A DNA stretch of 64,000 nt from Caldimicrobium sp. (GTDB lineage: Bacteria > Desulfobacterota > Thermodesulfobacteria > Thermodesulfobacteriales > Thermodesulfobacteriaceae): positions 1 through 64,000 of the forward strand of contig JANXCE010000006.1 in NCBI GenBank assembly GCA_025059715.1. The letters are read 5' to 3'. Numbering within the stretch: position 1 is the stretch's first letter; each line of letters starts with the position of its first letter. Made by a program: the position numbers and the translations under genes. This document shows positions 1 to 64,000 of the stretch, piece after piece. Under the pieces are notes generated by a model. It did no database searches. It saw only the letters and a list, made by a program, of their open reading frames with translations, and was not told where the DNA came from.

Positions 1-147
1 AGGATACCCTCTTTCCAAGTAGAACAGGCTTTAAAATAATTTCCTCTTTTGATTCCTGAGGCAATTTATTAGTTATTTTATTAGCTTTTTAAGAATTTTT
101 TATGAAGGGATTCTTTTATGGCTATGCGGAAGCCCTTACGCTCAATC
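1..147. other. Left edge, no supported gene
   Basis: Short AT-rich stretch before the first coiled-coil gene's 3' end. A plus-strand open frame runs off the left edge and stops at 57-59, so the 3' end of an upstream gene is possible, but 18 codons are too few to name it. I see no tRNA, terminator or repeat here. Confidence 0.3.
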
Positions 148-663
148 TTACAGATTTACTGCCTCTTTAAAAACCGCGCCTTCCAGTTTTTGAAGCCGGG
201 TATAGATATCACCCAAGGTCTCCCTTGCAACAACTGCCTCTCTGATCTCTGCCCGCATTTTCCCCATCTCAAAAACAACTTCATCTATCCTCTTATTCGT
301 CTCATCTATCCTTTTATTTGTCTCATCTATTCTCTTATTCGTCTCCTTTATCATATTATTCGTCTCATCCACCCTCTGAGTCAGCTCAACCCTCACCTCA
401 TCTATCCTCTTATTCGTCTCATCTATCCTCTTATTGGTTTCATCTATCCGCTGAATCAGGTAACTCTTTGTCTCATTTAACTCCGCTCTTATAGCCCTCA
501 ATTCATTCTCAATATTGCTAATCCTCTGCTCCATTGAAATTATGGCCACCTTAAACCCTTCTAAGGTGCCATTTACTGATGCTTTAAACTCCCTAAGTTC
601 CTCCTTTACCTCTCGAATTATAGCCTCTTTAAACTCATTAAGTATACTCTTAATGTCAATCAT
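148..663 (-). CDS. Heptad-repeat coiled-coil protein, function unknown
   Basis: I do not recognise a named family. The 171-residue product is almost entirely coiled coil, charged and without membrane segment or signal peptide. Its middle third consists of a repeated seven-residue unit of the type ETNKRID, visible in DNA as 21-base repeats near 280-460. The start is chosen at the second of two adjacent ATG codons (663), because an AAGGAGG ribosome site lies five bases before it and only two bases before the first. Similar heptad proteins are common in thermophilic bacteria, often in several copies. It may be a structural or partner-binding rod; that is inference only. Confidence 0.6.
   Translation of the reverse strand: MIDIKSILNEFKEAIIREVKEELREFKASVNGTLEGFKVAIISMEQRISNIENELRAIRAELNETKSYLIQRIDETNKRIDETNKRIDEVRVELTQRVDETNNMIKETNKRIDETNKRIDETNKRIDEVVFEMGKMRAEIREAVVARETLGDIYTRLQKLEGAVFKEAVNL
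280..460. repeat. 21-base tandem repeats encoding coiled-coil heptads
   Basis: Imperfect 21-base units (plus strand, variants of ctcatctatcctcttattcg) are tandemly repeated within the coiled-coil gene, encoding ETNKRID-type heptads on the minus strand. The units differ by a few bases and the array is interrupted once near 345-400. Such in-frame arrays can gain or lose units by slippage without breaking the frame. Confidence 0.7.
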
Positions 664-831
664 CATAGCCTCCTTAAATCATAGGTCCTCACTTTTACTT
701 TATTGCAAAACTCAGGCAAAGTCAAGCCTTTTTAGCCTGATAAGGGAACAATAGAAAAAACAGCCCTGATTTTAAGAATCTAAAAGAGTATAATTACCCC
801 AAGATTGAGGAAACTACAAAATAGCAAGTGT

Positions 832-1251
832 TTAAAAAAATAGCTTAAGGATACCCAAAATGGCAAAAAGCTGACCTGCCCAAAAAATAAAGGACCACTT
901 AATCAAACTCGCCTTCAAATGATAAAGCTCCCTCGTCAAATCTGCTCTCACCTTCTCAATCTCCGCAGTAAACCTCAACTCCACCTCCTTAAGCTCCCTC
1001 GTCAAATCTGCCCTCACCTTCTCAATCTCTGCCCTCACCTTCTCTATCTCCAGCTTCACCTCCTCAATCTCCCTACTAAACCTCAGCTCCACCTCCCTTA
1101 TCTCCTTCATAAGCCTCAACATGCTCTCCTGATGCTCCTCCGATGTAACCGCCTTCCTCCTCTCTATCTCCTCTATATACTCCGCTAACACTCTCGCCGG
1201 CTCCTCCCCAAACTGCCTAAATACCTCATATATCCTCACCGCATAACCCAT
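832..1251 (-). CDS. DUF1640/CCDC90-like coiled-coil protein with C-terminal membrane anchor
   Basis: Product of 139 residues: a short N-terminal helical region (MGYAVRIYEVFRQFGEEPA), a long coiled coil (about residues 30-112) with two near-identical repeats of the form EIEKVRADLTREL, and one hydrophobic segment at the C-terminus (about 116-138). This layout matches the DUF1640 / CCDC90 type of tail-anchored coiled-coil proteins. Related small proteins are frequent in thermophiles and have no assigned role. A weak purine-rich site precedes the ATG. The neighbour at 148-663 is also a coiled-coil rod but lacks the anchor, so the two could interact; this is speculative. Confidence 0.6.
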   Translation of the reverse strand: MGYAVRIYEVFRQFGEEPARVLAEYIEEIERRKAVTSEEHQESMLRLMKEIREVELRFSREIEEVKLEIEKVRAEIEKVRADLTRELKEVELRFTAEIEKVRADLTRELYHLKASLIKWSFIFWAGQLFAILGILKLFF

Positions 1252-1686
1252 ACCACCCTAACCCTCTACCTCTCTTCTCATGTCCATACCTAAAATATCC
1301 ACTAAAATCAAAAAAATTCAACCTAAAAGTATCAGAACATGTGATTGGGGCATAAGTTGAATTTCCTGTGGTTGGGTCAGTTCCAAAAAGTGTTGAGCCT
1401 ACAGTAAAAGAAGGATTTAGCAGGTATAAGTGTTTTAAAAAACTTGGTAGATAGAAGTAAAAGTGAACTCTTCAGTGAAATAGAAGTAAATTTTGCAGCG
1501 CACCCTCGAAGACTATAGATTCGATCCATGACCAGCTTAAAAGTGGAAGAAGAGTGTGTATTACAGTTTAAGAGGTAAACATATCGGCTAAGGAATTAGA
1601 ACCGATGTTTGAGAAAGAGGGATTCCCTTGAGTAATAAGAAGGGAGGCCTTGAAATAATATATTAAGGATCACAGAATATTAAGGA
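1252..1686. other. Gene-free stretch, decayed DNA
   Basis: No intact reading frame. A 15-base direct repeat (atattaaggatcaca, about 1663-1693) sits beside the transposase remnant that follows. A TTCGATCC string near 1521 resembles a tRNA T-loop but no cloverleaf can be formed around it. The stretch is best read as degraded mobile-element DNA. Confidence 0.4.
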
Positions 1687-1695
1687 TCACAAAGG

Positions 1696-1910
1696 TTAAT
1701 ACATTGGAGATAAGGTAAGAATGGGAAGCTGGGATGCCCCCAAATTTTGGACAACTAAAATGTTAGGTTTATCCTTCGGCCCCTTTTCATGGACACCTCT
1801 CTCGTTTACCTCATCCCTTTTGTTGACCTTTAACCTCCACATATATTCATGCACTACATGTTCCAATGAAAAGTGTATCCTTTCCCTATTATACCTCTCA
1901 ATCTATCCAT
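1696..1910 (-). pseudogene. C-terminal remnant of a DDE/integrase-core transposase
   Basis: Read on the minus strand, this segment encodes IERYNRERIHFSLE followed by about 50 more residues ending at a TAA at 1696-1698. The YNRERIHFSL string is typical of the last helix of rve-type transposases (IS3/IS481 group), where it follows the catalytic glutamate. The frame is closed by a stop just upstream (about 1911-1913), so the catalytic core is lost. The family assignment rests on this one motif. Confidence 0.5.
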
Positions 1911-2124
1911 TTATCCTTATCCTTACAGATACTATATTTTCAAATACTCAACCATACGAACATTTAACTCTCAATAGTATAAAAATTTATAAAAAAATTT
2001 ATTAAAAGACTCCGTATAACATTTTAGTATCAACAAAGGAGTTATTTGTCACTCAGCTTCGGACAATCAGAGGTAACTTGCTCTCGCAAATATTCTTTAA
2101 TGTGTTAGTATTTAAAAAAGTTAA

Positions 2125-3063
2125 ATGGCCATTGAAGATAAAGTTCTTAAACTACTAAGAGCTTCTTCTAATATCCTTTCCGGAGAGATTTTAGCTAAGG
2201 AACTAAAAGTTAGTAGAGTTGCCATTTGGAAGACAGTAAATAGATTAAAGGAAAGGGGCTATCCCATTCAAATTCGTAAGAGAGGCTATTTTCTTGAAAA
2301 CAAAGATATCTTTCTAAAAGAGGACTTGGAGGATATAACAGTAAAGAGTAAAATTTTTGATAACTTTGTATACTTATGGAAAACTAATTCTACCATGGAT
2401 GTAGCAAGGGCCTTAGCGGAGGAGGGAAAAAATGTCATTGTATTAGCGGAATGTCAAACACAAGGTAGAGGCAGGTTAGGAAGGAAGTGGGAATCTCCTC
2501 TAGGAGGTCTTTGGTTAACTCTGAGTTTAAAAAGCTCTATACCCTTAAAAAAGTCCTTTTTCCTAACATATCTTGCCTCAGTTGCTACCGCTAAGGCCAT
2601 TAGAGAGGTAACGAATCTATCTGCCAAAGTAAAGTGGCCCAATGATGTTTTAGTCATGGGAAAAAAGGTAGCTGGAATCCTGTTAGAAATAAAGGCGGAG
2701 GTAGATGCTTTAATTTATGCCCTTGTTGGGATTGGAATAAATGTAAATAATGCCCTTTCTGAAAAACCTTACCTCATACCAGCAGCCTCCCTAAAGGACC
2801 TCGTGGGAACCCCTGTTTCAAGAAAGGAGTTACTGGAAAAATTGATTATCGAATTCGAATCCCTTTACGAAAATCTTGATGGGGTTTTACAGGAATGGAA
2901 AGCCTTAAGTGAAACCTTGGGAAGGCAGGTTAAAGTGAGGACCCTTCAAGAATCAATTGAAGGAGTTGCCCTAGATTTAAATGAAGATGGAGCTCTACTC
3001 GTAAAAACTAAAGAAGGCACTATAAAGGCAATCTTTTCCGGAGACTGCTATCACCTTAGATGA
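2125..3063 (+). CDS. birA: BirA: biotin operon repressor / biotin-protein ligase
   Basis: Bifunctional enzyme of 312 residues that activates biotin with ATP, transfers it to a lysine of a carboxylase carrier protein, and represses biotin genes. Residues 1-60 form a winged helix (AKELKVSRVAIWKTVNRLKE). The ligase core follows, with GRGRLGRKW at 114-122, KWPNDV at 170-175 and GKKVAGILLE at 179-188, then a small C-terminal SH3-like domain. All motifs needed for biotinyl-AMP formation are present and length fits the E. coli-type protein. No good ribosome site precedes the ATG. The stop overlaps the next start (ATGA), so it is cotranscribed with rmuC. Confidence 0.93.
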   Translation: MAIEDKVLKLLRASSNILSGEILAKELKVSRVAIWKTVNRLKERGYPIQIRKRGYFLENKDIFLKEDLEDITVKSKIFDNFVYLWKTNSTMDVARALAEEGKNVIVLAECQTQGRGRLGRKWESPLGGLWLTLSLKSSIPLKKSFFLTYLASVATAKAIREVTNLSAKVKWPNDVLVMGKKVAGILLEIKAEVDALIYALVGIGINVNNALSEKPYLIPAASLKDLVGTPVSRKELLEKLIIEFESLYENLDGVLQEWKALSETLGRQVKVRTLQESIEGVALDLNEDGALLVKTKEGTIKAIFSGDCYHLR

Positions 3064-3941
3064 AGGAAATCTTAGGTTTTCTCCTGCTATCCTTTCTGAT
3101 CATCTTAGGTTTCCTATGGCTCTACATACAAATTAGAAATTTTATGGAAAAGAGGCTCGGTGAAAACCTCTTGAGCGTCAAGGAGAAGATTCAAGACTTA
3201 GGTGAAATACGAAGGGACATACAAAAACTTTACTTAGCAGAAGAATTACTAAAGGGATTGAAAGAGGAACTGTCAAAATTAAGTCAGATCTTTTTGAGTA
3301 GAAGGGCTGGTAAGGCCGGTGAGCGAGGTTTAGAGGAAATTCTCTCTCCCCTACCCACCCATCTTCTGAAAAGGGATTTAAAACTCTCGGGAGGCGAGGT
3401 AGAATTTGCCCTTTCTTTAGATCACAACAAATATATACCCATCGACTCTAAATTCATAGCCCCAGAAATACTCTCTAAAGAGGAACTTAGTCCTGAGGAA
3501 GAAAGAGAGCTTCTTAAAAGGATTAAATTGAGAGCCCAAGAAATTGTTCCTTACTTAAAGGACGAAAGGACCATCGGCTTAGCCATAATGACTTGTCCCG
3601 ATGGACTTTTCCCCTATCTTCAGCGTAGAATTTTTGAAGAGTTGGAAAAATGGGGAATACTCCTTGTGCCTTACTCCTTTCTACTACCGGTGCTTCTATT
3701 TATCCATTTCTTCTGGAACAAATTTGGAAGGGAGTTGGACAGAGACTCTTTAGCCCAGAGAATTTCTAAAATAGAAAACTTTCTTTTTACCCTTGATAGA
3801 GACCTTGAAAGGCTCTCAAGGGAACTAAAAAGCGTAGAAAATCTCCTTGTGAAAATTAGGGAGTATCATAGGGCTCTCCAAAGGGAGCTAAATCTTATAA
3901 AGGAAACTACTTACAGAGAAATTAACTCTAAGGGAACCTGA
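3060..3941 (+). CDS. rmuC: RmuC-family DNA recombination protein
   Basis: Membrane-anchored RmuC protein of 293 residues, shorter than the roughly 475-residue E. coli protein. Residues 3-25 are a membrane helix, followed by a coiled coil and then the RmuC nuclease-like domain with RRAGKAGERGLEEIL and IPIDSKFIAPE. RmuC proteins limit inversions at short inverted repeats, and the core resembles PD-(D/E)XK nucleases; the DSK motif is visible here. The gene starts inside the stop codon of birA. Its 3' end overlaps the convergent peptidase gene by 31 bases. Confidence 0.88.
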   Translation: MKEILGFLLLSFLIILGFLWLYIQIRNFMEKRLGENLLSVKEKIQDLGEIRRDIQKLYLAEELLKGLKEELSKLSQIFLSRRAGKAGERGLEEILSPLPTHLLKRDLKLSGGEVEFALSLDHNKYIPIDSKFIAPEILSKEELSPEEERELLKRIKLRAQEIVPYLKDERTIGLAIMTCPDGLFPYLQRRIFEELEKWGILLVPYSFLLPVLLFIHFFWNKFGRELDRDSLAQRISKIENFLFTLDRDLERLSRELKSVENLLVKIREYHRALQRELNLIKETTYREINSKGT

Positions 3942-5005
3942 GAATGAATCTTACCCTCTCCACCTTCGACAAACACCACATTTTCAAGTCTAATACCGTA
4001 TTTACCTTCAAAGTAGAGTCCAGGCTCAATCGTAAAAACCATCCCCTCTTCAATCAAGGGCTGTTTCTTTAAGTAAGAGGCTTCCCTCCTCCAGAAAATT
4101 CTTGGATACTCGTGAACCTCAATTCCTATACCATGGCCCGTAGAGTGAGTAAAATGTGAGATTACCCCTTTTTCCTGAAAATAACTCCTTACTACTTTAT
4201 CCACTTCAAACACCGGCACTCCCACCTTAACCCGTTCAAAAGCCTTAAACCAGGCACTTTTAACCATCTCGTAATATCTTTTAAACTCTTCGTCAGGGTT
4301 ACCCCAATAGATCGTGCGGGTAAAATCACTACAATAACCGTTAAATATGACTCCGAAATCAAGTAATAGGGGCTTATTGGCTCTTAAAGGAGCTCTTGAG
4401 CTTTCCCAGTGAGGGATCGCAGAATGCTCTCCCACAGCCACAATAGAGGGAAAGGCCTCTCCTTCCGCTAAAAACTTAAAGGCTAACTCTACGATCCTTC
4501 CCCTAAGCTCAAGCTCTGTTAACTCAGAGGTAATATAATTTAGAAGCTCAAAATAGATCTTATCGGTAATCTCTATTGCCCCTTTCATGGCTTTTTGCTC
4601 TTCTATGTCTTTTTTTAGTCTTTGCTCTTTAAGAGGATGAGTTATCCCAAAGAGAGAATACTCTCTACTGCGAAGTGCCCTTCGGAAATCACAGGAGACC
4701 CTATCAGACTCAAAACCAATCCTCCTTACTCTCAAATCTTTAAGAAACTTTTTTAAGAACCTTAGGGTATCCCCTTCAATTAATTCAACTTTGAGTTCGG
4801 CCTGAGCCAGTTTCCTTGCTCTTTCTATGTATCGAGCATCAGTTAAAAGATAGGCTTCCTGTTCCGTGATAATTAAAAAAGCTAAAGAAGCCTTAAGTCC
4901 CGTTAAATAAAACACATTTGGATAAGAATTAAAAAGAAAGGCTTCTAAACTCCATCTTGAAAGAAGTTCTCTTGCCCCCTTGAGTCTATTCCCATAAAAG
5001 TTCAT
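3911..5005 (-). CDS. M24-family Xaa-Pro dipeptidase/aminopeptidase
   Basis: Cytoplasmic metallopeptidase of 364 residues that cleaves peptides next to proline. The N-terminal creatinase-like domain covers about residues 5-130. The pita-bread domain follows with all five metal ligands: D216 and D227 (LLLDFGVIFNGYCSDFTR), H291 (STGHGIGIEVHE), E327 (FTIEPGLY) and E341 (IRLENVV). It is the PepQ/YpdF type rather than methionine aminopeptidase because of the N-terminal domain. An AAGAAGGG site precedes the ATG by eight bases and a promoter lies at 5040-5068. The gene is divergent from the glycosyltransferase and convergent with rmuC. Confidence 0.9.
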   Translation of the reverse strand: MNFYGNRLKGARELLSRWSLEAFLFNSYPNVFYLTGLKASLAFLIITEQEAYLLTDARYIERARKLAQAELKVELIEGDTLRFLKKFLKDLRVRRIGFESDRVSCDFRRALRSREYSLFGITHPLKEQRLKKDIEEQKAMKGAIEITDKIYFELLNYITSELTELELRGRIVELAFKFLAEGEAFPSIVAVGEHSAIPHWESSRAPLRANKPLLLDFGVIFNGYCSDFTRTIYWGNPDEEFKRYYEMVKSAWFKAFERVKVGVPVFEVDKVVRSYFQEKGVISHFTHSTGHGIGIEVHEYPRIFWRREASYLKKQPLIEEGMVFTIEPGLYFEGKYGIRLENVVFVEGGEGKIHSQVPLELISL

Positions 5006-5039
5006 ATGAAAAACCCTTCTTTTCTCTCTGGCTTAAGCT

Positions 5040-5068
5040 AATTTAGAGAAGACTTAGCTACCTGTCAA
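5040..5068 (-). promoter_or_regulatory. Sigma-70 type promoter of the M24 peptidase
   Basis: On the minus strand TTGACA (5063-5068) is followed after 17 bases by TAAATT (5040-5045). The -35 is perfect and the -10 matches four of six. It lies 35 bases upstream of the ATG. Confidence 0.6.
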
Positions 5069-5083
5069 GACCATATCAGATCT

Positions 5084-5111
5084 TTGACTTTTACATAATT
5101 TGTAATAAATT
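5084..5111 (+). promoter_or_regulatory. Possible promoter of the glycosyltransferase gene
   Basis: TTGACT (5084-5089) and TAAATT (5106-5111) are spaced by 16 bases. The site faces away from the peptidase promoter, making a compact divergent promoter region. The -10 match is only moderate. Confidence 0.45.
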
Positions 5112-5121
5112 GTTTTTATCT

Positions 5122-6213
5122 ATGTCTAAGATCATAATCTTAACAACTTCTTTTGGTGGTGGCCACAAAAGTGTAGCCCGAGCTCTTAAGAGGGCTTTGG
5201 AACAGAACTTTTCTGTTAAAACCCAAATTATCGATTTATATGAAGTGTCAACGCCAACTTTAAATCAGATCACCGCAAGAGGTTATGTTTACATGATGAA
5301 ATATACTCCCAAACTTTATGGTTTTTTTTATAGTCAAACCCAAGATTTAGAAAAGGCAAATCCTTTCAACATGCTTTTCACTAAACCTGGCCTAAAGGAG
5401 TTAAGGGACATCATAGAAAAGGAGGAGCCCCAGGGGTTGGTTGCGGTCTATCCCACTTATGGAGGAATGTTTTATCACCTTAAAAGGGAGGGCTTCCCTC
5501 TTCCTAAGTGCTTTATAGTAATCACAGACTTCGTGGCTCATATTCAGTGGCTTTACGATTATATTGATGTATATTTTGTCCCCTCCTTGGAACTAAAGTT
5601 TTACATACTTAAAAAAGGGATCATCTGTAACAAAATTGAAGTATCTGGTATTCCTATTCAACCAGAATTTGGCGAAAGGAAAAGAACCGAAAGAAATTTG
5701 ATACTGATAAGTGCAGGGCTCTACGGAATGACTCCTTCTATATTTGAAATTGGAAAAGTTGTGGAGGAGATTGCACCTCCTGATCTCGACATAATCTTAC
5801 TTTGTGGAGTAGAGGAAAAACTCTATAAAAAAGCTCAAAAGGTATTCAAAAGAGTAAAGCCTGTTGCGGGAATTTTATCTCAAGATTACTTAGCGGACCT
5901 AATGGGTAGAGCTTATGTGTTAATATCTAAGGCAGGAGGCCTCACAACCTCAGAGGCCTTAGCCTCAGAGACTCCCATGATTATCTATAAGCCTTTACCA
6001 GGACAGGAATATTTTAATGCTCTCTATCTTGAAAAGAATGAAGCGGGCTTAGTAGCTCACAACGCCCAAGAATTGAAAAATCTTCTAAATGCCCTCCTTT
6101 ATCAAAGAGACCTTCGGGATAAACTGGTAGAAAACATAAGAAGAATCAAAAAACCTAATTCCGCAATTCATGTAGCCAAAGTAATACATGATGAACTGCA
6201 GAGGAGAGATTAA
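5122..6213 (+). CDS. MGDG-synthase/UgtP-like glycolipid glycosyltransferase (GT28)
   Basis: Membrane-associated glycosyltransferase of 363 residues related to plant monogalactosyldiacylglycerol synthase and Bacillus UgtP. It probably transfers a sugar from a UDP-sugar to diacylglycerol. The N-terminus carries the glycine-rich loop TTSFGGGHKSVARAL, followed by the MGDG-synthase N domain (VSTPTLNQITARGYVYMMKY). The C-terminal MurG-like donor site contains LISKAGGLTTSEALA and the acidic/proline segment after it. Start chosen at ATG 5122; a TTG at 5110 is also in frame, and neither has a clear ribosome site. The 3' end overlaps the convergent CDP-alcohol transferase by 59 bases; both act on diacylglycerol-derived lipids. 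Confidence 0.8.
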   Translation: MSKIIILTTSFGGGHKSVARALKRALEQNFSVKTQIIDLYEVSTPTLNQITARGYVYMMKYTPKLYGFFYSQTQDLEKANPFNMLFTKPGLKELRDIIEKEEPQGLVAVYPTYGGMFYHLKREGFPLPKCFIVITDFVAHIQWLYDYIDVYFVPSLELKFYILKKGIICNKIEVSGIPIQPEFGERKRTERNLILISAGLYGMTPSIFEIGKVVEEIAPPDLDIILLCGVEEKLYKKAQKVFKRVKPVAGILSQDYLADLMGRAYVLISKAGGLTTSEALASETPMIIYKPLPGQEYFNALYLEKNEAGLVAHNAQELKNLLNALLYQRDLRDKLVENIRRIKKPNSAIHVAKVIHDELQRRD

Positions 6214-6715
6214 AGAGCACAAGGAGCATTTCCAAAAGTAATAGGTAAATATTTACATCCCCAATATTAAAGTTCCAAACATTAACCGAAAGCACTATAA
6301 TTAAAAATAAGTATTGATAAAAGGTGACAAATTTTCCTAAAGCTGAGCCCAGAGCTTTTTTCTTTTTCACAAAAACATAGGCACCAAGAGGAGCAAGAAC
6401 AATATCCTGTCCCACTGTGATTAAGATTATCCAAGAACTAACTTCTATTTTTAGATCTACAAAGTAAAGAGCGGAAAAGGAGAGAAACATAAAAATTCTA
6501 TCTGCAACGGGATCAAGGATTCGTCCCAAGAGGTTATTGCCCATCCCGAGTCTCCGAGCTAAAGTTCCGTCAAGTTTATCACTTAGTCCAGCTAAAAGGA
6601 GACAAAAAAGGGCAAGACCAAGATTTCTACAATAGAGATAATAGATAAAAAATAGGGCTAAGGGAAGGCGAACTAAACTTAAAAGACTAATAAAGATTAA
6701 TTTATGGTTTAAAAT
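6155..6715 (-). CDS. CDP-alcohol phosphatidyltransferase (PgsA-like), start codon uncertain
   Basis: Integral membrane enzyme that exchanges the CMP of CDP-diacylglycerol for an alcohol. The signature DG-x2-AR-x8-G-x3-D-x3-D is complete: DGTLAR lies just upstream of the first in-frame ATG (6544) and GRILDPVAD just after it, so translation from 6544 would cut the active site. The frame stays open upstream to a TAG near 6767 but holds no ATG, GTG or TTG. An ATT at 6713-6715, preceded by GGAG at a reasonable spacing, would give 186 residues, the normal size. An ATG GAG just upstream is in another frame, so a small frameshift is the alternative. Several hydrophobic helices are visible. Confidence 0.7.
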   Translation of the reverse strand: MLNHKLIFISLLSLVRLPLALFFIYYLYCRNLGLALFCLLLAGLSDKLDGTLARRLGMGNNLLGRILDPVADRIFMFLSFSALYFVDLKIEVSSWIILITVGQDIVLAPLGAYVFVKKKKALGSALGKFVTFYQYLFLIIVLSVNVWNFNIGDVNIYLLLLEMLLVLFNLSSAVHHVLLWLHELRN

Positions 6716-6932
6716 CTCTGTTTCTCCATTTATTTTGTGAATTAATTTTAAAGGGTGTGTAGAAAACTACAAGAAGATCTCTCAGCTTAGAGATCTATCA
6801 GCTTAGAGAAGAGTCTGCACCCAAGTGATAACAAAGGGCCTTAAGATATTAAGTTAAAGTGAAAAATTCCCTATTTGAGATATAATTTAAAAAAAATATA
6901 GACCAAACCCAAGGCAGAGGAGGTATCAGGAT

Positions 6933-7382
6933 ATGGAGAACATAGAAGATCTCTTTGTGGAGGGAACTATAAAACTTGCCAAAAAGGAATACGACTCCGC
7001 CTTAGAAATTTTCAATCGTATCCTTGCTCAAGAGCCTAACCATGTAAAAGCCTTGGTAGCTAGGGCTACAATTTATATGCACAAAGAGGATTTAGAGTCT
7101 GCGGAGAGGGACTTTAACAAAGTAATATCTCTTGAGCCCAAAAATGCTAGACATTACTTTAGATTAGGACAGGTTTTTTACAAGAAAAAGGATTTGGATA
7201 GAGCTTGGGAACTTTTTACTCAGGCAATTGATTTAGATCCCATGTATCCCGCAGCTTATCTTGCCAGGAGCCAAGTATTAAGAGATAAAGGGCTTGAAGA
7301 AGCGGCAGATTTGGAACTAAACAAGGCAGTTGCGGTTCACAGAGAACTCACTATTGCCAATAAGATTATAGATTTTGCCTAA
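6933..7382 (+). CDS. TPR-repeat protein
   Basis: Soluble protein of 149 residues made of about three and a half tetratricopeptide repeats (for example VKALVARATIYMHKEDLESAERDFNKVI and ARHYFRLGQVFYKKKDLDRAWELF). TPR arrays bind other proteins; no specific partner is evident. There is no signal peptide or membrane segment. GAGGAGGT precedes the ATG at good spacing and a TATAAT lies at 6883-6888. Its stop codon just overlaps the convergent ilvE. The gene appears to stand alone. Confidence 0.8.
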   Translation: MENIEDLFVEGTIKLAKKEYDSALEIFNRILAQEPNHVKALVARATIYMHKEDLESAERDFNKVISLEPKNARHYFRLGQVFYKKKDLDRAWELFTQAIDLDPMYPAAYLARSQVLRDKGLEEAADLELNKAVAVHRELTIANKIIDFA

Positions 7383-8452
7383 AGGGGATTCTCTAAAATC
7401 ATGGTCCAACCAAAGGGATCTTCCCTTTCCCCATATTGCAAACCTGTTAGATAGTCGAATAGTTTCCTGGAAAGAGGGCCAGTCTGACCGTTGTTTATTA
7501 ATACTTCTTCTCCCTTATAGAAAATTTTCCCCACGGGAGATATTACCGCAGCAGTGCCCGTTCCAAAACACTCCTTTAGATAACCCGATTTAGCTCCCTC
7601 CAAAACCTCCTCAATAGAAATCCTTCTCTCCCTTACCTTTAAACCAAGAAAATTAGCAAGTTTTAAAACGCTATCTCTGGTTATACCTGGTAAGATGGAA
7701 CCAGAAAGTTCGGGAGTGGCAAGCTCATCTTCGAAATAAAAAAAGATATTCATGGTGCCTACCTCTTCCACATATCTTCTTTCAATACCATCCAACCACA
7801 AAATCTGGGTATATCCTAAATTTTTAGCCTCTTCCTGAGCCTTTAGACTTGCCGCATAATTTCCCCCTGCTTTGACATCCCCTGTTCCTCCCGGAAAGGC
7901 TCTAACATAGGTATCAGTTACATATATGCTTATAGGGTTAAAACCCTCCTCGTAATAGCTTTTTACGGGGCTCAAGATTATTACAAAGAGATATTCTGAA
8001 CTGGGTTTAACGCCTAAAGCTCCTTCGGTTCCAAAAATAAAGGGTCTTATGTACAGAGAGGATCCCCTTTCCTTGGGAATCCAGTCTCTATCAATCCAAA
8101 TAAGGGTTTTAATAGCTTTTAAGGCCAATTCCGAATCTACCTTAGGAATACACATTCTCTCCGCGGATCTATTAAGTCGGGCAATATTGTCCCAAGGTCT
8201 AAAAAGACGAATTTTCCCATCTACACCCGCATAGGCCTTTAAGCCTTCAAAAATCGTTTGCGCATAGTGAAGAACAATGGCTGCAGGATGTAGCTCAAGA
8301 TAAGAAAAAGGCACAATTCGAGGACTATGCCATCCCTTTTTCTCATCATAATTCATAAGAAACATATGTGGAGTAAATATCTTCCCAAAAGGAAGGTTAC
8401 TTAAATCGGGAACCTCTTTCTTCTCAAGAGAAAGCCTTAACTCTATCTCCAT
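7379..8452 (-). CDS. ilvE: Branched-chain amino acid aminotransferase
   Basis: PLP enzyme of 357 residues, the length and layout of the Bacillus-type (group II) branched-chain aminotransferases. It performs the last step of leucine, isoleucine and valine synthesis with glutamate as amino donor. Visible landmarks are ALHY-like ILHYAQTIFEGLKAY, RLNRSAERMCIP, the Schiff-base lysine in GDVKAGGNYAAS, and EEVGTMNIFF. It complements the citramalate synthase (20 kb) and leuB-type dehydrogenase (36 kb) elsewhere in the window, which belong to the same pathways. Single gene, convergent with the TPR gene. Confidence 0.93.
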   Translation of the reverse strand: MEIELRLSLEKKEVPDLSNLPFGKIFTPHMFLMNYDEKKGWHSPRIVPFSYLELHPAAIVLHYAQTIFEGLKAYAGVDGKIRLFRPWDNIARLNRSAERMCIPKVDSELALKAIKTLIWIDRDWIPKERGSSLYIRPFIFGTEGALGVKPSSEYLFVIILSPVKSYYEEGFNPISIYVTDTYVRAFPGGTGDVKAGGNYAASLKAQEEAKNLGYTQILWLDGIERRYVEEVGTMNIFFYFEDELATPELSGSILPGITRDSVLKLANFLGLKVRERRISIEEVLEGAKSGYLKECFGTGTAAVISPVGKIFYKGEEVLINNGQTGPLSRKLFDYLTGLQYGEREDPFGWTMILENPL

Positions 8453-8528
8453 ATCTCCCCTCTTATCCTAAAAACTCATTTTTTTCACCTAAGTCTAAAA
8501 AGTTTTATCATAAAACAGCTCAACACTT

Positions 8529-8556
8529 TTGACAAGTACGAAGAATATGCTATTTT
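8529..8556 (+). promoter_or_regulatory. Promoter placed for a leaderless mRNA
   Basis: TTGACA (8529-8534), a 16-base spacer with a TG just before the -10, and TATTTT (8551-8556). The ATG of the next gene is at 8563, where transcription should begin, and no ribosome site exists between. The mRNA is therefore probably leaderless. Confidence 0.55.
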
Positions 8557-8562
8557 TATTTT

Positions 8563-9168
8563 ATGCCTTTAAACATCAAAATTGCTACCTCTCCCTTAAA
8601 ACTCTTACATCAAGCCACCCTTTCTCAAAGACTTGGTGAAATTTTACACTTTTGCTTAGGATTTCTACTTTCCAACAAAAAATTTAAGTTTTCTGATTCT
8701 GAATTACTTTCTCTAATTGAGAAAGCCTTAGTTTATCATCCCTATCTCCTGATGGATAGAGAATATTTTTTTGAGGAGGTGCCCAAATTTATCCTAGTCC
8801 TAAAATCCTCGCCCATTTGGAAAGAACTTGAGAAGCTCCTTATAAAGGCGGATTGCATCTATCGAGAAATAGAGGGTTATTATTACCCAAAAGCTAAATT
8901 GCTCCGAGCTGACCTCGTGGCTAAATATAAAGATAGTTTACTACTTTTTGAATTTAAATTGAAAGAGGAAGACCTAAACCTTGAACAAATAGAACTCTAT
9001 ATCGCTTTTCTAAAGGCTCTTTTTCCTAAACCAGCCCTTAAGGTCTACGGAGTCTTTTTTAATCCTCCAAATTTAAAACTTATAAAAGAACTAAACTCTA
9101 AAGAGGACCATGCAAACCATAGCCTATCTAATACCACCCAACTCCCACTTTTTAAAAACTTTAACTAA
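8563..9168 (+). CDS. Stand-alone PD-(D/E)XK nuclease, AddA C-domain-like
   Basis: Product of 201 residues resembling the nuclease domain normally found at the C-terminus of AddA/RecB-type helicases. The ordered active-site pattern is visible: H29 (LGEILHFCLG), a glutamate near 102-104 (REIEGYYY), D117 (LRADLVAKY) and E130-F-K132 (LLFEFKLK). No helicase motif is present in this gene or beside it. The next gene encodes an AddB-like protein and overlaps it by 59 bases, so the two are translated together and may form a nuclease pair. Assignment rests on motif order and context rather than on strong overall similarity that I can recall. Confidence 0.6.
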   Translation: MPLNIKIATSPLKLLHQATLSQRLGEILHFCLGFLLSNKKFKFSDSELLSLIEKALVYHPYLLMDREYFFEEVPKFILVLKSSPIWKELEKLLIKADCIYREIEGYYYPKAKLLRADLVAKYKDSLLLFEFKLKEEDLNLEQIELYIAFLKALFPKPALKVYGVFFNPPNLKLIKELNSKEDHANHSLSNTTQLPLFKNFN

Positions 9169-12082
9169 TTACCTATTACATAATCTTAACCTTGAAGATC
9201 CCGAATCTTCTAACACTTACATAGTCTTCCCAACTAAGCGCGCCTCTCTATTTTTAAAATACTATCTCCTCTTTAAGAAGAAAGCAAAAGCTTTCTTTTT
9301 GCCTAAAATCTTTTCTTGGGAAGACTTTCTGCTTGAACTGTATATCCATTTAGTAGATAAACCCAAAATACTTCTTCCTGAATCCGCCAAAACAATGGTT
9401 TTCCTTCAAGCCGTTCCTTGGTTAAACAAATTATGGAAAGAACCTGAAAAACTCCTTCACTGGAGCTCTCTATTCTTAGAGGTCTTTGAGGAGTTCGAAA
9501 AAGAGGGTAGGATCCCCGAAAATCTTCTCTACCCCCCTGAAGAATTACCCGACCAAGCCAAAGAGGTCTTTGAAGACCTCAAAAATACCTACCAAGCCTA
9601 CAAATCCTATCAAAGTATGGGAAACTTCACCTTTCTGTCAGAAATCTATTCCGAATTAAATGCATATCTCCAAAAGGAAACCCCAACTCCAACCTTCATT
9701 AAGGGTCTTTATTTAGCTGGTTTTGTTGCTCTAAGAGAAGTGGAAAAAAAAATCCTCTCATATTTGATTGAAAAACTACAGAGCCTCTCTATACCGATTT
9801 ACTTTTTCTTTGAAAGTTTTGACCCTCCCCCAAGACTAATTGGCGAAACTATTGCAAAACTGGAGCTTATCCCCAAAATTATACCTTCTGATTTTTTGGA
9901 AAGAGAAAAATTAGAACCCAAAATTCATCTCATATCCTTTCCTGATACAGAAAGCCAAATTCAAAAAATAGAGAGCCTTTTATCGGAATCTACCCTAAAT
10001 TCACCAGATGAGATAGCTATAATTTTACCCCAACCTACCACCCTTCTACCCCTACTCTTTAGACTCCAGAACTTTAATTTTCCCATAAACATTACCCTAC
10101 CCTTTCCTTCAAGGATACTTCCATTAAGTAAATGGATTATCTTAATCCTTAAAGCCCAACGAGAGCGCAAAAATAATTCCTATCCCACCTCCCTTTTCAA
10201 GAAAATTTTTACCTTCCCTCTGCTTAAGGCCCTTTTTAGGCAAAAGGGCACAATGAAAGACCTTATGGAGAAAGTTCGGCTCGTTCTCTCAAAAAAACGA
10301 AGTTTATACATTACAAAAGAAGAGATTTTAAAGGAATTGGAAAATCATTACCATCCTCATTTTTCCACCCTTTATGAAATATTATTTCAGAATTGGGAAA
10401 CAATCGACTCTCCCAAGGAGATTTACCAAGCCCTTGTTTCCTTACTTGAATTTCTTAAACCCCTCCTGAAAGACAACAAAGAGAATGAAGAGCTAAATTC
10501 TCTCTTGACAGTACAATATGTCAGAGAAATAGAGCAAAGGATTCTTCCTCTCTTCAAGATAAGCTATCTGTGGGAAAACTTTCCCGAAAACCACAGGAAC
10601 TTACTTATTAGCTTTTTAGAAAATCTCTTGTTAACTCTTGAACTACCCTTGTATGGAGATCCCCTCTCTGGATTACAAATCCTTGGTTTTCTCGAAAGTA
10701 GACTTCTCTCATTTAAAAGGATCTTTCTCTTAGATGTCAATGAGGGAGCTCTTCCTCCACCTAATACCCTAAACCCTCTTCTTACCGATGAGATGAAAAC
10801 CTACCTAAATCTCCCTATATATAGAAATGAACTCTGGGACTATTACTTTGATAGACTTTTAAACTCTGCAGAAGAGATCTTTCTATTTTATATTCACACT
10901 GAAAAGGGGAAGAGTGATCTACTTGGTGAGCCCTCAAGATATATTCAAAAGCTAAAATGGCTCTCTGAAATTGAGAAAAAACATCTTAAAGAAGAGGCCT
11001 TCAAACTTCAAATCTATAATCCTCAAGAAATCGAGGCTATACCTAAAACTGATAAAGATGTTGAAGCACTCTATAAAATTGCTACAGAAAGAGGCTTAAG
11101 TAGAAATGCTCTGGAGACCTATCTAACTTGTCCGGGAAAATTCTATTTTCAATATCTTCTAAATTTAAAACCTCAAGAAGAATTGCTCACCGAGGAAAAA
11201 GAAATAGGTATCTTCCTCCATCAGTTCTTCCAAAGTTTCTTTGAGCCTTATCTTGGTAAAACGCTACGATTCAAAGAATCCCTGGAAAACATCCCTTGGA
11301 AAGAACATTTTGACCAATTATGGAAAAGCTTTAATTTCGAAGAAAAAATTGACCCTCTAAGTGCCTATCTCGGCTACAAAATAGCTTTAGCGGGGGTCAA
11401 TAAGTATTTTCAGTATTTACTAAATTTAGAAAAGGAAAATGAGGGAGCGGACTACATTCTTGAAACCCAAATACTGGCCATTGAAAAAAGGTTGGAAATT
11501 TCCGCTGAATGTCCGATTCCTCCTATAAAGGAGGTCAAATTTTATGGAATTGTAGACTTAGTTGTAAAGAGAGTTTCTAATCATGGAAAACAGACTATTC
11601 TCATAAAAGATTTTAAAACAAAACCGAGCACTAATACTGCACCCTCAGTTCTGAAAAACTCATTAAGTGCCTCTCTACCTCAAACTTTAGATCAGGAGGC
11701 TCTCTCAAAAGTTGCAAGCCTCTTTGGGAGCAATTTATGCAACTTTCAACTTCTTTTCTATCTCTACCTGTTACTTAAAAACAAAACCCTTTTTCCTATT
11801 GAAACTCAGCCGAATAGAACCTTCTATAATGCTCTCTATGTGACCCCAACGGATTTTGAAGAACCTGAAAAAGAACTAATAAGGAATCCCAAGATATACC
11901 CCCAGGTTATAAACTTTCTCGAGAGGAATTTTCAAGAATACTTATTTTGGATTCTCAGACACATCCTTGAAGCGAGGGAATTTTATCTAAATAAAGAAAA
12001 GAAGGTTTGTAATTATTGTCAGTACGAACCCATTTGCAAAATCTATAGGAGAAAGGAGCGTGCCCTATGGGAGAGAAACTAA
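9110..12082 (+). CDS. AddB-like PD-(D/E)XK exonuclease with iron-sulfur site
   Basis: Large protein of 990 residues. The first two thirds resemble an inactivated helicase scaffold of the AddB type (FPTKRASLFLKYYL, IFSWEDFLLEL, DVNEGALPPPN). The C-terminal third is a nuclease domain: LETYLTCPGKFYFQYL supplies the first cysteine of the 4Fe-4S cluster, IGIFLHQFFQ the histidine, VDLVVKR and IKDFKTKP the catalytic D and D-x-K, and VCNYCQYEPIC the last three cysteines. In AddAB these parts degrade DNA during double-strand break repair. The partner AddA helicase is absent nearby; only a free nuclease domain precedes it. The 3' end overlaps the next gene by 16 bases. Confidence 0.8.
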   Translation: MQTIAYLIPPNSHFLKTLTNYLLHNLNLEDPESSNTYIVFPTKRASLFLKYYLLFKKKAKAFFLPKIFSWEDFLLELYIHLVDKPKILLPESAKTMVFLQAVPWLNKLWKEPEKLLHWSSLFLEVFEEFEKEGRIPENLLYPPEELPDQAKEVFEDLKNTYQAYKSYQSMGNFTFLSEIYSELNAYLQKETPTPTFIKGLYLAGFVALREVEKKILSYLIEKLQSLSIPIYFFFESFDPPPRLIGETIAKLELIPKIIPSDFLEREKLEPKIHLISFPDTESQIQKIESLLSESTLNSPDEIAIILPQPTTLLPLLFRLQNFNFPINITLPFPSRILPLSKWIILILKAQRERKNNSYPTSLFKKIFTFPLLKALFRQKGTMKDLMEKVRLVLSKKRSLYITKEEILKELENHYHPHFSTLYEILFQNWETIDSPKEIYQALVSLLEFLKPLLKDNKENEELNSLLTVQYVREIEQRILPLFKISYLWENFPENHRNLLISFLENLLLTLELPLYGDPLSGLQILGFLESRLLSFKRIFLLDVNEGALPPPNTLNPLLTDEMKTYLNLPIYRNELWDYYFDRLLNSAEEIFLFYIHTEKGKSDLLGEPSRYIQKLKWLSEIEKKHLKEEAFKLQIYNPQEIEAIPKTDKDVEALYKIATERGLSRNALETYLTCPGKFYFQYLLNLKPQEELLTEEKEIGIFLHQFFQSFFEPYLGKTLRFKESLENIPWKEHFDQLWKSFNFEEKIDPLSAYLGYKIALAGVNKYFQYLLNLEKENEGADYILETQILAIEKRLEISAECPIPPIKEVKFYGIVDLVVKRVSNHGKQTILIKDFKTKPSTNTAPSVLKNSLSASLPQTLDQEALSKVASLFGSNLCNFQLLFYLYLLLKNKTLFPIETQPNRTFYNALYVTPTDFEEPEKELIRNPKIYPQVINFLERNFQEYLFWILRHILEAREFYLNKEKKVCNYCQYEPICKIYRRKERALWERN

Positions 12083-13281
12083 AAGTTACCTTGGTTCAGA
12101 TGGAAAGCAAACCTGATCTCACCTATAATTTGAATAAGATCCTTCACATTATACAAAGAAGTGAAGATTCAGAACTTATTCTCTTCCCCGAGCTTTCCCT
12201 TACAGGTTATCAAAATTTTAACGAACTTTCCTTTGAATCAGTGGAAAAGGCACTTTCGGAAATTCAAAGGCAAGTGGGATCAAAGGAACTTTTCCTGGGA
12301 AGCGCCCATCGGGAGCATGGGGCAATAACCAACTGCTATTTTCATCTCTCGAAGGAGGGAATTAAAAAAGTTGCGGAAAAACAGCTTCTTTTTCCTGGTT
12401 TAGATGACCAAATGGGCTTACAGAGTGGCTTTCATAGGGAAGTTATAAGCCTTAGAGGTATACGCTTAGGTGTAGTTATTTGTTTTGAATTGAGAAGCCC
12501 TGAGCTTAGTCGTTTCCTAATCAACGAGGGAGTCTCTATACTTCTTGTGCCTGCTCAGTGGCCTAAATCTCGGATAGATCACTTTCTGACTCTCCTTAAA
12601 GCAAGAGCTCTTGAAAACCAGTTTTGGGTGATTGGTATAAACGGCGTAGGCTCCGTAGGAGGGCAAACCCTGGGTGGCAGGTCCTCACTTTTCTCCCCAA
12701 GAGGAGAGGCAATAGTTTCCCTGGGAGAGAGAGAAGAAGTGGTCTCCTTGGACTTAGAGCTTGCTTCATTAGAGCTTCCCTATCCATTAAAAACTCCCCA
12801 ACCCCTGCATGCTAAACTAAAGACGCTTGAAGAACTACTCGAGATTATAACTATTAGAAGAAATAAGGGACAAATCATGGTGTTTACCAACGGTTGTTTT
12901 GACATCCTTCATGCAGGGCATACGGATTACCTAAAAAAAGCCCGAAACTTAGGAGACTTTCTCGTGGTGGGATTAAATAGCGATAGCTCCATCCGAACCA
13001 TTAAAGGGCACCAAAGACCTATTAACAACGAAACGCTAAGAGCAGAAGTTCTCTCAAGTTTAGCCTGTGTAGATTATGTAACGATCTTTGAGGAAGAGAC
13101 ACCTGAGAGACTCATAAAAATCCTTAAACCAGATATTTTAGTGAAAGGAGAAGATTGGGAAGAAGATAAGATTGTAGGTGCAGATTTCGTGAAAAGTTAT
13201 GGTGGAAAGGTTGTAAGAATAAAGTTTAATTATGCCCTGTCCACCACAAGACTTATAAACAGGATAAAGGAACTCGCCTAA
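12067..13281 (+). CDS. Fusion: nitrilase-family amidase + HldE-like heptose-1-P adenylyltransferase
   Basis: One frame of 404 residues joins two enzymes. Residues 1-235 are a carbon-nitrogen hydrolase with the catalytic triad E42 (FPELSLTGY), K105 (AEKQLLFPG) and C139 (VVICFELRSPE). Residues about 248-404 match the C-terminal domain of HldE/RfaE: VFTNGCFDILHAGHTDYL (HxGH at 282-285), GLNSDSSIRTIKG and TTRLINRI. That domain makes ADP-heptose for lipopolysaccharide. The amidase substrate is unknown. An internal ATG at 12877 has AAGGGA six bases upstream, so the second enzyme might also be made alone, but it would lose its leading helix. The usual HldE kinase domain is not here. Confidence 0.85.
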   Translation: MGEKLKVTLVQMESKPDLTYNLNKILHIIQRSEDSELILFPELSLTGYQNFNELSFESVEKALSEIQRQVGSKELFLGSAHREHGAITNCYFHLSKEGIKKVAEKQLLFPGLDDQMGLQSGFHREVISLRGIRLGVVICFELRSPELSRFLINEGVSILLVPAQWPKSRIDHFLTLLKARALENQFWVIGINGVGSVGGQTLGGRSSLFSPRGEAIVSLGEREEVVSLDLELASLELPYPLKTPQPLHAKLKTLEELLEIITIRRNKGQIMVFTNGCFDILHAGHTDYLKKARNLGDFLVVGLNSDSSIRTIKGHQRPINNETLRAEVLSSLACVDYVTIFEEETPERLIKILKPDILVKGEDWEEDKIVGADFVKSYGGKVVRIKFNYALSTTRLINRIKELA

Positions 13282-13286
13282 AATGC

Positions 13287-13589
13287 TTAAGCTATTTCAG
13301 AGAATAAAGTAGCTATCATGGCTCTGGCAAGATCCCTATTGGAAACCTCGTAACTTCCACTCTGAATTCTCTCTCTAAGCTGAGCTACTCTTTCCTCACG
13401 AATCTCCGGATAATTGGAAGACTCAAGTTTGGCCCTCTGAATGGTAGCATTTAATGAAATCTGAATTTGATCTTCACTCTTGGCTACCCTTTCATCCCTT
13501 TGAGATTTAATCTCTTCTGGTTTGTCTCTCAGTATCTCCTTATCCTTAAAAAATTGGGTCTTTGATGTGACTAAGTCAGTTATTTTCAT
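13287..13589 (-). CDS. flgM: FlgM anti-sigma-28 factor
   Basis: Protein of 100 residues with the FlgM C-terminal sigma-28-binding region (ERVAQLRERIQSGSYEVSNRDLARAMI). FlgM holds the flagellar sigma factor FliA inactive until the hook is finished and FlgM is exported. The N-terminal half is polar and probably disordered, as usual for the family. GAGAGGG precedes the ATG. A sigma-28 type promoter lies 48 bases upstream (13637-13663), which is the expected negative feedback arrangement. It is convergent with the nitrilase fusion gene and flanked upstream by transposon debris; other flagellar structural genes are not in the window. Confidence 0.9.
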   Translation of the reverse strand: MKITDLVTSKTQFFKDKEILRDKPEEIKSQRDERVAKSEDQIQISLNATIQRAKLESSNYPEIREERVAQLRERIQSGSYEVSNRDLARAMIATLFSEIA

Positions 13590-13636
13590 TTTGCAGCCCT
13601 CTCAAATTTATTTTATCTAATTTTATTCTAATATAA

Positions 13637-13663
13637 TTATCGGCTGTTCTTTTATCAACTTTA
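13637..13663 (-). promoter_or_regulatory. Sigma-28 (FliA) promoter of flgM
   Basis: On the minus strand TAAAGTTG (13656-13663), an 11-base spacer, and GCCGATAA (13637-13644). The enteric FliA consensus is TAAAGTTT-N11-GCCGATAA, so 15 of 16 positions match with the exact spacing. Confidence 0.85.
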
Positions 13664-13715
13664 ATATTAATAATAACTAAAACCCCTGTTTAATCAAGAG
13701 CCCTGTATGAGTTCA

Positions 13716-14500
13716 TAGGATTTTAGACTGAGGGAAATTCTCGTAAAATTTATAACATAACAAATTCACCCCAAAGGCGATACATTCCCAAGATCACTAT
13801 GTTCCCTCTCCTTATTATACCATATCAAATACCTCATAAGCTCCCTATTAAACTCCTCCAAATCATCCTTCAACATCCACTCTCTATACTCAATAAACTC
13901 CTCCTATGTCCTGTTAAACCCCCTCTACATACCCACTCCCTCTGGGATTCCGAGGATACGCAAATTCCCCTAAAAACTCACTCCCATTATCAGTCTGCGC
14001 GCCCCGCTTCTCAAAAGGGGGCTTCCGCCTTAAACTTACTCCAAAAGTCCCTCCCACTACTACTCGATAAATGACTGCTCTTCATAGGCAAATCCAAATC
14101 TACTAGCCGCATCCTCCTCTCCCTCTCAATAAACCTTCCCCTCTTCCCATAATAACTAAGCTCCTTCACTACCTCTCCTCACACACTCACTCCCGTTCTA
14201 TATATCCCGCTTCCTGCAAAATCTCTCCATCAAGAGCTTACGCTTCTACTTGCGAGGATATTCTCTCTTGTAATCCGGGTAAACTCTATTACCTCCTTTG
14301 ACCACCTCTTTGAGCATTTCCTCTTTGGTCAACTTTGTCTTCAGTGTCGAAGGAATTTTGAAATTCGATGACCTTTAGCCTAAAGGCGACTTCTTTTCTC
14401 TGGGATGCATCTTTGATTGCTTCATGTCTTTGTAACATTCTTAAGTTTCCGATAGAAGAAAAGGTTCGGTGAGAAGCTAAACGATTGATTTTCAAGTTTT
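13716..14500 (-). mobile_element. Decayed transposase element, copy A
   Basis: Clearly homologous to 27490-28348 along its whole length, including both flanks (for example aaaggcgatacattc at the left end and the region around 14290-14500 at the right). Many frameshifts and stops interrupt it; no continuous transposase can be read. The better preserved copy B shows a DDE integrase core, which defines the type. It separates flgM from the chemoreceptor gene. Confidence 0.7.
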
Positions 14501-14709
14501 ACACTTTTTTTCTTTCTGAAAAGACCTTAGACTCATGCAAGAAGGAATGGGAAGAGATAGGTTACATACCTCCGGTGTGTCTCTCTTTAAAAAGAAACAG
14601 GGGACTAATTATGTATTCCCGCATGTATCATTAGATAATAAGTAAACTTTTTAAAAGCCTCCTTAACTTTTCCCTTTACAGAAAGACTTAAGGGTTAAAG
14701 AATTTTTAG
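14501..14709. other. Gene-free leader region
   Basis: About 200 bases between the transposon remnant and the chemoreceptor promoter. No reading frame, RNA gene or terminator with a clear U-tract is seen. Confidence 0.3.
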
Positions 14710-14738
14710 TTGAAAAATTTTTAGAATTGATTTATAAT
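14710..14738 (+). promoter_or_regulatory. Sigma-70 promoter of the chemoreceptor gene
   Basis: TTGAAA (14710-14715), a 17-base spacer and a perfect TATAAT (14733-14738), about 50 bases before the ATG. The chemoreceptor is thus not under a sigma-28 promoter, unlike flgM and pilZ-motAB. Confidence 0.75.
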
Positions 14739-14789
14739 GTCTGCATAACAAATAAAGTTTTTTCCAATACTCCGCATAGGAGGGTCTTT

Positions 14790-16532
14790 ATGGTTAGGAC
14801 CATTAAAGGAAAAATTCTTCTCTCCTTTACTATACTCTTAGTTGCTGTTACTATCTTTATTTTTTCCCTTATGAGCCTTAATTCTTATAGGCAATTGAAA
14901 AAAACTCTTGTAATTGGGGCAGAGGGTATCATTATCCAGGGTGAAAATTTGCGCAAAAATTTTGGCAAACTTTACGAGAGTGGAGTTTTTAAACAACCAT
15001 TAGAGACCCTAAAACAAAGGGCTATTGAGGCTAAGGCCAGTGGAGACGAAGCTCGTTATAAAGCAGTCGTTAATGAGTTTCTTAATCTTGTTCCAGTAGT
15101 TCAATCTATGAGAACACTAAAGGAGGGAGAAAAGGAAGGAGGCTATATCTTTAGAGTTTTTAAGGAATACCCCCGTAATCCCAATAATACCCCGGATGCT
15201 GTTGAGAAAGAGGTTTTGAAAAAATATCAACAGGGTCTCATTAAAGGAACTTATGTTATTAAAGGAAAATACAGAGATCCTCAATCAGGTAGGGATAGAA
15301 GGGCTCTAAGGGTGTTTAGACCTGTTTATCTCACTGAGGATTGTCTCATATGTCATGGTGATCCCGCTAAGTCCTACGAGCTTTGGGGTAATAGAGAAGG
15401 AAAGGATTTAACTGGTGCAACAATGGAGAATTGGAAAGCTGGGGATATAGTTGGGGCCTTTGAGATTATCTATTTTCTTGATACCCACTTGAACAGATTA
15501 TACGGTGTCATGGGCCTTTTAGCTCTCTCTACCCTAACCATACTTCTAATTGCTCTCTATTGGTTAAGACACTTTATGATAAAAAACTTAAAAAAACCCC
15601 TCAACGAGGTCATAGAAGTTACCAGTAAAATCTCTAAGGGAGACCTATCAGTTTCCTTTAGCTATCACAGAGACGATGAACTAAAAGAACTTGTTCAATC
15701 TTTAGAAAAAATGCGCCTAGGGCTTGTAGACCTCGTGAAAAATCTTTTGAATTCCTTCAATGAACTTTTACAAACCACAGGATTAATGAAAGACAAAACC
15801 CTCTACCTCGAAGAGTCCGCAACCAACTTATCTCAAGTTACCGAAACCGTCAATCAAAAGATTATTGATATCAATATGAAGCTTAACGAGGTATCTCACT
15901 CCTTTGAGCAAATGAATATTGCTATTCAAGAAATCACTAAGAATGTTTTAAAGACCACGGAAATGACCAAGGAAACTAAGGAGAGAACTGACTTAGCTCA
16001 CAAGGTAGTTGAAAAGTTAGCGGAAAATTCTAAGAAGATTGGAGAGATAGTCATACTCATAAACAACATTGCAGAGGCCACTAATCTCTTAGCCTTAAAT
16101 GCCTCTATTGAAGCTGCCAGAGCTGGAGAAGCAGGAAAGGGATTTGCGGTAGTAGCCAATGAAGTTAAGGAGCTTGCTAGACAAACCCAAAATGCAACCA
16201 AAAGCATAGAAGAAATGATTTCAGAAGTTCAAAAGAACATCGAAAACACCATTACCGCCATAGACTCAATTCAAGATATGGTAAATCAAATAAATGATGC
16301 AGCCAATGTAATAGCCAGTGCTACAGAAGAACAAACCATCACTATGGGAGAGGTCAATACCTATCTTCAACAAACCGCTAATTTTACCACTGAGATTGGC
16401 TACTCTATGGAAGAGCTAATTAAAGCGATTGAACGCTTAAAGGAGGTCTCCACAGCCAATATTGATACAGCGGAAAGATTAAAAAGTTTAGCCGATACCC
16501 TCCGAAATCTTTCCCATCAATTTAGAACTTAA
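14790..16532 (+). CDS. Methyl-accepting chemotaxis protein with Tll0287-like c-heme sensor domain
   Basis: Transmembrane receptor of 580 residues. Membrane helix 1 is at about 9-29, the periplasmic domain at about 30-235, helix 2 at about 236-262, then a HAMP segment and the signalling coiled coil with the hairpin [19 protein letters not shown]. The periplasmic part is a Tll0287-like (DUF3365) domain with a heme c motif CLICH at 185-189, so it probably senses redox state or a heme ligand. Start is set at ATG 14790 because AGGAGGG lies just upstream; the longer frame has no ribosome site. It lacks the C-terminal methyl-esterase-binding pentapeptide. A histidine kinase at 36570 uses the same sensor type. 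Confidence 0.9.
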
Positions 16533-16541
16533 AGGAGCACA

Positions 16542-17126
16542 ATGACCTTAATAAAACGAGAGAGAGAAACCAGAGAAACCAGAATAACTATCACCCTTGA
16601 TCTTTATGGAGAGATTCTTGAGAGGAGTAAAATTACCACAGGAATAGGCTTTTTGGATCACATGTTAGAACTGCTAAGCTTTCACTCTGGTATTTTATTC
16701 GAACTCTCCGCAGAGGGAGATCTGGAAGTGGATTTACATCATACAGTTGAAGATATAGGCATCACCTTAGGGCAGGCCTTGGAGATTGCCCTTGGAGATA
16801 GGAAGGGAATAGCTCGCTACGGCGAAGCAACTATTCCTTTGGAAGAGGCTTTATCGCAGGCTGTTTTAGATCTCGCTAAAAGACCCTTCCTGCACTTTGA
16901 TGTAAATTTTCCTACAGAAAAAATAGGTAATTTTGATACCGAATTGATAGAAGAATTTTTCCGAGCCCTTGTTATGCATGGCCTATTTACTTTACACCTA
17001 AGGACTTTCTATGGCAAAAATTCCCATCATATAGCGGAAACCCTTTTCAAAGCCTTTGCCCACGCCTTTAAAAGGGCTATAACTCCCGTGGAGGAAGAAT
17101 TTGTATCTACCAAAGGTCTACTTTAG
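16542..17126 (+). CDS. hisB: Imidazoleglycerol-phosphate dehydratase
   Basis: Manganese enzyme of 194 residues for the sixth step of histidine synthesis, turning imidazole glycerol phosphate into imidazole acetol phosphate. Typical motifs are GIGFLDHMLELLSFHSG, DLHHTVEDIGITLG and NSHHIAETLFKAFAHAF, which supply the metal-binding histidines and glutamates. It is the monofunctional form without the phosphatase domain. AAAGGAG precedes the ATG. It follows the chemoreceptor by nine bases, so cotranscription is likely although the functions are unrelated. The end overlaps convergent cvpA by nine bases. Confidence 0.95.
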   Translation: MTLIKRERETRETRITITLDLYGEILERSKITTGIGFLDHMLELLSFHSGILFELSAEGDLEVDLHHTVEDIGITLGQALEIALGDRKGIARYGEATIPLEEALSQAVLDLAKRPFLHFDVNFPTEKIGNFDTELIEEFFRALVMHGLFTLHLRTFYGKNSHHIAETLFKAFAHAFKRAITPVEEEFVSTKGLL

Positions 17127-17651
17127 ATTTAAAAACATCTTGGGAATTTCATAATATTTCCTGGTTTTTTGAATAAACTCTATCCAACTCTTGGGAATAA
17201 ATCGTTGTAAGACCTTAGTAGTATTAGCTACAACAGGATAAACTAAGGCTTTATCCAAGGATTCCCGAGCAGGAGGAAAGGGAACCACTATTAAGAAGTA
17301 GAGAAAAGTGACAAAAAGACTACCCTTTATAAAGCCAAAAATTCCTCCAAGGACTCGGTCTGCAAAACTAATGTGAAGCTTTTTCATGAATAACAAAACA
17401 AAATAACCCATTAAAACAAAGGTGATATAAATTAAGAAAAAAGCTAAAAGGAAGCTTACTAAGATTTGACCCTTAGGGTGAGCAATAAAATTAGATACAT
17501 AGGGTTTTAATTTTAGGGAAAACCAACCGGAGTATAAAAAGGCAACTAACATGCCTAACACCGAAAAGAGAATGCGCAAAAATCCCGAAAGAATCCCCCT
17601 TATAACAAAATAAGCCATAAAACCCAAAGCTAAATAATCAAACCAAATCAT
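17118..17651 (-). CDS. cvpA: CvpA-family inner-membrane protein
   Basis: Membrane protein of 177 residues with about four hydrophobic helices. The CvpA features are IWFDYLALGFMAYFVIRGILSGFLR at the N-terminus and ADRVLGGIFGFIKGSLFV in the middle. CvpA is needed for colicin V production in E. coli and for bile-salt tolerance; the molecular role is not known. It is the last gene of the long minus-strand run that begins with dsbC, and its start overlaps the cysS stop by four bases. Confidence 0.85.
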   Translation of the reverse strand: MIWFDYLALGFMAYFVIRGILSGFLRILFSVLGMLVAFLYSGWFSLKLKPYVSNFIAHPKGQILVSFLLAFFLIYITFVLMGYFVLLFMKKLHISFADRVLGGIFGFIKGSLFVTFLYFLIVVPFPPARESLDKALVYPVVANTTKVLQRFIPKSWIEFIQKTRKYYEIPKMFLNLK

Positions 17652-19108
17652 TCTACATACCAGAAGGTCTCATCTCTGGTATCCTTTAGAAACACTCCCA
17701 AGGAACTTAGTTCCTCTCTGATATGATCCGCAAGGGTGAAGTTTTTTTCCTGTCTGGCTTTAAACCTCTTCCTTATCATCTCTTCTACTTCTTCAATAGT
17801 CTTTCCCCGCATAGAAAGTTTCCTTTCTCTTTCCTTAGCAAAGAAATTCTCGGGATCTTCCTCGGCAATCCCCAAGAGCTCCCCAGCCTCTCTCTGTAAA
17901 ATATCCTTTCCCCTTTTTAGAAGGGCAACTTCCTCAGTAGTCAAATCTTTATTTTTTTGTAAGTAATTATAAAGTGTATTCTCTAAAGAGAAGACATTTC
18001 CAATAGCTTGAGCAGTGTTTAGATCCTCAAGAAGACTATGCCAAAAACTCTCTCTAAAGTTATCTATGGCCTCAATAACCTCCCTTGTCTCCTCTTTTGG
18101 TGGGCCTTCCTTTGTAGTTCTAATTCTTTTGATCCAGTAGAGGGTCTCATAGAGTCTATAAAGGGCTCTTTCCGTGTCCCTAACCCCCTTTTCAGTGTAA
18201 TCAAGAGGAGAACGATAGTGCTTAGAGAGAAGAAAGGTTCTGATCACCTCGGGATGAAATCGCTGAAGTAGATAGCTCGTAGTAACAAAATTTCCTAAAC
18301 TTTTAGACATCTTTTCTCCGTCCACAGTTATTAACCCGTGATGAATGAAATATCTAACAAAGGGTTTTCCTGTAGCCCCTTCACTCTGAGCTATTTCATT
18401 TTCATGATGGGGAAAAATCAGATCTAATCCTCCTCCATGAATATCTATGGTTTCTCCTAAATATTTTAAACTCATAGCGGAACACTCAATATGCCAACCA
18501 GGTCTTCCCTTCCCCCAAGGACTCTCCCAAAAGGGTTCCCCAGGTTTAGAGGCCTTCCAAAGGGCAAAATCCAAGGGATTCCTCTTCTTCTCTGATGGAT
18601 CAATCCTGACTCCCGATAACATTTCTTCTAACTTCCTTCCAGAAAGTTTCCCATAAGTAGGAAACTTCTCCACTGCAAAATATACATCGCCTTGGCTTTC
18701 GTAGGCCAACCCCTTCTCAAGCAAGCTTTTTATCATCGCAATCATCTCAGAAATATGCTCACTTGCCTTTGGCTCAAAGGTTGGCTCTAAAGCCTTAAGA
18801 ATTTGCATTTCTCTCTGATATTCTCTGGTATATCTCTCCGTGATAACCTGCCAAGAAACACCCTCATTATTAGCTCGATTAATTATCTTATCATCTATAT
18901 CAGTAATATTTCTCACATACACAACTTCATACCCTAAGTGTCTGAGAAGGCGATAGAGCACATCAAAAATAATAGCACTTCTTGCATGTCCCAGATGGGA
19001 GGAGTTATAGGCTGTAATTCCACAAACATACATAGTTACTCGAGGAGGATTTAAGGGCTCAAAGGATTCTATTTGTCGAGAGAGTGTATTGTATAACCTA
19101 AGTTTCAT
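17648..19108 (-). CDS. cysS: Cysteinyl-tRNA synthetase
   Basis: Class I aminoacyl-tRNA synthetase of 486 residues, usual length. HLGHARS near the N-terminus is the HIGH motif, KMSKSLGN the KMSKS motif. The catalytic zinc is bound by C29 (YVCGITAY), the cysteine of HIECSAM, the histidine of FPHHENEIAQSE and the adjacent glutamate. The ATG at 19108 overlaps the TGA of cooC (TGATG), which is why it is preferred over the GTG one codon upstream. Translationally coupled within the minus-strand operon. Confidence 0.96.
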   Translation of the reverse strand: MKLRLYNTLSRQIESFEPLNPPRVTMYVCGITAYNSSHLGHARSAIIFDVLYRLLRHLGYEVVYVRNITDIDDKIINRANNEGVSWQVITERYTREYQREMQILKALEPTFEPKASEHISEMIAMIKSLLEKGLAYESQGDVYFAVEKFPTYGKLSGRKLEEMLSGVRIDPSEKKRNPLDFALWKASKPGEPFWESPWGKGRPGWHIECSAMSLKYLGETIDIHGGGLDLIFPHHENEIAQSEGATGKPFVRYFIHHGLITVDGEKMSKSLGNFVTTSYLLQRFHPEVIRTFLLSKHYRSPLDYTEKGVRDTERALYRLYETLYWIKRIRTTKEGPPKEETREVIEAIDNFRESFWHSLLEDLNTAQAIGNVFSLENTLYNYLQKNKDLTTEEVALLKRGKDILQREAGELLGIAEEDPENFFAKERERKLSMRGKTIEEVEEMIRKRFKARQEKNFTLADHIREELSSLGVFLKDTRDETFWYVE

Positions 19109-19863
19109 CACTTAATTAATTTTTGAAAAGCGAAATAACTTGCCTTTTTGAGGATAGCCTCATTCCATTGAAAAACGGGAATCCTTTGGGCCTCAAATTG
19201 GAGCACTTTAGGGTCCTCTGGAAGAAAGGCTAAAAGATTTAGATTTTGTCTCTCGGCGATATCATGGGCTAATCTTTTTAGTTCTTCAGGCATATTCTCT
19301 GGACAACGATTCACGGCCATCCAAGTTTGCTCTACTTTTATGTTCAAACTCTTTAGAAGCTCAGCGATGCGTTCTACCGTGATAATTCCTCTATAGGAGG
19401 CATCAGAGACGATAATGAGGTGTTCCATTTCGAGGAGATTTAGGCGTGAGAGATGTTCCATGCCTGCCTCGTTATCTATGACTAAGTATCGGTAAGAGCG
19501 TAGAAGTTTTTCCAAGGCTTGAGCCAAAAAGGAGTGCGCTGCACAGTAACAACCTGGACCTTCCGGCTGTCCCATTACTATTAGATCGTAACCATTGGCC
19601 TCAATAATGGCTTGATGGAGCCTCATTTCCACATAGTCGTATCGTGCCATACTGTCAGGAACGCTCTTTCTCAATTCCTCTTTTATCTCCCCTAAGGTTA
19701 TAGTCACTCTCTCTCCTAAAAGCTCGTTGAGATTAGCATTGGGATCCGCATCTACCGCCAATATTGGTTTAAACTCATGCTCAAGCAGAAAGTTCACCAA
19801 TAGGGCGGAAAGGGTGCTCTTACCTGTTCCCCCTTTTCCTGCAAAGGAAATTCTCGTGGGCAT
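19108..19863 (-). CDS. cooC: CooC-type nickel-insertion ATPase
   Basis: MinD/NifH-like ATPase of 251 residues with a deviant Walker A (GKGGTGKST, 9-17) and the switch DADPNANLNELLG. C105 and C107 in GPGCYC form the CxC pair that CooC1 uses to bind metal at its dimer interface. CooC inserts nickel into carbon monoxide dehydrogenase. No CODH gene is in the window; the gene sits instead between cimA and cysS. It could serve a distant CODH/acetyl-CoA synthase or another nickel enzyme. Confidence 0.85.
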   Translation of the reverse strand: MPTRISFAGKGGTGKSTLSALLVNFLLEHEFKPILAVDADPNANLNELLGERVTITLGEIKEELRKSVPDSMARYDYVEMRLHQAIIEANGYDLIVMGQPEGPGCYCAAHSFLAQALEKLLRSYRYLVIDNEAGMEHLSRLNLLEMEHLIIVSDASYRGIITVERIAELLKSLNIKVEQTWMAVNRCPENMPEELKRLAHDIAERQNLNLLAFLPEDPKVLQFEAQRIPVFQWNEAILKKASYFAFQKLIK

Positions 19864-19871
19864 TCTGAAGA

Positions 19872-21461
19872 TTAACCTTTTTTCTTTTTATCAAGATAAA
19901 GTTTATAGGTGTAAGAGTCAATAAGTGCTTGACAACTGGCCTCAAGGATATCGGTAGATACTCCTACTGTGCCCCATTTTAAACCCTTGCTCTTAGAGAG
20001 AATAAATACCCTCACCTTGGATGCTGTCCCTGGAAGACCTGGTAATACCCTAACTTTATAATCTTCTAACTCCATATCCTTAATTTGAGGGTAAAAACGA
20101 ACTAATGCCTTTCGCAAAGCGTTATCTAAGGCATTCACGGGCCCATTCCCAAGGGCTGCGGTATGTTCTACTTCTCCTACACCAGGGGGGACCCTTACCA
20201 ATACTGTGGCTTCTGCTAAGGAGGAATCCTTTAGATGTTTTTGATCCCAAACTTTGTAACTTAGGAGCTCAAAATATTGTTTAGGCTCCCCCATCAGCTT
20301 ATAAATGAGGAGCTCAAGGGAGGCCTCTGCTGCTTCAAACTCAAAGCCCTCTGCCTCGAGCTTCTTTATCTCCTCTACTATTTTGTTAACTAAGGCTCCC
20401 TCTGACTCAAGTTCAATACCCAATTCCTTAGCTTTATAAATGATATTACTTTTTCCAGAAAGTTCCGACACAAGCACCCTTCTTACATTGCCAACCAGAG
20501 CAGGATCTATATGCTCATAGGTTCGTGGGGTTTTCAATACTGCCGAGACATGAACTCCTCCTTTGTGGGCAAAGGCTGATCTCCCTACATAGGGAAGCCT
20601 TGCTGGATGGGGCAGGTTGGCAATTTCAAAGACATATCTTGAAACCTCTGTTAGCTTAAAAAGCACATCTTGGCAGGACAAAGAAATCCCCATCTTCAGA
20701 GTTAAATTTGGTATAATCGAGCAAAGATTGGCATTTCCACAGCGCTCACCAATACCATTGATAGTTCCTTGCACCTGAATGGCCCCCAATCTAACAGCTT
20801 CCAGGGAATTAGCTACTGCACAGTCCCCATCATTGTGAGCATGAATTCCAAAGGGCACCTCTTCACCTAAAACTTCCTTTACCCTTTTAATTATCTCCGA
20901 AATTTCATGGGGGAGAGTTCCTCCATTAGTATCACAGAGCACAAGACAATCCGCTCCTGCTTGATAAGCCCTTCTAAGGGTCTCCAAGGCATAGGAAGGA
21001 TCCTCTTTAAAGCCATCAAAAAAGTGCTCCGCATCGTAAAAGACTTTACTTACATGAGCTTTAAGATATCTTATAGATTCTTCTATTATCTGTAAATTAT
21101 GCTCAAGAGTTGTTTTTAAAGCCTCTTTTACATGAATCGTCCAGGTCTTACCAAAAATAGTTACCGCGGAAGTTTTTGCCTGTAGTAAGCTCTGAAAGAT
21201 CTCATCAGTTTCTGGACTTTTCTTAGGGTGGTAAGTGCTTCCAAAGGCTACTATTTGAGCATGTTTTAACTGATAATCTCTGATTTCCTTAAAAAACTGA
21301 AAATCCTTAGGATTGGATCCGGGCCAGCCTCCCTCTATATAATCAATCTTCAATTCATCGAGCTTTAGAGCAATTCTAATTTTATCTTCTACAGAAAAGT
21401 TAACCTCCTCAGCCTGAGCCCCATCTCTTAAGGTTGTATCATAAATATATACTCTTTTCAT
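19872..21461 (-). CDS. cimA: (R)-citramalate synthase
   Basis: Enzyme of 529 residues that condenses acetyl-CoA and pyruvate to citramalate, the first step of the threonine-independent isoleucine route. The TIM barrel begins with [29 protein letters not shown] supplies metal-binding histidines. The C-terminal LeuA allosteric domain is present. The distinguishing CimA feature is the [10 protein letters not shown] start with [10 protein letters not shown]. Start overlaps the lysC stop (ATGA). Fits with ilvE and the leuB-type dehydrogenase elsewhere in the window. Confidence 0.93.
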
Positions 21462-22687
21462 TTTTCCTCCCTCACTTCTCCCTCTAAATTAAAAGCTTCA
21501 TGTAAAGCTCTAACTGCAAGTTCCGTATATTTTTCTTCAATAACACAGGAAAGCTTTATCTCACTTGTAGAAATCATCATAATATTTATACCATGTTTAG
21601 CCAAAGTCTCAAACATCTTTGTTGCCACTCCGGAGTGGGTCCTCATGCCTGCACCTACAATAGAGACCTTAGCTATATTTTCATCCCCTTCTAATCTCTC
21701 AATACCGAGCTCCTCTCCTACTTTTTTAACTATGTCCATAGCCTGTTTAAAATCCGCCCTTGGAACGGTGAAGGTAAGATCTGCTTTCCCATCAGGTCTA
21801 CCGGTTTGTATAATCATGTCCACGTTGATACCCGCATCACTAATAGGACCAAAGATCTTTGCTGCAATGCCCGGTCTATCAGGAACGCCATAAATACTTA
21901 TTCTTGCTTCATTTCGGTTATAGGTCACCCCAGAAACCAGAACCTTCTCCATGTCTTCATCCTCCTCGGTGATCAAAGTTCCCTCATTGTAGTTAAAACT
22001 GGATCTTACCACTAAGGGAACCTTGTAAATCATAGCCAGTTCCACAGATCTCATCTCCAAAACCTTAGCCCCCGCACCAGCCATTTCTAACATCTCTTCA
22101 TAGGATATTTTAGCAAGTTTCCTTGCCTTGGGCACAATGCGTGGATCTGCAGTATACACTCCCTCTACATCGGTATAAATTTCACAAAGATCTGCCTTTA
22201 GAGCTGAAGCTAATGCTACCGCGGTAGTATCTGACCCTCCCCTCCCTAAGGTCGTTATATCTCCATCCTCCGTAACCCCTTGAAATCCCGCTACCACTAC
22301 AATCTTTCCCTCTTCAAGTTCCCTTTTAATTCTCTCTGTTTTAATCTCCTTGATTCGTGCCTTGGTAAATAGGGGAGAAGTATATATGGGCACTTGAAAT
22401 CCTAAAAGGGCAATAGCGGGATAGCCCATACTTTGAAGAGTAATAGCTAAAAGGGCAGAGGTAACCTGCTCTCCAGTGGAGACAAGAAGATCGAGCTCCC
22501 GTGATGAGGGTTGGGAAGTTATAGCTTTGGCTAAATTAATCAATCGATCAGTCTCGCCAGCCATAGCGGAGACAACTACCACTAAATCGTGCCCCTTATC
22601 TTTATATGAGGCAACTCTCTCCGCTACTTTTCTAATCCGCTCAAGCCCTGCTACAGAGGTTCCACCATATTTTTGAACTATAAGCAT
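21458..22687 (-). CDS. lysC: Aspartate kinase
   Basis: Phosphorylates aspartate for lysine, threonine and methionine synthesis; 409 residues. The kinase domain starts with [11 protein letters not shown] and includes [23 protein letters not shown]. Two ACT domains follow (about 265-400), the sites of feedback inhibition; [15 protein letters not shown] is typical. Start at ATG 22687 gives the canonical [10 protein letters not shown]-terminus. The frame is open further upstream, but that extension overlaps the preceding J-domain gene. It heads a coupled group with cimA. Confidence 0.95.
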
Positions 22688-22689
22688 CT

Positions 22690-23010
22690 CTAACCCTTTT
22701 CCTCCTCTTTCTGCTCCCGAAATTGTCCCCACACTGGATCTTCAGAAAAGTGTTGAAACCAGAAATCGGAAGGATCTGCTCCCGCGGAATTTGGCTTTAA
22801 CTCTATTTTGTAATTATCACAATATTCCATTAATACCTGATAGGCCTCATTTAATTCCTTCATCTTCATGAGATCGCCACCTTTATCTGGATGAACCTCC
22901 TTTGCAAGTCTATGATAATTCTCTATTATATCCCTACGGGTAGTTATAATCGGTAATTTTAGAATCTTTCTTGCTCTTTCGATGGTTTCCCACTTCACTT
23001 TCCAGTTCAT
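22690..23010 (-). CDS. Small J-domain protein
   Basis: Product of 106 residues containing a J domain: helix II and the HPD tripeptide ([27 protein letters not shown]). J domains stimulate the ATPase of DnaK. It lacks the Gly/Phe region, zinc finger and C-terminal substrate domain of DnaJ, so it is a specialised co-chaperone; the hydrophilic tail has no recognised domain. ATG 23010 has no ribosome site. A TAATAT with a possible -35 places the transcription start close to the ATG, suggesting a leaderless mRNA. Confidence 0.8.
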
Positions 23011-23018
23011 AGTAAACA

Positions 23019-23046
23019 ATATTAAATAATTTTCTCAAATTTACAA
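23019..23046 (-). promoter_or_regulatory. Possible leaderless promoter of the J-domain gene
   Basis: Minus strand TTGTAA (23041-23046), 16-base spacer, TAATAT (23019-23024), then eight bases to the ATG. The -35 is weak and lies in the end of the upstream gene. Confidence 0.4.
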
Positions 23047-23610
23047 GATTAGAGAAGATTTTTCACTTTCTCGAATAACCTCAACGGTGAAAACATATAT
23101 CTCCACCTCAGGATCAAGATAGCAATCCTTCGGAAGCCCTGCTTTAAGACAGGCATGGGCTAAGAAGGTCTCTCTATCCCAGTTGTTTTCAGTGGCCACT
23201 TGGGGAAGCAAGAGTCCCCGCCTGAAACCCTTCTTTACATATATACCATCTCTTCCAATAACAATCTCTTCAGGTCCAACCTTTTTAAAGGGAGAAAGAA
23301 GGGAAATCTCTATATCTATTAGGGGCAATTCTTCCTTATTAAGGGGAGGAAAACGAGGATCTTCAAAGGCCGAGGCCAAGACTACTTTACAAACCTCCTT
23401 GTAAAGAGCCTCCTCTGGGGCTATGTTCCCCACACAGCCCCTTAGAGATCTCTCCTTATACAAGGTAACAAATAGAGCCCTCTTCTCCCATAAATGGGGA
23501 TATAGACTTGGAGAGGGAGGCTTAGGTTCAAAGGTTTTTCCTTCGAAGTGAGCAATTAAACTCTTTTGGGCTAACTCTAAAAGATAGGACTTCTCTTGAG
23601 GGGTTAGCAT
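23041..23610 (-). CDS. AMMECR1-domain protein (AmmeMemoRadiSam system protein A)
   Basis: Protein of 189 residues with the AMMECR1 signature LRGCVGNIAPEEALYKEV and the downstream EISLLSPFKKV and RRGLLLPQVA strings. In bacteria this domain is often encoded with a Memo-like protein and a radical SAM enzyme; neither is in the window. The biochemical role is not established. It follows dsbC by six bases and belongs to the same transcript. Confidence 0.85.
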   Translation of the reverse strand: MLTPQEKSYLLELAQKSLIAHFEGKTFEPKPPSPSLYPHLWEKRALFVTLYKERSLRGCVGNIAPEEALYKEVCKVVLASAFEDPRFPPLNKEELPLIDIEISLLSPFKKVGPEEIVIGRDGIYVKKGFRRGLLLPQVATENNWDRETFLAHACLKAGLPKDCYLDPEVEIYVFTVEVIRESEKSSLIL

Positions 23611-23616
23611 TAATTC

Positions 23617-24375
23617 CTAACTCTTAGCTTCAAGCTTACTTAAAATAGCCTCAGGAGACATAACTCCGCTTTTTACCTCACCATCAGGAAAAACAAATGT
23701 GGGTGTCGCCTTTATACCTAACCTCTGCATTAAGGCTATAGACTCTTCGACCTTCTTCGTTCCAGTGGGACATTGATTTTTGGATTGATAACCAGTCTTC
23801 AGTCCCTCATATCCCTTATTATCACATATTATAGCTACAGATTTGGCCTTAGCTTGAGGATGAATTGCTTCAAGGGGATAAAAGATTACCTTAACAGTAA
23901 GCTTTCCTCCTTTAACTAAATCTTCAAGAATAGCCTCAGCCTGTTTACAAAAGGGACAATCAGGATCTGTAATGAAATAAAGGCTCTTACCAGCATTACC
24001 CCAAGTAAAGGCTACAACTCGGTCTAATTCTCTAAGCACCTCCTTAGAGAGCACTCTCTTATTTAACATGGCTACCCTTTCTGAGGTTAAATTCTTCTTT
24101 GTAGAAAGTTCAATTATATGCCCGCTAAGCACATACTGTCCCTTTGAATCGGTGTAAAAAAGAGCCCGCTCTGTTTCGGTTAGCTTAACTATGACCTCAC
24201 AGAGACCAGCAATAGGTGATCTTTCAATTTTCTCCAACACAAGCCCCTTCTGGATGTTATCAAGAGTTTTCTGTAGTTCCTCAACCTTTGGACAATCAGA
24301 AGCAGATATAAACCCTCCCTTACAGGCACTAAGAAAAAATAACAACACAGCAAAACTAACTGATTTCCTAATCAT
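23617..24375 (-). CDS. DsbC-like thiol-disulfide isomerase, lipoprotein
   Basis: Exported thioredoxin-fold protein of 252 residues. A lipobox at the signal peptide end (FFLSAC, C18) predicts an outer-face lipid anchor, unlike soluble E. coli DsbC. A DsbC-type dimerisation region follows, then the active site CPFC at 140-143 and a later cysteine pair (CDNKG, NQCPTG). The cis-proline is in ATPTFVFPDG. DsbC-type proteins correct disulfides and keep heme-binding cysteines reduced, a useful activity in a cell with multiheme cytochromes. AAGGAGG precedes the ATG. It is the first gene of the minus-strand run. Confidence 0.88.
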   Translation of the reverse strand: MIRKSVSFAVLLFFLSACKGGFISASDCPKVEELQKTLDNIQKGLVLEKIERSPIAGLCEVIVKLTETERALFYTDSKGQYVLSGHIIELSTKKNLTSERVAMLNKRVLSKEVLRELDRVVAFTWGNAGKSLYFITDPDCPFCKQAEAILEDLVKGGKLTVKVIFYPLEAIHPQAKAKSVAIICDNKGYEGLKTGYQSKNQCPTGTKKVEESIALMQRLGIKATPTFVFPDGEVKSGVMSPEAILSKLEAKS

Positions 24376-24769
24376 GATTGACCTCCTTGAATTTTTTTTA
24401 TTTAGCCCTTACTTTCATATCATACATTAAAATCTAAGCCCTCTATCCCTTTAACTAACTCTTGTGGGCTTAAGTTTATTACGTCTTATTTAAAACAGGT
24501 AATCCTCTAAACATAGAAATAATGAATTGAAACCTATGGGCCAATTCCACTCTATACCATTAGGTAAATCACATGTGTTCTTTTTTAATTTTAATACCTT
24601 TCCAATAAATTAAAAGTATTTGTAAGTAAAAGTATTTGTATGAGTCGATAGTCTTAATTGCTCAACCTAACTATTCTTCTTTGGATTCCTCAACCCCCAA
24701 TCTCTCTTGGCACCCTCTTCTTATCTCAAAAGGCTCACCACCCCTAAACCTATTAACCCCCATTATCCC
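24376..24769. other. Gene-free AT-rich stretch with a short direct repeat
   Basis: Upstream region of dsbC. Two copies of aaaagtatttgta lie about 15 bases apart near 24610-24640. No intact gene; the right part merges into a transposase remnant. Confidence 0.35.
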
Positions 24770-24910
24770 TCAAAACTTTCCTTCCACACGTGAACAAGTG
24801 TCTTTAGATACTCCATAAGCCTCTCTTATAGCCTGAGGGCTATATTTGTTATGAAATTCTATGTCTTTTAAGCCAAAGAGAACCTCCTCTTTGGAGAAAG
24901 CCTCTCTCAT
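24770..24910 (-). pseudogene. N-terminal transposase fragment (helix-turn-helix)
   Basis: A 46-codon frame on the minus strand reads like a transposase N-terminal helix-turn-helix (KYSPQAIREAYGVSKDT) and is cut by a TGA at 24770-24772. Downstream sequence to about 24660 keeps basic, arginine-rich character in shifted frames, as expected of a decayed copy. Which IS family it came from cannot be decided by eye. Confidence 0.4.
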
Positions 24911-25079
24911 GGAATTAAGTTTCTCAAGGATTTTTGTATCTTGACCTTTTTCCCTTTTTCATTGAGATGCCCTCCTGGGATTGATTTTTTGATCTTTAAT
25001 TCTACCCATTTCTTACATCCCAATAAAAGGCAGAACTTATGGAAGGGTCAAGTGTGGATTTTGGGAAACACCAAAGAAA

Positions 25080-25300
25080 GCAAAACACTTTAATTAAACT
25101 TTGTGGCAAGAAACCTTCACGGGGATGCGAATGCATCCCAAAACCTGCTTGCCGTATCAAGTAGGTGATACATTTATATCGGGTAAAGAAAACCCCTAAA
25201 GGATAAAGACTTAGGGGTATGGAATAGAGTTTTTGTTTCGGGAGTGTCTGCCACAGTCCCTAAACCCGAGGTGTGGAGAAGAGCGTAGGTTTATGGAGGA
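25080..25300 (-). other. Structured non-coding region, possibly an IS200/IS605 right end
   Basis: Three good hairpins stand in a row: GGGATGC-GAAT-GCATCCC (25122-25139), ACCTGCTTG-N6-CAAGTAGGT (25143-25166) and CCCCTAA-N11-TTAGGGG (25193-25217). On the minus strand a 30-codon frame (GLGTVADTPETKTLFHTPKS) ending near 25180 resembles the low-complexity tail of TnpB proteins. TnpB genes carry such structured 3' ends, which give rise to guide RNAs. No TnpB catalytic core remains. A host structured RNA is the alternative. Confidence 0.3.
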
Positions 25301-25302
25301 CT

Positions 25303-25830
25303 CTAAATCAGCTCTTTTAAAATAAAGGTATGGAGAGGGTTTCTTCCTGCCCTTTTACTTTTATCGTTTGGATAGCCTACTGCCAGAAAGGCACAAAGTT
25401 CATACTCCTCAGAGGGTAATTCTAATATCTCTAAAACTTTGGCTTCATTTTTAAGTATCTCTCCCAACCAACAGGTCCCAAGGCCGAGACTATGAGCTAT
25501 AAGCATCATATTTTGGAGGCATGCTCCTGCGGATTGATGATCTTTTATTTGATGATACATTGCTCTTTTGTCTAAAAAAACCCCTATTAACACTGGTGCC
25601 CTTTTCACTAAACCGCTGTAAATTGTGAGTTTTGAGAGTTTCTCCTTTACCTCATCGTTGTAAATGACCACAAATCTCCAAGGCTGATTGTTATATCCAG
25701 AAGGTGCCCATATGCCTGCTTGAAGAATTTTTAAAATCAGCTCTCTTTCTGGCTTTTGAGGTAAAAAATTCCTTATGCTCCTTCTACCTTCAATGGCTTT
25801 AAAAACGTAGCCAGCCCAGTCCTCGCACAT
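25303..25830 (-). CDS. Nitroreductase-family flavoenzyme
   Basis: FMN-dependent NAD(P)H oxidoreductase of 175 residues. The family start is AIEGRRSIRNFLPQKP, followed by ILQAGIWAPSGYNNQPWRFVV and, near the end, HSLGLGTCWLGEI with the C-terminal VGYPNDKSKRAGRNPL. The natural substrate is not evident. Its start overlaps the end of the flavodoxin-like gene by 32 bases, so it is the third gene of the speE transcript. Confidence 0.88.
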   Translation of the reverse strand: MCEDWAGYVFKAIEGRRSIRNFLPQKPERELILKILQAGIWAPSGYNNQPWRFVVIYNDEVKEKLSKLTIYSGLVKRAPVLIGVFLDKRAMYHQIKDHQSAGACLQNMMLIAHSLGLGTCWLGEILKNEAKVLEILELPSEEYELCAFLAVGYPNDKSKRAGRNPLHTFILKELI

Positions 25831-26506
25831 ATTTCTTTGTTTCCTTGGATAACTCTAATTCCTTCAATACCTCTTCTCTAATCTCCTCTAACAGAACTCG
25901 ATCTTCTACATATCTAAGCTTCTCTGTTTTTCCCTGAAGGATAGAAATAGTTTTAGCAACGAGTAATCCCACATTAATGGCATTCATGAGATCTTTATCT
26001 TCCCAAATTGCTGCCTTACTTTTATAAGAATAGGCAATAGCCCAGGGCGGAATTATAGCGCCCATAGAATTTAGAGTTGTAATGAGATATCCTCCAGTAG
26101 TTATAGCTCCTGTATCAGCTCCCACAACTATGGCACCTACCACTTTTCCCTCTAAGTAACTTGGCTCTCCAAAGACAACCATATTCTCCAAACAGGTCAT
26201 ACGATCAATGAGGATTTTCATGACCCCTGAGGGTGCAAACCAGTAAATTGGGGTGGCAAAAATCAAACCCTCCGCTTGATTGATCTTTTCTAAAATAGTT
26301 TTTCCGTAATCTTCATAGATACAGGGAAATCTACATTCAAAACCCTCGTATTGAAGACATCCTATACAAGGTTTGATTTCACCATCATACAAAGAAATAA
26401 GATCAACTTGTGCACCTTCTCGTTGAGAAGCTTTAAGGGCGGATAATAGAAGTTGAGCGGTTCCACCCTTTTTATGGGGAGAACCTAAGATTCCCAATAC
26501 TCTCAT
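25799..26506 (-). CDS. NADPH-dependent FMN reductase / iron-sulfur flavoprotein-like
   Basis: Flavodoxin-fold protein of 235 residues. The phosphate loop is GILGSPHKKGGTAQLL, and CIGCLQYEGFECRFPC gives four cysteines in the spacing seen in iron-sulfur flavoproteins, which bind a 4Fe-4S cluster. ATPIYWFAPSGVMKILIDRM is the FMN-contacting segment. ATG at 26506 overlaps the TGA of speE (ATGA), which supports this start over a longer frame. Substrate unknown; it may pass electrons to the neighbouring nitroreductase. Confidence 0.82.
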   Translation of the reverse strand: MRVLGILGSPHKKGGTAQLLLSALKASQREGAQVDLISLYDGEIKPCIGCLQYEGFECRFPCIYEDYGKTILEKINQAEGLIFATPIYWFAPSGVMKILIDRMTCLENMVVFGEPSYLEGKVVGAIVVGADTGAITTGGYLITTLNSMGAIIPPWAIAYSYKSKAAIWEDKDLMNAINVGLLVAKTISILQGKTEKLRYVEDRVLLEEIREEVLKELELSKETKKYVRGLGWLRF

Positions 26507-27411
26507 GGGTAAAGAATCTCTTTCCAAAATTTAGGAAGGGCAAAGGAGCCGGTATGGACTGAAAAATCATAGTAGAGCGTAGAGGCTATCTCTTTCCCCT
26601 TAGGAATGTGGGGATCCCTAAAGGGGCATCTCATAATAAAGGCGTTATCACTGCCAAAAGAGGGAATATTTGCCCGGTAAACATAAATTTCCTTGGGAGA
26701 ATAAACCTCTTGGTAAATCTTATATACCCCAAGAAGTATGTTTTTCATGGTAAAAGGAGTGCCGCACTGTTGAACCACTATTCCACTGGGACATATCTTT
26801 AAAAGTTTTTGATGAAAATCTATGCCAAAGAGAGCATGAGAAAGCTCCTGTATTTTTTCTGCCTCGCCAATATCAGGATCCGTTGAATCAACAATTACCA
26901 TGTCAAAAATTTGTCCCTCCTTCACATACTTATCCACTAAAACATAGGCATCTTCTGTAATAAGAGTCAATCGGGGATCCCGAGGATTTTCTGGTAAAAG
27001 TTCTGGAAAATACTCCTCTATTAGTTTGGGAATCCGAGGATCAATATCAACGATGATCACCTCCTCCACATAGGGATACTTCAAAACCTCCCTTGCCGCT
27101 CCATAATCTCCGCCACCACAAATTAAAACCCTTTTAATCTTACCCTCTGGAGCACTCTGCATAGGTATGTGCACCAGAGATTCATGATATATAAATTCAT
27201 CGCGAGAGGTAAATTGCAGATTGTTATTGATGAATAACATTCTACCCCAAAATTTATTCTCCAAGATGTATATATTCTGTATACCCGACTCCCCATAGAT
27301 AAGTCTACTTATGTATCCGAAGACATAGTCCTCGTTTACAAATTCTCCATAGAAGACCTTTACACCCTTACCCTCTGAGGGTAAAGCCTTAGCCATGATT
27401 TCTCTTGCCAT
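26503..27411 (-). CDS. speE: Polyamine aminopropyltransferase (spermidine synthase)
   Basis: Transfers aminopropyl from decarboxylated S-adenosylmethionine to putrescine or another polyamine; 302 residues. Recognised by NIYILENKFWGRMLFINNNLQ, the nucleotide-binding CGGGDYGAAREVLKYP, the acidic EVIIVDIDP, and IVDSTDPDIGEA with the catalytic aspartate. Thermophiles often use this enzyme to make long or branched polyamines. It heads a coupled trio with two flavoenzymes. Confidence 0.93.
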   Translation of the reverse strand: MAREIMAKALPSEGKGVKVFYGEFVNEDYVFGYISRLIYGESGIQNIYILENKFWGRMLFINNNLQFTSRDEFIYHESLVHIPMQSAPEGKIKRVLICGGGDYGAAREVLKYPYVEEVIIVDIDPRIPKLIEEYFPELLPENPRDPRLTLITEDAYVLVDKYVKEGQIFDMVIVDSTDPDIGEAEKIQELSHALFGIDFHQKLLKICPSGIVVQQCGTPFTMKNILLGVYKIYQEVYSPKEIYVYRANIPSFGSDNAFIMRCPFRDPHIPKGKEIASTLYYDFSVHTGSFALPKFWKEILYP

Positions 27412-27446
27412 ATAGGGACTCCCCCTAAGCTTATAGACAAAAAAAA

Positions 27447-27474
27447 ATTTTACTCACTCTTGACTTTTTGTCAA
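27447..27474 (-). promoter_or_regulatory. Promoter of the speE transcript
   Basis: Minus strand TTGACA (27469-27474), 16-base spacer, TAAAAT (27447-27452). The -35 overlaps the inverted repeat TTGAC-N5-GTCAA (plus strand, 27460-27474), which could be an operator. Confidence 0.65.
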
Positions 27475-27489
27475 TCTTTACATAAATCC

Positions 27490-28348
27490 ATAGTATTTTA
27501 GACTGCGGGGGATACTCTTAGAATCTGTAACAAATCCACTCCAAAGGCGATACATTCTTAAGCTTACTTTGCACCCTCTTGCGCAATTATATCATATCAA
27601 AATACCTCATAAGCTCCCTGTTAAACCTCTCCTCCAATGTCCTGTTAAACCTCTCTACATACCCATTCCCTTCCTCTCAAGCTCCTTCGCAAATTCCCCT
27701 AAAAACTCACTCCCAAAGTCTCTCTGCACGCCTCTTATCTCAAAGGAAGCTTCCGCCTTAACCTTACTCCAAAGGTCCCTCCCAATGCTACTCGATAAAT
27801 GAACTACTCTTCAAACGCAAATCCAAATCTACTTGCCACATCCTTCGCTACCAAAACATACCTCCAAATCCCATCCAAAAAATACACAATTGCACCCATC
27901 TAAACCAACTCCCCAGGCTGTAATCCCCTCCTACCACCTCTATTACCGCTTCCTCTTCCTCCTCTTTTCCCTCTCAATAATCCTTCCTGTCTGCCCATAA
28001 TAACTAAAGCTTCTTTACTACCTCTCCTGAAACTTATTCTCTTTTTTATACCCCTCTTTCTGCAAAATCTCTCCACCAAGGGCTTAAGCCACTCCTTGCA
28101 AGGATGTTCTCTCTTGTTCCTCAGGATAAATTCTATTAATCCCTGTGCCACTTCTTTGAGCATTTCCTCTTTGGTCAGCTGTGGCTTCTTTGTCAAAGGA
28201 GTTTGTAAAATTCAATGCACTTTTCTCTAAGGGCAACTTCTTCTCTCTTGGATTCATCTTAGTTTATTTCAAGTCCTTGTAACCTATTCAAGGCTTTGAT
28301 AGAGATAAGGTTAGGGCTAAGTTAATCAATTAATTCTCAATTACTTAA
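27490..28348 (-). mobile_element. Decayed transposase element, copy B
   Basis: Homologous to copy A at 13716-14500. On the minus strand the longest frame covers 27900-28196. After its stop the sequence continues as GAIVYFLDGIWRYVLVAKDVASR and then, across shifts, VQRDFGSEFLGEFAKELE and further. The spacing of the two aspartates is that of an rve/DDE integrase core (IS481/IS3 group). Several stops and frameshifts make it inactive. I could not define terminal inverted repeats. Confidence 0.7.
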
Positions 28349-28432
28349 TTTCATAGGGTTAATGTGCTTTCAAGAATTTATGCTAAAATTTATTTCATAT
28401 TGACTCTCTTTCGCGTCTAAACAGGAGGAGCT
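28349..28432 (+). other. Leader of ileS
   Basis: AT-rich leader ending in a strong ribosome site (AGGAGGAGCT) before the ileS ATG. No T-box elements could be recognised. Confidence 0.4.
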
Positions 28433-31231
28433 ATGGATTGGAAAGAAACCCTTAATCTACCAAAGACCAACTTTCCCATGAAGGCTAATCTTACCGAGAG
28501 GGAACCTTTAATATTAAAATTTTGGTGTGAAAGAGAAATTTACAAGGAGATGTTGAGACAAAATAAAGATAAACCCCTCTTTGTGCTCCACGATGGTCCA
28601 CCCTATGCAAATGGTCACATTCATCTAGGCACAGCCCTAAATAAGATTCTTAAGGATATAATTGTTAAGAGTAAATTCATGATGGGGTACTACTCGCCTT
28701 TTATTCCTGGTTGGGATTGCCACGGCCTACCCATTGAGCTCAATGTTGAGAAAGAGCTTAAAATTAGAAGAGGAGAACTTTCTCCTCTGGTGGTTAGAGA
28801 GGCATGCAGAAATTATGCCCAGCGCTATGTGGAGATTCAAAGAGAGGAATTTAAGAGATTAGGAATATTTGGAGATTGGGATTCTCCCTATTTGACTATG
28901 AGTTATGAATATGAGGCAACTATTGCCCGAGAATTTCTGAAATTTCTCGAAACTAACCAGGTATATAAAAGAAAAAAGCCTGTTTTCTGGTGTCCAACCT
29001 GTGTAACTGCGTTAGCAGAAGCAGAGGTGGAATATGAGCCTCACCTTTCTCCCTCTATCTATGTCAAATTTCCCCTCACCGAGAAAACAAAGGCTCATCT
29101 CTGCCAAAAATTATCCCTTACCTTAAGTGATAGGGTATTCGTATTGATCTGGACTACCACTCCCTGGACACTACCTGCTAATCTTGCTTTAGCCTTTAAT
29201 CCAGAATTTGATTATCTACTTATAGAGTTTCAAGAGGAGTACTTAATATTAGCGGAGGGAAGACTCTCAGCCTTGCTGGCGGAACTAAATGTCCCTCTTC
29301 CTAAGATCTTGGCCAAATTTAAAGGGGATTTATTAGAAAAATACACTGCTAAACATCCCCTATACGAGAGAGAGAGTCTTATTGTGCTAGCAGATTTTGT
29401 GACCCTGGATACCGGGACCGGTATAGTGCACATAGCACCAGGCCACGGAGATGAGGACTATCTGATTGGTTTAAAGTATGGCTTAGAAATTTACACCCCT
29501 GTCGATGTAGAAGGAAAATTTTTCCCTGAACTTCCCTTAGTAGGAGGCTTAACCCTGAAGGAGGCTAATCTAAGGATTGTTGAGGAATTAAGAAATAAAG
29601 GGCTACTCCTTCATGAGGATAAAATATCTCATAGTTATCCCCATTGCTGGCGATGCAAAAACCCCATAATCTTTAGAGCAGAAGAACAGTGGTTTATATC
29701 AATGGAGGCAGGAAATCTTAGACAAAGGGCTTTAAAAACCTTAGAAGAGGTCTCCTTTATTCCTGGTTGGGGAAAAAATCGCCTTCAAAGTATGTTAGAG
29801 AGAAGGCCCGATTGGTGTATATCAAGGCAACGAGTATGGGGCGTGCCTATTGTAGTCTTTAGGTGTAAAGATTGCGGGGAAATATTAAAGGAATTCAGAT
29901 ACTACCAACGGGTAGTGGAAATCTTTGAACGAGAGGGTTGTGATCCCTGGTTTACAAAGCCAGTAGAGGAATTTCTCCCTGAAGGAACTCTCTGTCCATC
30001 TTGCCATGGAAGCTCCTTTGAAAAGGAGAAGGACATCCTTGATGTGTGGTTCGATTCGGGGGTCTCCTTTGCAGGGGTCTTAGAAAAAAGGGAAGAACTT
30101 AACTTTCCAGCAGATCTCTACTTAGAAGGTTCCGATCAACACCGAGGATGGTTCCAGAGTTCTCTCCTTTGCTCAGTGGGGACCCGTGGAAAGCCTCCTT
30201 ACAAAAAGATCCTCACCCATGGCTTTGTGGTTGACGGCAAAGGCAGAAAGATGTCAAAAAGCTTAGGAAATGTAATTCACCCTCAAGATTTAATCCAAAA
30301 ATACGGCGCAGAAATAATTCGATTGTGGGTCTCTGCGGAGGATTATAAAGACGATATAAAAATATCCCAAGAAATATTGGATAGACTGGTAGAATCCTAC
30401 CGAAAGATTCGCAACACCTGTAGATTTCTATTGGGAAATCTCTACGACTTTTCTCCATCCACAGACCTAATACCCTTTGAAAGTCTTCCACTCTTTGAGA
30501 GATTTATTCTCTATAAACTCTCCCAGAGTTTAAAAAAAATAAGGAAAGCCTATGAAGATTTTGAATTTCACATCGTTTCCCATGAGATTCACCGATTCTG
30601 CACTGTAGAACTTTCCTCTCTTCTTATTGATATCAACCGAGACTATCTCTATTGTGAGGCACCTCAAAGTTTCAACAGAAGAGCCACCCAGACGGTTTTC
30701 TATTATGCACTTGATACCTTAGTGAAAGTTATGGCACCAATTCTATCCTTCACCGCGGAAGAAATCTGGCAAAATCTCCCCTACCCCAAGGAAAAGAGCT
30801 CAGTTTTTCTTACAGAGCTTCCTGATTATTCCTTTCAACTTACTGAGGAGGAAATAAAAAGATGGGACAAGATTTTCCATCTACGAGAGGAATTCCTACG
30901 GGCCTTAGAGATAGCTCGAAAGGACTTAAAAATAATTGGAAGTTCCTTAGAAGCAGAGGTGTATTTCCAGGCACCTCGAGAGTGGAGAGAAGTGTTAAGT
31001 GATTATAGGTTTTGGGAATACTTTCTTATGGTAGCTAAGTTTATAGAAGAGTCTCTAACCGAGGAAGAGCTTACATACACCTCCCAGGAAATAGAGGGGC
31101 TCAAAATTTTAGTAAAACCTACGAAGTTTCTTAAGTGTGAGAGATGTTGGCAAAGAAAACCTGAGGTTGGTACCCTGGAAATAAGGGATCTCTGCCAAAG
31201 ATGCTTGCAAGTAGTTAAAAAGCGCCTTTAA
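28433..31231 (+). CDS. ileS: Isoleucyl-tRNA synthetase
   Basis: Class I synthetase of 932 residues, bacterial type. HIGH motif in DGPPYANGHIHLG, editing domain with WTTTPWTLPANLALA, KMSKS in DGKGRKMSKSLGN, and the C-terminal zinc site CERCWQRKP ... CQRC. Charges tRNA-Ile and hydrolyses mischarged valine. First gene of a tight plus-strand run with lspA, one base after it. Confidence 0.97.
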   Translation: MDWKETLNLPKTNFPMKANLTEREPLILKFWCEREIYKEMLRQNKDKPLFVLHDGPPYANGHIHLGTALNKILKDIIVKSKFMMGYYSPFIPGWDCHGLPIELNVEKELKIRRGELSPLVVREACRNYAQRYVEIQREEFKRLGIFGDWDSPYLTMSYEYEATIAREFLKFLETNQVYKRKKPVFWCPTCVTALAEAEVEYEPHLSPSIYVKFPLTEKTKAHLCQKLSLTLSDRVFVLIWTTTPWTLPANLALAFNPEFDYLLIEFQEEYLILAEGRLSALLAELNVPLPKILAKFKGDLLEKYTAKHPLYERESLIVLADFVTLDTGTGIVHIAPGHGDEDYLIGLKYGLEIYTPVDVEGKFFPELPLVGGLTLKEANLRIVEELRNKGLLLHEDKISHSYPHCWRCKNPIIFRAEEQWFISMEAGNLRQRALKTLEEVSFIPGWGKNRLQSMLERRPDWCISRQRVWGVPIVVFRCKDCGEILKEFRYYQRVVEIFEREGCDPWFTKPVEEFLPEGTLCPSCHGSSFEKEKDILDVWFDSGVSFAGVLEKREELNFPADLYLEGSDQHRGWFQSSLLCSVGTRGKPPYKKILTHGFVVDGKGRKMSKSLGNVIHPQDLIQKYGAEIIRLWVSAEDYKDDIKISQEILDRLVESYRKIRNTCRFLLGNLYDFSPSTDLIPFESLPLFERFILYKLSQSLKKIRKAYEDFEFHIVSHEIHRFCTVELSSLLIDINRDYLYCEAPQSFNRRATQTVFYYALDTLVKVMAPILSFTAEEIWQNLPYPKEKSSVFLTELPDYSFQLTEEEIKRWDKIFHLREEFLRALEIARKDLKIIGSSLEAEVYFQAPREWREVLSDYRFWEYFLMVAKFIEESLTEEELTYTSQEIEGLKILVKPTKFLKCERCWQRKPEVGTLEIRDLCQRCLQVVKKRL

Positions 31232-31232
31232 T

Positions 31233-31685
31233 ATGGGACTATTCTACCTTTCCGGACTTTTAGTTTTACTATTAGATAGAATTACCAAATATCTAATCTT
31301 GAAGATTAATTATGACCACATAGAACTTACCTTTTTCCTGAATTTGGTTAAAGTCTGGAACAAGGGGATAGCCTTTGGGCTTTTTAGAGATTTCTCAAAT
31401 TTCTTAAATATTTTTCTCATTCTCTTTACTCCTTTGATTCTCATAATGATATTAATTTTTGCCCGGAAGCAACCTCGCTTTGAACAAATCCTTTTAGGCT
31501 GCATCTTCGGTGGAGGAATGGGCAACTGGTTAGATAGAGTGCTTTTTGGTGCAGTCCTTGATTTCATAGATTTTCATGTCGGTAAATATCACTGGCCTGC
31601 CTTTAATATTGCGGACCTTGCCATTTCTATCAGCTTGATAATTTTTTTGGTAAGATGCTATGTTTTTAAAGATTTTAGAAAATAA
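31233..31685 (+). CDS. lspA: Lipoprotein signal peptidase II
   Basis: Aspartic membrane protease of 150 residues that removes signal peptides from lipid-modified prolipoproteins. Four membrane helices are evident. Conserved segments are VWNKGIAFGLF, GGGMGNWLDRV and WPAFNIADLAI, carrying the two catalytic aspartates. The ileS-lspA order is common in bacteria. Several lipoproteins in this window (the DsbC-like protein, the parvulin) would be substrates. Confidence 0.95.
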   Translation: MGLFYLSGLLVLLLDRITKYLILKINYDHIELTFFLNLVKVWNKGIAFGLFRDFSNFLNIFLILFTPLILIMILIFARKQPRFEQILLGCIFGGGMGNWLDRVLFGAVLDFIDFHVGKYHWPAFNIADLAISISLIIFLVRCYVFKDFRK

Positions 31686-33576
31686 AGCTTTACTAAGATT
31701 GCTTTTTGGACCTAAATTACGAGACCTAAGAATAGTTTTAGAAGATCATTTAAGCAAATTTCTTTATAAAAGGGACCACAATTTTTTTGAGGCCCAAGAT
31801 TTAAACATACAAGAGTTAAATAATTGCCTTTTTAATATAAAGGACCATTTTGCCCAGGAATTAGGCTCCGCTCCTCTACCCGTTACCTTTCTTCTCTTTG
31901 AAAATGAGATTCCCCTTTCTACTTTACATCTTTTACCTGGAAAGATTTACTTCACCAGAGAACTAAAGGACTCCATAGAAAGAAGCCTTTCGAAGATTCA
32001 ATTGTTTTATAAGATTGAGCCCATAGAGGAAAATTTCTTTGAACTCCTTTTACCTCCTACAGTTCCCCCAAAACTTCAATTCTCCTTTAAAGAAATATTC
32101 TATGTTCCCCACGAAAGACCTTGCTTTTTCTGTGGAACCTATTGCCATGAGAGTAAAGAATGCCCTGGATTGAGTGTGGAAAATCCACTGGATAAATTTA
32201 AGGGGTATTTGGAACTTTCCTTTGAGAATTTGACAACAAAGTTAAAGGAGGCCTATCGAATTGCTCCCTATAAAGATGAATTTTTTCAAGGTTTCTGGGG
32301 TAGACATTTTTATCTTTTCCCTTCCTTTTTAAAATATCTCTTTTATTATCCTCAAGAGATTTCCTTCTGGTCCGCTATTTATGAACCTTTCACTTTTCCC
32401 ATAAAGGGAGGCGAGCTCTTCCTTGCTTTAGAAAATCTGACTCGGGGGAACCTTTCTGCCGCGGAGGCTGCTTTTAAAAATTTTGAAGGAGAATTTTTGA
32501 GTGAATTAGGGTTAATTATGGTTAATATTCTCAAAGAGGATCATACCAAAGCTCTGTATCACATAGAAAATGCTCTAAGCCAAGCGGCATCACCCTTTTC
32601 TAAAAGCTATCTACTCTTTTTAAAGGCTTATCTTTATCATTATAAGCAAGATCTCCTCTTGGCTGAGGATCTATACAATGAGGCTTTAAAGATTGATTCG
32701 AGTTGTCTGCCTGCCTTCTATTTTCTTCAACTCCTCCGCTATGAGAACCATGAACCTTGGCAAAAGATATTTCCTTTTTTTCAGAATCCCTATGTAGTTT
32801 ATCTTGCCTTCTTGGAGCCCAAGTTCATCAAACATCAAAGGGAATTAGAGGAAAACCTTGAAAAGATCTTCCATTCCTATAAAGAAGAGGCCTTAAAAAG
32901 GCTAAAGGAAGTCGAAGATAAATACCATCACTTAAGTGAGATCTTGACTGAAGATGATCAAATAGCCTATGACGAAAAAATAAGAAGAATTAGAAATTCT
33001 CTTTATAGTGGAGGCCTTCACCTTATTGAAAGTTCAAGTAGAGCTTCACTGGAACTTCTCTTGGAATTAAACGGCTATGTCTTTGCAACTACCAAAAGAT
33101 TAAAGTCTCAGTGGACAAAACTACAAGATCGCTACAGGGTCTTAAATAACTTCTGGCAAAAATATCCCTATAAAGAAGAAGATGTTCATTTTGCAAAAAA
33201 TCTCCTACATATCTCAAATCTACTTGAAAAGGCAGGAAATAAACTTAAGAGGGCGGAAATCTCTAAGGAGCTAAAATGGATTAAAAAGGAGCTCTCTCAG
33301 ACTTTAACCCTCATTGAAGACCTCGAAAAAATTAGGGAGGAGTTGATAAAGAAATGGAAGTTTAGAACAAAACTACGCAAGTTTTTAATAAGATTTGGTC
33401 TTTCTGAAGGAGCCATTCTTCTACTATATTTTTTATCTATATTTTGGGAGAGAGGAGACTTTACTGAGAGGATTTTCACCTTGGGAAATTTTTTCCTCGT
33501 TTCCTTCCTCTTATTCATATTAGTCTTGTTCACCATCTCCATAGAAAAGGATGAGACCACAATTTCTATTCCTTAA
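31660..33576 (+). CDS. Unknown membrane-anchored protein with TPR-like and coiled-coil regions
   Basis: I do not recognise this 638-residue protein. Residues 155-168 hold a possible zinc site C-x2-C-x3-C-H-x4-C (within CFFCGTYCHESKECPG). TPR-like helices cover about 270-370 (TKALYHIENALSQAASPF, LLAEDLYNEALKIDS). A long charged coiled coil follows (about 390-575), and two hydrophobic helices end the protein (about 590-632). It overlaps lspA by 26 bases and pabBC by 26 bases, so it is part of one transcript. The layout suggests a membrane-attached scaffold facing the cytoplasm. Confidence 0.7.
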   Translation: MFLKILENKALLRLLFGPKLRDLRIVLEDHLSKFLYKRDHNFFEAQDLNIQELNNCLFNIKDHFAQELGSAPLPVTFLLFENEIPLSTLHLLPGKIYFTRELKDSIERSLSKIQLFYKIEPIEENFFELLLPPTVPPKLQFSFKEIFYVPHERPCFFCGTYCHESKECPGLSVENPLDKFKGYLELSFENLTTKLKEAYRIAPYKDEFFQGFWGRHFYLFPSFLKYLFYYPQEISFWSAIYEPFTFPIKGGELFLALENLTRGNLSAAEAAFKNFEGEFLSELGLIMVNILKEDHTKALYHIENALSQAASPFSKSYLLFLKAYLYHYKQDLLLAEDLYNEALKIDSSCLPAFYFLQLLRYENHEPWQKIFPFFQNPYVVYLAFLEPKFIKHQRELEENLEKIFHSYKEEALKRLKEVEDKYHHLSEILTEDDQIAYDEKIRRIRNSLYSGGLHLIESSSRASLELLLELNGYVFATTKRLKSQWTKLQDRYRVLNNFWQKYPYKEEDVHFAKNLLHISNLLEKAGNKLKRAEISKELKWIKKELSQTLTLIEDLEKIREELIKKWKFRTKLRKFLIRFGLSEGAILLLYFLSIFWERGDFTERIFTLGNFFLVSFLLFILVLFTISIEKDETTISIP

Positions 33577-35344
33577 TGCCAAAAACATTCCCTTTAGGGG
33601 TTATCTTTTCCAAGACCTGAAAGAGGAAATTTTTCTAACCCCTGAAAATGTTATTCCCGAGGTTGTAGAGGAATTTTTCAAAAGATTAGAAGGGGCTATT
33701 AGAAAGGGTTATTATGCCTTAGGTTTCTTAACCTACGAGTTAGGATACCTTCTTGAGCCAAGATTGAACAAACTCCTTCCAGCACCTTGTTTTCCCTTAG
33801 CGTATTTTGCTTTATTTCGTAAGGTAAAGCCCCTTTACCTATATCCCTTAGAAAAAGAGGAGGGATTTGAGATTTATTTAAAGGGCCTAAACTATTCGCC
33901 TGAGGAATATCGGCTTGCCCTCTCAAAAATCAAAAATTACATTGCCAAAGGAGACACATATCAGGTCAACTTTACAGTGAAATTAAAATATGAATTTAAG
34001 GGTGAGCCTTTTAAACTCTTCTTGAGTCTTCTCTTTTCTCAAAGATGCGAATATGCTTTTTATATTGAAAAACCCCAATTTATTATTCTTTCTCTCTCAC
34101 CAGAACTCTTTTTAAAAAAAAGAAGAACCCTTCTTTTAAGCTCACCCATGAAAGGCACCCTTTCGCGTGCTCCTCTGGAAGATAGGGACAGAATTCAAAA
34201 AAGACTCCTCAAAAAAAGTCCTAAGGTTAAAGCGGAAAATCTTATGATCGTAGATTTGATAAGAAACGACTTAGGAAAAATATCTACCCCCGGATCTGTC
34301 TGGGTCAAAAAATTCTTACAAATTAAGACTTACCCTACTCTTCATCAAATGATATCTACGGTTCAGGGAAATCTTAAGGAATTCTCTTTTTACAAAATTT
34401 TTCAAGCTCTTTTTCCCTGTGGCTCTGTTACTGGTGCTCCGAAAATACGCACCATGGAAATCATAAGGGAGTTAGAAAAGGAGCCCCGAGGAGTATATAC
34501 TGGAGCTATCGGTTATCTAACTCCTGAGGGAGACTTCCTCTTTAACGTGGCCATAAGAACTCTGGTGCTGGAACCCCTCTCTCAGGAACATTATAGAGGT
34601 GAGCTCGGTATCGGGGCAGGTATACTCTGGGATAGTATAGAACAAGAGGAATACGATGAAACTCTTCTTAAGGCTAATTTTCTTTTGAAACGCCTCCCCT
34701 TTTTTAAAATCTTTGAGACCTTTTGGTGGTCAAAGGATAGGGAAAATTCCTTACTTTGGTATCACTATCAGCGGATGCTTTCCTCCGCTCGCTACTTCAA
34801 ATTTGTCCTCCCTTTGGCCCTAAAATCCTTCCAAAACTTTAGAGAATACTTAGAAGAAAACCTGACTCATAAGACGGGCTATCTCCTTAGAGTAAAGGTT
34901 CTACTCACTCCCGAAGGAAGGATTGAACTCGAAACCCAGGAATTCAAGAGTCTTTACTGGGAAAAACCCCTAAAAGTGGGTCTGCTTCAAAGATCAACCC
35001 CCCTTAGTGTGTTTCATTATCATAAAACAACCCACCGTGAAGAGTATGATAGAGCCTATTTGAAGGCAAAAGAGTTAGGCTTAGGGGAGATTCTTTTTTA
35101 TAATGAAAGAGGAGAGCTTCTTGAGGGCTCTATCTCAAACATCTTCCTTGAGAGAGGAGGCCATCTCTATACGCCACCTCTTGATCTCGGAATACTTCCT
35201 GGCATACTGAGAAAAAAGCTAATCTCGGAGGGTAAAGTAAAAGAGGCCTTTCTTACCCTTGAAGACCTTAAGAACTGCTCTAACCTGTGGATTGGAAATA
35301 GTCTTAGGGGGCTTGGTAAAGTGGAAGATTGGATTATATTATAA
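33551..35344 (+). CDS. PabB-PabC fusion: aminodeoxychorismate synthase I / lyase
   Basis: Bifunctional folate enzyme of 597 residues. Residues about 1-370 are the chorismate-binding PabB part (GDTYQVNFTVKL, SSPMKGTLSR, MIVDLIRNDLGKI, FPCGSVTGAPKIRTMEII). The rest is the PLP-dependent 4-amino-4-deoxychorismate lyase (HKTTHREEYDRAY, LLEGSISNIFLERGG, LPGILRKKLI). Together they turn chorismate into 4-aminobenzoate, with ammonia supplied by PabA, which is not in the window. Such fusions are known in several bacteria. Confidence 0.92.
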   Translation: MRPQFLFLNAKNIPFRGYLFQDLKEEIFLTPENVIPEVVEEFFKRLEGAIRKGYYALGFLTYELGYLLEPRLNKLLPAPCFPLAYFALFRKVKPLYLYPLEKEEGFEIYLKGLNYSPEEYRLALSKIKNYIAKGDTYQVNFTVKLKYEFKGEPFKLFLSLLFSQRCEYAFYIEKPQFIILSLSPELFLKKRRTLLLSSPMKGTLSRAPLEDRDRIQKRLLKKSPKVKAENLMIVDLIRNDLGKISTPGSVWVKKFLQIKTYPTLHQMISTVQGNLKEFSFYKIFQALFPCGSVTGAPKIRTMEIIRELEKEPRGVYTGAIGYLTPEGDFLFNVAIRTLVLEPLSQEHYRGELGIGAGILWDSIEQEEYDETLLKANFLLKRLPFFKIFETFWWSKDRENSLLWYHYQRMLSSARYFKFVLPLALKSFQNFREYLEENLTHKTGYLLRVKVLLTPEGRIELETQEFKSLYWEKPLKVGLLQRSTPLSVFHYHKTTHREEYDRAYLKAKELGLGEILFYNERGELLEGSISNIFLERGGHLYTPPLDLGILPGILRKKLISEGKVKEAFLTLEDLKNCSNLWIGNSLRGLGKVEDWIIL

Positions 35345-35373
35345 CGATTAAATCAATTTATAAGGAGGCATTT

Positions 35374-36474
35374 ATGGCTGAGAAAACCTATCAGATCGCA
35401 GTTATTCCTGGAGATGGCACAGGACCTGAAGTAGTTAGAGAAGGTGTAAAAGTTTTAGAAGCGGTAGGCAGAAGATTTAATATTAAATTTAACTGGACCT
35501 ATTTTGACTGGGGTGGAGATAGGTATCTTAGGACTGGAGAGACCATTCCTGAAGGAGGTTTAGAGGAGCTTAAAAAGTTTGATGCCATTTATTTAGGGGC
35601 AATTGGGCATCCTGAGGTTAAGCCTGGAATCTTAGAAAAGGAGATACTTCTAAGAATTCGCTTTGAGTTGGACCAATATATTAATCTTCGCCCAGTGAAA
35701 CTCTATCCTGGGGTTTGGACACCTATTAAAGATAAGGGGCCAGAGGATATTGATTTTGTGGTAGTGAGAGAAAACACTGAGGGGCTCTATGCGGGAGGTG
35801 GAGGCTTTCTCAGAAAGGGCACTCCTTACGAAGTTGCAGTTCAAGAATCTATAAATACCAGAATGGGAGTAGAAAGATGCATACGCTTTGCCTTTGAGCT
35901 TTGCAGAAAGAGAAATAAAAAAAGAAAAGTAACCTTAGTTGGAAAGACTAATGTGCTTACCTATGCCTGGGATCTATGGTGGAGGGTCTTTCAGGAGGTA
36001 GGAGAGGAATACCCTGATATAGAAAAGGATTATGCCCATGTAGATGCCACCTGTATGTGGTTTGTGAAAAATCCCGAATGGTTTGATGTTATAGTTACGG
36101 ACAACATGTTTGGCGATATAATTACTGATCTTGGAGCCATTATCCAAGGCGGTATGGGCATAGCAGCAGGAGGAAATATCAATCCCCAAGGAGTATCCAT
36201 GTTTGAACCGATCGGGGGCTCAGCTCCTAAGTATACGGGAAAAAATGTAATCAACCCTTTAGCAGCAATCTGTGCGGGTATGATGATGTTAGAATGGCTG
36301 GGAGACAAAAAAAGAGACAACTCTCTTATTGATGCTTCCCAAGCTATAGAAAGGGCAGTTATAAAGGTTTGTAGAGATCATTTAAAAAGCCTATCTGCAG
36401 GTCAAATGGGCTATACCACTCAGGAAGTGGGTGATTTGGTGGCAAAATACGCGGAGGAAGGTGTAGCACTATAG
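35374..36474 (+). CDS. leuB: 3-isopropylmalate dehydrogenase-type beta-decarboxylating dehydrogenase
   Basis: NAD-dependent enzyme of 366 residues. Family motifs: VIPGDGTGPEVVREG, GAIGHPEVKPGILEKEILLRIRFELDQYINLRP, and the metal site MFGDIITDLGAIIQGG, then EPIGGSAPKYTGKNVINPLA. The LLxxR-x8-NLRP arrangement fits isopropylmalate rather than isocitrate. Homologs acting on 3-methylmalate, tartrate or homoisocitrate look similar, so the substrate is likely but not certain; with citramalate synthase present it may serve isoleucine synthesis too. AAGGAGG sets the start at 35374; the longer frame has no site. Confidence 0.85.
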   Translation: MAEKTYQIAVIPGDGTGPEVVREGVKVLEAVGRRFNIKFNWTYFDWGGDRYLRTGETIPEGGLEELKKFDAIYLGAIGHPEVKPGILEKEILLRIRFELDQYINLRPVKLYPGVWTPIKDKGPEDIDFVVVRENTEGLYAGGGGFLRKGTPYEVAVQESINTRMGVERCIRFAFELCRKRNKKRKVTLVGKTNVLTYAWDLWWRVFQEVGEEYPDIEKDYAHVDATCMWFVKNPEWFDVIVTDNMFGDIITDLGAIIQGGMGIAAGGNINPQGVSMFEPIGGSAPKYTGKNVINPLAAICAGMMMLEWLGDKKRDNSLIDASQAIERAVIKVCRDHLKSLSAGQMGYTTQEVGDLVAKYAEEGVAL

Positions 36475-36521
36475 ATAAATCACTACTAACCCTCTCTACA
36501 AACTGAGCCCTCTGCCCTGAG

Positions 36522-36549
36522 TTGAAACTTTCCATAGGGTTTTTATAAT
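36522..36549 (+). promoter_or_regulatory. Sigma-70 promoter of the sensor kinase operon
   Basis: TTGAAA (36522-36527), 16-base spacer and perfect TATAAT (36544-36549), 20 bases before the kinase ATG. Confidence 0.75.
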
Positions 36550-36569
36550 TAAAATAATACCAAAAAACT

Positions 36570-38225
36570 ATGCTCCAAAGCCTTAGATTAAAAGTTACTC
36601 AAAAATTCTTACTTTATCTTAATTTAATACTTTTTATTTTTTTATTTTTTCCCTTTTTACTTCTTTTCCATTACTTAGAAAAAATTTTTACTGAGCAGGT
36701 AAGAAAACAGGCCTTAACGGTTTATCATCAAATTTTACTTACCAGAAAGTGGATTGCGGATCACGGAGGAATCTATGTAGAAAAACTTCCTTGGGTGAAG
36801 GAAAATCCATATCTCAAAATGGTAGGTGAAAAAACTAAAATTTTTACTCGAGAAGGTGGTATCCTTATCAAAGAGAATCCCGCTTTAGTGACCCGCCAGT
36901 TATCAGAATTAGCCCGAGAGAACAAGCTTTATTGGTTTAAAATTACCAGTTTAAGGTATATAAACCCTGCCAATAAACCCGATCCCCTTGAAGAAGAGGC
37001 CTTACTACACTTTGAGAGGAATAAAAAATCAGAAGAATTTACCAAAATTGTGACCATTCAAAATCAACTCTTTTTCAGGCTAATTAAACCCCTTTATACG
37101 GAAAAACCCTGTCTCCGATGTCATGCCCGACAGGGTTATGCGGAGGGGGACATCAGAGGAGCTATTAGCATCTTTATCCCCTTCGAGGACACCTATAAAA
37201 AAATTATTTCCTACAAATTTTATACAGTTATCAGTTTTATCCTCCTTTGGCTTTCTCTCAATATTGGAATCCTTGTTATTTCCAATAAATTTATTTTTAC
37301 TCCTCTTTACTGTATTACCAGCCTATTGAATAAACTTCGTTTTCTCTATACTTCAAACAGGTGTTCTAAACCAACTAAACAGGATCCTACCTTTACAAAT
37401 GAATGGTCTACATTATTAGAAAGCATAAATAATTTCCTTAAAGAAATAAACTATTACCAAGAGCAGATGGAGGAAAAAATAAAAGAGGCTACTAAGGAAC
37501 TTAAAGCACAGACAGAACTCTTGCAAAAACTTTTAGACCACAAAAGTTTCATAATTTCTAACATGGCCCATGAAATCAAAACCCCTCTTACCTCAGTTAA
37601 AGGAAGTATCGATTTCATATATCACTACTTTATTGAAAGAGAACTGGGTAATGGCTCAGACCTTGAAAGGGAAAAACTAAAGGAATTTCTAAATATTTGC
37701 CGAAAAAACATTCAACGCCTTATTCAACTCTTCAACATGCTGGTAGATTTAGAAAAGCATGAAGCCAACCTTTTGGAATTAGATAAGAAACTATTTTCGT
37801 TAAGGGTTTTAATAGAAGAGGTTCTATATTCCTTGAGAGGACTTAGTGAACCTAAAGAATTGGTGTTTCAAGTGGAGGTAGAGGGAAATCCTATCTTAGA
37901 GGGGGATTATGAGAAACTCTTTATAGTCTTAACTAATTTACTATCAAACGCTATTAAATATTCTCCTCATAAAGGCACTATTCTTATAAAGGCTTACCCT
38001 GTGAACTCTAAGGTCAAAGTAGAGGTTAAGGATGAAGGTATAGGTATTCCCCCTGAAGAGGCAGAAAAAATTTTTACCAAATTTTACAAAAAAGGGGAGG
38101 GCGGTTTTGGCTTAGGTTTAGCTATAGCCAAAGCTTATGTTGAAGCTCATGGGGGACAAATTGGTTTCATTCCCTGTGAAAGGGGAGCCTGCTTTTACTT
38201 TGAAATTCCTCAAAAATCTGTATAA
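36570..38225 (+). CDS. Sensor histidine kinase with Tll0287-like c-heme domain
   Basis: Membrane kinase of 551 residues. Helix 1 at about 12-35, a periplasmic Tll0287-like (DUF3365) domain at 40-210 with heme c motif CLRCH at 181-185, helix 2 at about 216-240, a coiled linker, then HisKA with H334 in NMAHEIKTPLTS and HATPase_c with NLLSNAIKYSP, DEGIGIPPEEA and GFGLGLAIAKAY. It likely senses redox potential or a heme ligand such as nitric oxide. The response regulator follows after eight bases, and the pair runs convergently into the nitrate reduction genes, making them plausible targets; that link is inference. Confidence 0.9.
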   Translation: MLQSLRLKVTQKFLLYLNLILFIFLFFPFLLLFHYLEKIFTEQVRKQALTVYHQILLTRKWIADHGGIYVEKLPWVKENPYLKMVGEKTKIFTREGGILIKENPALVTRQLSELARENKLYWFKITSLRYINPANKPDPLEEEALLHFERNKKSEEFTKIVTIQNQLFFRLIKPLYTEKPCLRCHARQGYAEGDIRGAISIFIPFEDTYKKIISYKFYTVISFILLWLSLNIGILVISNKFIFTPLYCITSLLNKLRFLYTSNRCSKPTKQDPTFTNEWSTLLESINNFLKEINYYQEQMEEKIKEATKELKAQTELLQKLLDHKSFIISNMAHEIKTPLTSVKGSIDFIYHYFIERELGNGSDLEREKLKEFLNICRKNIQRLIQLFNMLVDLEKHEANLLELDKKLFSLRVLIEEVLYSLRGLSEPKELVFQVEVEGNPILEGDYEKLFIVLTNLLSNAIKYSPHKGTILIKAYPVNSKVKVEVKDEGIGIPPEEAEKIFTKFYKKGEGGFGLGLAIAKAYVEAHGGQIGFIPCERGACFYFEIPQKSV

Positions 38226-38233
38226 TAAAACAT

Positions 38234-38926
38234 ATGAGTGAAAAGATTTTAGTAGTGGATGATGACCCAGATATATTAACCATAGTCTCTTCCTTCCTTC
38301 AAATAGAAGGATTCAAGGTTCTTACTGCAGATAACATTGCCAAAGCTCAAGATCTTCTGAATAAAGAAAAACCCTCTCTCATCATACTGGACATAATGCT
38401 TCCGGACAAAAGTGGTTTGGAATGGTTAAAGGAGATAAAACTGCAGCATCCAACGTTGCCGGTAATTTTTTTAACCGCCAAGAGTTCTCTCTCCGATAAA
38501 GTGCTTGGTTTCGAGTTAGGAGCTGATGATTACTTAGCCAAACCCTTTGAGCCTTTAGAATTAGTAGCCCGCTGTAAAGCCCTAATTCGAAAGATTAAAC
38601 TACTGCAAACTTCAAAAAAGGAGTTCTATTGCCTCGGGAGGCTAAAAATCGATATAAAAAGTAGAAGAATTTTTAAGGATGAACAAGAAATCCATTTAAC
38701 ACCCACCGAATGGAAAATATTAACCTTGCTACTTTCAGAACCTGGTAAGGCCTTTAGCAGAGAAGAAATCAAAAATGCTATTTGGGTTGAAAAAAAGATT
38801 TACAACTGGAGTAGAGTCTTAGATGTTCACATAAAAAATCTCAGAGAAAAAATTGAAGATGATCCCAACAATCCCCGATATATTCTCACAGTCCATAGTT
38901 TCGGTTATAAGATTCAAGAGATATAA
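38234..38926 (+). CDS. OmpR-family response regulator
   Basis: Transcription factor of 230 residues. The receiver has acidic DDD near residue 8, the phospho-acceptor aspartate in LIILDIMLPD (about D53), T/S in FLTAKS and the lysine in YLAKPFEP. The C-terminal winged helix contains LTPTEWKILTLLLSEPGKAFSREEI and RVLDVHIKNLREKI. Partner of the heme-domain kinase just upstream. Its end is three bases from the convergent napD-like gene. Confidence 0.92.
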   Translation: MSEKILVVDDDPDILTIVSSFLQIEGFKVLTADNIAKAQDLLNKEKPSLIILDIMLPDKSGLEWLKEIKLQHPTLPVIFLTAKSSLSDKVLGFELGADDYLAKPFEPLELVARCKALIRKIKLLQTSKKEFYCLGRLKIDIKSRRIFKDEQEIHLTPTEWKILTLLLSEPGKAFSREEIKNAIWVEKKIYNWSRVLDVHIKNLREKIEDDPNNPRYILTVHSFGYKIQEI

Positions 38927-38929
38927 TTT

Positions 38930-39166
38930 CTAATCGCCTGCCTTGCCTAAGGAATAATAGGTAAGAAAAACATTTAAAACACCCTCTATGCCCTTCATAA
39001 ACTTTAGAGTACTCTCAATCTCAAATAGGGATTCTCTCTCTATTAAATAAACAATCTTTTTGTTCTCAACTCCTATCACTTCAATAGCATTTGCCTTTAA
39101 GATATCGATAACCCTTTCTAAGCCTTCATTATCTAAAACTTCTAAAAAACCACTGGCAATAGGCAT
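38930..39166 (-). CDS. napD: NapD-like Tat-signal chaperone
   Basis: Small protein of 78 residues. Length, ferredoxin-like alternating pattern and position at the end of the nap genes fit NapD, which binds the twin-arginine signal of NapA and delays export until the cofactor is inserted. The match to the core NapD signature (GVLNVFLTYYS near the end) is moderate, so the assignment relies partly on context. It is three bases after napH. Confidence 0.7.
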   Translation of the reverse strand: MPIASGFLEVLDNEGLERVIDILKANAIEVIGVENKKIVYLIERESLFEIESTLKFMKGIEGVLNVFLTYYSLGKAGD

Positions 39167-39169
39167 TAT

Positions 39170-40003
39170 CTACACTCCTAATTTAAACTTTATTAAATTA
39201 GCCTTTCCTCCACAGGCCTCTACACAATTTCCACAAAATATACACTCTTGACTCCGAATATGTCCCTGCGGGACCCTCTCCGCTATCTTTACCCCCATAT
39301 AACAGACCCTTTCACAAGAAGCACATTGCAAACAATCTTTGTCTTGAAATTTTAAGTGTAATAAACTAATTTTATTAAACAAACCATAGATCTTTCCAAC
39401 GGGACAAAGCACCCTACACCAAAGTCTTGGAAAAAGGCCCTCTAAAAACAACAAAAACAATAAAAAAAACAAAGAATATAAAAGAAGAGAAAAATCAACG
39501 GGAAAGTTGAATGTCAAAAAAACCAAAGCAGTAAGGGTGCGAAAAAAGTTAGTTAAATGTGAGATATAATTAGTGAATACTGGTATACCAGAAATAAAAG
39601 AAATTAATAGAAAAAATAAAACTACAATATATCCTGTGTGTGAAGGTATTTTGTAAGAAATTTCTAAATAGGGCGAGGTTTTCAGTCGGTTAATCCAATT
39701 AAAAAACAAATCCATGGGACAGACCCAGCCACAAAAGGCTCTTCCAAAGATAAAATAAATAAGCAAAACAGGTATAACTGCCCATAAAGAATCTATAGTA
39801 AATTTTTTGGAAGCTATAAGAGCCTCTACAAAGGCAAAGGGATCAAGAAGCTTTATCCAAGAAATTAAAAGGGATCCACTCAAACCCCCAATTAGCAATT
39901 TTATTCTTAAAAACTGGAATAAAAACAATACTAAAACCAACACTAAAACTATCCTTCGCAGTAAAGTATATCTTTTCAAGTTTACAACCTGCAGACTTTT
40001 CAT
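39170..40003 (-). CDS. napH: NapH quinol-dehydrogenase membrane ferredoxin
   Basis: Inner-membrane protein of 277 residues. About five hydrophobic helices, with cytoplasmic CGWVCPMDLFFNW and RVLCPVGKIYG motifs, and two C-terminal 4Fe-4S sites (CLQCASCERVC and CIFCGNCVEAC). NapH works with NapG to draw electrons from the quinol pool towards NapA. It overlaps the napG stop by four bases. Confidence 0.92.
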   Translation of the reverse strand: MKSLQVVNLKRYTLLRRIVLVLVLVLFLFQFLRIKLLIGGLSGSLLISWIKLLDPFAFVEALIASKKFTIDSLWAVIPVLLIYFIFGRAFCGWVCPMDLFFNWINRLKTSPYLEISYKIPSHTGYIVVLFFLLISFISGIPVFTNYISHLTNFFRTLTALVFLTFNFPVDFSLLLYSLFFLLFLLFLEGLFPRLWCRVLCPVGKIYGLFNKISLLHLKFQDKDCLQCASCERVCYMGVKIAERVPQGHIRSQECIFCGNCVEACGGKANLIKFKLGV

Positions 40004-40761
40004 CGGTATTCCCTCTCTTGAATCCTTCCTCGAGATAATATCTTGGGTAAATTTTCATTATAGACAACAAGATATCGCTCTTCCATGGTCATATTTAAGA
40101 GACGTTGAAACTCTTGGTCGTATTTGGGTTTAACCCTTTGGTATATCTCTCTCTTTATCACCTTTACTGCGGATCCACCTAAGGGACAATATTTTACGCA
40201 CAAACCACAGCCTACACACTTTTCATTAATATAAGGTTGATTTCCCCACTCGCTATTGTAAAAATCAAATACAAAGGCTCCTAAGGGACAGGCCTTACTA
40301 CAACTCAGACACACATCACCATTCCAACCAAAGCATAAACTAAAATCAATTAAAGCTTGCCCCATAGTCACCTTCTCTTTTTCCACCTTTTGAAGAGCCC
40401 CTGTGGGGCAATGCTTAGGACACTCCATACAGAGCCCACAGGGGAAATCTCTCATGTCCTTAACATAGGGAGTGCCTAAATTTCTAAAATCTGCAAAACC
40501 TACCACTGCAAGAGCATTATACTTCATAGCATGACAAATATTGACACATATTCCACAACTAATGCACTTAGATCTAAATTCTCTCTCTGGTAGGGCACCG
40601 GGAGGCCGTATCAGCCCTCCTATAGGAATATTAGCTAAAGGAGGCTCGAATTCCTCTTTCTTCCTTGCTAAACTAAACCCTCTTGGAGATTCTATATGAT
40701 AGAACCCTAGGAGAGATAAGCCCATTAATCCTGCTATCTTTAAAAAGGTCCTTCTAATCAC
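40000..40761 (-). CDS. napG: NapG periplasmic ferredoxin
   Basis: Exported protein of 253 residues with a twin-arginine signal (MIRRTFLKIAGLMG) and four 4Fe-4S clusters: CISCGICVNICHAM, CGLCMECPKHC, CLSCSKACPLG and CVGCGLCVKYCP. NapG receives electrons from NapH at the membrane face and hands them on to the nitrate reductase. It starts 105 bases after napA, separated by a strong hairpin (40820-40847) that may lower its expression relative to napA. Confidence 0.93.
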   Translation of the reverse strand: MIRRTFLKIAGLMGLSLLGFYHIESPRGFSLARKKEEFEPPLANIPIGGLIRPPGALPEREFRSKCISCGICVNICHAMKYNALAVVGFADFRNLGTPYVKDMRDFPCGLCMECPKHCPTGALQKVEKEKVTMGQALIDFSLCFGWNGDVCLSCSKACPLGAFVFDFYNSEWGNQPYINEKCVGCGLCVKYCPLGGSAVKVIKREIYQRVKPKYDQEFQRLLNMTMEERYLVVYNENLPKILSRGRIQEREYR

Positions 40762-40819
40762 TTTCTTTCCAAATTGAATTTCTTAATAATATTATAAAAT
40801 TTTATTAAAAATTTTTTAC

Positions 40820-40847
40820 AAAAAAGGGGGCATGGGCCCCCTTTTTT
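40820..40847. terminator. GC hairpin after napA
   Basis: Perfect 12-base-pair stem AAAAAAGGGGGC / GCCCCCTTTTTT with a four-base loop, 20 bases past the napA stop. In the napA direction the stem is followed by a T6 within the arm. It can act on either strand. It lies before napG, so it is either a partial terminator or an mRNA 3' end stabiliser. Confidence 0.75.
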
Positions 40848-40866
40848 GAGGTATTATGTCTACTTC

Positions 40867-43800
40867 CTATGCTATAACTTTCCCTGGTTCTGCCTGTCTG
40901 GTCTTAGTTCTTCCTTTATAGATTTTGACGGCAAACATCTTGTAATCGGGTTGAAAACTGAAGGGATCAAAGTAATCGGGCATTATCATATTTATGAGTT
41001 TATATTCATCAAACCAGGGAATAAAAACATAATCCTTTCGTGGTCCACCGGTTGCCTGAGTTACATTGAGCACTTTAGCTGGTAGCTCAATTTTGCCCCG
41101 ACGGGATTCCACAATGACCATATCTCCAGTCTTAATCTTTAGCTCTTTAGCAAGTTCTTCGTTAATCTCTACATATGCCCCAGGAACGGCACGCGCAAGT
41201 TGGGGCACCCTGGTGGTCATACTTCCGGTATGCCAGTGTTCAAGCACTCTACCCGTGCATCCTCCATACTTATATTCTCTGGTATCATAAATAACCAATT
41301 CTGTTCCGTCAGCCTTTTTATAGGCACATCTCAATCCAGCAAATTCTGCTGGACTAAGGGCTATAAGCTTTAGAGCATTGAGATCTTTGTCAGGATCCCC
41401 AATTACGCTTACTGTATATCTGGCCTTAATATCGAAAGGTAAAGCGGAATTTTCATCTACTTTTTTAGGATTAAACACTCTCTCTATTATCTCTACTGTT
41501 CTGTATTTGACAAATTTATTTCCCTCGAGTTTACAAGCCCACCAAGGATTGGCCCAAGCAATGGCTCTGCCATCAATCACTGGAATTCTTCCCCCAGGTC
41601 TGGTAGGATCATCTACCAAACCATGAATGAAAGGATTAGATGAATAGAAGAATACATACCACCCTGCGGGAACATTTTCCTTCTTGTGATATTCAAAATC
41701 TTTCATCTCTTCAGCAATCTGTTTCTCAATCCAGCTCGCATAGACAGGATTAAACTTTTTCAAGTTCTCAATGGCTGTCTTATAAAACTTTTCAATGTGG
41801 GGATCGTAGGGATAGGCGTATTGTATGCGGGACTCATATTTGTCGTATCTGCGTTTGACATCGGGATTAGTATGATAGTCCTCTGGAATTGGCTGGCGAT
41901 AGCCATAATTTCTCTCATGAAGCATTGACTTTTTCATACCAGTAAAGTCATAGGCCGTTCCTCTACAACAATCGAGCACATCAAGCCACACATTGGCAGT
42001 GAATTTTCTATTCCAGTCTTTAGTTTTGGCTGCGGAAATAGTCTTTTTCAGCCAGTCGGGACCATCATATTCCTCTGGCCAAAAACGAGAAATCAAACCC
42101 TTGGGTATTATTCCCTCCTCCTCTAATCTCCGGGATATAATAGCTGTTAGTGTGTGATCAGGAATAGAGTCTTTATGAGGTGGTATATAATGCCTGATAA
42201 CTTGATATCTTCTCTCTAAGTTACCATAGACGTATTCTTTTTCACTCCAAGAGGAAGCAGATAGCACCACATCCGAAACCTGGGTTGTGGCATTAGGAAA
42301 GGCTTCAAAGGTCACAACAAGGGGCCAAGGTGTACCTTTGTGAGCTCCTCCCATGGCAAGTCTATAAGCCCAGGAATAGGGATTACTCTGTCCAGGATTT
42401 ACCGTAGAGATAAACATCACCTTGATCTGATCCGCGCCCAGTCTTCTAAACATCTCTACAGTGTGTGGTCCCGGTATTGGATGAATCTTAATCTTTTCTG
42501 CCTCCTTTGTAGCCTCCGCTTCACTCATTCCCTTCTTCCTCAGGTAGGCAACCACGCTTCTTCTCCAAATGCCCTCTATAGCTGCTCTATGCAAGGGATT
42601 AGCTACTAATCTTCCATAGGGAAGCGCATGACAGAGAGCACCAGGAGCTCTGATTCCCCCACAGGCATTGGGCTGTCCCGTAAAACTGAAGGACAACCTA
42701 CCAGGCTTACAGGCCTTGCCGGTGATAAAATGTAACATGTGTAAAGTGGCATTAACCCAAGTGCCCTGCACCTTCTGATTGACACCCATAGTCCAACAAG
42801 TAACTGTATAGCCCTCAGCAAACCATTTGGCGGCAAGTCTTATGGCTTCAGGCCCAGAGATCTTCTTCCAAGTCCTTGTCTTAGCATCGTAAAGTAAGGG
42901 AGATTCCCCCTCAAAAAGGGCCTCACTAATCTTTTCTGGCTTATAATCCTCGAGAAAGGCTAAGAAGAGGGCAAATCCCTTATAAAGATCCTTTTTTATC
43001 TCCTCCTCCGAGGCATATTTCTTCTTAGGGTCGGGATAGACAACAGCGGAATGCCCTGGTGTTGGAGGTGCGGTATAAGATATATCCCAAGCCTCACCTC
43101 TTGCCCCACCATAATTGGTCTTAACCCAAATCTTTTTCACATCCTGATGGATTCCAAAGGAAACATGCCTTTCAATAAATTTTTTATCTAAGTATTTCCA
43201 ATTGGCACTTACCTCTCCCTTAGCTACATCATATTTAGCTTTATCTAACTCGAAGGCAATTACATAAGCCATGGAATTTAAGAGTAAAAGATCCCTTCCT
43301 GAGGCAATGGGAAGCCAGAGATCGGCAATAGTTCCAGAGCGAGTCTTTCTGGGATCGGCCAGGATTACTTTAGCATTGGGATTTTTAGCCTTTACCGCAG
43401 CCATTCTGTTGAAAATTATTGGATGCGCCTCCGCGGTATTTGATCCAATCAAAAAGAAGGTATCCGCATGTTTTTTGAAATCGGGATCAGGCACATCGAT
43501 GTCATCAAGGGATCCCCAGGGCTCATCCTTACCTACCGCATAGAGATAACCTACTACTGCAGAGGCCATACAGGTTCTCGGCTGACCCTCAATGGCATTA
43601 TTCTGAAGCCCTCCTTTAAAAAGGATATTCATTAAATGGGACTCCTCAGTCCCTGCTTGTCCGCTACCATAATAGGCAATACTGTGTTTCCCAAACTCCT
43701 TATAAGCCTTTACACAGGCCTTAACGATAAACTCAATAGCATCCTCCCAGGGCACAACCACAAAATTTTCCTTTAGATCTACCTCAGAAGGTTTTAATCC

Positions 43801-44202
43801 CCTGGGATCCTTGCTGGTCTTACCCTCTTTTACGCGCGGAGAATTCTCTAAATCAGGCTTGCCAGTTGCAGGATTGATCCACTCCTTTCTTATCAGAGCA
43901 CCACTGGGCCTATCCTTATATTCCAAGGCATGGTGAAGATAAAAACCTTTGGTGCAAAGAACTCCTCTGTTAACAGGGCTCTTGGGATCACCTTTTATAG
44001 CCAGTATTTTCACTGGCTCTCCCTTAGCATCCACCTCACACTCTACAAGCATGGTGCAACCAATAGCACAAAATCTACAGGGACCAGCAGGAAAGGTCTT
44101 CACATTAGTGGCAAAAACCTCCTCCGGCTTGGCCAGTCCGGCCGCTGCAGTTGCGGCAGCTATAGCACTTAATCTTAAAAAATCTCTACGACTTAATTCC
44201 AT
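40867..44202 (-). CDS. napA: Periplasmic nitrate reductase NapA, unusually long
   Basis: Molybdopterin enzyme of 1,111 residues that reduces nitrate to nitrite in the periplasm. Tat signal SRRDFLRLSA; 4Fe-4S cysteines C42, C45, C49 and C83; molybdenum ligand C211 in RTCMASAVVGY, the NapA-specific pattern; C-terminal EHWHTGSMTTRVP and LINMIMPDYFDPFSFQPDYK, also NapA-type. Usual NapA is about 750-950 residues. The excess comes from a longer stretch before C211 and insertions around 330-400 and 700-850. Start at ATG 44202 is set by AGGAGG eight bases upstream. No NapB is encoded beside it. Confidence 0.93.
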   Translation of the reverse strand: MELSRRDFLRLSAIAAATAAAGLAKPEEVFATNVKTFPAGPCRFCAIGCTMLVECEVDAKGEPVKILAIKGDPKSPVNRGVLCTKGFYLHHALEYKDRPSGALIRKEWINPATGKPDLENSPRVKEGKTSKDPRGLKPSEVDLKENFVVVPWEDAIEFIVKACVKAYKEFGKHSIAYYGSGQAGTEESHLMNILFKGGLQNNAIEGQPRTCMASAVVGYLYAVGKDEPWGSLDDIDVPDPDFKKHADTFFLIGSNTAEAHPIIFNRMAAVKAKNPNAKVILADPRKTRSGTIADLWLPIASGRDLLLLNSMAYVIAFELDKAKYDVAKGEVSANWKYLDKKFIERHVSFGIHQDVKKIWVKTNYGGARGEAWDISYTAPPTPGHSAVVYPDPKKKYASEEEIKKDLYKGFALFLAFLEDYKPEKISEALFEGESPLLYDAKTRTWKKISGPEAIRLAAKWFAEGYTVTCWTMGVNQKVQGTWVNATLHMLHFITGKACKPGRLSFSFTGQPNACGGIRAPGALCHALPYGRLVANPLHRAAIEGIWRRSVVAYLRKKGMSEAEATKEAEKIKIHPIPGPHTVEMFRRLGADQIKVMFISTVNPGQSNPYSWAYRLAMGGAHKGTPWPLVVTFEAFPNATTQVSDVVLSASSWSEKEYVYGNLERRYQVIRHYIPPHKDSIPDHTLTAIISRRLEEEGIIPKGLISRFWPEEYDGPDWLKKTISAAKTKDWNRKFTANVWLDVLDCCRGTAYDFTGMKKSMLHERNYGYRQPIPEDYHTNPDVKRRYDKYESRIQYAYPYDPHIEKFYKTAIENLKKFNPVYASWIEKQIAEEMKDFEYHKKENVPAGWYVFFYSSNPFIHGLVDDPTRPGGRIPVIDGRAIAWANPWWACKLEGNKFVKYRTVEIIERVFNPKKVDENSALPFDIKARYTVSVIGDPDKDLNALKLIALSPAEFAGLRCAYKKADGTELVIYDTREYKYGGCTGRVLEHWHTGSMTTRVPQLARAVPGAYVEINEELAKELKIKTGDMVIVESRRGKIELPAKVLNVTQATGGPRKDYVFIPWFDEYKLINMIMPDYFDPFSFQPDYKMFAVKIYKGRTKTRQAEPGKVIA

Positions 44203-44222
44203 AATAAACACCTCCTAAGAGA

Positions 44223-44729
44223 TTATTTTTTAGCCTTAGTTACTGCCTTTTTTGCAGATAACGCCTCAACCGCTACTCCATCCCCATAGGGTGAATAATC
44301 TCCATTGGCTGCCACCCCCATGACTGTCAGCACTGCCTCCTCAGCATCCTGTGGAGCCACCCATTCAAAAACCCACTTTCTCTTCGTATTACCCTCTTGG
44401 GTATGGGTTAAGTAGCCATGTAAAAGTTGGGTATTTTTATCATCCTTAATCTTTAAGGTCCCACCTACCACTTGAGCCGCAAAACCTCCCTTGGACTCAC
44501 TCACACTTAAAACCTTAGATTGAACCTCCACAGTTATAGTATAGCTTCTACCAGGTTGAAATTGAGAAGGGAAACCCTTAATTATCACCTTTGTGGCCTT
44601 ACCCTCAATATGACAATTACCACATTCAAGATTCATAGCACTATTTCTATGGGCAGTAAGATCAGAGGGAGAGAACAAAAGGTTTCCCAATAACCATCCT
44701 CCAACTAATCCAGCTATTCTTTTAATCAT
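44223..44729 (-). CDS. Monoheme c-type protein with choice-of-anchor V/Reeler-like domain
   Basis: Exported protein of 168 residues. After an N-terminal hydrophobic segment (IAGLVGGWLLGNLLFS) comes one heme c motif CGNCH with HRNSA before it. Then a beta-rich domain with GFPSQFQPGRSYTITVEV and a later HGYLTHTQEGNTKRKWVFEW, which resembles the choice-of-anchor V / Reeler type. The C-terminus is lysine/alanine-rich. Encoded 20 bases before napA, it may carry electrons to NapA in place of NapB, or bind near it; neither is proven. AAGGGGG precedes the chosen ATG; the longer frame would overlap the upstream gene. Confidence 0.7.
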   Translation of the reverse strand: MIKRIAGLVGGWLLGNLLFSPSDLTAHRNSAMNLECGNCHIEGKATKVIIKGFPSQFQPGRSYTITVEVQSKVLSVSESKGGFAAQVVGGTLKIKDDKNTQLLHGYLTHTQEGNTKRKWVFEWVAPQDAEEAVLTVMGVAANGDYSPYGDGVAVEALSAKKAVTKAKK

Positions 44730-44742
44730 ATCATGCACCCCC

Positions 44743-45624
44743 TTAAATTTGTCCTTTAATAAACAATTCATCAATAAGAGCCTTATTTATCACTACCTTG
44801 TGTCCCTTCTTAAGCTCAGCCATATATTCCTCCATTAGCTTTCCTCTCTTTTCTTCCATAAGCACATTTCTTATACTCTCTTTAAGGGTGTCAAACTCAA
44901 TATAGCCAGGTTCTTTAACTTCTTCTAATCTAAGGATATGCCATCCGAAGGGTGTCTTTACCGGCTCACTAATTTGTCCCGGTCTCATCCTTTTTAGCAC
45001 CCTTTCAAACTCTGGAGGCATTTTGCCCTCTTCTAAGTATCCAAGACTTCCTCCCTCTTTAGCTCTCTCCTTATCAATGGATACTTCTTTAGCTAATTTT
45101 TCAAAGGGTTCTCCCTTCCTCAATCTCTCCTGCACAGCCTTTATATCCCTTTCTTCTTTTACTTGAATATGACTTACCTTGTAACGCTTAGCCAGCTTGT
45201 AGTGTTCTTTGTTTTTATCATAATACTCTCTGATCTCTTTATCGCTAACCTTGAGCTTAGGTAGGAAATCTCTCTTGATTAGTTCCTGAACCATTAAAAT
45301 CTTTTTCTGTTGTTCTAATTTAGCTTGAAACTCGGGATCCTTATCAATATTTTTCTTTTTTGCCTCTTGATAGAGAAGCTCCATATAAACCCAATCTTCT
45401 ACAAACTTGTCTAAAAGGGCCTTGTTAACCCGATAGAGTTCCCTCTCTTCAGGCGGACGCAATTCTATGGCCTCCTTTAAATCCTTTAAAGTAATTTGAA
45501 CCTCTCCAACCTGAGCCACCACCTGATTTTTATCAGCCTGAGAAATCCTCTCTTTCTCCTTTCCCTTACAGCTTGAAAGTGCCAAAATGATAAAAATAGT
45601 TAGGGCACTAAAAAACCTTTTCAT
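44743..45624 (-). CDS. Parvulin-type peptidyl-prolyl isomerase lipoprotein (PrsA/SurA-like)
   Basis: Exported folding factor of 293 residues. Signal peptide with lipobox LALSSC gives a lipid anchor. A SurA-N-like helical region is followed by the parvulin domain (KVSHIQVKEERDIKAVQERLRKGEPFEKLAKEVS, GGSLGYLEEGKMPPEFE, TPFGWHILRLEEV). Start at ATG 45624 has GGGGGA just upstream. Its place between nitrite reductase and the monoheme gene suggests that it helps fold these exported cytochromes or NapA; that is inference from position. Confidence 0.87.
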   Translation of the reverse strand: MKRFFSALTIFIILALSSCKGKEKERISQADKNQVVAQVGEVQITLKDLKEAIELRPPEERELYRVNKALLDKFVEDWVYMELLYQEAKKKNIDKDPEFQAKLEQQKKILMVQELIKRDFLPKLKVSDKEIREYYDKNKEHYKLAKRYKVSHIQVKEERDIKAVQERLRKGEPFEKLAKEVSIDKERAKEGGSLGYLEEGKMPPEFERVLKRMRPGQISEPVKTPFGWHILRLEEVKEPGYIEFDTLKESIRNVLMEEKRGKLMEEYMAELKKGHKVVINKALIDELFIKGQI

Positions 45625-45682
45625 TTTTCCCCCATTCTGCATATAATAACTTAAAAATAATACAATAAATATTTATTTATCC

Positions 45683-45718
45683 CATTAAAAAGGGGGGGTA
45701 CCCCCCCCCTCTTTTAAG
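45683..45718 (-). terminator. G9/C-rich hairpin after the nitrite reductase gene
   Basis: On the minus strand TTAAAAGAGGGGGGGGG pairs with CCCCCCCTTTTTAA around a GGTACC centre, about 15 bases after the stop. The T5 in the right arm is followed by AATGGG. It should terminate or attenuate transcription into the parvulin-nap genes. The run of nine G is also a likely slippage site. Confidence 0.7.
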
Positions 45719-45733
45719 AGAGAAGGTTTTTTA

Positions 45734-47500
45734 CTACTTCTTTGCACCTTCGAGTTTAGCTCTCTTTTCCGCTATTGCCTTATTGAGAAGGTCAATTGCT
45801 TCCCAGGAAGCTTGCACCGATCTCGCTAAGGTAGCAAGGGCATGTCTTGGGTTGTGGAAACCGTCGGAGTTCTCTGCCGTCCACCACTCCCAATACATAT
45901 GAGCTTCCTCATGAAGTTTTCTGGCTTTATTCAATGTGGCCTCATCCACTCCCCAATCTTTGGCTCTCTGGAAAGTCTGCACAAGCTCTCTTAGCCACAC
46001 TTCTGCCTTTCTCATTTTACCTTTCACATGCGCCTTAACTGATTCCACTGCGTATTCAGCATCCTTAGGTGTCCAGTCAGTATGACATTTCAAGCATGGC
46101 CTCCAATTAAAATCTCTGGGAGATGCATGGAAGTGAGAGGTAAACTTCTTTTCACTCTTGACAATCTTATCTCCAGAGCTTCTCTTGGCAAATCCAGCCT
46201 GACCCTTGTCAGTATGACAATCAATACAAGTTGCCCCAATTTTGGCATGCTCAGAGAAGTAGTAAACCTCAACTTCAGGATGCTGAATCTTCCAGAGTTT
46301 TGCACCGGTCACATAGTGCACAAAGTCAAAGAACTTGTATTTCTCAATGTGCTTCATACCAGTGGGCTCAATAATTCTATACCTGTCGGTCTTGGCAATG
46401 GGGATAAAGGGGAAGTGGTTAGATCTTCTGTCAGTGGCGAAGTCAACTGGGACTGGTGGCTTACCATATTCGCTCTTCTCATAATCGAAAAGCACTCCAC
46501 AGTTATACTCCACATGGCACTGACCACAGAGAAGGTTGGTATCGTATCTGTCAAGAATGGCAATCTTTCTCTCATATCCTCTCAAACCCAAACCTTCTTT
46601 GTTTCCATAGACCTTAATATTTGCCCTACCCACATATCCTTCGTGCCAGAGGGTATCATTTCTCGTGGTTAACGCCTCAATTAAAGCATCCCTGACGATC
46701 CTTGGTTTTGCCGCATGAGGATCATGACAGGTATAGCAGTTCATAGGATTGTTAGTATAGGTCTTAGCTATGTAAACAGGGTTTGTGGTTCTATTGATAT
46801 CACTCTTAGGAGTGGGATCTCCCATATAGGGCCACTCTAAGATGTGATCCTGAGTCTTACAGAGTAAGCACATAGCAACGGCAGCTGCTGCTGTTCTTGG
46901 ATGGAACACCTTTCTTGGACCCTTGGGATCTTCCTCTGGATAGGCATCAAAGAGAATCTCCCAGGCCTTAACAGGTCCCTTCTGAATTACATCCTGATAC
47001 CCCCTTCTGTACTGAAATCTTCCACCATAGGCCCGATCCGCTGCTAAGTGATCTACGAGCATATATTTATGACTCCTTGGCTCCGCATGATAGATCTCAA
47101 ATGCATAGGGACGAATTAAAGTTTCCCAGAAGGGCGAACGAGATTTGGGATCTCCCTTATCATAATAAAGGTGCTTACGATAGTTATGACCCATAAAGCT
47201 CTCATACTGCTCCTTATGACACTTACCACAGGTCTCATGATCAGTAATAGTCTTTGGCCTTTTAGTTACATTCTTAAGATGCTCATGAAGACCAGAATGA
47301 CAGTTAATACAATTAACATCCTTGTGAGCTCCTGTAGAATGAAATTCCTTAATCAAGGCGTGACAGTTATAACACTGCTTGGGATCAACCGCAAACTCAT
47401 CGGGAGCCTTAACCGCATCAACCTTTTGACTAAAAATAAGACTTCCTGCTAAAAAAGATCCAACCACTGCACTTACATAAAATAACTTCTTTTTACCCAT
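45734..47500 (-). CDS. Octaheme cytochrome c nitrite reductase (ammonia-forming, ONR type)
   Basis: Exported protein of 588 residues with a signal peptide (about 1-29) and eight heme c sites: C43, C64, C91, C211, C255, C325, C425 and C469. Seven are CxxCH; the fourth is CLLCK (K215), the lysine-ligated catalytic heme of nitrite reductases. Y332 and C334 in CHVEYNCG match the Tyr-x-Cys pair that is crosslinked in the Thioalkalivibrio octaheme enzyme, and H407 (KIQHPEVE) corresponds to the catalytic histidine of NrfA. It reduces nitrite (and hydroxylamine, possibly sulfite) to ammonium. AGGGAGGG precedes the ATG. First gene of the nap island. Confidence 0.9.
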   Translation of the reverse strand: MGKKKLFYVSAVVGSFLAGSLIFSQKVDAVKAPDEFAVDPKQCYNCHALIKEFHSTGAHKDVNCINCHSGLHEHLKNVTKRPKTITDHETCGKCHKEQYESFMGHNYRKHLYYDKGDPKSRSPFWETLIRPYAFEIYHAEPRSHKYMLVDHLAADRAYGGRFQYRRGYQDVIQKGPVKAWEILFDAYPEEDPKGPRKVFHPRTAAAAVAMCLLCKTQDHILEWPYMGDPTPKSDINRTTNPVYIAKTYTNNPMNCYTCHDPHAAKPRIVRDALIEALTTRNDTLWHEGYVGRANIKVYGNKEGLGLRGYERKIAILDRYDTNLLCGQCHVEYNCGVLFDYEKSEYGKPPVPVDFATDRRSNHFPFIPIAKTDRYRIIEPTGMKHIEKYKFFDFVHYVTGAKLWKIQHPEVEVYYFSEHAKIGATCIDCHTDKGQAGFAKRSSGDKIVKSEKKFTSHFHASPRDFNWRPCLKCHTDWTPKDAEYAVESVKAHVKGKMRKAEVWLRELVQTFQRAKDWGVDEATLNKARKLHEEAHMYWEWWTAENSDGFHNPRHALATLARSVQASWEAIDLLNKAIAEKRAKLEGAKK

Positions 47501-47542
47501 AGGCTACCCTCCCTTTTTGGAGTTTATTTTCTTTCTTATTTT

Positions 47543-47586
47543 ATATTATGAAGGCTTGACTGTTAAAAGTATAGACAAAATTTTGT
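47543..47586 (-). promoter_or_regulatory. Candidate regulated promoter of the nitrite reductase gene
   Basis: Minus strand TAATAT (47543-47548) has no recognisable -35. A perfect 12-base palindrome ACAAAATTTTGT (47575-47586) is centred about 44 bases before the expected transcription start, the usual place for an activator that replaces -35 contacts. The protein that binds it cannot be told from sequence. Confidence 0.35.
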
Positions 47587-47646
47587 TAATTTTTTGTAAA
47601 TTTTAATTATTTCAATCTATACATACAATAGAATTTAAGATTCTCC

Positions 47647-47988
47647 TTAGGCTCTGACATAGCTAAAACCCTCCTGTTGCCATTCAGCTAAGGCCACAAT
47701 TCCAGAGGGGATGGTCTTAGCACCCTTAGGTAACATATCCTTGGAAAAGTTTAGGCTCCGTAAGGCAGTCTCACAAAAATAGACCTCTCCTCCCAAATTT
47801 AAGACTTCTTGATATAAATCCATATAGGAAGAGAAATCCTGTAATACCTTAACTCCCTCATAATTTACTAAAATTCTCAGTTCAAACTTTTTGTCCCTCA
47901 TATGGAGGGCAAAATTTCTGGATACCTTGAGCCCGGCCTCAAATCTTGCAGGATCGGGCACATGCACTACTAACTTTAAGTTCTCCAT
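47647..47988 (-). CDS. Possible separately translated DsrE-like protein (internal start)
   Basis: Same frame as the C-terminal part of the GpsA fusion. ATG at 47986-47988 is preceded by GAGGAGGAGGCT, giving an ideal ribosome site. Independent translation would yield a 113-residue DsrE-like protein, the normal size for that family. Whether it is made is unknown; the site may be a relic of two overlapping genes. Confidence 0.4.
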   Translation of the reverse strand: MENLKLVVHVPDPARFEAGLKVSRNFALHMRDKKFELRILVNYEGVKVLQDFSSYMDLYQEVLNLGGEVYFCETALRSLNFSKDMLPKGAKTIPSGIVALAEWQQEGFSYVRA

Positions 47989-48993
47989 AGCCTCCTCCTC
48001 AAATTCATCTTTTAGACTTCTACTTAATAACCTCTTAAGGGAATTCCTTGGATCTTCTCCTTCGTAGATTATTTTATAGACCTCTTCACAAATTGGAAGA
48101 TTGAGTGCCCTTTCTTCAGCAAGTCTCTTGATGACCGAAACAGTTTTGACTCCCTCCGCTACTTGTCCTATCTCCTCAAGCACCCTTTCTATATTTTTTC
48201 CTTGGGCTAAGCGTAAGCCTACCTGGTAATTTCTGGAGAGAGTGCCTGTGCAGGTAAGCACAAGATCGCCTAAGCCTGCCAGCCCATAAAAGGTTTCCCT
48301 CTTTCCTCCAAGGGCTATACCACATCTCTCAAGTTCCCTTAGGCCTCGGGAGATTAAACCTGCTCGAGCATTCAATCCCAGAGCGAGTCCATCGGAGATA
48401 CCAGCAGCTATAGCAATCACATTTTTTAAGGCGCCTGCTAACTCTACGCCCAAGGGATCGTAACTTCTATAAACTCGCAGATACTTCCAGGCAAATACTT
48501 CTTGGAGATAGGTGGTTGCTTCTTTCTCAAAACCTGCTAAGACCACAGCGGTTGGCAATCTTTGCGCTAACTCAAAGGCAAAGGATGGGCCTCCTAAAAC
48601 AAAATACTTTCTATCCTCGCCAAGATGGCTCCTAAGAATTTGCAGTGGGCTCTTTCCCGTCTCTATGTCCATGCCCTTTATACCTGAGACATGATAAAGG
48701 GATTTTTTAAGGTAGCTTTTTAGTGTTAACAGAACCTCCTCAAGGGCGTGAGAAGGTATAGTCCAGATAACTATCTGGGTTTCTGTTAAGGCTTCCCCCG
48801 GAGATAGAGTGGCCTTTAAGTTTGAGGGGAGTTTAATTCCCGGTAAATACTGGGGGTTTATATGTTCCCTATTTATTGTGGAGACTATTTCTCTTCTTCG
48901 GGCTAAGAGATAGACCTCATAGGCCTTTTCTGCAAGAACCTTACCTAAGGCAGTCCCCCAAGAGCCTGCGCCTACAATAGCTATCTTGAGCAT
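47647..48993 (-). CDS. gpsA: Fusion: glycerol-3-phosphate dehydrogenase (GpsA) + DsrE-like domain
   Basis: Single frame of 448 residues. Residues 1-335 are a full GpsA: nucleotide loop IAIVGAGSWGTALG, GGPSFAFEL, catalytic K190 in GALKNVIAIAAG, and GLAGLGDLVLTC. It makes sn-glycerol 3-phosphate for membrane lipids. Residues 336-448 are a DsrE/DsrF-like fold (MENLKLVVHVPDPARFEAGL, VYFCETALRS with C407, IPSGIVALAEWQQ), as in sulfur-relay proteins. An in-frame ATG at 47988 with AGGAGG five bases upstream could also start the second domain alone. Start at 48993 is immediately downstream of a TATAAT, so the mRNA is probably leaderless. Confidence 0.88.
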   Translation of the reverse strand: MLKIAIVGAGSWGTALGKVLAEKAYEVYLLARRREIVSTINREHINPQYLPGIKLPSNLKATLSPGEALTETQIVIWTIPSHALEEVLLTLKSYLKKSLYHVSGIKGMDIETGKSPLQILRSHLGEDRKYFVLGGPSFAFELAQRLPTAVVLAGFEKEATTYLQEVFAWKYLRVYRSYDPLGVELAGALKNVIAIAAGISDGLALGLNARAGLISRGLRELERCGIALGGKRETFYGLAGLGDLVLTCTGTLSRNYQVGLRLAQGKNIERVLEEIGQVAEGVKTVSVIKRLAEERALNLPICEEVYKIIYEGEDPRNSLKRLLSRSLKDEFEEEAMENLKLVVHVPDPARFEAGLKVSRNFALHMRDKKFELRILVNYEGVKVLQDFSSYMDLYQEVLNLGGEVYFCETALRSLNFSKDMLPKGAKTIPSGIVALAEWQQEGFSYVRA

Positions 48994-49000
48994 AGTTGAA

Positions 49001-49028
49001 ATTATATAGAAAAAATAAAGCAAAACAA
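49001..49028 (-). promoter_or_regulatory. Leaderless promoter of the gpsA fusion
   Basis: Minus strand TTGTTT (49023-49028), 16-base spacer, perfect TATAAT (49001-49006), then seven bases to the ATG. Transcription should start at or next to the A of the start codon. Confidence 0.6.
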
Positions 49029-49037
49029 GTGCAAAAG

Positions 49038-50096
49038 CTACTTTAGAAGCACGATGAGTAAAAGACTTATCCCTGAAATAAAAAAGGTAGAAAGCAACCC
49101 TACAAAAAAGGGTCTAAAGCCAATTTTCAGAAGTCTTCTAAAATCTGTCTCTAATCCCATACCTGCCATCCCCATAAGAAGCAAAAATAGAGCGGTAAAC
49201 TCCATCCACTTAAGAGCTTTGGGAGTAAAAAATTCAAGAGAATTTAAGATTACCATTCCTGCAAAACCAATTAAGAAAAGAGGAAAGGTTATAACGCGTG
49301 AAGACCTACTCTCTCTTTTTTCCATAGCACCCCAACTAATTATTAAGGAAAGGACAAAGGCAAGAGGGATTAATAAAATAACCCTTACTAATTTAACCAG
49401 CACCGCTACCTCTCCACTGCTTTTATCTACACTAAAGCCAGCAGTAACAACCTGAGCTACTTCATGCACTGAAGAGCCTACCCAAACCCCATAGGTTTCT
49501 AATGTCAGGGGAAAAATCTCTAATTTGAAGATAACTGGATACAGAAGCATAGACAAAGTTCCAAAGACGGTGATAGCACTTATTGATACGATAATATCCG
49601 CTTCCTTTGACTTAGTTAGAGAACCCCCAATTAAAACTGCCGAAGCTCCACAAATGGATGTCCCCATCCCTAAAAGAAGGCTCATCTTTTGAGTCAGACC
49701 AAAGAGCTTTCCTAGAAAGATAGTGACTATCAAGGTGGTAATCAGAGCTACAGTTGGTACTAATAGAGCTTCCCAGCCAAGACCTAAAACCTTATCTAAG
49801 GTAATCTTAGACCCCAGCAAGATGATCCCCAGGCGTAAAACCTGTCTCATGGAGTAGAAAATGCCCGGAAAATAAAAATTTGGCACAATGAAAAAATTTC
49901 TAATAATCATACCGATGCCCATGGCCGCAATTAGCGGGCTAACATAGGAAACCTGAGCACTGGTATATATGGCCAAAGCAGAAATCACCGCAGTAAGTAT
50001 AAGCCCAGGAAGCTTTTCCTCAAGACTTGGCGGAAGATACCCCTTTAAAAAGGACAAAGATATAGGCTTCTCCTCTCTTTCTAATTCGCCCCTCAT
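49038..50096 (-). CDS. YeiH/UPF0324-family membrane transporter (putative sulfate exporter)
   Basis: Integral membrane protein of 352 residues with about ten helices. Family segments are YVSPLIAAMGIGMIIRN, VLRLGIILLGSKITL, GTSICGASAVLIGG and VGSSVHEVAQVVTAGF. Members are called putative sulfate exporters on weak evidence; a related protein has been linked to sulfite or sulfonate metabolism. In a sulfur-metabolising host a role with sulfur oxyanions is reasonable but unproven. It lies just upstream of the gpsA-DsrE fusion on the same strand but the latter has its own promoter. Confidence 0.85.
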   Translation of the reverse strand: MRGELEREEKPISLSFLKGYLPPSLEEKLPGLILTAVISALAIYTSAQVSYVSPLIAAMGIGMIIRNFFIVPNFYFPGIFYSMRQVLRLGIILLGSKITLDKVLGLGWEALLVPTVALITTLIVTIFLGKLFGLTQKMSLLLGMGTSICGASAVLIGGSLTKSKEADIIVSISAITVFGTLSMLLYPVIFKLEIFPLTLETYGVWVGSSVHEVAQVVTAGFSVDKSSGEVAVLVKLVRVILLIPLAFVLSLIISWGAMEKRESRSSRVITFPLFLIGFAGMVILNSLEFFTPKALKWMEFTALFLLLMGMAGMGLETDFRRLLKIGFRPFFVGLLSTFFISGISLLLIVLLK

Positions 50097-50234
50097 TAAC
50101 CCTCCCTTAATTTATTGTAATATTAAAAACTAAGTAATTCATAAATTACAACTTTAAAAACTCTTTTTGTCAAGACCTTGATTCTTAAATCATTCCGAAA
50201 GTGCCTTGAGAAAATGGATAGCCTTGGTAATATC

Positions 50235-50261
50235 TAAAATTAATAAAATTTTAGCCGATTA
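50235..50261 (+). promoter_or_regulatory. Sigma-28 (FliA) promoter of pilZ-motA-motB
   Basis: TAAAATTA (50235-50242), 11-base spacer, GCCGATTA (50254-50261). This matches 13 of 16 positions of the FliA consensus with exact spacing. It lies 14 bases before the ATG, leaving a very short leader that still contains AAGGA. Confidence 0.75.
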
Positions 50262-50275
50262 AAAAGGATGAAAGC

Positions 50276-50788
50276 ATGGAAAGAGAAGTTGTTAGAATTG
50301 ATATTAGCATTCCCATGGTGGCTTATCCTATTTCAAAAGAAGAGTGGGAGAAAAAGAGTGCACGAGTTGTAGGAGATATGCCTATCTTTTCCTACATACC
50401 TCTTAAAGATACCCTTGATGAGGCTCTAAACAACTGGTTAAAGTTAATTAACGCCAAACTCGATTATCTCATTAATCTGCTCACCTGTGAAAAAGAGGGA
50501 TTTACCGGTTTACCCTATCAAAGGGTTAATTTTAGTGAAAAGGGAATACGTTTTTTATATTCCTCACCTTTAGAGAAGGGCCAAATTATGGAGGTTAAAT
50601 TGGTGCTTGATTTATATCAAAATCTTGGATTTTACCTCTATGGGGAAGTGGTCAGGTGTGAGAAAAAGGATGATCAGTACGAAGTAGCCTTAGAGTGGCT
50701 TCCCATGCCTCTTGATATTCGGGAAAAAATAAGCTTTTATATCTTACATAAACAAAGGGAAATAATAAGGGAGAAAAAGGGGCTTTAA
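50276..50788 (+). CDS. PilZ-domain protein
   Basis: Cytoplasmic protein of 170 residues. The C-terminal half has a PilZ-like barrel (RVNFSEKGIRFLY, KGQIMEVKLVL, LYGEVVRCEKKDDQYEVALEWLPM); the N-terminus is helical. PilZ domains bind cyclic di-GMP, but the usual RxxxR before the barrel is not obvious and DxSxxG is altered to NFSEKG, so binding is uncertain. It is encoded four bases before motA under a flagellar promoter, so it probably adjusts motor function. Confidence 0.75.
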   Translation: MEREVVRIDISIPMVAYPISKEEWEKKSARVVGDMPIFSYIPLKDTLDEALNNWLKLINAKLDYLINLLTCEKEGFTGLPYQRVNFSEKGIRFLYSSPLEKGQIMEVKLVLDLYQNLGFYLYGEVVRCEKKDDQYEVALEWLPMPLDIREKISFYILHKQREIIREKKGL

Positions 50789-50791
50789 ATT

Positions 50792-51649
50792 ATGCCTGCC
50801 ATAGTAGGTTTCATAGTAGTCATACTTTCTGTTGTGGTAGGATATGCCTTAGAGCATGGAAATTTTTCAGTTCTTATGCAACCTGTAGAGTGGTTAATAA
50901 TCTTTGGTGCAGCAGGTGGAGCCTTAATCACCGCCAACAATATGACAGTAATTAAAGGAATTGTTCAAGGAGCTATAAAGGCCCTTACTAAACCAGCAGT
51001 CTATACTAAAGAAGATTTCGTTGATCTCCTATTACTTTTAAATGAGATCTTCAAGAAAATAAAAAAGGAAGGCTTAATTTCAATTGAGCAAGATATTGAA
51101 AATCCTGAGGCAAGTAAAATCTTTTCATCTTATCCTAAGATCCTTGCCAATCATATAGTTCTGGATTTCATTAGGGACACTTTTAGGTCTATTTTAACTA
51201 CTAATATTAGTCACTTTGAATTAGAGGCACTCCTGGAGAACGAAATTGAGATCATTTTTCACGAAAGCGCCGAGCCTGCTCATAGGCTATCCAGTCTTGC
51301 GGACTCCATGCCAGGTCTTGGATTAGTTGCGGCGGTCTTAGGTATCATTTTAACTATGGGAAAAATTGATCAACCTCCCGCGGTTATGGCTCATCATCTT
51401 TCCATCGCCTTAGCCGGAACCTTTATTGGAATATTGACCTGTTATGGCTTTATGGCACCACTTTCTGCGCGGATGGAAAAGATAGCCCTGGAAGAAAAGG
51501 AATATCTTACAGTCATTAAAACCGCCATTGTGAACTTCATTGGGGGAGGAGCTCCTCAAATCGCGGTTGAGTTCGCCAGACGGTCTATCCCTCCCCATAT
51601 GCGACCAAGCTTTGCCGAGCTGGAAGCTAAATTAAAAGAGAGAAGATAA
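50792..51649 (+). CDS. motA: Flagellar motor stator protein MotA
   Basis: Proton-channel subunit of 285 residues with four membrane helices. Recognised by VEWLIIFGAAGGALITANN, the cytoplasmic loop, and AAVLGIILTMGKID and ALAGTFIGILTCYGFMAPL near the C-terminal helices, which carry the conserved prolines. Works with MotB to drive flagellar rotation. Stop and motB start overlap by one base (TAATG). Confidence 0.94.
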   Translation: MPAIVGFIVVILSVVVGYALEHGNFSVLMQPVEWLIIFGAAGGALITANNMTVIKGIVQGAIKALTKPAVYTKEDFVDLLLLLNEIFKKIKKEGLISIEQDIENPEASKIFSSYPKILANHIVLDFIRDTFRSILTTNISHFELEALLENEIEIIFHESAEPAHRLSSLADSMPGLGLVAAVLGIILTMGKIDQPPAVMAHHLSIALAGTFIGILTCYGFMAPLSARMEKIALEEKEYLTVIKTAIVNFIGGGAPQIAVEFARRSIPPHMRPSFAELEAKLKERR

Positions 51650-52452
51650 TGAGTGTTCCTCCCATAATTGTTAAAAAAGTCAAAAAGGTTACTGCTGGTC
51701 ATCACGGCGGCTCTTGGAAGATTGCCTATGCGGACTTCTTAGCAGGCATGATGACCTTTTTTCTTCTCATGTGGTTAGTAACCCTTATGGAGCCTAAAAC
51801 GAAGGCACAAGTTGCTGCTTATTTTAGAAAATTTAACATCTTTTCTAAGGCTGGAGTTAGTATGCTAATGGAATTTTATCGGACCGGCAAGATGGAAAGT
51901 CCTAAGGTGCAATTCTTGCCACAGGAGCTCCCTCCAGTCAAAGGAGAAGGGGAACGTTTTAGAAAAATAATTGAAACAAGACTAAAAAGCTTACAGGAGC
52001 ATGTTCTCATTGAAGCCTTTGAAACTACTACAAAAGAGAGAGTAGTCAAAATAGAAATTATAGAATTAGTTAACAAACCTTTATTCAAAGTAGGTAGTGC
52101 GGAACTCTTACCTGAGGGAAAGGAGATCCTTAAGGTCTTAGCAGAGGAATTAAAGGACTTGCCTGTCCTAATTTCTATTGAAGGCCACACAGATGCCCTA
52201 TCCACTCGTAGAGGGAAAGTGGGCAACTGGGAACTCTCTACCGCAAGAGCAATCAGTGCCATGTTGGAACTGGAAAAAAATGGTGTTCCCTCGGAGAAGA
52301 TCTTAGAAGTGGTAGGGTATGCGGACAACTTTCCCTTGATTAAAGATAATCCCTTTGATCCCAGAAATCGCAGAATAACCCTGACCTTACACTACGGTAA
52401 AGCGGATCAACCGCAGGTTAAAGCAGGAGAAGGACCTCCCTTAACTCCTTAA
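51649..52452 (+). CDS. motB: Flagellar motor stator protein MotB
   Basis: Stator subunit of 267 residues. One membrane helix with the proton-binding D29 (IAYADFLAGMMTFFLLMWLV), a plug region, then a peptidoglycan-binding OmpA domain (ISIEGHTDA, LSTARAISAMLEL, DPRNRRITLTL). The D29 context with KIAYADF is that of proton-driven MotB. Ends 12 bases inside the convergent der gene. Confidence 0.95.
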   Translation: MSVPPIIVKKVKKVTAGHHGGSWKIAYADFLAGMMTFFLLMWLVTLMEPKTKAQVAAYFRKFNIFSKAGVSMLMEFYRTGKMESPKVQFLPQELPPVKGEGERFRKIIETRLKSLQEHVLIEAFETTTKERVVKIEIIELVNKPLFKVGSAELLPEGKEILKVLAEELKDLPVLISIEGHTDALSTRRGKVGNWELSTARAISAMLELEKNGVPSEKILEVVGYADNFPLIKDNPFDPRNRRITLTLHYGKADQPQVKAGEGPPLTP

Positions 52453-53754
52453 CCGAAAGATCACCCTCACCGGAACTTTAGTAAATCCTAAGAATTGCTG
52501 AAAACGCCTTTTGATAAATCTCTCAAGGTGAGAGGGAATCCTTTCTGGTTCTATATTAGTAAAGACTACAAAGGTAGGTGGAGCTACTTCTATCTGAGTT
52601 GCATAATAGAATTTCACTCTTTTCCCCCTTACATTAAAGGAATATTTATTCATCAACTCCTCTAACAAGTCGTTTACCTTAGCTGTAGAGACCCTTCTTT
52701 TATATTGCTGGTAGATCTCCTCAACCTCCTTTAAAATTTCATCCACATTTAGGCCTTCTTTTGCGGAAATCAGAAGATAGGGCATCCAGGGTAGGAATTT
52801 TAGTTCTCCTTTAAGCACTTCAAGAAAGGCTTGAGCTCTCGCTCTCTTTTTAATTAAGAGATCCCATTTATTTACAAGCAAAAGGCCTGCCTTAAAATTT
52901 TTGTCAATTAGTCTAAGCAAGGTTTTATCTTGATGGGTTAATCCCTCTTCTGCGGTTATAAGCAGTATTACCACATCCACTTTCATCAAAGTTTCTAAGG
53001 CTTTATCCACCGAGAACTTTTCCGCCCGCTCTTCAATCCTTGCTCGTCTTCTAATGCCAGGGGTGTCTATTAATAATATGGGCAGTGCCCCCTCTCTTTC
53101 CAAGAGCACATCTACACAATCTCTTGTGGTGCCTGGTATTTCAGATACAAGCATTCTCTCATATCCCACAAGCCGGTTAAGAAGGGTGCTCTTGCCTACA
53201 TTTGGTCTTCCCATGATGGCCACCTTAATTGCTGGCTCTTGAGGAAGATTGAAAAGCTGGTGGCCAGCTTCCCTTTTTAGATGGTCCTTCAATAAATCTA
53301 TGTTTAACCTGTTTTTGGCTGAGATAGGTATTAGCTCCCCCAATCCCAAGGCATAGAATTCTCTTGCTCTTTCTTGATCGGCCTTACTCTCTACTTTATT
53401 TACAACCAGAAGGACCCTCTTGTTTAGAGATCTCAAGTAACTTGCAATCTCTTCATCTCCCCCAGTAGGGCCCTCTTTGGCATCTACTACATAAATTATA
53501 AGATCTGCTTCTTTCACAGTGGCTTCCACTATATCCCGAATAGCCTGCGAGAAGAAGTCTTTACTTGCTAAATCAATTCCCCCAGTGTCTATAACTTTAA
53601 TACCCTTTCCCTCTTCAAGCTCCACATAACCAACCAGAAAATCTCGTGTAATACCTGGGCTTTTTTCTACAATTGCCTTTCTTTCTCCTATAAGGGTGTT
53701 AAAAAGAGTAGATTTTCCCACATTTGGTCTCCCTACTATTACCACTTGAAACAC
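52441..53754 (-). CDS. der: Ribosome-assembly GTPase Der (EngA)
   Basis: Tandem GTPase of 437 residues needed for 50S subunit assembly. Two G domains each start with GRPNVGKSTL (near residues 8 and 180), with DTGGID and DTPGIR as G3 motifs and NKVE and NKWD as G4. A KH-like C-terminal domain follows. GTG 53754 is chosen because GAGAGG lies five bases before it and it gives the standard short N-terminus; the TTG eleven codons upstream has no ribosome site. Confidence 0.95.
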   Translation of the reverse strand: MFQVVIVGRPNVGKSTLFNTLIGERKAIVEKSPGITRDFLVGYVELEEGKGIKVIDTGGIDLASKDFFSQAIRDIVEATVKEADLIIYVVDAKEGPTGGDEEIASYLRSLNKRVLLVVNKVESKADQERAREFYALGLGELIPISAKNRLNIDLLKDHLKREAGHQLFNLPQEPAIKVAIMGRPNVGKSTLLNRLVGYERMLVSEIPGTTRDCVDVLLEREGALPILLIDTPGIRRRARIEERAEKFSVDKALETLMKVDVVILLITAEEGLTHQDKTLLRLIDKNFKAGLLLVNKWDLLIKKRARAQAFLEVLKGELKFLPWMPYLLISAKEGLNVDEILKEVEEIYQQYKRRVSTAKVNDLLEELMNKYSFNVRGKRVKFYYATQIEVAPPTFVVFTNIEPERIPSHLERFIKRRFQQFLGFTKVPVRVIFRLRS

Positions 53755-53953
53755 GGCTTCCTCTCCCCAAGTAATCTTTTTACCCAAAGATAACCTTCAA
53801 AATTTACGAAGTGAATGAGCCGCACCTTTAAGAATTCTTCCGTAAAGGATTCATTAGAGGCTTCTTTGCGAATAAAACTTCTCTTCCTTCATATGAGACG
53901 CACTTAAGGTTTGCAGACTCAAAGGCTTTTAAAGAATCAATTATGCTTTTTTC
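53755..53953. other. Short gene-free gap between archease and der
   Basis: About 200 bases with no supported gene, RNA or hairpin terminator. Confidence 0.3.
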
Positions 53954-54391
53954 TCATACATCAACCACACACTGAGCAACAAATTGGGAATCCTCCCTTT
54001 GAAACTTAGACAAAGTGAAGGTAGCACCTTTTACCTCTACCCCATACCCATAGCGAGTGGGATCAAAGGGAACTCCGAGAATTTTTCCCACTAAAAGGTA
54101 TCTACCCTCTTCAGCTTTGAGCTCCCCTTTAAATTCATAAAAAATTTTATTCTCAAGATAGGTAAGACTCAAAACCTGATTTACGAAGTTAACTAAAAGT
54201 TCATCCAAAAATTCCGCGCTCTGGGTCAGTTCAACTTCAAAGAGGGGCCTCTCCTCCAAAAAAGAAGAATCCTCAACCAAGAGTGTAGCTAAGGCCTTTA
54301 GCAAATTAGATAGGGCCTCCTCTGGTGTATTACCATAGCCCCTTATTCCCACATCCGCCATGTGCTCGAAGGTCTCATATTGAAGCCTCAT
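53954..54391 (-). CDS. Archease
   Basis: Small protein of 145 residues. Archease traits are the opening YETFEHMADVGIRGYG with the metal-binding aspartate, LDELLVNFVNQVLSL in the middle, and the end in the form GATFTLSKFQ ... CVVDV with the C-terminal aspartate region. Archease activates the RNA ligase RtcB by helping its guanylylation. No rtcB is in the window. Confidence 0.87.
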   Translation of the reverse strand: MRLQYETFEHMADVGIRGYGNTPEEALSNLLKALATLLVEDSSFLEERPLFEVELTQSAEFLDELLVNFVNQVLSLTYLENKIFYEFKGELKAEEGRYLLVGKILGVPFDPTRYGYGVEVKGATFTLSKFQREDSQFVAQCVVDV

Positions 54392-54476
54392 CGCCTCCCT
54401 CCAAAATGTCCCTCATTAATAACTTTAAACTTTACTTTATTTCTCATGGGATACAAGTCTTAGCCCTGTAGCTTCC

Positions 54477-56651
54477 TCATAAGGATTTTTCATAGGGATC
54501 AGAAAAGAGAAACCTTTTGTTGAGGTTTTCCTTCTCCACGAAGTATAGAGGAAATAGGAATCTTGAAAGGAAACTCTTTTGTCTTTCTACCTCATCAAGG
54601 TATAAATAGTAAGTATCCTTGGGTAAAAGATAGAAGGAAGCCTTTCTCTCTCTTTCTAGAATAATCTCACCTCTGATCTTGTCCCTTAATATTTTTCCTG
54701 AAGGGTGTATTAGTATCTCACCCTCTATTTTGGAAGCTTGATATTTATAATTTTTCTCCCCCCATATGAGGGTTAAGCCTTTAAACTCTATCAAAAAGCT
54801 CTCCCCTGTGAGGGGGATTACTTCCAGAGCAGGCTTAAATATCTTTAAATCTGCCCAGAGCTCTAAATCCCTTAAAGAGTAAAAGTTTCTCACCTCAAAG
54901 TGTCTTAACCACCTTTCCTTTAAAGCTCGTTCCTCAAGGGATTCCCCACCAAGGTGAAAAAGGCCTTCCAAACTTCTGATTCCAAGTTTCTTTAACAGAG
55001 GAAACAGTTTAAATTCTCTCTCCGTTGAGAAGTATTTATTTTCACTCACTATCAAATAGAACTCTTTGCCCTCTTTTAGAAGTATTGCCCTTAGGGTCTT
55101 ATATTTGGGAACGATTATGATGTTTACCCTATCATAGAGAGTTTTAAGCCCTGCAAAGGTTAACCAAGAAATGCCAAACCATAGAGCAACCTTGTATAAT
55201 CCCTTAAGACCTTTCAATGAGGGAAGCTTAAAAAGAAAAAATCCTAAAAGGATGACTATCAATCCCCAGAGCAGGAAAAGATTTACTGGTAAAGGCGGAG
55301 AATATTGCCAGGTAAAGAGAGGAATTTTCATGTAGTGGGAGAAAAGTTCTGCTAAAAACTCCATAAGAGGCTTAGCTATGGGAGGATAAACAAGGGCAAT
55401 AAGAGCTATAAAGATAGTTCCGGGGATAAAAACAAGGCTCCAAAAGGGGGTGGCAATCAGATTGTTAATAGGTGTTGCTAAGGAAATCTCTCCTGCCATA
55501 AGGAGTAACAGAGGAAAGGTAAAGAGGCTAATAATAGTGGAGACTGTGAGACCATAGCTAATAGCAAAGATAAGCCCTTGTAAATACTTAGGAAGTTCCC
55601 CGTAGTAGGGGAGGCTTCTTAAGTTTGATCTAAAGAGGCTATCGCCCCAGAGAAGACCTAAGGTTGCCATAAAGGAGAGTTGAAAGGAAAAGTTGCCGAT
55701 GAGGGTAGGAGAACACAGGAGTAGTATGTCTGCGGTAAGAAACAGGACTAAGAGGGAGGGAGTATGGCGAAAGAGAAGTTTGCCTAAGAGTAAAAGACAG
55801 AGAAATAAAAAGGCTCTTAAAGCTGGGGGCTGAAGACCCGATAGAATCAGAACTATCCCCGCTCCTGGTAGGGCTAAAAACCCTGCCCACAACTGCAAGG
55901 GTAGGCCCAAGGATAAGAGAGGTGTAAACTTCAAAAAAAATTTCGTCACCTTGTAAAGTAATCCATAGAGGACCGCTAAATTAAAGCCCGAAATAGCAAG
56001 CTGGTGATAAAGCCCTTGAGATCTTAAGGTTTCTAAATACTCCTTTGGAAGTTGAGTTTCCACCCCTAACACTAAGGCCTGAAATAATCCTTCCGCTAAG
56101 GGAGAAAGTTCCTTTGAGAATTGAAAGAGTCTAAATCTAAGACCTTCTGTGCTAAAAGCCTGTTTCTCTATGCAATATACTGGAGCGCCCTCCTCTAACT
56201 TAAACTCTTCCGCAATGCCCCTGAGAAAAAGTCTTTCTTCTTTGGTTAATGAGTAGGGATTAAGTTCTCTCTCTTTAACTCTGAGGGTTGCACTGCAGGT
56301 CTGCAGGGGCTTAAAGGTCCCTCTAAAGGTCGTAAACTCAATCTCTTCAAAACTTGAGGTAAGAGCCCTAATCCGGTATTGTTGATAATAGGGCTCAACC
56401 CTAATGATCGTAAAACTTAAGCTTTGGGTGGAATTATATTGAGTTTCTCTATGAGGCTTGTAATAAACACCCAAGCCTAAGGCATAAAAACAAAAAGTTA
56501 ACAGAATCAAACCATAGGCCTCCTTTTTCTTGAAAAGGAGAAATAAACTGGGCAACAGAAGAAGAGTTAAGTAAAATGGTATCCTATAAAAGGAGAGGAA
56601 CAACCCTGAAAGCAAAGCTATAGAGAATAGAAAGAGGGGATTTTCCCTCAA
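54477..56651 (-). CDS. comEC: ComEC/Rec2-family DNA-uptake membrane protein, degenerate C-domain
   Basis: Membrane protein of 724 residues. N-terminal helices and a DUF4131-like domain (about 20-170), then the competence channel (GLYHQLAISGFNLAVLYGLLY, LSGLQPPALRAFLFL, FSFQLSFMATLGLL). In competent bacteria it carries single-stranded DNA across the inner membrane. The C-terminal third corresponds in position to the metallo-beta-lactamase domain, but no HxHxDH metal site is visible, so this part looks catalytically inactive. It lies a few bases after yggS in the same direction. Confidence 0.88.
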   Translation of the reverse strand: MRENPLFLFSIALLSGLFLSFYRIPFYLTLLLLPSLFLLFKKKEAYGLILLTFCFYALGLGVYYKPHRETQYNSTQSLSFTIIRVEPYYQQYRIRALTSSFEEIEFTTFRGTFKPLQTCSATLRVKERELNPYSLTKEERLFLRGIAEEFKLEEGAPVYCIEKQAFSTEGLRFRLFQFSKELSPLAEGLFQALVLGVETQLPKEYLETLRSQGLYHQLAISGFNLAVLYGLLYKVTKFFLKFTPLLSLGLPLQLWAGFLALPGAGIVLILSGLQPPALRAFLFLCLLLLGKLLFRHTPSLLVLFLTADILLLCSPTLIGNFSFQLSFMATLGLLWGDSLFRSNLRSLPYYGELPKYLQGLIFAISYGLTVSTIISLFTFPLLLLMAGEISLATPINNLIATPFWSLVFIPGTIFIALIALVYPPIAKPLMEFLAELFSHYMKIPLFTWQYSPPLPVNLFLLWGLIVILLGFFLFKLPSLKGLKGLYKVALWFGISWLTFAGLKTLYDRVNIIIVPKYKTLRAILLKEGKEFYLIVSENKYFSTEREFKLFPLLKKLGIRSLEGLFHLGGESLEERALKERWLRHFEVRNFYSLRDLELWADLKIFKPALEVIPLTGESFLIEFKGLTLIWGEKNYKYQASKIEGEILIHPSGKILRDKIRGEIILERERKASFYLLPKDTYYLYLDEVERQKSFLSRFLFPLYFVEKENLNKRFLFSDPYEKSL

Positions 56652-56660
56652 AATCTTCCT

Positions 56661-57368
56661 CTAAAGTCTTGGACCAAAAAGGATACTTCCCAGTCTAATT
56701 ATAGTTGCACCCTCTTCGATGGCAACCTCAAAATCATGGCTTGTGCCCATAGATAACTCCCGAAAGGACTCTCCAAAAAAGGGCTTAAACCTTTCAAAAA
56801 GTTCTCTCATCTTTACGAAATAAGGTCTGACTCGATTGGCATCCTCCTCTAAAGGAGGAAGACACATTAGCCCCCTAACTTCCAAGTGTTTAAGCTGTTG
56901 GATAACCTCACAAAAACTCTCTAACTCCTCTACTCTAATACCTCCTTTGGTTGGTTCACCTCCAATATTAACTTCAAGCAATATGGGCATGGTTTTATTT
57001 TCCTTGGAAAGCCTCTTTTCCAGTTCAAGGGCTAATTCTTTTCTATCAACAGTCTCTATCATGTGAAAAAGTTTTATAGCCCTTTTAACCTTGTTAGTCT
57101 GAAGCCTTCCTATAAAGTGCCACTCTATAGATAAATCCTCCAAAGCCGTTATCTTTTCCTCTGCTTCCTGCACATAGTTTTCTCCAAAAAGGGTGATGCC
57201 ATAATTATAGAGAAATCTAATCTTTTCAGGAGACTGCCTCTTACTTGCTCCGAGAATCTTTATATCTTCTGGTTTTCGTGCTACTTTATTACAGGCGATA
57301 GCTATCCGCTCCTTGACATAATTTAAATTCCTCAAAAGTGTTTGCTCAAGCTCCCCCTTCATAACCAT
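56661..57368 (-). CDS. yggS: YggS-family PLP homeostasis protein
   Basis: Single-domain PLP-binding barrel of 235 residues. The PLP lysine is in ILGASKRQSPEKIR (about K43); GENYVQEAEEK, EWHFIGRLQTNKVKR and LSMGTSHDFEVAIEEGATIIRLGS are family hallmarks. It buffers pyridoxal phosphate rather than catalysing a known reaction. Overlaps the preceding ligase gene by ten bases; ATG 57362 two codons in is an equally possible start. Confidence 0.93.
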   Translation of the reverse strand: MVMKGELEQTLLRNLNYVKERIAIACNKVARKPEDIKILGASKRQSPEKIRFLYNYGITLFGENYVQEAEEKITALEDLSIEWHFIGRLQTNKVKRAIKLFHMIETVDRKELALELEKRLSKENKTMPILLEVNIGGEPTKGGIRVEELESFCEVIQQLKHLEVRGLMCLPPLEEDANRVRPYFVKMRELFERFKPFFGESFRELSMGTSHDFEVAIEEGATIIRLGSILFGPRL

Positions 57369-57919
57369 CCCTTTTCCGTAAGGATGAGATCCATTTTTAC
57401 ATCATAGGGCTCAAGGGGCAACTCCTCTATTATTTGACAGCTAAAGGCTACACCGATTTTCAAGCCTCTAGTATCCCTTAGAGTTTTATCGTAAAAGCCT
57501 TTTCCATAGCCAAGCCTGCCCCTTCTCTTGTCAAAGGCTAATCCTGGAACAAGAATTATATCCAATTTGGCTACTTCCACAATGGGTGCCTCAGGAGGGG
57601 GTTCAAGAATACCAAAGGGCCCAGGTGTTAGAGATCTCAGATCCAAGATCCGGTGAAAAGTGAGTGTTTGCCCTTTGAGATCTGTTTTAGGTAGAAAAAC
57701 CTCCTTTTCCCTTAGGGCTTCAAGTAAGGCGTAGTTTAAGTCAACCTCCTGATTTATACAGGAATAAAAGGCAATACGCTTAGCCTTTGCGTAATAAGCT
57801 GATTCTAAGAGCATTTGGCAAATTTTTATTGAGCCTACTTGCCACTCTTGAGGATTCAGCTTGAGGCGAAGCTCTTTAAAAAACTTTCTTAAAAGCTCCT
57901 TTCGAGGAGCCTTAGACAA
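57359..57919 (-). CDS. 5-formyltetrahydrofolate cyclo-ligase
   Basis: Enzyme of 186 residues that uses ATP to turn 5-formyl-THF into 5,10-methenyl-THF. Motifs: RIAFYSCINQEVDLNYAL, the glycine/proline loop FGILEPPPEAP, and DIILVPGLAFDKRRGRLGYGKGFYDKTL for ATP and folate binding. Usual length for the YgfA/MTHFS family. It follows atpC by ten bases, so it may be read from the ATP synthase transcript. Confidence 0.93.
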   Translation of the reverse strand: MSKAPRKELLRKFFKELRLKLNPQEWQVGSIKICQMLLESAYYAKAKRIAFYSCINQEVDLNYALLEALREKEVFLPKTDLKGQTLTFHRILDLRSLTPGPFGILEPPPEAPIVEVAKLDIILVPGLAFDKRRGRLGYGKGFYDKTLRDTRGLKIGVAFSCQIIEELPLEPYDVKMDLILTEKGWL

Positions 57920-57929
57920 AGGGGTTGAA

Positions 57930-58358
57930 TTATCTTGGATGTCCAGCCTTTCCTTTCTCCGCTACCAACAACCTGGCTAAGGCCCGCTGGAGAGCAGCGC
58001 GTGCCCGAGCATAATCTATCTCTTCCCTTTTAAGGTAATATTCCTGTAAGCGTTTTTCTGCTCTTTCTTTGGCTCTTAAAGCCCTCTCTACATCAATTTC
58101 TACCGCTCTTTCCGCCGTCTCTACAAGGAAGGTAATCCTATTCCCTGAGATCTCACAAAAACCACCACTCACCGCAATCCATTCCTCTCGGTCTCCAACT
58201 CTATATCTTAGTGCTCCTATTTTAATGCCAGCTACCATTGGAGCATGGTGAGCAAGCACACCAAATTCCCCTACTATACCCGGAGCGGTAACTATATCAA
58301 CCTCTTCCCTTATCACCACCCTTTCTGGAGTAATTATCTCCAGTAAGATACGTGCCAT
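57930..58358 (-). CDS. atpC: ATP synthase epsilon subunit
   Basis: F1 epsilon of 142 residues: N-terminal beta sandwich (LEIITPERVVIREEVDIVTAPGIVGEFGVLAHHAPMV) and a C-terminal helical hairpin that can inhibit the enzyme. AAGGGGG before ATG 58358 sets the start; the longer frame overlaps atpD. Last ATP synthase gene of the operon. Confidence 0.95.
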   Translation of the reverse strand: MARILLEIITPERVVIREEVDIVTAPGIVGEFGVLAHHAPMVAGIKIGALRYRVGDREEWIAVSGGFCEISGNRITFLVETAERAVEIDVERALRAKERAEKRLQEYYLKREEIDYARARAALQRALARLLVAEKGKAGHPR

Positions 58359-58368
58359 AAAAGCCCCC

Positions 58369-60682
<2,314 letters not shown>

Positions 60683-60693
60683 TTCACTCCCCC

Positions 60694-62238
60694 TTAAGGA
60701 ACAGGCACAGGTTCCACATTGTTTGTCTTCTTGAATTCCTCATTAAATTCTCTAAATACTGCCTTCATTTTCTCCTCTAATTCTGGAGAGATCTCTTTCT
60801 TTTCTCTTATCTCCTGATAAATCTCAGGATATTTACGCTCTATGAAGTCATAGAGTTCTCTCTCGTATTGAGCCAACACCTCGAGGGGCATCTCGTCTAA
60901 GAAGCCTCTTGTTCCTGCAAAAAGGATGCAAACCTGCTTTTCCACAGGAAGGGGCTGAAATTGAGGTTGTTTGAGAATCTCTACTAATCTTGCTCCTCGG
61001 TGGAGAACCCGTTGGGTTGCCCTATCTAACTCCGAGCCAAACTGGGCAAAGGCTGCAAGTTCTCGATATTGAGCAAGCTCCAACCTTAATCTTCCTGCAA
61101 CCTGCCTCATAGCCTTTATTTGAGCAGCCCCACCCACTCGGGAAACAGATAGACCCACATTAATGGCAGGCCTGATACCCGCAAAAAATAACCCTGGCTC
61201 CAAATAAATCTGACCATCAGTAATTGAGATAACATTAGTAGGAATGTAGGCGGACACATCACCCTGCAGGGTCTCCACTATAGGAAGAGCAGTCAATGAG
61301 CCACCACCATACTTATCATCCAGCTTGGCTGCTCTCTCAAGGAGCCTCGAATGATTGTAGAAGATGTCCCCGGGATAGGCTTCTCTTCCCGGAGGTCTCC
61401 TTAAAAGAAGAGAAATCTCGCGATACTCCGCTGCTTGCTTAGAGAGATCATCATATATCACTAAGGCATGCCTTCCTGTATCCCTAAAATACTCCCCTAT
61501 AGCACAGGCGGAATAAGGAGCAATCCATTGCAAGGCTGCGGGATCTGATGCACAAGCAGCAACCACTGTGGTGTATTCCATAGCTCCGTATCGGCGAAGA
61601 ATCTCAATGATCTGGGCGACCGTTGATTTCTTCTGCCCAATAGCACAGTAAATACAATAAATGTCACTGTTTTTCTGAGCTAAAATAGCATCAATTGCAA
61701 TGGCAGTCTTGCCAGTTTGTCTGTCTCCTAAGATGAGCTCTCTTTGCCCCCTTCCAATAGGGGTCATAGCATCGATAGCCTTAATTCCAGTATACATTGG
61801 CTCACTTACAGGCTTCCTCACAATAATACCTGGGGCCTTGATCTCAATCCTACGATACTCCTTAGCTTCTATTGGTCCTTTACCATCCAATGGTCTTCCC
61901 ACTGGATCAATAACCCTTCCAATAACCGCCTCACCTACAGGAATAGAAGCTACCTGGCCCGTTCTTTTGGCAACATCTCCTTCCTTTATCTTTGAATAGT
62001 CCCCCATCACTGGAATACCCACATTATCAAACTCCAAATTAAGGGCAATACCTACCTCTCCGCTATCCGGAAACTCAATAAGCTCCATATACTCACAGTT
62101 TCTTAAGCCAAAAACTCGAGCAATACCATCCGCAACCGATATGACTACTCCCATCTCTTCAAGATTTATCTTCTTCTCAAACTCTTCTATTCTTTTTCTG
62201 ATTAGATCACTTAACTCCTGAGCCTTTATCGCTTCCAT
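60694..62238 (-). CDS. atpA: ATP synthase alpha subunit
   Basis: Non-catalytic nucleotide-binding F1 subunit of 514 residues. Walker [60 protein letters not shown] and the arginine-finger region [27 protein letters not shown] lies upstream of the ATG at suitable spacing. Four bases after atpH. Confidence 0.97.
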
Positions 62239-62241
62239 TGA

Positions 62242-62787
62242 CTATACCCCCTTTATAATGATTTCCTTAAACCTTTTAAGCTGAGTTTTAAGAGTTCCAT
62301 CCCATATGTAATCACCCACTTTTACCTTTATGCCACCCAATATCTCTGGCTCAACCTTAACCTTTAGGTAAACCCTTTTCTTTAACACCTCACTCAAAAC
62401 CTCCTCCAAGGTCTTGTGTTCCTCTTCACTAAGCTCAAAGGCACTTATCACCTCTCCCCTTGCTATTCCAAGCTCCTCATCCACTAAAGCCTGATACATC
62501 TCCACAATGTCATTCAAGTATTGAATCCTCCTTCTTTCAACCAAGAGTTGTAAGAATCTTTCTACTTCAGGATCCACTTTAAATTGCTTTAAAAGTTCCA
62601 TTAGGATTTCCATTTTTATATCTGGAGGATAAATAGGGCTCTCTAAAGCTTTCAACACATCTGGAAGTGCCTTGAGCCCCTCTTGAAGCCTCTGTAAATC
62701 ATCACCAAAGGTAGTTACTTTATTTAGCTCCTTTCCCACGATGAAAAGACCTTTAGCATACTTTAAGGCGGTAGCTAAGGCTCTCAA
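62242..62787 (-). CDS. atpH: ATP synthase delta subunit
   Basis: Peripheral-stalk subunit of 181 residues that joins the F1 head to the b/b' stalk. N-terminal six-helix domain and C-terminal LGIARGEVISAFELSEEEHKTLEEVL ... GGIKVKVGDYIWDGTLKTQLKR, the delta/OSCP signature. Starts at a TTG that overlaps the atpF stop (TTGA) with GGGAGG upstream. Confidence 0.94.
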   Translation of the reverse strand: MRALATALKYAKGLFIVGKELNKVTTFGDDLQRLQEGLKALPDVLKALESPIYPPDIKMEILMELLKQFKVDPEVERFLQLLVERRRIQYLNDIVEMYQALVDEELGIARGEVISAFELSEEEHKTLEEVLSEVLKKRVYLKVKVEPEILGGIKVKVGDYIWDGTLKTQLKRFKEIIIKGV

Positions 62788-63299
62788 TGCATCATCCTCC
62801 CTTTAATATTCTCCACAAACTCCTGGAAAAGAATCCTTTGATCCTCTGGCGTAATCCTTTGCCTTAATATCTCTTCCGCAAGCTTAACCGCCTCTTCCGC
62901 TAACTCAAGGCGCAAACTTTGCTTAGCCTTTTCCATCTCCTGGGCAATAAAAAGTTGCGTCTGCTCCTTGATTCTCTCTACTTGAAGGCGAGCTTCTTCC
63001 AGTATTTTATCGCGCTCCTTTAATCCCTGCTCTACATAACTCCTATATATGGCCTCTGCCTCCTCCTTAAGATTTTTTACCTTCTCTTGAAGCTCAACAT
63101 ATTTGGCTTCAGCCACCCTTTTTTTAGCAAGAAGCTCTTCGTATTCTTTCTTTAGCTTCTCTTGTCTGCTTACAAAAAAATTAACTATGGGCTTCTTTAA
63201 AAGCTTGTACAGAATAATAATAAGAGCTAAAAAATTGACGGTCCACCAGATTAAGTTCTTTATTTGAGAGGCCGTTATTCCGTGGACTCCCTCGGCCAT
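62784..63299 (-). CDS. atpF: ATP synthase b subunit
   Basis: Stalk subunit of 171 residues: one N-terminal membrane helix (LIWWTVNFLALIIILYKLLKKPIVNFF) and a long charged coiled coil. Together with the neighbouring b' subunit it forms a heterodimeric stator, as in photosynthetic bacteria and many deep-branching bacteria. GGGAGGAAGG precedes the ATG. Overlaps the b' gene by 25 bases. Confidence 0.93.
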   Translation of the reverse strand: MAEGVHGITASQIKNLIWWTVNFLALIIILYKLLKKPIVNFFVSRQEKLKKEYEELLAKKRVAEAKYVELQEKVKNLKEEAEAIYRSYVEQGLKERDKILEEARLQVERIKEQTQLFIAQEMEKAKQSLRLELAEEAVKLAEEILRQRITPEDQRILFQEFVENIKGRMMH

Positions 63300-63721
63300 A
63301 CCTTCCTCCCTAAGAGTTTTTCCACAATAAGCACCGCAAAGTATTCCCTCTGGGCAAAAACTTCCTCCCTAAGCTTAGCAAATTCAGACTTAAAGGTGCT
63401 CTCCCAGGACTTCTTAAACTGCTCCATTTCCCTGGCCACTCTGGAAAGCTCCTCCCTTTCAATACGCCTTGCCTCCTCTTTAAGAGCCTCCCTCTTCAAA
63501 AGGCCCTCTTTACGAGCAGAAGCTAAAGCCTCCTGATAATTTTTTAAACCCGATTCCACCTGTCTCAATAAATCCTCAATCTCCCGCTCTAACCCTTTAT
63601 ATTGCCTCCTTCTTTCCTCAAGAAATTCCATCACCGGCTTAATCAATATAATGTTTAAAAGAACTGCAAGCACAAGGGCTTCTATTATCTGAACAAAAAG
63701 AGTTAGATCAAACTTCAACAT
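63275..63721 (-). CDS. ATP synthase b' subunit
   Basis: Second stalk subunit of 148 residues with a membrane helix (FVQIIEALVLAVLLNIILIKPVMEFL) and a coiled coil. First gene of the operon. Genes for the a and c membrane subunits are absent here and must lie elsewhere, a split arrangement known from other lineages. A promoter is seen at 63766-63793. Confidence 0.9.
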   Translation of the reverse strand: MLKFDLTLFVQIIEALVLAVLLNIILIKPVMEFLEERRRQYKGLEREIEDLLRQVESGLKNYQEALASARKEGLLKREALKEEARRIEREELSRVAREMEQFKKSWESTFKSEFAKLREEVFAQREYFAVLIVEKLLGRKVWPRESTE

Positions 63722-63765
63722 GAGAAAACCTCTCTAAGAACTTTCCAAGATTTCTTAAAAGACAA

Positions 63766-63793
63766 AGCATATCAATTTTCTTCTTATAGTCAA
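63766..63793 (-). promoter_or_regulatory. Promoter of the ATP synthase operon
   Basis: Minus strand TTGACT (63788-63793), 16-base spacer, TATGCT (63766-63771), about 45 bases before the b' ATG. Good -35, moderate -10. Confidence 0.55.
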
Positions 63794-63819
63794 GTTTGAA
63801 ATTAACTTAAATTTAAGAG

Positions 63820-64000
63820 TTATTTAAAAAAATCTTTTCTAAAGGCAACATTAAATAATAAAGAAAGCATTAAATAGGAAGAAATGGTTATAGATCCGCC
63901 ATAACTAAGAAAGGGCTGAGGAATACTTGTCATGGGAAGCAGGCCTATGGCTCCGCCAATATTAAAGAGGAATTGAAATAGTAAGACGATGACAATTCCG
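63820..64000 (-). CDS. RodA/FtsW-type SEDS protein, C-terminal part (cut by window edge)
   Basis: The minus-strand frame entering from the right edge reads FNIGGAIGLLPMTSIPQPFLSYGGS, then a last membrane helix, and stops at a TAA at 63820-63822. The GLLP-x2-x-IPxPFLSYGGS string is the signature of SEDS glycosyltransferases (RodA, FtsW, SpoVE), which polymerise peptidoglycan. Too little is visible to tell RodA from FtsW. It precedes the ATP synthase operon on the same strand. Confidence 0.85.
   Translation of the reverse strand, partial: GIVIVLLFQFLFNIGGAIGLLPMTSIPQPFLSYGGSITISSYLMLSLLFNVAFRKDFFK

Follow-up and report, generated by a model that had tools for sequence, protein, structure and literature searches.

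How an operon that encodes neither NapB nor NapC/NrfH could carry nitrate all the way to ammonium, and which protein would pass electrons to its nitrate reductase, are the questions raised by a locus of Caldimicrobium sp. (assembly GCA_025059715.1), a hot-spring sulfur bacterium. We analysed a stretch of 64,000 nucleotides (positions 1 to 64,000 of contig JANXCE010000006.1, hereafter the window). Seven genes follow one another on the minus strand from 47500 to 38930, in the order octaheme nitrite reductase (ONR), parvulin, monoheme protein, napA, napG, napH and napD-like, exactly as proposed in the first-pass annotation. That annotation did not record the extra length of NapA, the recognizable domain of the monoheme protein or the adjoining kinase and response regulator genes. 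Their spacing is tight, with intergenic gaps in operon order of 91, 13, 11, 105, -4 and 3 nt (Table 1). The GC content of the operon (0.35 to 0.45) is near that of the rest of the window (about 0.36 to 0.48); thus, there is no signature of recent transfer, and the idea of a recent foreign island was rejected. A dsrAB pair was found in the same genome, in agreement with the sulfur- or sulfate-using setting assumed earlier.

Table 1. Features of the nitrate reduction locus and its flanks (window coordinates).
Feature	Position	Strand	Evidence
ONR, octaheme cytochrome c nitrite reductase, 588 aa, Sec-type signal, catalytic heme CLLCK	45734..47500	-	PDB 2zo5, PF02335, motifs
Parvulin-type peptidyl-prolyl isomerase, 299 aa, lipobox LSSC	44743..45642	-	PF00639 85.6 bits, N-terminal sequence
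Monoheme c-type cytochrome, choice-of-anchor V / Reeler fold, 168 aa	44223..44729	-	NF041895, AF2 model, Foldseek
Long NapA, 1114 aa, Tat signal SRRDFLR	40867..44211	-	PDB 2jio match, alignment, tree
NapG, Tat-signal ferredoxin, 16 Cys	40000..40761	-	TIGR00397 99.8 bits
NapH, membrane ferredoxin/quinol dehydrogenase subunit, two CX3CP motifs	39170..40003	-	TIGR02163 151.5 bits
NapD-like chaperone, 78 aa	38930..39166	-	PF03927 27.6 bits; position kept in other loci
PhoB/RpaB-type response regulator, convergent with napD	38234..38926	+	PF00072, PF00486
Membrane histidine kinase, Tll0287 (sCache_heme) c-heme sensor domain	36570..38225	+	PF11845 76.8 bits
Candidate operator TTTACAAAAAATTAACA, two half sites, 11-bp period, 100 nt before ONR start codon	47584..47600	-	Repeat analysis

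The ONR matched the octaheme nitrite reductase of Thioalkalivibrio (PDB 2zo5) with an E-value of 1.9e-128 and scored 145 bits against PF02335. Its heme motifs are, in order, CYNCH, CINCH, CGKCH, CLLCK, CYTCH, CGQCH, CIDCH and CLKCH, i.e. the three CXXCH, one CXXCK and four CXXCH by which ONRs are recognized (PMC10716430). The YNC motif, with the active-site Tyr beside the cross-linking Cys, was present in the window ONR as well as in the Thioalkalivibrio enzyme (QCHVEYNCG), and RAYGGR and QHPE motifs were also found. Judging from these motifs, the protein is a true octaheme nitrite reductase. In the draft genome (99.6% complete), it was the sole strong PF02335 match, and no other NrfA was detected. 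Two weak matches corresponded to an 8-heme and a 5-heme protein, both devoid of CXXCK, and no PF03264 match was obtained, so a pentaheme NrfA elsewhere was rejected; neither NrfAH nor NrfABCD (pentaheme NrfA with NrfH or with NrfBCD) is encoded in this genome. An nrfAH pair elsewhere had been named as a finding that would refute the original proposal, and none was found; the replacement of NrfA by ONR is thus supported. Within the window, the operon contains no dedicated heme lyase for CXXCK; ResB is encoded in the Nitrospirae operons, and one ResB and two cytochrome-c-assembly proteins are encoded elsewhere in the Caldimicrobium genome.

NapG and NapH matched their families, both below the curated cut-offs, and both CX3CP motifs were present in NapH. 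The NapD-like protein is a borderline match, its score falling just under the Pfam gathering cut-off of 28 bits, and a napD-like gene occupies the same position at other loci. The parvulin, given its lipobox, is probably an exported lipoprotein, and a homologue lies within the same operon at two Nitrospirae loci (L025 and L026). The lack of NapB and NapC/NrfH held at the scale of the draft genome, with no matches to PF03892 and PF03264, respectively. The tetraheme NapM that marks the Desulfovibrio type was not found beside napA; the monoheme protein lies at that place.

The NapA exceeds the usual length of about 800 residues by about 300, and an alignment of long and short NapA revealed several additional segments. 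Its closest structure match was Desulfovibrio NapA (2jio, E 1.5e-117). The Fe-S cysteines C45, C48, C52 and C86, the Mo ligand C214 and the active-site R521 were invariant across the long and short proteins, with the 4Fe-4S and Mo-bis-MGD residues of the long form intact. In a tree that took in FdhF and no NasA, the long NapA formed a single clade (support 100/100), which grouped with NapA (97/94 for the branch to the genus NapA, with FdhF outside) and was separated from other NapA by a long branch of 1.4 changes per site. The best-scoring HMM was also NapA; the score of 426.2 bits is far below the NCBIfam equivalog cut-off of 904, which was missed by the ordinary NapA of the genus as well (688.9 bits). 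An AF2 model of the long NapA (pLDDT 58) was too poor for placing the extra segments and was discarded. The clade spans Thermodesulfobacteriota, Nitrospirae and Kryptonium, and probably also Desulfurivibrio, as suggested by a Kryptonia link and by genomes G229 and G272, which we take as Desulfurivibrio from their fit in gene order. G229 and G272 carry this NapA type at 67% identity, and the G229 protein scored 422 bits on the equivalog model, about as the Caldimicrobium one. Thorup 2017 described in Desulfurivibrio a 'novel type of NapA' whose electron donor could not be identified; passages of two reports describe napAGHD transcripts (PMC5516251) and expression of the NapA protein (PMC12142623) on nitrate.

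The monoheme protein scored 97.3 bits against NF041895, and the best Foldseek match of its AF2 model (pLDDT 79.7) was the F-spondin reeler domain (E 1.6e-7). The ORF was counted from ATG; a longer form starting from TTG at 44774 is possible. In all 11 loci checked, its gene lies directly upstream of the long napA, whether ONR is adjacent or not, and it is kept at L028, L088 and L089, where no ONR adjoins. Clear homologues among 60 relatives were found only in genomes carrying long NapA; 16 relatives whose NapA is of the ordinary kind yielded none, and the gene is absent from G001, G005, G023 and G028, which have ONR without long NapA. The monoheme gene tracks long NapA, not ONR, and its partner is therefore NapA. 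This constant pairing of an oversized NapA with a one-heme Reeler protein sets the locus apart from the known Nap-ONR pairings. CXXCH is invariant in the monoheme proteins (11/11), as is a second histidine, H109 (in THT), which could be the distal ligand. We consider the monoheme cytochrome the best candidate electron donor of the long NapA, a predicted role that we favour with some reserve. The strict gene pairing makes the donor question left by the 2017 Desulfurivibrio study directly testable.

The operon probably represents a periplasmic nitrate-ammonification system, and complete ammonification, as originally proposed, is the best reading of its gene content. We infer that NapGH would oxidize menaquinol, with no NapC involved, and deliver the electrons to the Reeler-fold monoheme cytochrome, which would sit where NapM or NapB would be. 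The cytochrome would then reduce the long-type monomeric NapA, converting nitrate to nitrite, and ONR would carry out the six-electron reduction of nitrite to ammonium, with NapGH probably again the electron source, directly or via the same carrier. NapD would aid Tat export of NapA, and the parvulin lipoprotein probably assists folding of exported proteins. Nitrate ammonification retains nitrogen in hot, sulfidic habitats.

Alternatively, electrons could go straight from NapG to NapA and ONR, with the monoheme Reeler protein helping to assemble the complex, holding it together as a scaffold or serving as its heme-bearing sensor. The choice-of-anchor V/Reeler domain is indeed no classical cytochrome fold, and the monomeric Desulfovibrio-type NapA likewise lacks NapB. 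However, the invariant heme motif and H109, as well as the four-heme NapM-like cytochrome that holds the same position in sister loci with ordinary NapA, make this explanation rather unlikely, and we keep the monoheme cytochrome as the preferred donor. It is improbable that ONR is not respiratory here and serves mainly to detoxify nitrite or to reduce sulfite or hydroxylamine: sulfite and hydroxylamine are also reduced by Thioalkalivibrio ONRs (PMC5433712), and the dsrAB of the organism could be set against a respiratory role, but ONR heads the nap run in members of the genus that differ in nap type (two types) as well as in L025, L026, L031 and L090, and it is the genome's sole nitrite reductase from the NrfA/ONR family. 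It is most improbable that the long NapA reduces another oxyanion. The long branch and the extra segments could point to such an activity, whereas the catalytic residues are conserved, the Desulfurivibrio homologue was induced on nitrate in two studies, and most loci with long NapA show a link to ONR.

The combination of ONR and Nap in one run had been regarded as an undescribed operon type. This did not hold, since ONR lies beside nap in most genus genomes examined, and a module of the same kind (Nap-ONR, or Nap-TaNiR) is present in Trichlorobacter ammonificans (Sorokin 2023, as cited in passages of PMC11972089 and PMC12142623). Nap-TaNiR of T. ammonificans and other Geobacteraceae likewise joins a periplasmic nitrate reductase to an octaheme CXXCK nitrite reductase, and T. 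ammonificans is also without pentaheme NrfA. Its module is said to consist of NapAB and NapGH, with the genes adjacent to ONR. The window shares ONR beside nap with napGH, but it lacks NapB and has the long NapA with the monoheme Reeler cytochrome. Desulfurivibrio alkaliphilus and D. dismutans have the same order A-G-H-D, no napB, and ONR in the genome (sections of PMC5516251 and PMC12142623). A monoheme gene is likewise upstream of napA at L088 and L089 (G229 and G272, the presumed Desulfurivibrio), and no mention of it was found in these sections; both genomes differ in having ONR elsewhere and no Tll0287 kinase seen beside nap. The napMADGH type of Desulfovibrio and Thermosulfurimonas (PMC5276818, PMC4911364) likewise has monomeric NapA without NapB, NapGH, and sulfur-cycling thermophilic hosts that ammonify nitrate, and NapC is absent also in Thermosulfurimonas; it differs in its tetraheme NapM and ordinary NapA. 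The Thermosulfurimonas nitrite reductase was left unidentified, with Otr or HAO-like proteins proposed (PMC5276818, PMC4911364). In 2017, sulfur-disproportionating Thermodesulfobacteria were shown to ammonify nitrate (PMC5276818), and the ONR of Caldimicrobium thiodismutans was listed in the same year (PMC5433712).

Within the genus, ONR also adjoins a nap operon that includes napGH in G001, G002, G005 and G006, and across a contig break in G003. The ordinary Caldimicrobium locus (G001, G002, G005) likewise has ONR upstream of nap and a convergent response regulator with Tll0287 kinase; however, its ONR belongs to another branch (about 42% identical), and it has a tetraheme cytochrome, a short NapA and the order A-D-G-H. 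Members of this one genus have thus exchanged nap and ONR types, i.e. nitrate and nitrite reductase modules, a case that rests on the trees. Tentatively, long NapA could be a family of its own whose dedicated redox partner is the Reeler monoheme protein, the two forming with NapGHD a nitrate reductase module free of NapB, NapC and NapM. Such a module might move between phyla and dock with more than one kind of nitrite reductase: ONRs of two branches or, in Kryptonium, an HAO-like octaheme protein that comes with a Rieske/cytochrome b pair. In several lineages, a c-heme Cache sensor of the NO type might control it via an 11-bp-period repeat.

The response regulator and histidine kinase genes (36570-38926) adjoin napD convergently, and the regulator neighbour is conserved in the genus and in L026 and L031. 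The Tll0287 domain of the kinase exceeds the PF11845 cut-off of 24.1 bits and contains CLRCH. The protein thus has the arrangement of sCache_heme kinases, in which a CXXCH-bearing PF11845 domain is joined to HisKA/HATPase, and the domain also occurs in kinase homologues at L026, L030, L031, L068 and L069. NO binding was reported for signalling-fused members (preprint PMC12889525). The operon neighbourhood ties this newly described c-heme sensor family to the nitrate pathway. At 11 of 12 loci, the operon is preceded at a distance of 69-193 nt by the repeat TTWAC-N6-TTWAC (chance estimates each 0.0007 to 0.011), and TTWAC repeats are common to the window and the ordinary loci of G001 and G005. 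Control of the operon by the neighbouring regulator seems reasonably likely, and the two proteins would probably turn it on through the repeat upstream of ONR. As pstS of G001 also has a similar repeat in front of it, PhoB may be the protein that reads the element. Another repeat stands before a gene for a 143-aa protein in G000, and on account of both cases the idea that the element belongs exclusively to the adjacent regulator was dropped. A sigma-70 promoter before ONR (47566-47538, 10/12 match) was given no weight, as 27 such matches compare with 27.5 expected. The 143-aa protein of G000 has a Tat signal (MNRRNFMK) and, as read by eye, is desulfoferrodoxin-like.

The gene order proposed in the first-pass annotation, an octaheme nitrite reductase (ONR) followed by parvulin, a monoheme protein, napA, napG, napH and a napD-like gene, was confirmed on the minus strand. 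The intergenic gaps along this run are short (91, 13, 11, 105, -4 and 3 nt), and therefore the seven genes very probably form one operon. The ONR matched the solved octaheme nitrite reductase of Thioalkalivibrio (E 1.9e-128); its heme motifs are three CXXCH, CLLCK and four CXXCH (octaheme ONR motif definition in PMC10716430), and it carries YNC, the motif of the Tyr-Cys cross-link (PMC12285233). In the 1.84 Mb draft genome (99.6% complete), ONR was the sole strong match to the NrfA/ONR family, the weak matches being one 8-heme and one 5-heme protein, both without CXXCK, and neither NapB nor NapC/NrfH had any match genome-wide. The earlier proposals that ONR replaces pentaheme NrfA and that NapB and NapC/NrfH are missing thus held, and the search for nrfAH elsewhere in the genome, named there as counter-evidence, returned nothing beyond these matches. 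The genome also has a dsrAB pair, named by eye from the sequences and a NIR_SIR match.

Features of the window and of the compared loci
Locus	Position (strand)	Feature	Remark
Window	47500-38930 (-)	ONR to napD-like run	
Window	36570-38926	Response regulator and histidine kinase	Convergent with napD
Window	14727-16532 (+)	Tll0287-HAMP-MCP gene	20 kb from the nap-onr operon
L129 (G001)	15548	TTAAC-N6-TTAAC-type repeat	5' of pstSCA-like phosphate transporter (named by eye)
L150 (G000, contig 1)	565-1088 (-)	143-aa gene	TTAACAAAAAATTAAC 92 nt before it
L028 (Candidatus Kryptonium)	15224-18438	Long nap genes, then Rieske protein, cytochrome b, HAO-like octaheme protein	Rieske protein and cytochrome b named by eye
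L030 (G006)	7984-8946 (-)	Eight-heme protein	NapC/NirT-type N-terminal anchor
L033 (Rubrivivax MAG)	7618-14568	ONR divergent from 919-aa NapA, NapG and NapH match	

The NapA of the window is unusually long (1114 aa). Its Fe-S cysteines, Mo-ligand cysteine and active-site arginine are all intact in the alignment, and the extra length is divided among several segments, of which that at about residues 790 to 970 is the largest; the predicted structure gave an unusable model. Searching GTDB contigs and 395 genomes of the phylum, we found proteins 64 to 91% identical to this long NapA in Caldimicrobium, Desulfobulbaceae-type genomes, Nitrospirae MAGs and Candidatus Kryptonium, and it is rare (6 of the 395 phylum genomes at E < 1e-100). 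In a tree of 27 proteins, the ten long NapA formed one clade within the NapA region (support 100/100). Two of the six genomes, G229 and G272, which we infer to be Desulfurivibrio alkaliphilus and D. dismutans, have the nap order A-G-H-D with ONR distant from nap. Thorup 2017 (PMC5516251) describes the D. alkaliphilus napAGHD as a Kryptonia-like 'novel type of NapA', expressed on nitrate, with its electron donor left unknown at that time, and PMC12142623 reports strong upregulation of D. dismutans NapA on nitrate. Of the external evidence on what the window NapA does, this is the strongest.

A small monoheme gene lies directly 5' of napA in each of the 11 long-napA loci whose upstream region could be read. 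Many of the compared loci are MAG contigs, and related loci are not independent of one another. The monoheme gene product is a member of the choice-of-anchor V domain family, and for its AF2 model (pLDDT 79.7) Foldseek gave the F-spondin reeler domain as match (E 1.6e-7). CXXCH and one more histidine (H109, in THT) are invariant; M137, a second candidate ligand, is missing in one homologue. Among 60 relatives, clear homologues occurred only in G000, G003 and G006, all three with long NapA, with one weak match in a distant genome and no clear one in the 16 genomes with ordinary NapA. Since the gene is kept without an adjacent ONR in Kryptonium, G229 and G272, and was not found in genomes having ONR but ordinary or no Nap, it tracks NapA, not ONR. 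In ordinary Caldimicrobium loci its position is occupied by a four-heme NapM-like cytochrome. We propose that the monoheme protein probably donates electrons to long NapA. Neither its fixed association with long NapA nor its absence with ordinary NapA was found described in main texts of the open literature.

The genus holds three nap-ONR arrangements: an ONR of the Nitrospirae branch with parvulin and long Nap (window and G003); an ONR of the genus branch with long Nap, flanked as in the window by gpsA and IDH (G006); and the genus ONR with a tetraheme cytochrome and short Nap in the order A-D-G-H (G001, G005 and G002). The ONR tree separates the window (with Nitrospirae, 100/100) from G006 (with the genus, 100/99), whereas their NapA proteins group together with Nitrospirae (100/99). 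The simplest reading is that parts were exchanged at one locus. We found no description of such ONR exchange within the genus in open main texts. In G006 the eight-heme protein, not present in the window, is encoded on the opposite strand, with ONR on one side of it and the long nap genes on the other. Besides parvulin, the Nitrospirae onr-nap operons hold the cytochrome c maturation protein ResB; the presence of these two suggests that they are linked to the maturation of the octaheme protein. In Kryptonium, where no ONR was found, the HAO-like protein (PF13447) has a NapC-type N-terminus, and the set could offer a bc-type way of reducing nitrite that needs no ONR. The Rubrivivax locus is a further ONR-Nap pairing with a different NapA.

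The first-pass annotation had put the combination of ONR and Nap forward as one not known as a described operon type. This did not stand: such a pairing had already been reported from Trichlorobacter ammonificans (Sorokin 2023, as cited in PMC11972089 and PMC12142623), the ONR of C. thiodismutans was listed already in 2017 (PMC5433712), and nitrate ammonification is reported for sulfur-disproportionating Thermodesulfobacteria (PMC5276818). The window operon is therefore a variation on a known type.

The kinase of the window carries a Tll0287 domain with CXXCH, and this domain recurs in kinase homologues at five other loci; a c-heme Cache kinase adjoining nap-onr was not found described in open main texts. 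A 2026 preprint (PMC12889525), whose text contains neither the word nitrate nor nitrite, shows Tll0287 to be a c-heme Cache domain and reports that its signalling-fused members behave like NO sensors. A tandem repeat, TTWAC-N6-TTWAC, lies 69 to 193 nt 5' of the first gene at 11 of 12 loci (chance per locus 0.0007 to 0.011, from shuffles). In 362 kb of locus sequence all but two matches are operon-upstream, with 4.85 expected in total, and the repeat is a candidate operator of PhoB type. It is present in G229, G272 and a Desulfobulbaceae contig (L029), where the Tll0287 kinase was not seen beside nap. A similar repeat precedes the phosphate transporter genes of G001, and PhoB-family boxes in the genus may therefore share the TTAAC-N6-TTAAC form. 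The G000 repeat TTAACAAAAAATTAAC is identical to one preceding Nitrospirae onr-nap operons; the product of the gene behind it has a Tat-type start and by eye is desulfoferrodoxin-like. The window also encodes a second c-heme Tll0287 (sCache_heme) protein, fused to HAMP and MCP signalling domains, a candidate heme-based chemoreceptor.
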